NCBI GenBank assembly: GCA_023151275.1
Contig: JAKLJI010000033.1
Location: forward strand, 1 to 34,042
Direction of reading: 5' to 3'
Length of the DNA: 34,042 bases
From: Bacteroidia bacterium
GTDB lineage: Bacteria; Bacteroidota; Bacteroidia; UKL13-3
Below the pieces are notes generated by a model, which saw only the letters and a program-made list of their open reading frames with translations, searched no databases and was not told where the DNA came from. The first letter of the stretch is position 1. Each line of letters starts with the position of its first letter. The translations under genes and the position numbers were made by a program. This document shows positions 1 through 34,042 of this stretch, piece after piece.

Positions 1-24
1 AGGAGGGCTGCTCCTGATTTTAGG

Positions 25-42
25 GTTTCACCATGGTGAAAC
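25..42. repeat. 18-base perfect palindrome
   Basis: gtttcaccatggtgaaac reads the same on both strands. A second, 10-base palindrome (ttcctaggaa) follows at 50-59. The site lies about 35 bases before the AT-rich head of repeat element E1 and about 410 bases downstream of the crp-family stop codon. It could be a dyad operator, a recombination half-site or a fold in a transcript. I see no neighbouring promoter, so an operator role is not supported. A copy lies at 17049-17066. Confidence 0.7.
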
Positions 43-237
43 TCTACATTTCCTAGGAATCAAAATTCTCGATTATTTACCGGTTAAACCAATTAAACCT
101 TCATAAACCACATAAACCTTCATAAACCACATAAACCTTCATAAACCCTCATTCTTTGGGAGACGCGTATTTTGTTGTTTTTCTGTGAGCCAAGGGATAA
201 AGTTTTAGCCAGCCGCGGATTTGGCTTAGGGGGAGCA

Positions 238-349
238 GCAAGTACCCCGTGGTTTGCAAGCGGTTGCCTGTTGGGAATTGCCGGCGACCGGCAGCGAGCC
301 CGGCAAGGCCCTTACAGGCAAGCAGTCTTGCAAGCCGGGGAGTACTTGC
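238..349. repeat. Imperfect nested inverted repeat in the E1 tail
   Basis: The outer arms are 238-249 (gcaagtaccccg) and 336-349 (cggggagtacttgc, with two extra bases). Inner arms are ttgcctgt (265-272) and acaggcaa (314-321). The centre is a 6-base stem, tgccgg at 279-284 with ccggca at 288-293 and a cga loop. Transcribed from either strand this would make a long branched hairpin. It lies just past the crp-family gene, so it could end or stabilise that transcript. Confidence 0.65.
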
Positions 350-359
350 GGATACCCCG

Positions 360-428
360 GCGGCGGCGGGCGGAACGGAATTTTGTTGAGGAACGGATTT
401 TGCCGCGCCCGCCGCCGCAAGCCCCTTC
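360..428. terminator. 13-base GC-rich stem downstream of the crp-family gene
   Basis: Arms 360-372 and 416-428 (cggcggcgggcg core) pair perfectly over 13 bases, with a 43-base AT-richer loop containing two ggaacgga-like direct repeats. On the minus strand it begins about 24 bases after the stop of the crp-family gene. It is a plausible 3' end structure for the six-gene efflux operon, but no T-run follows, so intrinsic termination is inferred only from position and stem strength. Confidence 0.45.
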
Positions 429-451
429 AAAATGGTCTTGGATTTCCGGCT

Positions 452-1060
452 TTACCCGATTGAGGCCAATTCTATCCCCTCGCGGGTTTGTATTAACCGA
501 CCCTCTTTCTCGAGCTTTTTCAAAACACGGGTTACAACCTCACGCGCTGTTCCTATGTTCTGAGCAATTTCACGGTGAGAAATCTTTATTACTTTTTCGG
601 GATGCAGTGCCGCGCGCTCTTTCAGGAAATCCAACATGCGGGAATCGATTTTATCAAACAGGAGATGCTGAATGGTTTCAACCAATCCATCATACCGCTG
701 GTGGTAACTTTCTAAGAATGCTTCATTCAAGCGTGGATTTTCAATAAGAAGTTCCTTTAATTTTTCAACGGGAATGAGCAATAGCTCTGAGTCCGACTCG
801 GTAAAAGCGCTAACTTTACTGGGAGAACCTGAAATCCCTGCTGTAAATGTCATTACACAACTTTCGCCGGGTTGAACATAATACAAGAGCAGTTCGCGGC
901 TTTCATTCCCTGTAATAACTTTGACCAATCCATTTAGCACAACAGGCACTACCCTTACCACCTGCTCCTCGGTAAGAATCCGGATACCGGCTTTAAGTTC
1001 AACACGACTTGAGCCCTCAGCCAAAAGCTGAATCAGGTGATTAGGGAGTGTACCTTTCAT
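452..1060 (-). CDS. Crp/Fnr-family transcriptional regulator
   Basis: The product is 202 residues, the usual length for a Crp/Fnr protein. The N-terminal half (about 20-115) has the cyclic-nucleotide-binding-like beta roll, with the stretch YYVQPGESCVMTF and a single conserved-looking Cys at about 68. A helical dimerisation segment follows, then a C-terminal winged helix (about 150-195) with the recognition region ISHREIAQNIGTAREVVTRV. There is no N-terminal Cys cluster of the FNR [4Fe-4S] type, so the effector is unknown. The ATG lies 4 bases after the stop of the RND pump gene, so it is the last gene of the efflux operon. It may autoregulate the operon or respond to redox or metal stress, which is inference. 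The family call is firm; ligand and targets are not. Confidence 0.9.
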   Translation of the reverse strand: MKGTLPNHLIQLLAEGSSRVELKAGIRILTEEQVVRVVPVVLNGLVKVITGNESRELLLYYVQPGESCVMTFTAGISGSPSKVSAFTESDSELLLIPVEKLKELLIENPRLNEAFLESYHQRYDGLVETIQHLLFDKIDSRMLDFLKERAALHPEKVIKISHREIAQNIGTAREVVTRVLKKLEKEGRLIQTREGIELASIG

Positions 1061-1064
1061 TAGA

Positions 1065-4000
1065 TTATCTTGCGCTTAGGGAATGCTTAATTCTTTCTGC
1101 AAGATAGATGATGATGGGAAAAACCAATAGGGTTAAAATGGTGGCTGATATCAACCCACCTATTATCACAATAGCCAAAGGTTTTTGAGATTCCGAGCCA
1201 ATTCCGGTTGAGATGGCGGCCGGCATTAACCCTATGGACGCCATTAAAGCTGTCATGATAATGGGTCGGGTACGAACCTGAACTGCCTGAATTAAAGCCA
1301 GCGAAAGATCTCCAAGCTCTTTCATTCGCAGGTGGAACTCCGAAATCAATATCACCCCATTTTGGATACAAATGCCAAACAAAGCAATAAATCCAACACC
1401 GGCCGATATTCCAAAATTGATTCCGGTGATATGAAGAGCAAGTATTCCACCCATTACCGCAAAAGGCACATTTGCCAACACCAGCAGCGAGTCGCGGATA
1501 TTTCCGAATAGAATAAATAGCAGAAAAAAGATACCAATCAGACTTAAGGGGACCACTTGAACCAGGCGATTTCCTGCCCGTACCTGATTTTCAAATTCCC
1601 CGGTCCAACCTATGGAATAACCGGTTGGCAGTTTGATTTGCTCGTTCACCTTTTTTTGAGCTTCTGCAATGGTACTGCCCAAGTCCCGCTCCCGAACAGA
1701 GAATTTCACCCCGATAAATCTTCGGGTATTGTCCCGATAAATGAATGCAGGACCGGTTTGTTTCCGAAGGGTTGAAATTTCGCTTAAGGGTATTTTACCA
1801 CCTGTCATGGTTGGCACCATCAGGCGAGAGATATCATCCTCTGTTTTTCGGTACTCGCTTGAATAGCGAATTCTAACATCAAACTTTCTATCGTTTTCGT
1901 AGCGCTGGGTAGCTGTTTTACCACCAAATGCCATTTCCAAAACGGCTTGTGCATCTGATAGGGTTACGCCATAAGCGGCCATTTTCTCGCGATTTAACAC
2001 TACACTTACTTCCGGTTGGCCCACGTTGCGCAAAATTCCCAAATCTTTTATCCCATCCACACCTTTGATAGAAGCAATTACCTGGTTTGCCAATTCATCC
2101 AATTTATCCAAATCAGGGCCATAAATTTTAACTGCGTTTGAAGCATTGATACCCGCCACTGACTCTGCCACATTATCAATAATGGGTTGACTGTAATTGT
2201 AGCCTATGCCTTGGTATCGGGTGAGTCTGGCATCCATTTGAGCAATCAATTCCTGAAGGGATATCTTTCTCTCCCATTCCTCCTTGGGCTTCAGGTTCAC
2301 CTGCATTTGCACGTAATAAAATCCACTTGGGTCAGTACCATCGTTGCTTCGGCCTGTTTGTGATAGTACACCATTTACTTCCGGAAATGCTTGAAGTTCT
2401 TTGCGTAAAACTGCAACCATTTTAACCGTTTCATTCAAGCTAAAACTCATGGGCATTTTTGCCTCTACCCAAAGCGCTCCTTCGTTAAGTTCGGGTAAGA
2501 ATTCGGTACCCAGGAATTTAGCAGAACCAAGCACGAGTAGCAGCAACAAGGCGCTAATCACAAGAGTTGTCTTTTTTGCAGCAAAACTTATACGGAAGAA
2601 CTTCTCTGTTATCCGATTCCAAAAATTCACGAAGGGATTATTTTTTTCCCTCACATTTTTATTCAGTAGTAAATGGGCTAAAACCGGCACCAGGGTCAAG
2701 GTAAAAAGGAGTGCACCTAACAGCGCAAATCCAAGCGTATACGCCAAAGGGGAAAACATTTTTCCTTCCACTTTTTGAAAGGAGAAAATGGGCATGAGTG
2801 CTGTAATAATTATTAACTTGGAGAAGAAGATGGCTTTTCCCAACTGAATGCCCGACTTGCGTATAAAACCCGCTTTGGCCAATTTATTAAATCGGTCCAT
2901 TCCTATTTTATGAGCCAGGTGATCGAGGGCCACATATACACCTTCAACCATAACCACTGCCCCATCTATGATAATTCCAAAATCCACGGCGCCTAAGGAT
3001 AACAGGTTTGCACTCATACCCATAAGGTTGAGGCAAAGAAAGGCGAATAGCAAGGAAAGAGGGATGATAATAGCCACTGTAATTGTAGTTCGCCAATCGG
3101 CCATGAATAGCAAGACAATCAAGGTAACAAAAATGATTCCTTCAACCAGGTTATGCATTACTGTTCCCGTGGTATAATTCATGAGGTTATCGCGGTCGTA
3201 GAACGTTTCGAGCCTTACATCAGCGGGAAGAATAGTGGCATGCAACTCCTCAATTTTAGCTTTCACCCGTTGCAGTACTTCGCGTGGATTTTCTCCTTTG
3301 CGCATCACCACAATACCTTCCACCACATCGTCGGCAGAATCAAGTCCAACCTGCCCAACCCGAGGTAATGATGACTCAATTACCTGCGCCAGGTTTTTCA
3401 CTAAAACCGGATTTCCTGCGGCGTCATCTACAATGATGTTTTCGATATCTGCAATGGAATTCAGCAATCCCACTCCACGCACCACATAAGCCTGTCCGTT
3501 TTTCTCGATGATATCTCCACCCACATTCAGGTTGCTCCGATTTACAGCTTCATACACCTCAAGTGGAGTAATGCCGTATTTGAATAATTTATTGGGATCA
3601 ACACTAATTTCATACACCTTTTCCTGACCACCAAAAGCCACCAAATCTGCCACTCCGGGAACAGCTCTCAGGTTGCGGTCGATTACCCAATTTTGAAGGG
3701 TAAGCAATTCGCGGGTATCACGCGATGGACTTTTAAGCACATACCTGAAAACCTCTCCGGTAGGACCATAAGGGGGCTGCACTTCGGGTTCAATTCCTTC
3801 GGGAAGATTGACATTGCGTAGCTGATTATTTACTTGTTGTCTGGCAAAGAAATCATCTACATTGTCTTCAAAAATGATTTTGATAACAGATAGGCCAAAC
3901 ATGGTAATGCTGCGCACGCTGGTCTTCTTTTGAACCGGGTTCATGGCAATTTCAATGGGTGCAGTTACGAACCGTTCAATTTCTTCCGCACTTTTCCCAT

Positions 4001-4169
4001 TCCACTCGGTAACAATAATGATTTGCGTATTGGTAACATCAGGGAATGCCTCCACAGGCATATTCCTGAAGGCAATTATTCCGCCAATGGCCAGTAATCC
4101 CACCCAAAAAAAGGTAAAGGCTTTGTTTTGAATGGAAAAGCCAATTATTGATTTAATAAACTTATTCAT
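1065..4169 (-). CDS. czcA: CzcA/CusA-family heavy-metal efflux RND pump
   Basis: This is a 1034-residue inner-membrane proton antiporter, full length for HME-RND pumps. It has TM1 at about 15-35, a periplasmic porter domain, TM2-TM6 from about 340 to 500, a second porter domain and a C-terminal helix bundle from about 865 to the end. The diagnostic TM4 motif is DFGIIIDGAVVMVEG, with D396, D402 and E409 spaced as in the CzcA proton relay. That points to divalent cations (Zn, Co, Cd, Ni) rather than the monovalent Cu/Ag type, whose motif differs. It starts 3 bases after the adaptor stop and ends 4 bases before the Crp/Fnr gene. Together with the upstream adaptor and TolC-type channel it forms a czcCBA-ordered tripartite exporter. 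The substrate is inferred from the motif, not shown. Confidence 0.95.
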   Translation of the reverse strand: MNKFIKSIIGFSIQNKAFTFFWVGLLAIGGIIAFRNMPVEAFPDVTNTQIIIVTEWNGKSAEEIERFVTAPIEIAMNPVQKKTSVRSITMFGLSVIKIIFEDNVDDFFARQQVNNQLRNVNLPEGIEPEVQPPYGPTGEVFRYVLKSPSRDTRELLTLQNWVIDRNLRAVPGVADLVAFGGQEKVYEISVDPNKLFKYGITPLEVYEAVNRSNLNVGGDIIEKNGQAYVVRGVGLLNSIADIENIIVDDAAGNPVLVKNLAQVIESSLPRVGQVGLDSADDVVEGIVVMRKGENPREVLQRVKAKIEELHATILPADVRLETFYDRDNLMNYTTGTVMHNLVEGIIFVTLIVLLFMADWRTTITVAIIIPLSLLFAFLCLNLMGMSANLLSLGAVDFGIIIDGAVVMVEGVYVALDHLAHKIGMDRFNKLAKAGFIRKSGIQLGKAIFFSKLIIITALMPIFSFQKVEGKMFSPLAYTLGFALLGALLFTLTLVPVLAHLLLNKNVREKNNPFVNFWNRITEKFFRISFAAKKTTLVISALLLLLVLGSAKFLGTEFLPELNEGALWVEAKMPMSFSLNETVKMVAVLRKELQAFPEVNGVLSQTGRSNDGTDPSGFYYVQMQVNLKPKEEWERKISLQELIAQMDARLTRYQGIGYNYSQPIIDNVAESVAGINASNAVKIYGPDLDKLDELANQVIASIKGVDGIKDLGILRNVGQPEVSVVLNREKMAAYGVTLSDAQAVLEMAFGGKTATQRYENDRKFDVRIRYSSEYRKTEDDISRLMVPTMTGGKIPLSEISTLRKQTGPAFIYRDNTRRFIGVKFSVRERDLGSTIAEAQKKVNEQIKLPTGYSIGWTGEFENQVRAGNRLVQVVPLSLIGIFFLLFILFGNIRDSLLVLANVPFAVMGGILALHITGINFGISAGVGFIALFGICIQNGVILISEFHLRMKELGDLSLALIQAVQVRTRPIIMTALMASIGLMPAAISTGIGSESQKPLAIVIIGGLISATILTLLVFPIIIYLAERIKHSLSAR

Positions 4170-4172
4170 GGC

Positions 4173-5273
4173 TTAATCATTCAAAGCATCGTAAATCAAC
4201 AACTGATTGGCGGTAATTACTTTCTCGCCGGATTTCAAACCCGATTTTACATAGGTGATATCTTCAAACTGGCTAAAGGGTTCAATCTGCCGGGTTTCAA
4301 TCTCGTTTCGGCTATGGTAAACCATAACGAAATACCTGCTTTTATCAAAAATAACAGCCGATGATGGAATGGCAGGTAACTGCTGTTGATCTTTGTACCG
4401 TACACGAATATTTGCGCGCATTTCGGGCTTCAGCAGGTAGTTTGAATTGGCAAGTTTAACCCGAATTTTCATGGCCTTGGTTTCAGGGTCGATGATGTTA
4501 AAAATCTTATCAACCGTACCCTGAAAAACAGTATCGGGATAACTGAAGGTGCTAACCAAGGCTTCTCCTCCGAGTTTAACCTGGTTAATTTCACTTTCGT
4601 TTACATTGGCCAGCGCCCATACTTCATCTATCTGCGCAATGTCGAAAATGTTGTTGCTTCGGTCATTGCGAAGCAGCATATCTTGATTGATATTTTTTTG
4701 GATGATAAACCCGGAAATGGGAGAGCGAACTTCAAAAATGGCGCCTGAGCGCATGTTGTAAATGCGGTAGGTTTCTTCAATTCGACTCAATTGGGCCATG
4801 GCCTTTTCGAGTTGACTTTTAGCTTCAATAACTTCACGCTCCGAAACCAATTTCCCTTCAAACATTTCAGTGGCTACCTTCAGGTTATTCTTGGCTACAA
4901 TTTTATCGGTTTTGGCATTTTCCAATTCCTGTTCAAAGCTTGCTACTTCTGTGCTTCGGATGGTGGCCAGAAGCTGTCCTTTTTGAACAAAATCGCCCAA
5001 CTCTACATAAACCCGGTTTACACTTCCACCCACAACCGGAAATACATCAATGGATTTGTTGAAATCGGCTACAATTTTGCCAAAGAATTTGTATTCCCTG
5101 CGTAAGGGAATTTCTACCACATCTTTCCATTGTGTGGTTTCTAGCATTTTATCGCTCAAAACAAAGCTTTTCATGGGCACCTTTTCACTTGAGTTCCTGT
5201 TGCAGGAAATCAATAAAAAGGCCACCAAAAAGAGGGTTAGCGAAAACTTTAGCGGATTATTTGAATACATCAT
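4173..5273 (-). CDS. RND efflux periplasmic adaptor (membrane fusion protein)
   Basis: The product has 366 residues. The N-terminus is a lipoprotein signal: a hydrophobic stretch at 9-22 and the lipobox LISC with Cys24, so it is probably anchored by lipid in the periplasm. The lipoyl/barrel-sandwich halves lie at about 75-110 (VYVELGDFVQKGQLL) and 178-215 (VRSPISGFI), flanking an alpha-hairpin at about 110-175. A beta-barrel (about 216-295) and a membrane-proximal domain follow. No His-rich or Met-rich metal-binding extension is seen. Its start overlaps the end of the outer-membrane factor gene by 17 bases (ATG at 5273; a second in-frame ATG at 5270), implying translational coupling. It would bridge the CzcA-type pump to the TolC-type channel, as CzcB does. 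Confidence 0.92.
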   Translation of the reverse strand: MMYSNNPLKFSLTLFLVAFLLISCNRNSSEKVPMKSFVLSDKMLETTQWKDVVEIPLRREYKFFGKIVADFNKSIDVFPVVGGSVNRVYVELGDFVQKGQLLATIRSTEVASFEQELENAKTDKIVAKNNLKVATEMFEGKLVSEREVIEAKSQLEKAMAQLSRIEETYRIYNMRSGAIFEVRSPISGFIIQKNINQDMLLRNDRSNNIFDIAQIDEVWALANVNESEINQVKLGGEALVSTFSYPDTVFQGTVDKIFNIIDPETKAMKIRVKLANSNYLLKPEMRANIRVRYKDQQQLPAIPSSAVIFDKSRYFVMVYHSRNEIETRQIEPFSQFEDITYVKSGLKSGEKVITANQLLIYDALND

Positions 5274-6513
5274 ATGCAGTTAATTCTTGAAGGTAAAAGC
5301 CCGAAACCAATAGGGAATGCTCGAGTTCCTGACGGCGAATAAGGGTTTGATTGTAGCTCTCGATAAAATCGGTGAACTCGAGCAATGAAATATTGCGTTT
5401 GTGGAAATTGAGCATTACGCCCTCGTAAACCTGTTGCAATTGAGAGGAGCTTACCAAACGAATACGTCGCAATTCATCCTGGTTTAATTTCAATTTGGAG
5501 AGTGCATTCTTAATGGAAAGTGAAAGCTCTCGTTTGGCTTGAATCTGTTGAATTCGTGCTTTTTCCAGTTCAACTTTAGCGGCCCCAATGGCACCTTTGT
5601 TTGGATTGTAAAGTCGCAAAGGCATGCCTAAAGTTAAATTCAATTGGTTATTGAACGCACCTCCACGTTGGTCATATCCGGCACCCAAAGTAATATCTGT
5701 GATTCCCATGGCCTTTTGCCAGGCCAGGTAACGCTCTGCATTCAGGCTTGACTCCTGTGCAAGCCGTAATTCCGGATTTCCAGCCATTGCAATCTGAATG
5801 AGCTCATCAACCCTTAATACCGGCTCCCGCCACAAAACCGTATCCAATTGGCTTTTGTTCACTTGTGGAATGGGAATGGTATCAAGGCCGGTAAGCAAAG
5901 CAAGTTGTTTGCCGCTTTCTTCAAGCAACAAACGAGCACTTGAATATTCGCTGCGTACCTGACTTAACAAGGCTTGCAATCGAATCAATTCCTTGAGTGC
6001 AATATTTCCTTTTTGAGCCTGGATTTGATAATTGAGAAGTAAGGTATCAAGCACAAAGGCCTGCTTTTCCAACATTTCAAGCTTTCGAATTTGGTACCAG
6101 TTATCGTAAAAAGCTTCGGCCAAACTGGTTCTCATTTTCCGAAACAGCGATTCCAGTTCCAGTTCTGCGAGTTTGGTATTTGATTTTGCCCAATCTATTT
6201 CAGCTTTTCGTTTTCCACCTAACTGCATTAGCTTTTGAATGGAGGCCTGTTTTTGTCCGGATTGACCCATATCAAACCATTGAGGCCTATTGGGATTGTA
6301 GGCATTTACTTCCAGGTACAATTCAGGCAATGGCCGAATAGCTGCCTGAATTTCCATTGCCCTGGATGCAGAAACATTTAACTCGGCAGCAATCAAAGCC
6401 GTATTGTTTTGAACCATCAGGCTTTCAGACTGCTGGAATGTTAGTTTTTGCTGGGCTTCCAGAGGAAGCAGGAAACAAAGTCCGAATAAACTTGCAAAAA
6501 CAATTCGTAGCAT
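5257..6513 (-). CDS. TolC-family outer-membrane efflux channel
   Basis: The product has 418 residues from the chosen ATG at 6513. That start places a normal signal peptide first (MLRIVFASLFGLCFLLPLEA, then QQ). An in-frame ATG at 6549 would add 12 residues before the signal peptide and is less likely. The body has two repeats of long amphipathic helices rich in Leu, Glu, Gln and Lys, typical of OEP domains (about 25-215 and 235-410). In the czcCBA order this is the CzcC position. The 3' end overlaps the adaptor gene by 17 bases. The gap to the upstream kinase gene is 81 bases, the largest in this operon, and I found no convincing promoter in it. Confidence 0.9.
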   Translation of the reverse strand: MLRIVFASLFGLCFLLPLEAQQKLTFQQSESLMVQNNTALIAAELNVSASRAMEIQAAIRPLPELYLEVNAYNPNRPQWFDMGQSGQKQASIQKLMQLGGKRKAEIDWAKSNTKLAELELESLFRKMRTSLAEAFYDNWYQIRKLEMLEKQAFVLDTLLLNYQIQAQKGNIALKELIRLQALLSQVRSEYSSARLLLEESGKQLALLTGLDTIPIPQVNKSQLDTVLWREPVLRVDELIQIAMAGNPELRLAQESSLNAERYLAWQKAMGITDITLGAGYDQRGGAFNNQLNLTLGMPLRLYNPNKGAIGAAKVELEKARIQQIQAKRELSLSIKNALSKLKLNQDELRRIRLVSSSQLQQVYEGVMLNFHKRNISLLEFTDFIESYNQTLIRRQELEHSLLVSGFYLQELTAYDVFK

Positions 6514-6594
6514 GGTTTTTATTTTGAGGCAAAACAAAAACCCGTGCATTAAAAGCGTGTTTACACCTCACTTAAAAAGGCATTAAAGTCAAAG

Positions 6595-7977
6595 TTAGTT
6601 GATTGAATATAAGTTAAATATACACGAAAACTCGTGCATTTTTTTCTCGGCATTGTAGCTGTAAACCAATTCTGCCTGATGGTATTCCAAAATGCGTTTA
6701 ACGATACTAAGGCCAAGTCCTGAGCCTGAAATAGTTTGAGAATTGATTCCTCGACGAAAGGGTTGATAAATTTCAGATTCAGCCATCAAACCTGAATCTT
6801 CCCCTTGGTTAAGAATTTTCAATTCAATTTTATGCTCTCCAGTTTCTGAAAGAACCACCTTTACCACCTTATCGGAAGAGTAAAGGCATGCATTTCTCAG
6901 CAAATTGGCGAAGGCAATTTGCAATACCTGCGCTTGAGCCGGAATCAATAAATCCGATGATTCGGAAGTTGTTTCATCAATCTCAAACTGAAAACTAATA
7001 TCCTTGAATTGAGGTTTGATATCGTCGATAACACGGAACAACAATTCATCCAATCGCTCGGGGAATAAGTCGATGGTATTGGGTTCATCTTTGATGCGAG
7101 ACAGGATTAACAAGGAATGAATAAGTTCCTTCATCTGTTCAACCACCTTTTCCATTTCGGCCAGGTAGCTTTTTACCGCAGGCGAAACGCCATCCATTTT
7201 TTTGAGATTGTCTAACTGAAAAGTAAGGCGCGATATGGGAGTTCGTAATTCGTGGGATGCCAAAGAAGTAAATGCTTTTTGAGTATTCACTACTTTATTC
7301 ACCCGCTCAAGCAATTGGTTGAAAGAGGTTGTGAGGGATTGAATTTCATCGTGGCGACTTGGATTAACGAGAGGTTGATTTAGGTTATGCCCGGAAATCG
7401 ATTGAAAACCTGTCTTCAACCTATCAAGTGGAATAAGTAAGCGATTGGTCATGCTATACGTGATAAACCAAACCAGAAAAACACCGAGGCAATAAATCAA
7501 TATAAGCGAATAAAGCAGAAACTCTTGCTTGCGTATGCCGTAGTGATCTTCGGCAGAAATAATCACGTAGTAGTCGCGCGGTTCAAGGTCGTAATAAACC
7601 CCATAAATTTCCTGGTCATCTTCTTGAAAGAAGAATTCTTTCTCGGATTTCAAACGTTTCAAATCTCCAAAATTCCAATCTACCCGCTGGTCATCAATGC
7701 TGGAATAAATAAGCTTAAAATTCTCATCAAAAATAAGTGTCTTTTCATTGTACAGTTTATTGATTGAATTTTGGTCAATTACTTTCAGCAAATAGGAATC
7801 AATTTCTTTTACTTTAAACATGTAATTGGCCGTAGTCAATGCCTTTTCGGCCAATCTATCCTTAAACTCCTCCATCCGGAAATTGTAAAACAAAGCATAA
7901 AGAACTACCGAACAAATTCCGAAAATTACGGTAAAGGCAATGCTCAGGTTAAAGGATATACTTTGTTTGAGATTCAT
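6595..7977 (-). CDS. Two-component sensor histidine kinase
   Basis: This is a 460-residue membrane kinase. TM1 is at about 10-31, a periplasmic sensor of about 120 residues follows (rich in Asp, Glu, Tyr), and TM2 is at about 153-175. A HAMP linker (about 176-230) leads to HisKA with the phosphoacceptor His242 in SLASHELRTPISRL. The HATPase_c domain has the N box near NLLRNACLYS (358-367) and the G2 box GSGLGLSIVKRI (418-429). Its ATG overlaps the response regulator stop by 4 bases (ATGA), so the two are a coupled pair. The position upstream of the metal pump suggests it senses periplasmic metal, as CzcS/CusS do. The sensor region has no obvious His cluster, so the ligand is unknown. Confidence 0.93.
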   Translation of the reverse strand: MNLKQSISFNLSIAFTVIFGICSVVLYALFYNFRMEEFKDRLAEKALTTANYMFKVKEIDSYLLKVIDQNSINKLYNEKTLIFDENFKLIYSSIDDQRVDWNFGDLKRLKSEKEFFFQEDDQEIYGVYYDLEPRDYYVIISAEDHYGIRKQEFLLYSLILIYCLGVFLVWFITYSMTNRLLIPLDRLKTGFQSISGHNLNQPLVNPSRHDEIQSLTTSFNQLLERVNKVVNTQKAFTSLASHELRTPISRLTFQLDNLKKMDGVSPAVKSYLAEMEKVVEQMKELIHSLLILSRIKDEPNTIDLFPERLDELLFRVIDDIKPQFKDISFQFEIDETTSESSDLLIPAQAQVLQIAFANLLRNACLYSSDKVVKVVLSETGEHKIELKILNQGEDSGLMAESEIYQPFRRGINSQTISGSGLGLSIVKRILEYHQAELVYSYNAEKKMHEFSCIFNLYSIN

Positions 7978-8669
7978 TCGGATTCGGGTTTTAAATAATA
8001 GCCAAATCCCACTCGGTTATGTATCAACTTCAGCTCAAAATCCTTGTCCATTTTGCGTCTCAAAAAATTGATGTACACCTGAATGGTATTGAAGTTATTG
8101 TCCATGTTCATGTCCCAGATTTCTGAGGCGATATACTCCTTAGAAAGAACCCTGCCTTTGGCTTTAGCAAGCAATAGCAGCAATTGAAATTCTTTGGGAC
8201 TCAGCTCAATTGAACGACCAGCCCGAATTACGGTTTTTAGGCCCACATCAATTTGCAAATCTGCAATGTGAATAATCTCCTCCAGCTCTCGTGGGTGGCT
8301 TCTACGTTTCAACAAGGATTCAATGCGTAACTCCAATTCTTCCAAATGAAAAGGCTTTACCAGGTAATCATCGGCACCCGATTTATAACCCGTTCTTTTG
8401 TCCTCCAGTTCACCAAATGCTGTAAGAAAAAGTATGGGAGTAAGTGAATCCGTCTCTCGAATTTTAGTGCTTACATCAAAGCCATTCATACCCGGAACAT
8501 TCACATCAAGCAAAAATATTGCATACTCTTTTTTCTTCCATTGTCTGAAGAACAAGTTGCCATCATACACCACATCACAAGCGAAAGTTTCACTGGTAAA
8601 ATAATGAACGATTTCCCTTGCCAGCACAGCATCATCTTCCAACAACAATATGTCTATCCTTTCGCCCAT
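7974..8669 (-). CDS. OmpR-family response regulator
   Basis: The product has 231 residues from the ATG at 8669. The receiver domain (1-120) has the acidic pair ED/D at 11-13, phosphoacceptor Asp55 in FLLDVNVPG, Thr83 and Lys105 (LVKPF). The C-terminal winged helix (about 133-228) has LSPKEFQLLLLL and the wing GFGYYLKP. A longer reading frame beginning at 8870 adds 67 residues of non-conserved sequence antisense to the neighbouring plus-strand gene, so it is rejected. It is the first gene of the metal efflux operon and is coupled to the kinase by ATGA. It probably activates its own operon from the 78-base divergent intergenic region (8670-8747). A candidate Shine-Dalgarno (ggaaag) sits very close to the ATG. 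Confidence 0.93.
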   Translation of the reverse strand: MGERIDILLLEDDAVLAREIVHYFTSETFACDVVYDGNLFFRQWKKKEYAIFLLDVNVPGMNGFDVSTKIRETDSLTPILFLTAFGELEDKRTGYKSGADDYLVKPFHLEELELRIESLLKRRSHPRELEEIIHIADLQIDVGLKTVIRAGRSIELSPKEFQLLLLLAKAKGRVLSKEYIASEIWDMNMDNNFNTIQVYINFLRRKMDKDFELKLIHNRVGFGYYLKPESE

Positions 8670-8709
8670 ACTTTCCACAAATAGGTAGGCAAAATAGCGA
8701 GAAAAAGCA

Positions 8710-8740
8710 TTTGAGCACAACAGGCAAACAGGTATATTCG
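8710..8740 (+). promoter_or_regulatory. Bacteroidota-type promoter for the dehydrogenase operon
   Basis: TTTG at 8710-8713, a 19-base spacer, then TATATTCG at 8733-8740 matches the known Bacteroidota sigma consensus (TTTG, N19-21, TAnnTTTG) in all but one position. The ATG of the first gene is at 8748, only 7 bases past the box, so the transcript would have almost no leader. The same 78-base gap must also hold the promoter of the opposing efflux operon, for which I see no clear match. Confidence 0.55.
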
Positions 8741-8747
8741 TTACCGC

Positions 8748-9326
8748 ATGAAACGCAGAACGCTCATCAAATCGGCCATACTTGCTGCATTCGCAGGTGC
8801 TGCAGGATACGGAGGCTGGCAAGCTTACCGGATTTTTAAAACTCCGGATGTTGCCGACCTCAAGAATCACCTGCCTTTAATTAACGCGCTGGCGCAAACC
8901 ATCATTCCCAAAACGGCAGACTCGCCGGGTGCGGGGGATGTGAATGCCGCAGCCCATATCGTTAGAATGGTTCAATTAGCCAGTGATAAAAAAACACAGA
9001 ATAGTTTTGTAAATGGCCTTGCAGACATTGCCAATGCTGCATATAGCCGTTACAACAAAGCCTTTGAAAACTGTAGTCCCCAACAACAAGCAGAACTGCT
9101 TACAGAAGCGCAAAATTCTGGAAAACCCTGGAAAGGTTCTTTAGGAAAGGTTCAGCAAAAACTGCTGGGAAATTCCTTTTTTACCACCCTCAAAGAACTA
9201 AGCTGTGAAGCTTGGTGTACTTCTGCAGAAGGCATGAATCAAGGTTTAGCATACGATTATGTTCCTGGTTCATTCCAGGGATGCGTTCCCCTGGCACCGG
9301 GTCAAAAATCATGGGCCACCAAATAA
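8748..9326 (+). CDS. Gluconate 2-dehydrogenase subunit 3 family protein (Tat-exported)
   Basis: The product has 192 residues. The N-terminus is a twin-arginine signal (KRRTLIK followed by an Ala/Gly-rich hydrophobic stretch to about 23). The family signature appears at 43-72 (LINALAQTIIPKTADSPGAG, then DVNAAAHI) and near the C-terminus (GMNQGLAYDYVPGSFQGC, 162-179). In characterised relatives this small subunit binds the flavoprotein large subunit and carries the export signal for both. The next gene, a GMC flavoprotein without a signal peptide, starts one base after this stop, which fits such a complex. The cytochrome c subunit found with some relatives is absent from the window. The substrate is unknown; the gluconate name is a family label only. 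Confidence 0.9.
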   Translation: MKRRTLIKSAILAAFAGAAGYGGWQAYRIFKTPDVADLKNHLPLINALAQTIIPKTADSPGAGDVNAAAHIVRMVQLASDKKTQNSFVNGLADIANAAYSRYNKAFENCSPQQQAELLTEAQNSGKPWKGSLGKVQQKLLGNSFFTTLKELSCEAWCTSAEGMNQGLAYDYVPGSFQGCVPLAPGQKSWATK

Positions 9327-9327
9327 C

Positions 9328-11079
9328 ATGAGTACAATAGATAGTTTATCAAACGACAGTTTACATACGGATAGCCTTTACTTGAATACAGGGAAAGGAA
9401 AAGCCACCCATTATTTTGATGCCATTGTTGTGGGTTCCGGTATAAGTGGTGGATTCGCAGCAAAAGAGCTTTGTGAAAAGGGATTGAAAACCTTGGTAAT
9501 AGAGCGTGGAAGAAAGGTGGAACATATCACCGATTATCCAACAGCCATGCTGAATCCCTGGCAATTTGAAAACCGGCTTCATGTAACCGATAACGACAAA
9601 AAACAGCAACCCATTCAAAGCGCTGTTGCCGATGAAAGCACCAAGCATTTCTTTGTGAATGATTTGGAGCATCCGTATATCCAGGAAAAGCCCTTTTTAT
9701 GGATTCGGGGTTATCAAACAGGTGGACGCTCTTTAACCTGGGGTAGGCAATGTTACCGGCTTAGCGAATTTGATTTGGAAGCCAATGCCAAGGAAGGCAT
9801 AGGGGTTGATTGGCCGGTTCGCTACAAAGACATTGCTCCCTGGTATGATTATGCGGAGCAGTTTGTTGGCGTAAGTGGCCAGAATGAAGGGCTACCGCAA
9901 TTGCCAGATGGGCAATTCTTGGACCCCATGGAAATGAATTGCATTGAACGTCACCTGCGTGAAAGCAACCAAAAACATTTTCCCGACCGCTTGATTACCA
10001 TTGCCCGAGTAGCCAACTTAACCAAAGGTTTGAAAGGCAGAGGACCTTGCCAATTCAGAAACCTGTGCGCAAGAGGTTGTCCGTTTAGTGGTTATTTCAG
10101 CAGCAACTCCGCAAGTTTACCAGCTGCCTTTGCCACCGGAAATCTGAGCTTACTAAACGATGCAATCGTTATGGAGGTTATGGTTGATAAAGAAACAGGT
10201 AAGGCAACCGGAGTTCGGGTAATGGATGCACATACCCATGAAATAACCGAATACTTTGCTTCCCTTATTTTCCTAAATGCATCTACCATCAATACAACTG
10301 CCATTTTACTTCAATCCATCTCAGAACGTCATCCGGATGGACTAGGAAACGGAAGCGGACAAGTTGGAAAAAACCTCATGGATCATCCCTATGGCGGGGG
10401 TGCTTATGGCGAACACGACGATTTCAAAGACCAGTACTACAAAGGAAGAAGGCCCGCAGGTGTTTATGTCCCCAGGTTTCAGAATATTCCCGGAGATTCC
10501 ATAAGCCGAAAATACAAAAGAGGTTTTGGCTACCAGGGCGATGGAGAACGCGCAGAGTGGCCTGACCGTATGAAAATGGAGGATGGATTTGGAGCTTCAT
10601 TCAAAGAAAAACTTACCACACCGGGACCTTGGACTTTTTGGATGATTGCAAGGGGAGAATGCCTTCCTTACGAAACCAATCGTGTTACGTTGGATAAGGA
10701 ACAAAAAGACCAATGGGGCCTCCCCTTGGTTCGTGTTAATTTTGAATTCGGTGAAAACGAAAAAGCCATGGTAGATGACCAAAAACGCCATGCCGAAGAA
10801 ATGCTCGAAAAAGCAGGATTCAAAAACATACGCTCTTTTTACTACAATACAACCGGTGGCAGAGCTGTTCATGAAATGGGAACTGCTCGCATGGGCAAAG
10901 ACCCCAAAACCTCGGTTGTGAATGGATTCAACCAACTGCATGAGGTACCCAATGTGTACATTACCGATGGTAGCTTTATGAGCTCGAGTTCTTGCATCAA
11001 CCCTTCCCTCACCTATTTGGCATTTACGGCCAGGGCTTGTGCACACGCTGTTGAAGAATTGAAAAAAGGGGGAGCATGA
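9328..11079 (+). CDS. GMC-family FAD-dependent oxidoreductase (sugar/alcohol dehydrogenase large subunit)
   Basis: The product has 583 residues from the ATG at 9328, one base after the previous stop. A longer frame from 9259 overlaps that gene and adds unrelated residues. Features by residue: the dinucleotide-binding motif GSGISG (36-41) ending in an acidic residue (VIERG); GGRSLTWGR (132-140); three cysteines in CQFRNLCARGC (241, 247, 251); the C-terminal GMC region with catalytic-type His515 (HEMGTARMG) and Asn558 (INPSLT). The spacing of the three Cys resembles the [3Fe-4S] segment of bacterial FAD-glucose dehydrogenase, so an iron-sulfur relay is possible. It lacks a signal peptide and probably crosses the membrane with the Tat-targeted subunit. 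The substrate is unknown. Confidence 0.92.
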   Translation: MSTIDSLSNDSLHTDSLYLNTGKGKATHYFDAIVVGSGISGGFAAKELCEKGLKTLVIERGRKVEHITDYPTAMLNPWQFENRLHVTDNDKKQQPIQSAVADESTKHFFVNDLEHPYIQEKPFLWIRGYQTGGRSLTWGRQCYRLSEFDLEANAKEGIGVDWPVRYKDIAPWYDYAEQFVGVSGQNEGLPQLPDGQFLDPMEMNCIERHLRESNQKHFPDRLITIARVANLTKGLKGRGPCQFRNLCARGCPFSGYFSSNSASLPAAFATGNLSLLNDAIVMEVMVDKETGKATGVRVMDAHTHEITEYFASLIFLNASTINTTAILLQSISERHPDGLGNGSGQVGKNLMDHPYGGGAYGEHDDFKDQYYKGRRPAGVYVPRFQNIPGDSISRKYKRGFGYQGDGERAEWPDRMKMEDGFGASFKEKLTTPGPWTFWMIARGECLPYETNRVTLDKEQKDQWGLPLVRVNFEFGENEKAMVDDQKRHAEEMLEKAGFKNIRSFYYNTTGGRAVHEMGTARMGKDPKTSVVNGFNQLHEVPNVYITDGSFMSSSSCINPSLTYLAFTARACAHAVEELKKGGA

Positions 11080-12347
11080 TTTCCCAAGGTGATTCTTTAG
11101 AAACCCTTAAACTAAAATGCCTTGCGCTGGCCAAAAATTACGAAACCGTATTTTGTTTGGATAGTCATCAACAAGAGGCAGCTTGCGGCATAGGGCGCTA
11201 TGAATTTTTGATTGCCTTGGGTAGCAAAAAAGAACTCATTTCCTCTATAGGTAATGCTTTTGAAAAACTACAAGCCTTTTACGATGAGAATAAAGGGGAA
11301 TGGATTTTTAATGGATTGGCTTACGACCTAAAAAATGAGCTCGAAAAACTGCATTCCATTCATGCCGACCCCATAGAATTTCCTGCACTATTCGCATTTG
11401 TTCCAGAGCATTGGTTGAGTATTGACAAGTCTGGAAAATGTGAGTCGTCTGTTGATTTTCCCGACCTGGATTCCGTACCCTTACCTACTCCTGTTCTGGC
11501 ATTATCAGGCATTCAATTCAAGCGCAAGGAAAGCGAAGAATCCTATTGCAGAAAGGTGAATCAAATTCGGGAACATATTCGCAATGGCGACGTGTATGAA
11601 CTGAATTATTGCACTGAGTTTTTTGCTGAAGGCGTTCAACTCGAGCCCTATTCCATTTATCAAAAACTTCGAACTTTATCGCCAACACCCTTTTCAGCAT
11701 TTGTTCGAATAAAAAACAAGTACTTGCTTGGTGCAAGTCCGGAACGATTTTTATTAAAAACAGGAAATAACCTATACAGTCAACCCATCAAAGGAACCTC
11801 AGCCCGGTTTGAGGACAAAGCAGCAGATGAATCATCAAAAGCAAAATTGCTGGAATCGGAAAAAGAGCGGGCAGAAAATCTAATGATTACCGATTTGGTG
11901 CGCAATGATTTGGCCAGAAGTTGCAAAACAGGCAGCATTCAGGTTGAGGAGTTGTTTGGCATTTATAGTTTCAGGCAGGTTCATCAAATGATAAGCACTA
12001 TTCGGGGCGAGTTAAAACCAGAAATTCATCCCGTACAAGCAATTGCCAATGCTTTTCCCATGGGCAGCATGACCGGTGCTCCCAAGGTGATGTCGATGAA
12101 ATTGATTGAACAATATGAAGAAACGCGACGAGGTTGGTACAGTGGGGCTTTGGGTTATTGCAATCCGGAAGCTGATTTTGATTTGAATGTGGTAATCCGG
12201 AGTTTACAATACAATGCCGAAAACCAGTATCTCAATTTTGAAGTGGGTTCGGCTATCACCTTCGATTCTGTAGCTGAAGATGAATACCGGGAATGTTTGT
12301 TAAAGGCAAAAGCCATGCTTCGGGTATTGAATGCAGAAATTGCTTGA
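11076..12347 (+). CDS. pabB: Aminodeoxychorismate synthase component I
   Basis: This is a 423-residue chorismate-binding enzyme. It makes 4-amino-4-deoxychorismate from chorismate and ammonia, the first step to p-aminobenzoate for folate. The chorismate-binding domain covers about 150-420. It includes QPIKGT (236-241), GSMTGAPKVMSMKL (330-343), RRGWYSGALGY and the C-terminal GSAITFDS. The Lys at 239 in PIKGT is the residue that distinguishes PabB (covalent lysine mechanism) from anthranilate synthase TrpE, which has PIAGT. Its ATG overlaps the GMC oxidoreductase stop by 4 bases (ATGA), an unusual partner. No glutaminase (PabA) or lyase (PabC) gene is next to it. The first ~130 residues are divergent, as is common in this family. 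Confidence 0.92.
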   Translation: MISQGDSLETLKLKCLALAKNYETVFCLDSHQQEAACGIGRYEFLIALGSKKELISSIGNAFEKLQAFYDENKGEWIFNGLAYDLKNELEKLHSIHADPIEFPALFAFVPEHWLSIDKSGKCESSVDFPDLDSVPLPTPVLALSGIQFKRKESEESYCRKVNQIREHIRNGDVYELNYCTEFFAEGVQLEPYSIYQKLRTLSPTPFSAFVRIKNKYLLGASPERFLLKTGNNLYSQPIKGTSARFEDKAADESSKAKLLESEKERAENLMITDLVRNDLARSCKTGSIQVEELFGIYSFRQVHQMISTIRGELKPEIHPVQAIANAFPMGSMTGAPKVMSMKLIEQYEETRRGWYSGALGYCNPEADFDLNVVIRSLQYNAENQYLNFEVGSAITFDSVAEDEYRECLLKAKAMLRVLNAEIA

Positions 12348-12380
12348 TTGAAAGGCAGTAAATTGTAGCTATGGCGATGG

Positions 12381-12700
12381 CTATTGGCGATGGCTGTTTG
12401 ATTTCGTGAACGATTTGAATTTCTGGGCTTTTGGCCATTTGCTTTTGGCCTTTGGCTTTGTTTTCGTAAATGAATTTGAATTGTGGAACTATGCCTTTTG
12501 GCTATTGGCGATGGCTTTTTAGGTGCAGGAACGATTTTCATTTCTGGGCTATTGGCCATTTGCTATTGGCCTTTTCCGTAAACGAATTTGAATTGTGGAA
12601 CTATGCCTTTGGGCTATTGGCGATGGATTTTTAGGGGCAGGAACGATTTTCAATTCGGGGCTTTTAGCCTTTTGCTTTTTCCGCCTTCGGCGGATTGGTC
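12381..12700. repeat. Degenerate tandem repeat, ~112-121-base unit
   Basis: Units begin with ctattggcgatgg at 12381, 12502 and 12614 (periods 121 and 112). Each runs through an aacgattt block, a 'ctgggct...ggccatttgc' block and 'gaatttgaattgtggaac'. The third unit diverges after about 60 bases. A fourth partial unit beginning tttttaggggcaggaacg recurs at 12901, after the hairpin pair, 273 bases from its counterpart at 12628. Unit lengths are not multiples of three, which argues against coding. The copy is at 29405-29724. Confidence 0.7.
12680..12694. terminator. Candidate hairpin terminator 3' of pabB
   Basis: tccgcc-ttc-ggcgga is a perfect 6-base stem with a 3-base loop. It is preceded by five T and followed within six bases by tctttt. 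It is 333 bases beyond the pabB stop, inside the tandem repeat. A decayed version (ccgccttcgcc) occurs at 12954-12964, so it may be part of the repeat unit rather than a dedicated terminator. The copy is at 29704-29718. Confidence 0.35.
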
Positions 12701-12738
12701 TTTTAACATCTTCAAGAAATTTAAATCGTTCATGTAAA

Positions 12739-12762
12739 TTTTGGCTATAGCTATAGCCAAAA
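12739..12762. repeat. 24-base perfect palindrome
   Basis: The dyad is centred between 12750 and 12751. Its core, ttggctatagctatagccaa at 12741-12760, is extended by tt on the left and aa on the right. It is built from the same ggctat/atagcc words as the flanking tandem repeat, so it may have arisen from a local inversion of repeat material. The copy is at 29763-29786. Confidence 0.65.
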
Positions 12763-12795
12763 GCCATAGCCAGAAATCAAAGCTATCGCCTAAAT

Positions 12796-12896
12796 CCCTT
12801 GCTAGGGTATTGGAATAATGCCACCCCTAACGGGGTTATTATTTGAAAATATTATAATAATTGCTCTTTCTACAATATTGCCACCCCTAATGGGGT
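12796..12896. repeat. Paired CCCC/GGGG mini-hairpins spaced 60 bases
   Basis: ccacccctaacggggtt (12821-12837) and ccacccctaatggggtt (12881-12897) each form an acccc/ggggt stem with a 4-base loop, at 12823-12836 and 12883-12896, exactly 60 bases apart. A shorter ccct-tgct-aggg stem lies at 12796-12807. Each of the two main hairpins is preceded by aatgcc or attgcc. The DNA between them is very AT-rich (ttgaaaatattataataatt). There are only two units and no spacer-repeat architecture, so this is not a CRISPR. The copy is at 29820-29920. Confidence 0.65.
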
Positions 12897-13046
12897 TGAC
12901 TTTTTAGGGGCAGGAACGATTTTCAATTCTGGGCCATTGGCCTTTTGCTTTTTCCGCCTTCGCCAGATTGGCCTATACGTTTCACATTGAGATTTTTGAG
13001 CGATGGCGATGGCTTTATGATTTCATGCTCGGTTTATTAACGGGAA

Positions 13047-13069
13047 CGGGCGGACCAATGGTCCGCCCG
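13047..13069. terminator. Strong 10-base-pair hairpin, shared 3' end of convergent operons
   Basis: cgggcggacc (13047-13056), loop aat, ggtccgcccg (13060-13069). The pairing is perfect and GC-rich. It sits 14 bases past the metallophosphoesterase stop on the minus strand and could also stop pabB read-through. No long T-run follows on either strand, so termination is inferred from stem and position. The copy is at 30071-30093. Confidence 0.6.
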
Positions 13070-13082
13070 CATCAGAAAATCT

Positions 13083-14408
13083 TTAAGCTCTAAACAGGGT
13101 GAAGACGGTAATCTCCGGAAGGATTCCTACCCTACCGGGATATCCAATAAATCCATATCCTCGGTTCACATAAATCATTTGTCTGTCAACATGGTATAAA
13201 TCTGCCCACTGCTTGTACATGTATTGACTCGGACTCCAACGAATATTGCCCATTTCAACCCCGAACTGAAAACCATGTGTATGCCCTGAGAAGGTAAGGT
13301 CTATGTCCTTATAGTCTTTACTCACCACCTTATCAAAATAACTTGGATCATGCGACATCAACAATTTAACCGGAACATCAGGCATGCCCTGCATGGCTTT
13401 TCCTACATCTCCGTACTTCTGGAAACGGCTTCTATCACCCCAGTTTTCAATGCCGATAAGACCTATCCGTTTGTTTTCCTTTTCAAGTAGCACATGCTCA
13501 TTTCGAAGCAAATTCCAGCCCATTTCTTTTTGCATGTAACAGAGGTCGTCTAAATTCTTCTGCTTGGCCTCCGGAGATTTCCAATTGTTCACATAGTCGC
13601 CGTAATCGTGATTTCCAAGCACTGAATAAACCCCCATTGGCGATTTTATTTCACTGAACATTTGCTGGTATTCAATCAACTCTTCTGCCCTATTGTTCAC
13701 AATATCACCTGTGAACAAGGTAATATGGGCTTTTTGTTCCTTGATTAACTTTATGCCTTGATAAACCGCATCTTTATTGGTAAAACTCCCGCTATGCACA
13801 TCCGAAATCTGAAGAATTTTAATGCCGTCAAAAGCCTCAGGAAGTTTAGGGATAACCAAATCGTGTCGCCTTACCTGGTAATTGTAGGCACCGGTGTACA
13901 TGCCACGGGTAAGGAAAACCAAAGGTACGGTCCCTGCAATAATTCCGGCCTTGGCTATGAATTCAGAACGTGAAATGCGCTTTTCTTCGGGTTCAATCGA
14001 CTCTTCAATTTCCTCTTCTTCTTCATCCTCCTCATCAGCAATTACCGCCTTTTTGTTTTTTCCGGCAAACAAACGCCTTAGGCGATGCCAGCACCACATC
14101 AAACCACGCTTTACGTCATCAATTACCATGAATAAAAAGCTAACCGATTTGGAGCCATAAACCACAATCAAAAAACCAGTAAAAAGTGTTCTCAATTCGC
14201 GCATCATAGCCACCTTATCATTCAGCATTACCAGAATAATAAATACCAAACTTAAGGTGGGAATCAACCAGTAAATTCCAAAAATCAGTCCTTGGGTAAA
14301 CTTTGAACGCTTGCGAATAAGCACTTTAAAAGCCTGCCAAACATAGGTATCTACAATCAATACCAGTAACAGAAAATAGAGAATCAGCTTAATCTTAAAT
14401 ACTGCCAT
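13083..14408 (-). CDS. Membrane-anchored metallophosphoesterase (calcineurin-like, YkuE/YaeI type)
   Basis: The product has 441 residues. Hydrophobic segments lie at about 5-27, 38-62 and 76-96. A basic stretch and then a very acidic linker follow (about 124-143, almost all Asp/Glu). A further hydrophobic segment at about 151-168 precedes the catalytic domain. The five metallophosphoesterase motifs are complete: D203-x-H205 (SDVH), GD at 234-235, GNHD at 265-268, SH at 352-353 and GHTHG at 375-379. These residues hold two metal ions in the family. It starts one base after the aldo/keto reductase stop, so the two form an operon. The substrate is unknown; relatives act on phosphodiester or lipid-headgroup bonds near the membrane. 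A terminator-like hairpin follows. Confidence 0.92.
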   Translation of the reverse strand: MAVFKIKLILYFLLLVLIVDTYVWQAFKVLIRKRSKFTQGLIFGIYWLIPTLSLVFIILVMLNDKVAMMRELRTLFTGFLIVVYGSKSVSFLFMVIDDVKRGLMWCWHRLRRLFAGKNKKAVIADEEDEEEEEIEESIEPEEKRISRSEFIAKAGIIAGTVPLVFLTRGMYTGAYNYQVRRHDLVIPKLPEAFDGIKILQISDVHSGSFTNKDAVYQGIKLIKEQKAHITLFTGDIVNNRAEELIEYQQMFSEIKSPMGVYSVLGNHDYGDYVNNWKSPEAKQKNLDDLCYMQKEMGWNLLRNEHVLLEKENKRIGLIGIENWGDRSRFQKYGDVGKAMQGMPDVPVKLLMSHDPSYFDKVVSKDYKDIDLTFSGHTHGFQFGVEMGNIRWSPSQYMYKQWADLYHVDRQMIYVNRGYGFIGYPGRVGILPEITVFTLFRA

Positions 14409-14409
14409 A

Positions 14410-15420
14410 CTAGTATCCGCGCTTGATTATGCCATAACCAATTCGCGCGCCCGTGTACTGATCAACCGGAGCATTGTTAAGAATGCCTTCTATCCGCTCC
14501 ATAATATCGGCACTCAATTCCAGTTTTAAACAACCCAAATTAGAATCTACTTGTGAAGGGCGAGAAGCTCCTGTGATGCAAGAGCTAATTGGCTTTTTGG
14601 TTAGTATCCATGCCAAAGCAAGTTCACCCAGAGTTGCGTTCAATTCATGAGCAAGCGCTTCAAGTTTATCTTGCAAATCCCAGTATTCTTCTGTCATTCG
14701 CTTTGTAGGAAACCAAGCATTCATAACCGTTGATGCCAGGCGGCTATCTTCTGGCGTATGGTTGCGACGGTATTTTCCGGTTAATAATCCTTGTGCTAGC
14801 GGAGAATAAACCACCAAACCCAGGCCTTCTTTTTCGCACACATCCATTACATCTGTTTCAAGTCCGCGATTTAGCATGTTGTAAACCGGTTGATTGGAAA
14901 TGGGCTTGCGCCATCCATTCTTTTCGCAAATACGCATGGCATTGGTAATTTGAACGGCTGTCCATTGGCTAACTCCCCAATGCAAAATCAAGCCACGCTC
15001 AACCAGATTATGCATGGCATAGCAGGTTTCTTCCAAGGGAGTATCGATGTCATACCGATGGCACTGGTACAAATCAATATAATCGGTTTGAAGACGTTTC
15101 AACGAGGCCTCGCAAGCATTGCGGATATGGCGCATGGACAAGCCTTGAGTCATCCAATGGTCGGACATAGGACCAAAGACTTTGGTTGCAAGAATTACCT
15201 CTTCCCGGCGGATGGTCTGAATAAATTCACCCAATACCTTTTCACTTTCACCCCTGTTGTACATATCGGCTGTATCCAGAAAATTTATTCCGGAATCAAC
15301 CGCTTTTTTAAGCACTTCAAATGCAGTTTGTTTTTCAATGCCAAGTCCGGTGGTTAACCAGGTGCCCAAGCTAATTTCAGACACCATCAACCCAGAGTTT
15401 CCAAGATTCCTGTATTTCAT
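14410..15420 (-). CDS. Aldo/keto reductase (Kv-beta/YghZ-like)
   Basis: The product has 336 residues from the ATG at 15420 (MKYRNLGNSGLMVSE), the usual start of this family. A longer frame to 15549 adds 43 unconserved residues across the promoter region and is rejected. It is an NADPH-dependent TIM-barrel enzyme. The catalytic tetrad is visible as Asp49 (FLDTADMY), Tyr54, Lys80 (LATK) and His121 (YQCHRYD). The GVSQW segment and the C-terminal NADP-binding stretch ITGASRPSQVDSN are also present. The sequence is closest in style to the potassium-channel-beta-like and YghZ group, whose members reduce aldehydes such as glyceraldehyde 3-phosphate. The real substrate here is unknown. It is first in a two-gene operon with the metallophosphoesterase and divergent from mtgA. 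Confidence 0.92.
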   Translation of the reverse strand: MKYRNLGNSGLMVSEISLGTWLTTGLGIEKQTAFEVLKKAVDSGINFLDTADMYNRGESEKVLGEFIQTIRREEVILATKVFGPMSDHWMTQGLSMRHIRNACEASLKRLQTDYIDLYQCHRYDIDTPLEETCYAMHNLVERGLILHWGVSQWTAVQITNAMRICEKNGWRKPISNQPVYNMLNRGLETDVMDVCEKEGLGLVVYSPLAQGLLTGKYRRNHTPEDSRLASTVMNAWFPTKRMTEEYWDLQDKLEALAHELNATLGELALAWILTKKPISSCITGASRPSQVDSNLGCLKLELSADIMERIEGILNNAPVDQYTGARIGYGIIKRGY

Positions 15421-15437
15421 ATTTATATTCTTGTTTT

Positions 15438-15445
15438 CAAAAATA
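15438..15445 (-). promoter_or_regulatory. Candidate -7 box (TAnnTTTG) for the aldo/keto reductase operon
   Basis: On the minus strand this reads TATTTTTG, a full match to the Bacteroidota -7 element. It lies 18 bases before the chosen ATG at 15420, which supports that start. No good TTTG is seen 19 bases further upstream, so it is only half a promoter by consensus. The copy is at 32462-32469. Confidence 0.45.
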
Positions 15446-15457
15446 GGGTTTCCATAT

Positions 15458-15474
15458 GGGTTTTGAGAAAACCC
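15458..15474. promoter_or_regulatory. Hairpin/dyad in the divergent aldo/keto reductase-mtgA promoter region
   Basis: gggtttt-gag-aaaaccc is a perfect 7-base inverted repeat with a 3-base centre. It lies upstream of the candidate -7 box of the minus-strand gene and about 85 bases upstream of mtgA. Its place between divergent promoters suits an operator, but no cognate regulator is identified. The copy is at 32482-32498. Confidence 0.35.
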
Positions 15475-15558
15475 GGCTTGTCTGATTTTGGAGAAATTCC
15501 CCACAAGAAAAAGGAAAGTACCGTTTGAATTCCCTTTCAATTTTATCATCTTGCACCC

Positions 15559-16287
15559 ATGGGAAGGACTTCAAAGGCAATAGGAAAGAAACTGGTAAAA
15601 CTCAGAGACTTCCTCTGGAGAGTTACCCTCCTGTTGTTTCAGTTAAGTTTATTTTTCATTATCATCTACCGGGTTTTACCTGTACCCATCACACCATTGC
15701 CTATTGTTCGTTTTTTTGAACAAGCCTTTGGCCCTGACCCAGTTCGGTTAAAGAAGGATTGGGAACCGATAGAAAAATTGGGAAAACCAATTTGCCTGGC
15801 TGCCATTACTTCAGAGGACCCTCGCTTTTTTGAGCATGTTGGCTTTGATTTTGAGCAAATTTGGGATTCTATTGAAAAAAGTTTCAAAAAAGGGAAAAGG
15901 CCCAGAGGTGCCTCTACCATATCCCAACAAACGGCTAAAAACCTGTTTTTTACTCCCAGCCGAAGCTGGATTCGTAAGATTCTGGAGGTGTATGTGACGG
16001 TTTGCCTGGAAACACTCTGGACAAAAAAACGAATTCTTGAGGTTTACCTGAATATTATTGAAATGGGTAAGGGAGTTTATGGTGCCGAAGCTGCTGCGCA
16101 ATTCTATTTTCAAAAACCGGCCAATGAATTAAGCAATCGTCAAGCTGCGGCCATAGTTGCTTGTTTTCCCAACCCACGCAGGTGGCAGGCCAATAATCCA
16201 AGTCGTTACATCAAAAGAAAACAGCAGATTATTGTCCGCTTTATGGACAAGATTCCGGATTTACCTTGGGATACCAAGGGAGATTGA
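15559..16287 (+). CDS. mtgA: Monofunctional peptidoglycan glycosyltransferase
   Basis: The product has 242 residues, the normal length for MtgA. A short basic cytoplasmic tail and one TM helix (about 20-40) precede a single GT51 domain. Motif 1 is AITSEDPRFFEHVGFD, with catalytic Glu86 and Asp87. Motif 2 is RGASTISQQTAKNLFF. Motif 3 includes KKRILEVYLNIIEMGKGVYG, with the second Glu at 161. It polymerises lipid II glycan strands at the outer face of the inner membrane. No transpeptidase domain follows, which separates it from class A PBPs. It is divergent from the aldo/keto reductase gene, with 138 bases between starts, and stands alone on its strand. The ATG at 15559 is the only sensible start. 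Confidence 0.95.
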   Translation: MGRTSKAIGKKLVKLRDFLWRVTLLLFQLSLFFIIIYRVLPVPITPLPIVRFFEQAFGPDPVRLKKDWEPIEKLGKPICLAAITSEDPRFFEHVGFDFEQIWDSIEKSFKKGKRPRGASTISQQTAKNLFFTPSRSWIRKILEVYVTVCLETLWTKKRILEVYLNIIEMGKGVYGAEAAAQFYFQKPANELSNRQAAAIVACFPNPRRWQANNPSRYIKRKQQIIVRFMDKIPDLPWDTKGD

Positions 16288-16455
16288 TTCTGTTGACTTT
16301 AGTGCTGGCCTTCCAATCCTGCTGTAAAGGTGTAAAGGACAGGTGAGCGATTTCAGGATGCTCAAAATAACCGCCCATATCTGAATTAGTCGAGCCTCAA
16401 AAAGTCAATTCGCAAACATGAATAGATTATCAAAGAATAAGCTTCGCTATTCAAA

Positions 16456-16632
16456 TTACCGCGTAAACCAATAAACCTTCATAAACCAATAAAACCTTCA
16501 TCCTTTGGAAGACTGGTGTTTTCTTTTGTTTTGAGAACACTGGGCGTGTGAGGTGTTTAGGCTTCATGCGTAAATTTGGAGCTTAAATTTTCCAAAAGCC
16601 TTTCGCTGTCGAAGGCGCCGGGAGCAGCAAGA
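16456..16632. repeat. Repeat element E2
   Basis: The head is ttaccgcgtaaacc followed by two cttcataaaccaat-like units. The linker is cctttggaagactggtgttt, then gagaacact, gaggtgttta and ttcatgcgtaa. A small inverted repeat follows (aaattt at 16572-16577 with 16585-16590), then the 30-base block 16592-16621 shared exactly with E3 (begins ccaaaagcctttcgctgtcg, ends ggcgccgg). It then shares gggagcagcaag with E1. It is the shortest member and lacks a long GC-rich tail. The copy is at 33480-33656. Confidence 0.75.
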
Positions 16633-16894
16633 GTGTGAGGAATGAGTAAGGAGGGGAAGTATATTCGTGTTCATCTAGTTTCCCTGATTTACCGGTTAAA
16701 CCACTTAAACCTTCATAAACCAATTAAACTGTTATCCCTTGGAAGACTGGTGTTTTGTAGTTTTGTGAGAACACTAATCCATTGAGGTGTTTAAATTTCA
16801 TGCGTAACTTTTGGAGGCCAAAAGTCACCAAAAGCCTTTCGCTGTCGAAGGCGCCGGCTTGCGCTGCATGGCCAACACCCTACAAAATCCCTGC

Positions 16895-16962
16895 CTGCCT
16901 TTTCGCGCCTGCTTCGCTCTTGCCCTCAAGGCCTACCCGAAGCGAACCAGCCAATAAGGCAG
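16895..16962. repeat. Nested inverted repeats in the E3 tail
   Basis: The outer arms are ctgcctt (16895-16901) and aaggcag (16956-16962). Middle arms are gcttcg (16911-16916) and cgaagc (16938-16943). The inner arms are cttg (16919-16922) and caag (16927-16930). All are perfect. The layout mirrors the nested repeat in the E1 tail although the sequence is different. The copy is at 33919-33986. Confidence 0.55.
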
Positions 16963-16993
16963 ACCGCACTGCCCGTCCCGCGGATTTTGCAGT

Positions 16994-17011
16994 CCCGTAA
17001 CTGGTTACGGG
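16994..17011. repeat. Perfect inverted repeat present only at the copy junction
   Basis: cccgtaac (16994-17001), tg, gttacggg (17004-17011). The equivalent place at the end of copy 2 (34017-34026) has a different short sequence, gcacgcgcag. This hairpin therefore marks the junction as a distinct variant of the repeat. Confidence 0.7.
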
Positions 17012-17100
17012 ATGGCCGACATCGAGGAGGGCTGCTCCTGATTTTAGGGTTTCACCATGGTGAAACTCTACATTTCCTAGGAATCAAAATTCTCGATTAT

Positions 17101-17454
17101 TTACCGGTTAAACCAATTAAACCTTCATAAACCACATAAACCTTCATAAACCACATAAACCTTCATAAACCCTCATTCTTTGGGAGACGCGTATTTTGTT
17201 GTTTTTCTGTGAGCCAAGGGATAAAGTTTTAGCCAGCCGCGGATTTGGCTTAGGGGGAGCAGCAAGTACCCCGTGGTTTGCAAGCGGTTGCCTGTTGGGA
17301 ATTGCCGGCGACCGGCAGCGAGCCCGGCAAGGCCCTTACAGGCAAGCAGTCTTGCAAGCCGGGGAGTACTTGCGGATACCCCGGCGGCGGCGGGCGGAAC
17401 GGAATTTTGTTGAGGAACGGATTTTGCCGCGCCCGCCGCCGCAAGCCCCTTCAA
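17101..17454. repeat. Repeat element E1, copy 2
   Basis: This matches 77-430. The 19-base units start at 17122, 17141 and 17160, and the inverted repeats lie at 17262-17373 and 17384-17452. The 18-base palindrome sits just before it at 17049-17066. Together with E2 and E3 it fills the 1188 bases between the convergent ends of mtgA (copy 1) and the crp-family gene (copy 2). Confidence 0.75.
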
Positions 17455-17475
17455 AATGGTCTTGGATTTCCGGCT

Positions 17476-18084
17476 TTACCCGATTGAGGCCAATTCTATC
17501 CCCTCGCGGGTTTGTATTAACCGACCCTCTTTCTCGAGCTTTTTCAAAACACGGGTTACAACCTCACGCGCTGTTCCTATGTTCTGAGCAATTTCACGGT
17601 GAGAAATCTTTATTACTTTTTCGGGATGCAGTGCCGCGCGCTCTTTCAGGAAATCCAACATGCGGGAATCGATTTTATCAAACAGGAGATGCTGAATGGT
17701 TTCAACCAATCCATCATACCGCTGGTGGTAACTTTCTAAGAATGCTTCATTCAAGCGTGGATTTTCAATAAGAAGTTCCTTTAATTTTTCAACGGGAATG
17801 AGCAATAGCTCTGAGTCCGACTCGGTAAAAGCGCTAACTTTACTGGGAGAACCTGAAATCCCTGCTGTAAATGTCATTACACAACTTTCGCCGGGTTGAA
17901 CATAATACAAGAGCAGTTCGCGGCTTTCATTCCCTGTAATAACTTTGACCAATCCATTTAGCACAACAGGCACTACCCTTACCACCTGCTCCTCGGTAAG
18001 AATCCGGATACCGGCTTTAAGTTCAACACGACTTGAGCCCTCAGCCAAAAGCTGAATCAGGTGATTAGGGAGTGTACCTTTCAT
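17476..18084 (-). CDS. Crp/Fnr-family transcriptional regulator (copy 2)
   Basis: The 202-residue protein is identical to that of 452-1060. It is the last gene of the second efflux operon, 4 bases after the pump stop. This copy is the one whose downstream region demonstrably contains the full E3-E1 repeat array. In copy 1 the window starts before that array can be seen. Confidence 0.9.
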   Translation of the reverse strand: MKGTLPNHLIQLLAEGSSRVELKAGIRILTEEQVVRVVPVVLNGLVKVITGNESRELLLYYVQPGESCVMTFTAGISGSPSKVSAFTESDSELLLIPVEKLKELLIENPRLNEAFLESYHQRYDGLVETIQHLLFDKIDSRMLDFLKERAALHPEKVIKISHREIAQNIGTAREVVTRVLKKLEKEGRLIQTREGIELASIG

Positions 18085-18088
18085 TAGA

Positions 18089-21000
18089 TTATCTTGCGCT
18101 TAGGGAATGCTTAATTCTTTCTGCAAGATAGATGATGATGGGAAAAACCAATAGGGTTAAAATGGTGGCTGATATCAACCCACCTATTATCACAATAGCC
18201 AAAGGTTTTTGAGATTCCGAGCCAATTCCGGTTGAGATGGCGGCCGGCATTAACCCTATGGACGCCATTAAAGCTGTCATGATAATGGGTCGGGTACGAA
18301 CCTGAACTGCCTGAATTAAAGCCAGCGAAAGATCTCCAAGCTCTTTCATTCGCAGGTGGAACTCCGAAATCAATATCACCCCATTTTGGATACAAATGCC
18401 AAACAAAGCAATAAATCCAACACCGGCCGATATTCCAAAATTGATTCCGGTGATATGAAGAGCAAGTATTCCACCCATTACCGCAAAAGGCACATTTGCC
18501 AACACCAGCAGCGAGTCGCGGATATTTCCGAATAGAATAAATAGCAGAAAAAAGATACCAATCAGACTTAAGGGGACCACTTGAACCAGGCGATTTCCTG
18601 CCCGTACCTGATTTTCAAATTCCCCGGTCCAACCTATGGAATAACCGGTTGGCAGTTTGATTTGCTCGTTCACCTTTTTTTGAGCTTCTGCAATGGTACT
18701 GCCCAAGTCCCGCTCCCGAACAGAGAATTTCACCCCGATAAATCTTCGGGTATTGTCCCGATAAATGAATGCAGGACCGGTTTGTTTCCGAAGGGTTGAA
18801 ATTTCGCTTAAGGGTATTTTACCACCTGTCATGGTTGGCACCATCAGGCGAGAGATATCATCCTCTGTTTTTCGGTACTCGCTTGAATAGCGAATTCTAA
18901 CATCAAACTTTCTATCGTTTTCGTAGCGCTGGGTAGCTGTTTTACCACCAAATGCCATTTCCAAAACGGCTTGTGCATCTGATAGGGTTACGCCATAAGC
19001 GGCCATTTTCTCGCGATTTAACACTACACTTACTTCCGGTTGGCCCACGTTGCGCAAAATTCCCAAATCTTTTATCCCATCCACACCTTTGATAGAAGCA
19101 ATTACCTGGTTTGCCAATTCATCCAATTTATCCAAATCAGGGCCATAAATTTTAACTGCGTTTGAAGCATTGATACCCGCCACTGACTCTGCCACATTAT
19201 CAATAATGGGTTGACTGTAATTGTAGCCTATGCCTTGGTATCGGGTGAGTCTGGCATCCATTTGAGCAATCAATTCCTGAAGGGATATCTTTCTCTCCCA
19301 TTCCTCCTTGGGCTTCAGGTTCACCTGCATTTGCACGTAATAAAATCCACTTGGGTCAGTACCATCGTTGCTTCGGCCTGTTTGTGATAGTACACCATTT
19401 ACTTCCGGAAATGCTTGAAGTTCTTTGCGTAAAACTGCAACCATTTTAACCGTTTCATTCAAGCTAAAACTCATGGGCATTTTTGCCTCTACCCAAAGCG
19501 CTCCTTCGTTAAGTTCGGGTAAGAATTCGGTACCCAGGAATTTAGCAGAACCAAGCACGAGTAGCAGCAACAAGGCGCTAATCACAAGAGTTGTCTTTTT
19601 TGCAGCAAAACTTATACGGAAGAACTTCTCTGTTATCCGATTCCAAAAATTCACGAAGGGATTATTTTTTTCCCTCACATTTTTATTCAGTAGTAAATGG
19701 GCTAAAACCGGCACCAGGGTCAAGGTAAAAAGGAGTGCACCTAACAGCGCAAATCCAAGCGTATACGCCAAAGGGGAAAACATTTTTCCTTCCACTTTTT
19801 GAAAGGAGAAAATGGGCATGAGTGCTGTAATAATTATTAACTTGGAGAAGAAGATGGCTTTTCCCAACTGAATGCCCGACTTGCGTATAAAACCCGCTTT
19901 GGCCAATTTATTAAATCGGTCCATTCCTATTTTATGAGCCAGGTGATCGAGGGCCACATATACACCTTCAACCATAACCACTGCCCCATCTATGATAATT
20001 CCAAAATCCACGGCGCCTAAGGATAACAGGTTTGCACTCATACCCATAAGGTTGAGGCAAAGAAAGGCGAATAGCAAGGAAAGAGGGATGATAATAGCCA
20101 CTGTAATTGTAGTTCGCCAATCGGCCATGAATAGCAAGACAATCAAGGTAACAAAAATGATTCCTTCAACCAGGTTATGCATTACTGTTCCCGTGGTATA
20201 ATTCATGAGGTTATCGCGGTCGTAGAACGTTTCGAGCCTTACATCAGCGGGAAGAATAGTGGCATGCAACTCCTCAATTTTAGCTTTCACCCGTTGCAGT
20301 ACTTCGCGTGGATTTTCTCCTTTGCGCATCACCACAATACCTTCCACCACATCGTCGGCAGAATCAAGTCCAACCTGCCCAACCCGAGGTAATGATGACT
20401 CAATTACCTGCGCCAGGTTTTTCACTAAAACCGGATTTCCTGCGGCGTCATCTACAATGATGTTTTCGATATCTGCAATGGAATTCAGCAATCCCACTCC
20501 ACGCACCACATAAGCCTGTCCGTTTTTCTCGATGATATCTCCACCCACATTCAGGTTGCTCCGATTTACAGCTTCATACACCTCAAGTGGAGTAATGCCG
20601 TATTTGAATAATTTATTGGGATCAACACTAATTTCATACACCTTTTCCTGACCACCAAAAGCCACCAAATCTGCCACTCCGGGAACAGCTCTCAGGTTGC
20701 GGTCGATTACCCAATTTTGAAGGGTAAGCAATTCGCGGGTATCACGCGATGGACTTTTAAGCACATACCTGAAAACCTCTCCGGTAGGACCATAAGGGGG
20801 CTGCACTTCGGGTTCAATTCCTTCGGGAAGATTGACATTGCGTAGCTGATTATTTACTTGTTGTCTGGCAAAGAAATCATCTACATTGTCTTCAAAAATG
20901 ATTTTGATAACAGATAGGCCAAACATGGTAATGCTGCGCACGCTGGTCTTCTTTTGAACCGGGTTCATGGCAATTTCAATGGGTGCAGTTACGAACCGTT

Positions 21001-21193
21001 CAATTTCTTCCGCACTTTTCCCATTCCACTCGGTAACAATAATGATTTGCGTATTGGTAACATCAGGGAATGCCTCCACAGGCATATTCCTGAAGGCAAT
21101 TATTCCGCCAATGGCCAGTAATCCCACCCAAAAAAAGGTAAAGGCTTTGTTTTGAATGGAAAAGCCAATTATTGATTTAATAAACTTATTCAT
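18089..21193 (-). CDS. czcA: CzcA/CusA-family heavy-metal efflux RND pump (copy 2)
   Basis: The 1034 residues are identical to the product of 1065-4169, including the D396/D402/E409 proton-relay motif. Two intact copies would raise pump dosage if the duplication is real. No substitution distinguishes them, so there is no sign of functional divergence. Confidence 0.95.
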   Translation of the reverse strand: MNKFIKSIIGFSIQNKAFTFFWVGLLAIGGIIAFRNMPVEAFPDVTNTQIIIVTEWNGKSAEEIERFVTAPIEIAMNPVQKKTSVRSITMFGLSVIKIIFEDNVDDFFARQQVNNQLRNVNLPEGIEPEVQPPYGPTGEVFRYVLKSPSRDTRELLTLQNWVIDRNLRAVPGVADLVAFGGQEKVYEISVDPNKLFKYGITPLEVYEAVNRSNLNVGGDIIEKNGQAYVVRGVGLLNSIADIENIIVDDAAGNPVLVKNLAQVIESSLPRVGQVGLDSADDVVEGIVVMRKGENPREVLQRVKAKIEELHATILPADVRLETFYDRDNLMNYTTGTVMHNLVEGIIFVTLIVLLFMADWRTTITVAIIIPLSLLFAFLCLNLMGMSANLLSLGAVDFGIIIDGAVVMVEGVYVALDHLAHKIGMDRFNKLAKAGFIRKSGIQLGKAIFFSKLIIITALMPIFSFQKVEGKMFSPLAYTLGFALLGALLFTLTLVPVLAHLLLNKNVREKNNPFVNFWNRITEKFFRISFAAKKTTLVISALLLLLVLGSAKFLGTEFLPELNEGALWVEAKMPMSFSLNETVKMVAVLRKELQAFPEVNGVLSQTGRSNDGTDPSGFYYVQMQVNLKPKEEWERKISLQELIAQMDARLTRYQGIGYNYSQPIIDNVAESVAGINASNAVKIYGPDLDKLDELANQVIASIKGVDGIKDLGILRNVGQPEVSVVLNREKMAAYGVTLSDAQAVLEMAFGGKTATQRYENDRKFDVRIRYSSEYRKTEDDISRLMVPTMTGGKIPLSEISTLRKQTGPAFIYRDNTRRFIGVKFSVRERDLGSTIAEAQKKVNEQIKLPTGYSIGWTGEFENQVRAGNRLVQVVPLSLIGIFFLLFILFGNIRDSLLVLANVPFAVMGGILALHITGINFGISAGVGFIALFGICIQNGVILISEFHLRMKELGDLSLALIQAVQVRTRPIIMTALMASIGLMPAAISTGIGSESQKPLAIVIIGGLISATILTLLVFPIIIYLAERIKHSLSAR

Positions 21194-21196
21194 GGC

Positions 21197-22297
21197 TTAA
21201 TCATTCAAAGCATCGTAAATCAACAACTGATTGGCGGTAATTACTTTCTCGCCGGATTTCAAACCCGATTTTACATAGGTGATATCTTCAAACTGGCTAA
21301 AGGGTTCAATCTGCCGGGTTTCAATCTCGTTTCGGCTATGGTAAACCATAACGAAATACCTGCTTTTATCAAAAATAACAGCCGATGATGGAATGGCAGG
21401 TAACTGCTGTTGATCTTTGTACCGTACACGAATATTTGCGCGCATTTCGGGCTTCAGCAGGTAGTTTGAATTGGCAAGTTTAACCCGAATTTTCATGGCC
21501 TTGGTTTCAGGGTCGATGATGTTAAAAATCTTATCAACCGTACCCTGAAAAACAGTATCGGGATAACTGAAGGTGCTAACCAAGGCTTCTCCTCCGAGTT
21601 TAACCTGGTTAATTTCACTTTCGTTTACATTGGCCAGCGCCCATACTTCATCTATCTGCGCAATGTCGAAAATGTTGTTGCTTCGGTCATTGCGAAGCAG
21701 CATATCTTGATTGATATTTTTTTGGATGATAAACCCGGAAATGGGAGAGCGAACTTCAAAAATGGCGCCTGAGCGCATGTTGTAAATGCGGTAGGTTTCT
21801 TCAATTCGACTCAATTGGGCCATGGCCTTTTCGAGTTGACTTTTAGCTTCAATAACTTCACGCTCCGAAACCAATTTCCCTTCAAACATTTCAGTGGCTA
21901 CCTTCAGGTTATTCTTGGCTACAATTTTATCGGTTTTGGCATTTTCCAATTCCTGTTCAAAGCTTGCTACTTCTGTGCTTCGGATGGTGGCCAGAAGCTG
22001 TCCTTTTTGAACAAAATCGCCCAACTCTACATAAACCCGGTTTACACTTCCACCCACAACCGGAAATACATCAATGGATTTGTTGAAATCGGCTACAATT
22101 TTGCCAAAGAATTTGTATTCCCTGCGTAAGGGAATTTCTACCACATCTTTCCATTGTGTGGTTTCTAGCATTTTATCGCTCAAAACAAAGCTTTTCATGG
22201 GCACCTTTTCACTTGAGTTCCTGTTGCAGGAAATCAATAAAAAGGCCACCAAAAAGAGGGTTAGCGAAAACTTTAGCGGATTATTTGAATACATCAT
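21197..22297 (-). CDS. RND efflux periplasmic adaptor (copy 2)
   Basis: The 366-residue lipoprotein adaptor is identical to 4173-5273, with the same 17-base overlap with the outer-membrane factor gene and the same 3-base gap before the pump gene. Confidence 0.92.
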   Translation of the reverse strand: MMYSNNPLKFSLTLFLVAFLLISCNRNSSEKVPMKSFVLSDKMLETTQWKDVVEIPLRREYKFFGKIVADFNKSIDVFPVVGGSVNRVYVELGDFVQKGQLLATIRSTEVASFEQELENAKTDKIVAKNNLKVATEMFEGKLVSEREVIEAKSQLEKAMAQLSRIEETYRIYNMRSGAIFEVRSPISGFIIQKNINQDMLLRNDRSNNIFDIAQIDEVWALANVNESEINQVKLGGEALVSTFSYPDTVFQGTVDKIFNIIDPETKAMKIRVKLANSNYLLKPEMRANIRVRYKDQQQLPAIPSSAVIFDKSRYFVMVYHSRNEIETRQIEPFSQFEDITYVKSGLKSGEKVITANQLLIYDALND

Positions 22298-23537
22298 ATG
22301 CAGTTAATTCTTGAAGGTAAAAGCCCGAAACCAATAGGGAATGCTCGAGTTCCTGACGGCGAATAAGGGTTTGATTGTAGCTCTCGATAAAATCGGTGAA
22401 CTCGAGCAATGAAATATTGCGTTTGTGGAAATTGAGCATTACGCCCTCGTAAACCTGTTGCAATTGAGAGGAGCTTACCAAACGAATACGTCGCAATTCA
22501 TCCTGGTTTAATTTCAATTTGGAGAGTGCATTCTTAATGGAAAGTGAAAGCTCTCGTTTGGCTTGAATCTGTTGAATTCGTGCTTTTTCCAGTTCAACTT
22601 TAGCGGCCCCAATGGCACCTTTGTTTGGATTGTAAAGTCGCAAAGGCATGCCTAAAGTTAAATTCAATTGGTTATTGAACGCACCTCCACGTTGGTCATA
22701 TCCGGCACCCAAAGTAATATCTGTGATTCCCATGGCCTTTTGCCAGGCCAGGTAACGCTCTGCATTCAGGCTTGACTCCTGTGCAAGCCGTAATTCCGGA
22801 TTTCCAGCCATTGCAATCTGAATGAGCTCATCAACCCTTAATACCGGCTCCCGCCACAAAACCGTATCCAATTGGCTTTTGTTCACTTGTGGAATGGGAA
22901 TGGTATCAAGGCCGGTAAGCAAAGCAAGTTGTTTGCCGCTTTCTTCAAGCAACAAACGAGCACTTGAATATTCGCTGCGTACCTGACTTAACAAGGCTTG
23001 CAATCGAATCAATTCCTTGAGTGCAATATTTCCTTTTTGAGCCTGGATTTGATAATTGAGAAGTAAGGTATCAAGCACAAAGGCCTGCTTTTCCAACATT
23101 TCAAGCTTTCGAATTTGGTACCAGTTATCGTAAAAAGCTTCGGCCAAACTGGTTCTCATTTTCCGAAACAGCGATTCCAGTTCCAGTTCTGCGAGTTTGG
23201 TATTTGATTTTGCCCAATCTATTTCAGCTTTTCGTTTTCCACCTAACTGCATTAGCTTTTGAATGGAGGCCTGTTTTTGTCCGGATTGACCCATATCAAA
23301 CCATTGAGGCCTATTGGGATTGTAGGCATTTACTTCCAGGTACAATTCAGGCAATGGCCGAATAGCTGCCTGAATTTCCATTGCCCTGGATGCAGAAACA
23401 TTTAACTCGGCAGCAATCAAAGCCGTATTGTTTTGAACCATCAGGCTTTCAGACTGCTGGAATGTTAGTTTTTGCTGGGCTTCCAGAGGAAGCAGGAAAC
23501 AAAGTCCGAATAAACTTGCAAAAACAATTCGTAGCAT
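22281..23537 (-). CDS. TolC-family outer-membrane efflux channel (copy 2)
   Basis: The 418 residues from the ATG at 23537 are identical to 5257-6513. The start was chosen so that the signal peptide is N-terminal; the longer frame begins at 23573. Confidence 0.9.
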   Translation of the reverse strand: MLRIVFASLFGLCFLLPLEAQQKLTFQQSESLMVQNNTALIAAELNVSASRAMEIQAAIRPLPELYLEVNAYNPNRPQWFDMGQSGQKQASIQKLMQLGGKRKAEIDWAKSNTKLAELELESLFRKMRTSLAEAFYDNWYQIRKLEMLEKQAFVLDTLLLNYQIQAQKGNIALKELIRLQALLSQVRSEYSSARLLLEESGKQLALLTGLDTIPIPQVNKSQLDTVLWREPVLRVDELIQIAMAGNPELRLAQESSLNAERYLAWQKAMGITDITLGAGYDQRGGAFNNQLNLTLGMPLRLYNPNKGAIGAAKVELEKARIQQIQAKRELSLSIKNALSKLKLNQDELRRIRLVSSSQLQQVYEGVMLNFHKRNISLLEFTDFIESYNQTLIRRQELEHSLLVSGFYLQELTAYDVFK

Positions 23538-23618
23538 GGTTTTTATTTTGAGGCAAAACAAAAACCCGTGCATTAAAAGCGTGTTTACACCTCACTTAAA
23601 AAGGCATTAAAGTCAAAG

Positions 23619-25001
23619 TTAGTTGATTGAATATAAGTTAAATATACACGAAAACTCGTGCATTTTTTTCTCGGCATTGTAGCTGTAAACCAATTCTGCC
23701 TGATGGTATTCCAAAATGCGTTTAACGATACTAAGGCCAAGTCCTGAGCCTGAAATAGTTTGAGAATTGATTCCTCGACGAAAGGGTTGATAAATTTCAG
23801 ATTCAGCCATCAAACCTGAATCTTCCCCTTGGTTAAGAATTTTCAATTCAATTTTATGCTCTCCAGTTTCTGAAAGAACCACCTTTACCACCTTATCGGA
23901 AGAGTAAAGGCATGCATTTCTCAGCAAATTGGCGAAGGCAATTTGCAATACCTGCGCTTGAGCCGGAATCAATAAATCCGATGATTCGGAAGTTGTTTCA
24001 TCAATCTCAAACTGAAAACTAATATCCTTGAATTGAGGTTTGATATCGTCGATAACACGGAACAACAATTCATCCAATCGCTCGGGGAATAAGTCGATGG
24101 TATTGGGTTCATCTTTGATGCGAGACAGGATTAACAAGGAATGAATAAGTTCCTTCATCTGTTCAACCACCTTTTCCATTTCGGCCAGGTAGCTTTTTAC
24201 CGCAGGCGAAACGCCATCCATTTTTTTGAGATTGTCTAACTGAAAAGTAAGGCGCGATATGGGAGTTCGTAATTCGTGGGATGCCAAAGAAGTAAATGCT
24301 TTTTGAGTATTCACTACTTTATTCACCCGCTCAAGCAATTGGTTGAAAGAGGTTGTGAGGGATTGAATTTCATCGTGGCGACTTGGATTAACGAGAGGTT
24401 GATTTAGGTTATGCCCGGAAATCGATTGAAAACCTGTCTTCAACCTATCAAGTGGAATAAGTAAGCGATTGGTCATGCTATACGTGATAAACCAAACCAG
24501 AAAAACACCGAGGCAATAAATCAATATAAGCGAATAAAGCAGAAACTCTTGCTTGCGTATGCCGTAGTGATCTTCGGCAGAAATAATCACGTAGTAGTCG
24601 CGCGGTTCAAGGTCGTAATAAACCCCATAAATTTCCTGGTCATCTTCTTGAAAGAAGAATTCTTTCTCGGATTTCAAACGTTTCAAATCTCCAAAATTCC
24701 AATCTACCCGCTGGTCATCAATGCTGGAATAAATAAGCTTAAAATTCTCATCAAAAATAAGTGTCTTTTCATTGTACAGTTTATTGATTGAATTTTGGTC
24801 AATTACTTTCAGCAAATAGGAATCAATTTCTTTTACTTTAAACATGTAATTGGCCGTAGTCAATGCCTTTTCGGCCAATCTATCCTTAAACTCCTCCATC
24901 CGGAAATTGTAAAACAAAGCATAAAGAACTACCGAACAAATTCCGAAAATTACGGTAAAGGCAATGCTCAGGTTAAAGGATATACTTTGTTTGAGATTCA
25001 T
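23619..25001 (-). CDS. Two-component sensor histidine kinase (copy 2)
   Basis: The 460 residues are identical to 6595-7977, including phosphoacceptor His242 and the GSGLGLS box. It overlaps the response regulator stop by 4 bases. Confidence 0.93.
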   Translation of the reverse strand: MNLKQSISFNLSIAFTVIFGICSVVLYALFYNFRMEEFKDRLAEKALTTANYMFKVKEIDSYLLKVIDQNSINKLYNEKTLIFDENFKLIYSSIDDQRVDWNFGDLKRLKSEKEFFFQEDDQEIYGVYYDLEPRDYYVIISAEDHYGIRKQEFLLYSLILIYCLGVFLVWFITYSMTNRLLIPLDRLKTGFQSISGHNLNQPLVNPSRHDEIQSLTTSFNQLLERVNKVVNTQKAFTSLASHELRTPISRLTFQLDNLKKMDGVSPAVKSYLAEMEKVVEQMKELIHSLLILSRIKDEPNTIDLFPERLDELLFRVIDDIKPQFKDISFQFEIDETTSESSDLLIPAQAQVLQIAFANLLRNACLYSSDKVVKVVLSETGEHKIELKILNQGEDSGLMAESEIYQPFRRGINSQTISGSGLGLSIVKRILEYHQAELVYSYNAEKKMHEFSCIFNLYSIN

Positions 25002-25693
25002 TCGGATTCGGGTTTTAAATAATAGCCAAATCCCACTCGGTTATGTATCAACTTCAGCTCAAAATCCTTGTCCATTTTGCGTCTCAAAAAATTGATGTAC
25101 ACCTGAATGGTATTGAAGTTATTGTCCATGTTCATGTCCCAGATTTCTGAGGCGATATACTCCTTAGAAAGAACCCTGCCTTTGGCTTTAGCAAGCAATA
25201 GCAGCAATTGAAATTCTTTGGGACTCAGCTCAATTGAACGACCAGCCCGAATTACGGTTTTTAGGCCCACATCAATTTGCAAATCTGCAATGTGAATAAT
25301 CTCCTCCAGCTCTCGTGGGTGGCTTCTACGTTTCAACAAGGATTCAATGCGTAACTCCAATTCTTCCAAATGAAAAGGCTTTACCAGGTAATCATCGGCA
25401 CCCGATTTATAACCCGTTCTTTTGTCCTCCAGTTCACCAAATGCTGTAAGAAAAAGTATGGGAGTAAGTGAATCCGTCTCTCGAATTTTAGTGCTTACAT
25501 CAAAGCCATTCATACCCGGAACATTCACATCAAGCAAAAATATTGCATACTCTTTTTTCTTCCATTGTCTGAAGAACAAGTTGCCATCATACACCACATC
25601 ACAAGCGAAAGTTTCACTGGTAAAATAATGAACGATTTCCCTTGCCAGCACAGCATCATCTTCCAACAACAATATGTCTATCCTTTCGCCCAT
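24998..25693 (-). CDS. OmpR-family response regulator (copy 2)
   Basis: The 231 residues from the ATG at 25693 are identical to 7974-8669, with phosphoacceptor Asp55. The extended frame to 25894 is antisense to the next gene and rejected. It heads the second efflux operon and has the same upstream 78 bases, so both operons would be controlled alike. Confidence 0.93.
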   Translation of the reverse strand: MGERIDILLLEDDAVLAREIVHYFTSETFACDVVYDGNLFFRQWKKKEYAIFLLDVNVPGMNGFDVSTKIRETDSLTPILFLTAFGELEDKRTGYKSGADDYLVKPFHLEELELRIESLLKRRSHPRELEEIIHIADLQIDVGLKTVIRAGRSIELSPKEFQLLLLLAKAKGRVLSKEYIASEIWDMNMDNNFNTIQVYINFLRRKMDKDFELKLIHNRVGFGYYLKPESE

Positions 25694-25733
25694 ACTTTCC
25701 ACAAATAGGTAGGCAAAATAGCGAGAAAAAGCA

Positions 25734-25764
25734 TTTGAGCACAACAGGCAAACAGGTATATTCG
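25734..25764 (+). promoter_or_regulatory. Bacteroidota-type promoter for the dehydrogenase operon (copy 2)
   Basis: TTTG at 25734-25737, 19-base spacer, TATATTCG at 25757-25764, with the ATG at 25772. Identical to the site at 8710-8740. Confidence 0.55.
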
Positions 25765-25771
25765 TTACCGC

Positions 25772-26350
25772 ATGAAACGCAGAACGCTCATCAAATCGGC
25801 CATACTTGCTGCATTCGCAGGTGCTGCAGGATACGGAGGCTGGCAAGCTTACCGGATTTTTAAAACTCCGGATGTTGCCGACCTCAAGAATCACCTGCCT
25901 TTAATTAACGCGCTGGCGCAAACCATCATTCCCAAAACGGCAGACTCGCCGGGTGCGGGGGATGTGAATGCCGCAGCCCATATCGTTAGAATGGTTCAAT
26001 TAGCCAGTGATAAAAAAACACAGAATAGTTTTGTAAATGGCCTTGCAGACATTGCCAATGCTGCATATAGCCGTTACAACAAAGCCTTTGAAAACTGTAG
26101 TCCCCAACAACAAGCAGAACTGCTTACAGAAGCGCAAAATTCTGGAAAACCCTGGAAAGGTTCTTTAGGAAAGGTTCAGCAAAAACTGCTGGGAAATTCC
26201 TTTTTTACCACCCTCAAAGAACTAAGCTGTGAAGCTTGGTGTACTTCTGCAGAAGGCATGAATCAAGGTTTAGCATACGATTATGTTCCTGGTTCATTCC
26301 AGGGATGCGTTCCCCTGGCACCGGGTCAAAAATCATGGGCCACCAAATAA
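25772..26350 (+). CDS. Gluconate 2-dehydrogenase subunit 3 family protein (copy 2)
   Basis: The 192 residues are identical to 8748-9326, with the twin-arginine signal KRRTLIK. The stop is one base before the GMC oxidoreductase ATG. Confidence 0.9.
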   Translation: MKRRTLIKSAILAAFAGAAGYGGWQAYRIFKTPDVADLKNHLPLINALAQTIIPKTADSPGAGDVNAAAHIVRMVQLASDKKTQNSFVNGLADIANAAYSRYNKAFENCSPQQQAELLTEAQNSGKPWKGSLGKVQQKLLGNSFFTTLKELSCEAWCTSAEGMNQGLAYDYVPGSFQGCVPLAPGQKSWATK

Positions 26351-26351
26351 C

Positions 26352-28103
26352 ATGAGTACAATAGATAGTTTATCAAACGACAGTTTACATACGGATAGCC
26401 TTTACTTGAATACAGGGAAAGGAAAAGCCACCCATTATTTTGATGCCATTGTTGTGGGTTCCGGTATAAGTGGTGGATTCGCAGCAAAAGAGCTTTGTGA
26501 AAAGGGATTGAAAACCTTGGTAATAGAGCGTGGAAGAAAGGTGGAACATATCACCGATTATCCAACAGCCATGCTGAATCCCTGGCAATTTGAAAACCGG
26601 CTTCATGTAACCGATAACGACAAAAAACAGCAACCCATTCAAAGCGCTGTTGCCGATGAAAGCACCAAGCATTTCTTTGTGAATGATTTGGAGCATCCGT
26701 ATATCCAGGAAAAGCCCTTTTTATGGATTCGGGGTTATCAAACAGGTGGACGCTCTTTAACCTGGGGTAGGCAATGTTACCGGCTTAGCGAATTTGATTT
26801 GGAAGCCAATGCCAAGGAAGGCATAGGGGTTGATTGGCCGGTTCGCTACAAAGACATTGCTCCCTGGTATGATTATGCGGAGCAGTTTGTTGGCGTAAGT
26901 GGCCAGAATGAAGGGCTACCGCAATTGCCAGATGGGCAATTCTTGGACCCCATGGAAATGAATTGCATTGAACGTCACCTGCGTGAAAGCAACCAAAAAC
27001 ATTTTCCCGACCGCTTGATTACCATTGCCCGAGTAGCCAACTTAACCAAAGGTTTGAAAGGCAGAGGACCTTGCCAATTCAGAAACCTGTGCGCAAGAGG
27101 TTGTCCGTTTAGTGGTTATTTCAGCAGCAACTCCGCAAGTTTACCAGCTGCCTTTGCCACCGGAAATCTGAGCTTACTAAACGATGCAATCGTTATGGAG
27201 GTTATGGTTGATAAAGAAACAGGTAAGGCAACCGGAGTTCGGGTAATGGATGCACATACCCATGAAATAACCGAATACTTTGCTTCCCTTATTTTCCTAA
27301 ATGCATCTACCATCAATACAACTGCCATTTTACTTCAATCCATCTCAGAACGTCATCCGGATGGACTAGGAAACGGAAGCGGACAAGTTGGAAAAAACCT
27401 CATGGATCATCCCTATGGCGGGGGTGCTTATGGCGAACACGACGATTTCAAAGACCAGTACTACAAAGGAAGAAGGCCCGCAGGTGTTTATGTCCCCAGG
27501 TTTCAGAATATTCCCGGAGATTCCATAAGCCGAAAATACAAAAGAGGTTTTGGCTACCAGGGCGATGGAGAACGCGCAGAGTGGCCTGACCGTATGAAAA
27601 TGGAGGATGGATTTGGAGCTTCATTCAAAGAAAAACTTACCACACCGGGACCTTGGACTTTTTGGATGATTGCAAGGGGAGAATGCCTTCCTTACGAAAC
27701 CAATCGTGTTACGTTGGATAAGGAACAAAAAGACCAATGGGGCCTCCCCTTGGTTCGTGTTAATTTTGAATTCGGTGAAAACGAAAAAGCCATGGTAGAT
27801 GACCAAAAACGCCATGCCGAAGAAATGCTCGAAAAAGCAGGATTCAAAAACATACGCTCTTTTTACTACAATACAACCGGTGGCAGAGCTGTTCATGAAA
27901 TGGGAACTGCTCGCATGGGCAAAGACCCCAAAACCTCGGTTGTGAATGGATTCAACCAACTGCATGAGGTACCCAATGTGTACATTACCGATGGTAGCTT
28001 TATGAGCTCGAGTTCTTGCATCAACCCTTCCCTCACCTATTTGGCATTTACGGCCAGGGCTTGTGCACACGCTGTTGAAGAATTGAAAAAAGGGGGAGCA
28101 TGA
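26352..28103 (+). CDS. GMC-family FAD-dependent oxidoreductase (copy 2)
   Basis: The 583 residues from the ATG at 26352 are identical to 9328-11079, including GSGISG, the three-Cys segment, His515 and Asn558. The stop overlaps pabB by 4 bases. Confidence 0.92.
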   Translation: MSTIDSLSNDSLHTDSLYLNTGKGKATHYFDAIVVGSGISGGFAAKELCEKGLKTLVIERGRKVEHITDYPTAMLNPWQFENRLHVTDNDKKQQPIQSAVADESTKHFFVNDLEHPYIQEKPFLWIRGYQTGGRSLTWGRQCYRLSEFDLEANAKEGIGVDWPVRYKDIAPWYDYAEQFVGVSGQNEGLPQLPDGQFLDPMEMNCIERHLRESNQKHFPDRLITIARVANLTKGLKGRGPCQFRNLCARGCPFSGYFSSNSASLPAAFATGNLSLLNDAIVMEVMVDKETGKATGVRVMDAHTHEITEYFASLIFLNASTINTTAILLQSISERHPDGLGNGSGQVGKNLMDHPYGGGAYGEHDDFKDQYYKGRRPAGVYVPRFQNIPGDSISRKYKRGFGYQGDGERAEWPDRMKMEDGFGASFKEKLTTPGPWTFWMIARGECLPYETNRVTLDKEQKDQWGLPLVRVNFEFGENEKAMVDDQKRHAEEMLEKAGFKNIRSFYYNTTGGRAVHEMGTARMGKDPKTSVVNGFNQLHEVPNVYITDGSFMSSSSCINPSLTYLAFTARACAHAVEELKKGGA

Positions 28104-29371
28104 TTTCCCAAGGTGATTCTTTAGAAACCCTTAAACTAAAATGCCTTGCGCTGGCCAAAAATTACGAAACCGTATTTTGTTTGGATAGTCATCAACAAGA
28201 GGCAGCTTGCGGCATAGGGCGCTATGAATTTTTGATTGCCTTGGGTAGCAAAAAAGAACTCATTTCCTCTATAGGTAATGCTTTTGAAAAACTACAAGCC
28301 TTTTACGATGAGAATAAAGGGGAATGGATTTTTAATGGATTGGCTTACGACCTAAAAAATGAGCTCGAAAAACTGCATTCCATTCATGCCGACCCCATAG
28401 AATTTCCTGCACTATTCGCATTTGTTCCAGAGCATTGGTTGAGTATTGACAAGTCTGGAAAATGTGAGTCGTCTGTTGATTTTCCCGACCTGGATTCCGT
28501 ACCCTTACCTACTCCTGTTCTGGCATTATCAGGCATTCAATTCAAGCGCAAGGAAAGCGAAGAATCCTATTGCAGAAAGGTGAATCAAATTCGGGAACAT
28601 ATTCGCAATGGCGACGTGTATGAACTGAATTATTGCACTGAGTTTTTTGCTGAAGGCGTTCAACTCGAGCCCTATTCCATTTATCAAAAACTTCGAACTT
28701 TATCGCCAACACCCTTTTCAGCATTTGTTCGAATAAAAAACAAGTACTTGCTTGGTGCAAGTCCGGAACGATTTTTATTAAAAACAGGAAATAACCTATA
28801 CAGTCAACCCATCAAAGGAACCTCAGCCCGGTTTGAGGACAAAGCAGCAGATGAATCATCAAAAGCAAAATTGCTGGAATCGGAAAAAGAGCGGGCAGAA
28901 AATCTAATGATTACCGATTTGGTGCGCAATGATTTGGCCAGAAGTTGCAAAACAGGCAGCATTCAGGTTGAGGAGTTGTTTGGCATTTATAGTTTCAGGC
29001 AGGTTCATCAAATGATAAGCACTATTCGGGGCGAGTTAAAACCAGAAATTCATCCCGTACAAGCAATTGCCAATGCTTTTCCCATGGGCAGCATGACCGG
29101 TGCTCCCAAGGTGATGTCGATGAAATTGATTGAACAATATGAAGAAACGCGACGAGGTTGGTACAGTGGGGCTTTGGGTTATTGCAATCCGGAAGCTGAT
29201 TTTGATTTGAATGTGGTAATCCGGAGTTTACAATACAATGCCGAAAACCAGTATCTCAATTTTGAAGTGGGTTCGGCTATCACCTTCGATTCTGTAGCTG
29301 AAGATGAATACCGGGAATGTTTGTTAAAGGCAAAAGCCATGCTTCGGGTATTGAATGCAGAAATTGCTTGA
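28100..29371 (+). CDS. pabB: Aminodeoxychorismate synthase component I (copy 2)
   Basis: The 423 residues are identical to 11076-12347, with the PabB-specific Lys239 in PIKGT. Duplication of a single-copy folate gene gives a convenient depth marker for testing whether the tandem copy is real. Confidence 0.92.
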   Translation: MISQGDSLETLKLKCLALAKNYETVFCLDSHQQEAACGIGRYEFLIALGSKKELISSIGNAFEKLQAFYDENKGEWIFNGLAYDLKNELEKLHSIHADPIEFPALFAFVPEHWLSIDKSGKCESSVDFPDLDSVPLPTPVLALSGIQFKRKESEESYCRKVNQIREHIRNGDVYELNYCTEFFAEGVQLEPYSIYQKLRTLSPTPFSAFVRIKNKYLLGASPERFLLKTGNNLYSQPIKGTSARFEDKAADESSKAKLLESEKERAENLMITDLVRNDLARSCKTGSIQVEELFGIYSFRQVHQMISTIRGELKPEIHPVQAIANAFPMGSMTGAPKVMSMKLIEQYEETRRGWYSGALGYCNPEADFDLNVVIRSLQYNAENQYLNFEVGSAITFDSVAEDEYRECLLKAKAMLRVLNAEIA

Positions 29372-30106
29372 TTGAAAGGCAGTAAATTGTAGCTATGGCG
29401 ATGGCTATTGGCGATGGCTGTTTGATTTCGTGAACGATTTGAATTTCTGGGCTTTTGGCCATTTGCTTTTGGCCTTTGGCTTTGTTTTCGTAAATGAATT
29501 TGAATTGTGGAACTATGCCTTTTGGCTATTGGCGATGGCTTTTTAGGTGCAGGAACGATTTTCATTTCTGGGCTATTGGCCATTTGCTATTGGCCTTTTC
29601 CGTAAACGAATTTGAATTGTGGAACTATGCCTTTGGGCTATTGGCGATGGATTTTTAGGGGCAGGAACGATTTTCAATTCGGGGCTTTTAGCCTTTTGCT
29701 TTTTCCGCCTTCGGCGGATTGGTCTTTTAACATCTTCAAGAAATTTAAATCGTTCATGTAAATTTTGGCTATAGCTATAGCCAAAAGCCATAGCCAGAAA
29801 TCAAAGCTATCGCCTAAATCCCTTGCTAGGGTATTGGAATAATGCCACCCCTAACGGGGTTATTATTTGAAAATATTATAATAATTGCTCTTTCTACAAT
29901 ATTGCCACCCCTAATGGGGTTGACTTTTTAGGGGCAGGAACGATTTTCAATTCTGGGCCATTGGCCTTTTGCTTTTTCCGCCTTCGCCAGATTGGCCTAT
30001 ACGTTTCACATTGAGATTTTTGAGCGATGGCGATGGCTTTATGATTTCATGCTCGGTTTATTAACGGGAACGGGCGGACCAATGGTCCGCCCGCATCAGA
30101 AAATCT
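29372..30106. other. Non-coding convergent intergenic block with repeats (copy 2)
   Basis: Matches 12348-13082. The degenerate tandem repeat starts at 29405, the 6-base stem is at 29704-29718, the 24-base palindrome at 29763-29786, the CCCC/GGGG hairpins at 29847-29860 and 29907-29920, and the partial fourth repeat unit at 29925. No gene is supported. Short degenerate repeats of this kind would be expected to accumulate length changes quickly, yet none is seen between copies. Confidence 0.75.
30071..30093. terminator. Strong 10-base-pair hairpin (copy 2)
   Basis: Same perfect stem as at 13047-13069, between the convergent ends of pabB and the metallophosphoesterase gene, 14 bases past the latter's stop. 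Confidence 0.6.
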
Positions 30107-31432
30107 TTAAGCTCTAAACAGGGTGAAGACGGTAATCTCCGGAAGGATTCCTACCCTACCGGGATATCCAATAAATCCATATCCTCGGTTCACATAAATC
30201 ATTTGTCTGTCAACATGGTATAAATCTGCCCACTGCTTGTACATGTATTGACTCGGACTCCAACGAATATTGCCCATTTCAACCCCGAACTGAAAACCAT
30301 GTGTATGCCCTGAGAAGGTAAGGTCTATGTCCTTATAGTCTTTACTCACCACCTTATCAAAATAACTTGGATCATGCGACATCAACAATTTAACCGGAAC
30401 ATCAGGCATGCCCTGCATGGCTTTTCCTACATCTCCGTACTTCTGGAAACGGCTTCTATCACCCCAGTTTTCAATGCCGATAAGACCTATCCGTTTGTTT
30501 TCCTTTTCAAGTAGCACATGCTCATTTCGAAGCAAATTCCAGCCCATTTCTTTTTGCATGTAACAGAGGTCGTCTAAATTCTTCTGCTTGGCCTCCGGAG
30601 ATTTCCAATTGTTCACATAGTCGCCGTAATCGTGATTTCCAAGCACTGAATAAACCCCCATTGGCGATTTTATTTCACTGAACATTTGCTGGTATTCAAT
30701 CAACTCTTCTGCCCTATTGTTCACAATATCACCTGTGAACAAGGTAATATGGGCTTTTTGTTCCTTGATTAACTTTATGCCTTGATAAACCGCATCTTTA
30801 TTGGTAAAACTCCCGCTATGCACATCCGAAATCTGAAGAATTTTAATGCCGTCAAAAGCCTCAGGAAGTTTAGGGATAACCAAATCGTGTCGCCTTACCT
30901 GGTAATTGTAGGCACCGGTGTACATGCCACGGGTAAGGAAAACCAAAGGTACGGTCCCTGCAATAATTCCGGCCTTGGCTATGAATTCAGAACGTGAAAT
31001 GCGCTTTTCTTCGGGTTCAATCGACTCTTCAATTTCCTCTTCTTCTTCATCCTCCTCATCAGCAATTACCGCCTTTTTGTTTTTTCCGGCAAACAAACGC
31101 CTTAGGCGATGCCAGCACCACATCAAACCACGCTTTACGTCATCAATTACCATGAATAAAAAGCTAACCGATTTGGAGCCATAAACCACAATCAAAAAAC
31201 CAGTAAAAAGTGTTCTCAATTCGCGCATCATAGCCACCTTATCATTCAGCATTACCAGAATAATAAATACCAAACTTAAGGTGGGAATCAACCAGTAAAT
31301 TCCAAAAATCAGTCCTTGGGTAAACTTTGAACGCTTGCGAATAAGCACTTTAAAAGCCTGCCAAACATAGGTATCTACAATCAATACCAGTAACAGAAAA
31401 TAGAGAATCAGCTTAATCTTAAATACTGCCAT
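30107..31432 (-). CDS. Membrane-anchored metallophosphoesterase (copy 2)
   Basis: The 441 residues are identical to 13083-14408, with all five metal-binding motifs and the acidic linker. It starts one base after the aldo/keto reductase stop. Confidence 0.92.
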   Translation of the reverse strand: MAVFKIKLILYFLLLVLIVDTYVWQAFKVLIRKRSKFTQGLIFGIYWLIPTLSLVFIILVMLNDKVAMMRELRTLFTGFLIVVYGSKSVSFLFMVIDDVKRGLMWCWHRLRRLFAGKNKKAVIADEEDEEEEEIEESIEPEEKRISRSEFIAKAGIIAGTVPLVFLTRGMYTGAYNYQVRRHDLVIPKLPEAFDGIKILQISDVHSGSFTNKDAVYQGIKLIKEQKAHITLFTGDIVNNRAEELIEYQQMFSEIKSPMGVYSVLGNHDYGDYVNNWKSPEAKQKNLDDLCYMQKEMGWNLLRNEHVLLEKENKRIGLIGIENWGDRSRFQKYGDVGKAMQGMPDVPVKLLMSHDPSYFDKVVSKDYKDIDLTFSGHTHGFQFGVEMGNIRWSPSQYMYKQWADLYHVDRQMIYVNRGYGFIGYPGRVGILPEITVFTLFRA

Positions 31433-31433
31433 A

Positions 31434-32444
31434 CTAGTATCCGCGCTTGATTATGCCATAACCAATTCGCGCGCCCGTGTACTGATCAACCGGAGCATTG
31501 TTAAGAATGCCTTCTATCCGCTCCATAATATCGGCACTCAATTCCAGTTTTAAACAACCCAAATTAGAATCTACTTGTGAAGGGCGAGAAGCTCCTGTGA
31601 TGCAAGAGCTAATTGGCTTTTTGGTTAGTATCCATGCCAAAGCAAGTTCACCCAGAGTTGCGTTCAATTCATGAGCAAGCGCTTCAAGTTTATCTTGCAA
31701 ATCCCAGTATTCTTCTGTCATTCGCTTTGTAGGAAACCAAGCATTCATAACCGTTGATGCCAGGCGGCTATCTTCTGGCGTATGGTTGCGACGGTATTTT
31801 CCGGTTAATAATCCTTGTGCTAGCGGAGAATAAACCACCAAACCCAGGCCTTCTTTTTCGCACACATCCATTACATCTGTTTCAAGTCCGCGATTTAGCA
31901 TGTTGTAAACCGGTTGATTGGAAATGGGCTTGCGCCATCCATTCTTTTCGCAAATACGCATGGCATTGGTAATTTGAACGGCTGTCCATTGGCTAACTCC
32001 CCAATGCAAAATCAAGCCACGCTCAACCAGATTATGCATGGCATAGCAGGTTTCTTCCAAGGGAGTATCGATGTCATACCGATGGCACTGGTACAAATCA
32101 ATATAATCGGTTTGAAGACGTTTCAACGAGGCCTCGCAAGCATTGCGGATATGGCGCATGGACAAGCCTTGAGTCATCCAATGGTCGGACATAGGACCAA
32201 AGACTTTGGTTGCAAGAATTACCTCTTCCCGGCGGATGGTCTGAATAAATTCACCCAATACCTTTTCACTTTCACCCCTGTTGTACATATCGGCTGTATC
32301 CAGAAAATTTATTCCGGAATCAACCGCTTTTTTAAGCACTTCAAATGCAGTTTGTTTTTCAATGCCAAGTCCGGTGGTTAACCAGGTGCCCAAGCTAATT
32401 TCAGACACCATCAACCCAGAGTTTCCAAGATTCCTGTATTTCAT
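31434..32444 (-). CDS. Aldo/keto reductase (copy 2)
   Basis: The 336 residues from the ATG at 32444 are identical to 14410-15420, with the Asp49/Tyr54/Lys80/His121 tetrad. The candidate -7 box is at 32462-32469 and the promoter-region dyad at 32482-32498. Confidence 0.92.
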   Translation of the reverse strand: MKYRNLGNSGLMVSEISLGTWLTTGLGIEKQTAFEVLKKAVDSGINFLDTADMYNRGESEKVLGEFIQTIRREEVILATKVFGPMSDHWMTQGLSMRHIRNACEASLKRLQTDYIDLYQCHRYDIDTPLEETCYAMHNLVERGLILHWGVSQWTAVQITNAMRICEKNGWRKPISNQPVYNMLNRGLETDVMDVCEKEGLGLVVYSPLAQGLLTGKYRRNHTPEDSRLASTVMNAWFPTKRMTEEYWDLQDKLEALAHELNATLGELALAWILTKKPISSCITGASRPSQVDSNLGCLKLELSADIMERIEGILNNAPVDQYTGARIGYGIIKRGY

Positions 32445-32582
32445 ATTTATATTCTTGTTTTCAAAAATAGGGTTTCCATATGGGTTTTGAGAAAACCCGG
32501 CTTGTCTGATTTTGGAGAAATTCCCCACAAGAAAAAGGAAAGTACCGTTTGAATTCCCTTTCAATTTTATCATCTTGCACCC

Positions 32583-33311
32583 ATGGGAAGGACTTCAAAG
32601 GCAATAGGAAAGAAACTGGTAAAACTCAGAGACTTCCTCTGGAGAGTTACCCTCCTGTTGTTTCAGTTAAGTTTATTTTTCATTATCATCTACCGGGTTT
32701 TACCTGTACCCATCACACCATTGCCTATTGTTCGTTTTTTTGAACAAGCCTTTGGCCCTGACCCAGTTCGGTTAAAGAAGGATTGGGAACCGATAGAAAA
32801 ATTGGGAAAACCAATTTGCCTGGCTGCCATTACTTCAGAGGACCCTCGCTTTTTTGAGCATGTTGGCTTTGATTTTGAGCAAATTTGGGATTCTATTGAA
32901 AAAAGTTTCAAAAAAGGGAAAAGGCCCAGAGGTGCCTCTACCATATCCCAACAAACGGCTAAAAACCTGTTTTTTACTCCCAGCCGAAGCTGGATTCGTA
33001 AGATTCTGGAGGTGTATGTGACGGTTTGCCTGGAAACACTCTGGACAAAAAAACGAATTCTTGAGGTTTACCTGAATATTATTGAAATGGGTAAGGGAGT
33101 TTATGGTGCCGAAGCTGCTGCGCAATTCTATTTTCAAAAACCGGCCAATGAATTAAGCAATCGTCAAGCTGCGGCCATAGTTGCTTGTTTTCCCAACCCA
33201 CGCAGGTGGCAGGCCAATAATCCAAGTCGTTACATCAAAAGAAAACAGCAGATTATTGTCCGCTTTATGGACAAGATTCCGGATTTACCTTGGGATACCA
33301 AGGGAGATTGA
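32583..33311 (+). CDS. mtgA: Monofunctional peptidoglycan glycosyltransferase (copy 2)
   Basis: The 242 residues are identical to 15559-16287, with a complete GT51 domain. It is the last gene in the window. Confidence 0.95.
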   Translation: MGRTSKAIGKKLVKLRDFLWRVTLLLFQLSLFFIIIYRVLPVPITPLPIVRFFEQAFGPDPVRLKKDWEPIEKLGKPICLAAITSEDPRFFEHVGFDFEQIWDSIEKSFKKGKRPRGASTISQQTAKNLFFTPSRSWIRKILEVYVTVCLETLWTKKRILEVYLNIIEMGKGVYGAEAAAQFYFQKPANELSNRQAAAIVACFPNPRRWQANNPSRYIKRKQQIIVRFMDKIPDLPWDTKGD

Positions 33312-33479
33312 TTCTGTTGACTTTAGTGCTGGCCTTCCAATCCTGCTGTAAAGGTGTAAAGGACAGGTGAGCGATTTCAGGATGCTCAAAATAACCGCCC
33401 ATATCTGAATTAGTCGAGCCTCAAAAAGTCAATTCGCAAACATGAATAGATTATCAAAGAATAAGCTTCGCTATTCAAA

Positions 33480-33656
33480 TTACCGCGTAAACCAATAAAC
33501 CTTCATAAACCAATAAAACCTTCATCCTTTGGAAGACTGGTGTTTTCTTTTGTTTTGAGAACACTGGGCGTGTGAGGTGTTTAGGCTTCATGCGTAAATT
33601 TGGAGCTTAAATTTTCCAAAAGCCTTTCGCTGTCGAAGGCGCCGGGAGCAGCAAGA
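33480..33656. repeat. Repeat element E2 (copy 2)
   Basis: Identical to 16456-16632. The 30-base block shared with E3 is at 33616-33645. The 168 bases before it (33312-33479) hold no firm feature. Confidence 0.75.
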
Positions 33657-33712
33657 GTGTGAGGAATGAGTAAGGAGGGGAAGTATATTCGTGTTCATCT
33701 AGTTTCCCTGAT

Positions 33713-34042
33713 TTACCGGTTAAACCACTTAAACCTTCATAAACCAATTAAACTGTTATCCCTTGGAAGACTGGTGTTTTGTAGTTTTGTGAGAACACTA
33801 ATCCATTGAGGTGTTTAAATTTCATGCGTAACTTTTGGAGGCCAAAAGTCACCAAAAGCCTTTCGCTGTCGAAGGCGCCGGCTTGCGCTGCATGGCCAAC
33901 ACCCTACAAAATCCCTGCCTGCCTTTTCGCGCCTGCTTCGCTCTTGCCCTCAAGGCCTACCCGAAGCGAACCAGCCAATAAGGCAGACCGCACTGCCCTG
34001 CCCACGGATTTTGCAGGCACGCGCAGCCGACAGCGAGGAGGG
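33713..34042. repeat. Repeat element E3, divergent 3' end (window terminus)
   Basis: Identical to E3 of copy 1 as far as 33998, including the 8-base stem (33831-33849) and the exact 30-base block (33852-33881). From 33999 it reads tgccca, then cggattttgcag (34005-34016), gcacgcgcag, ccgaca (34027-34032), g and cgaggaggg (34034-34042). Copy 1 instead has gtccc before the 12-mer and the cccgtaac hairpin after it. This is a different member or allele of the same repeat, cut by the end of the window. Confidence 0.7.

Follow-up and report, generated by a model that had tools for sequence, protein, structure and literature searches.

The 17-kb block of this contig probably exists once

The window that we analysed, a stretch of 34,042 nucleotides, is an entire contig (C26) of a Bacteroidia draft genome (3,903,213 bases in 76 contigs), and it contains the same 17-kb block, here named U, in two copies. 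We consider it probable that U is a single block flanked by repeats, and that it came to be written twice when a loop in a k=77 assembly graph was walked once. The contig consists of four parts: the two copies of U, a short stretch J at their junction, and a second short stretch, T', at the contig end (Table 1). In a self-comparison of the window, 1–16974 and 17025–33998 (offset 17,024) exhibited 0 differences over 16,974 bases; the 21 mismatches at this offset are all confined to 16975–17017 versus 33999–34041. This exact comparison bears out a first-pass annotation of the same DNA, in which the identity of the copies was said to stop at 16974/33998. Such an absence of mismatches is as expected of one edge used twice.

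Table 1. Features of the window and of related contigs, with gene-order breaks and kept adjacencies
Feature	Position	Strand	Remark
Window, entire contig C26	1–34042		Order U (1–16974), J (16975–17024), U, T' (33999–34042)
Block U, copy 1	1–16974	.	Letter-identical to 17025–33998
Block U, copy 2	17025–33998	.	Probably the same graph edge, second pass
J, repeat middle at junction	16975–17024	+	Hairpin inside
T', repeat middle at contig end	33999–34042	+	Commoner type
Module CD	16804–16990, again 33828–34014	+	Found without module A on C1, C23, C35 (twice), C40, C75
Module A	17015–17147; in copy 1 from window base 1 to 123	+	Found without module CD on C15, C45, C49
Degenerate piece of composite repeat, upstream of junction	16456–16621, again 33480–33645	+	82% to 16689–16857
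Hairpin TCCCGTAAC-TG-GTTACGGGA	16993–17012	+	18-base core
Exact 77-base overlap with C34 start (assembly-graph node)	33966–34042 = C34:1–77	+
77-mer node where J and T' diverge	16898–16974, same node 33922–33998	+	Contig's own k=77 graph
Gene-order breaks	GMC–chorismate; chorismate–metallophosphatase; C34:849–DUF2279; C34:2037–SusD; NAD synthase–TonB; SpoU–oxidoreductase (C45)
Kept adjacencies 1–4	Metallophosphatase–aldo/keto; aldo/keto–transglycosylase; TonB–Por; C34:2037–DUF2279
Kept adjacencies 5–8	SusD–large gene beside it; that large gene–GldB; OmpA–C45:3049; C45:3049–SpoU

Two variant middles of one intergenic composite repeat

J and T' are two real middles of a composite intergenic repeat, built of a module CD and a module A. 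A search of the genome with its own window:16500–17200 produced 33 matches, a count that takes in incomplete copies as well as the window; such dispersal in several copies is as a MITE-like element would show. We aligned 14 copies, namely J, T' and 12 others, nine of which have the CD side and three (C15, C45 and C49) the A side only. Both modules occur together in J, in T' continued by the start of C34, in two more copies on C34, and in one on C55. One of the copies with CD alone, that on C1, is interrupted by the contig end; among the copies with A alone, that on C15 bears a hairpin. The proposal that the junction and the window end represent two variants of one repeat is thereby confirmed by alignment with the other copies in the genome. 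No match to the composite repeat was found in 39 other genomes, including three from the same genus, in a limited look that scored at most 14 candidates per genome and returned only 23 of the 33 own-genome matches.

As the first-pass annotation had described, J and T' both carry CGGATTTTGCAG (16981–16992 and 34005–34016), CCGACA and CGAGGAGGG, and differ in between; the sequence likewise contains the hairpin that had been reported in J at the place where the terminus has GCACGCGCAG. In the 3.9 Mb genome CGGATTTTGCAG occurs eight times (reversed control, 0), with six of the sites inside listed copies of the composite repeat and the other two on C11 and C14. The hairpin core, at up to two mismatches, was recovered from two places in the searched genome, J and C15:295–312, each on both strands (reversed control, 0). 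The middle of J differs in the alignment from that of T', which carries the common repeat middle GCACGCGC. Across the 14 aligned copies, J has its hairpin as in C15 and a module A unlike that of C15, while the first element of C34 has the common middle and a module A resembling that of C15. When J (16975–17024), C34:1–194 and the C15 element are set against each other, the hairpin and module A types look exchanged.

Module A itself contains a near-perfect palindrome around GTTTCACCATGGTGAAAC (21–46 and 17045–17070), which matches its own opposite strand, folds as a hairpin and varies among the repeat copies. Folded as RNA, 16970–17080 is only modestly stable (z -2.32; 6 of 200 shuffles equally good), and for that reason we claim no RNA function for it. 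Nor do we assign an RNA family to 15500–18500: the lone candidate, mir-1913, scored 20.7 bits (E 0.95), below the gathering score of 105.

Contig ends fall at nodes of a k=77 graph

Each of the 76 contigs was surveyed at its two ends; with 21 short ones reading N, 55 contigs and 110 ends could be compared. Five end-to-end overlaps of at least 15 bases emerged: two of 77 bases (the right end of C26 with the left end of C34, and C41 with itself) and one each of 41, 16 and 15 bases, the first of these three between the right end of C34 and the left end of C15. In the pieces compared, the terminal 77-mer recurs for 21 of the 110 ends, and 19 of these 21 match inward over exactly 77 bases (four of the 19 make up two end-to-end overlaps, in which a longer match is impossible, and some pairs are counted from both sides). 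The remaining two are the right end of C34, which matches 83 bases, and the left end of C26, which matches 16,974. We conclude from the exact 77-base matches that the draft is a k=77 de Bruijn assembly: contig ends fall at graph nodes of one fixed k, k=77. To name SPAdes as the assembler would be a guess on our part. The contig's own k=77 graph, taken on one strand, branches at 16898 and 33922 only. Separately, C41 (9,395 bases) bears the mark of a circular contig, a terminal overlap of exactly 77 bases with itself; 77-mers of C41 also recur at the left ends of C21 and C31.

The exact recurrence of the last 77 bases of the window in C34 disposes of a doubt raised in the first-pass annotation, that the terminal 44 differing bases might reflect low-quality reads: since 33966–34042 recurs letter for letter as C34:1–77, these 44 bases are genuine sequence that runs on into C34. 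The expectation that unique chromosome lies downstream of 34042 holds in so far as C34 follows and carries chromosomal genes (by Pfam: NAD synthase, GldB, SusD-like and Por secretion tail domains), but C34 opens with the rest of the element: C34:71–181 matches window 1–110 (module A) at 88%, and more element pieces extend up to about C34 base 586. Many contig ends lie in the composite repeat, which consequently tangles the draft assembly: C15, C45, C49 and C26 read into the element, and C26, C34 (both ends) and C55 read out of it. These ends can be paired in several ways, and the sole join that we assert is that of C26 to C34.

A single block can yield the contig as written

Taking these observations together, we propose that U is most likely a chromosomal block of approximately 17 kb that lies between two direct copies of the composite repeat. 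Should the CD modules on either side of U share an identical stretch of at least 77 bases, a k=77 graph would merge both elements into a loop (U, common CD, J, U) plus an exit (T' to C34), and an assembler that took the loop once and then left it would write U-J-U-T'. J would represent the middle of U's left element (less likely that of another copy) and T' the middle of the right element. Loop resolvers would traverse such a loop once, then leave via the exit edge. We infer the single copy of U, the position of J in the left element and the behaviour of the assembler.

This proposal was compared with its most direct competitor in two trial models, one with a single U and one with a tandem U; in both, the left element was assumed to share 82 CD bases with the right one, and C15 served as trial left flank. 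The k-mer sets of the two models are identical at k=77, 78, 99, 105 and 106; one k-mer differs at 107, and 44 differ at 150. At 16868–16869 U reads AT, against GA on C15 and C34. Both models having the same k-mers up to k=106, the second copy of U is no independent evidence of duplication, and a k=77 assembler can write U-J-U-T' from a single U. The pattern that the first-pass annotation presented as exactly what unequal crossover predicts is not specific to that process, the trial model with one U yielding the same k-mers. The broader statement, 'recombination or mis-joining between repeats', survives in part: both processes leave the same contig, with mis-joining somewhat better supported and unequal crossover less so.

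In the single-copy trial graph the right contig end is explained by a node; at base 1, where the contig begins, there is no node. The start at base 1 would be accounted for if U had a second, unseen predecessor, whether a repeat copy (within the contigs reading N or within undeposited fragments) or a real second context of U (duplication or mixed culture). The terminal 77-mers of the right end of C45 and of the left ends of C49 and C55, all in the repeat, do not recur in the compared pieces, which makes unseen repeat copies likely. On contigs other than C26, exact matches to the CD end reach 77 bases (C34 start) and 65 bases, both on C34, and the others are shorter; an identity of the left CD over 82 bases is not displayed by any readable contig.

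The first-pass annotation predicted a J-type element upstream of base 1; among the 110 readable contig ends, those of C26 itself excepted, there is no end that finishes with window 1–77 or with J. C15, which near its end has the one recurrence of the hairpin, is a lead for the left neighbour of U and no more. C33 and C21 were considered and rejected: the orthologue of the gene that precedes the chorismate enzyme in genus-mates (putative uvrC, by eye) is inside C33 (29433–31220 of 199,505 bases), that of the 954 aa gene adjoining GldB in G003 is inside C21 (14235–17084 of 37,695 bases), and neither is at a contig end beside U. Two genus-mates, G002 and G003, each have one close transglycosylase (78%), in a single block (other matches, at most 40%); copy number in genus-mates says little about that in the sequenced strain.

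Duplication, mixed culture and circular replicon

A real, recent tandem duplication of U through unequal homologous crossover between the flanking repeats, with J as the hybrid element, is conceivable, and we regard it as unlikely. The contig as written does have U twice, but a k=77 assembly cannot phase an exact repeat of 17 kb, and so the contig does not show two copies. The repeat copies that flank U look direct and alike, the right element being complete via C34 and the left one represented by module A only, from base 1. The node at 16898 and the start at base 1 would also fit a graph in which U is entered from J and from an unseen X, and left towards J and T'. However, were the left middle of the J type, J and X would diverge further upstream than base 1, and hence a simple crossover within CD fails to explain the contig start; moreover, all aligned repeat copies have G at the position of base 17024, which leaves the branching X without a known counterpart.

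We give little credence to a mixed culture, in which some cells would carry U and others would have lost or duplicated it (or would contain an excised circle) by exchange between repeats, with J and the element before C34 as reciprocal recombinants. In its favour, J and the first C34 element look swapped around CGAGGAGGG relative to C15, and the nodes at base 1 and at the C34 start may indicate more than one predecessor for both U and C34. Yet repeat copies that escape the list (in the 21 contigs reading N and in undeposited fragments) would yield the same nodes, and no parental elements for such a swap came to light. That U is a circular replicon of 17 kb, whether a plasmid or of another kind, and was written as a dimer is scarcely credible, and this reading was set aside: the copies are head-to-tail and identical and the draft contains one circle-marked contig, C41, but the scan of 11 proteins of U (a set without the 192 aa ORF at 8748–9326) recognised no replication or transfer protein, three U genes stand together, adjoining NAD synthase, in G002 and G003, a gene order thus common to relatives, and the contig end leads into C34.

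Gene content and gene order around the repeats

By Pfam, U encodes a Crp-like regulator, an RND efflux operon, a two-component system, a GMC oxidoreductase (with relatives in Runella, Puia, Chitinophaga and others), a chorismate-binding enzyme, a metallophosphatase, an aldo/keto reductase and a transglycosylase. Together with the SusD-like, GldB and Por secretion tail domains on C34, these relatives of the oxidoreductase point to the Bacteroidota. For the left part of U, the compared stretches of G002 and G003 gave no match. The second efflux and regulator gene set in the draft is not to be counted as a duplication without reads.

Gene order was compared between 11 stretches of the present genome and stretches of seven relatives (ORFs of at least 100 aa; E 1e-15; at least half of the ORF covered). 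In G002 and G003 the chorismate enzyme comes first, then Por-tail and TonB genes (equivalent to the right part of C34), the 104 aa gene of C34, GldB and NAD synthase, followed by metallophosphatase, aldo/keto reductase and transglycosylase, and then by the OmpA and SpoU genes of C45. In the present genome, the chorismate enzyme is followed within U by the metallophosphatase trio; on C34, NAD synthase is followed by the element and then by the TonB/Por pair in reversed orientation. Counted by hand, there are six breaks relative to genus-mates in U, C34 and C45, two of which contain the composite element (C34:11943–12611 and C45:1687–2266), while it occurs in none of the eight adjacencies conserved in at least one relative. 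Breaks at contig ends were excluded from these counts, as was the GldB–NAD synthase pair, in which another gene intervenes. From such small, hand-made counts, past rearrangement at composite repeats is plausible and no more; the repeat family could plausibly have been the substrate on which gene order changed in the species. The chorismate–metallophosphatase break contains a different repeat.

That second intergenic family, with a 112-base tandem unit, occupies window 12378–12676 and 12887–12974, and again copy 2; it sits between the chorismate enzyme and the metallophosphatase, where gene order departs from that of genus-mates, and it has relatives on C15 (435–547 and 3650–3946). The present genome measures 3.9 Mb, and G001–G003 about 2.0 (79% complete), 2.5 and 2.4 Mb.

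A more ambitious reading, which we put forward as a long shot, is that the composite repeat may recombine actively in the living population: U and its efflux operon would be reversibly duplicated, excised or deleted by exchange between the flanking copies, J and the element before C34 would be reciprocal recombinants in one culture, and the same repeats would have shuffled the neighbouring blocks since the split from genus-mates. Duplication or excision, if real, would offer a natural example of repeats driving a change in the copy number of an efflux operon.

Comparison with known systems

Tandem duplication by unequal crossover leaves a unit flanked by direct repeats, with a junction element that differs from the end element. 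In the contig, likewise, the repeated unit seems to lie between direct copies of one element, and the element at the junction is not that at the end. It departs from such a duplication in that two copies of U are not demonstrated by the contig, whose start is at odds with a simple crossover in CD.

We found no description of an assembler loop of this kind in the literature, among the matches listed. Repeats fragment and mis-assemble Bacteroidia genomes (PMC5771137), and our single-block interpretation resembles such repeat-induced misassembly of draft bacterial genomes in that contigs end in, or join through, near-identical dispersed repeats. In the present case a long unique block between the repeats is written twice.

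The composite repeat without a match in the 39 related genomes (limited look) is, in that respect, unlike the MITE-like elements of Bacteroidota, to which we liken it by dispersal and modules only. Dispersed intergenic repeats and MITE-like elements of this phylum have reportedly been the subject of a Porphyromonas gingivalis study. Like them, the present repeat is short and occupies many intergenic places in one genome, with its modules single or combined.
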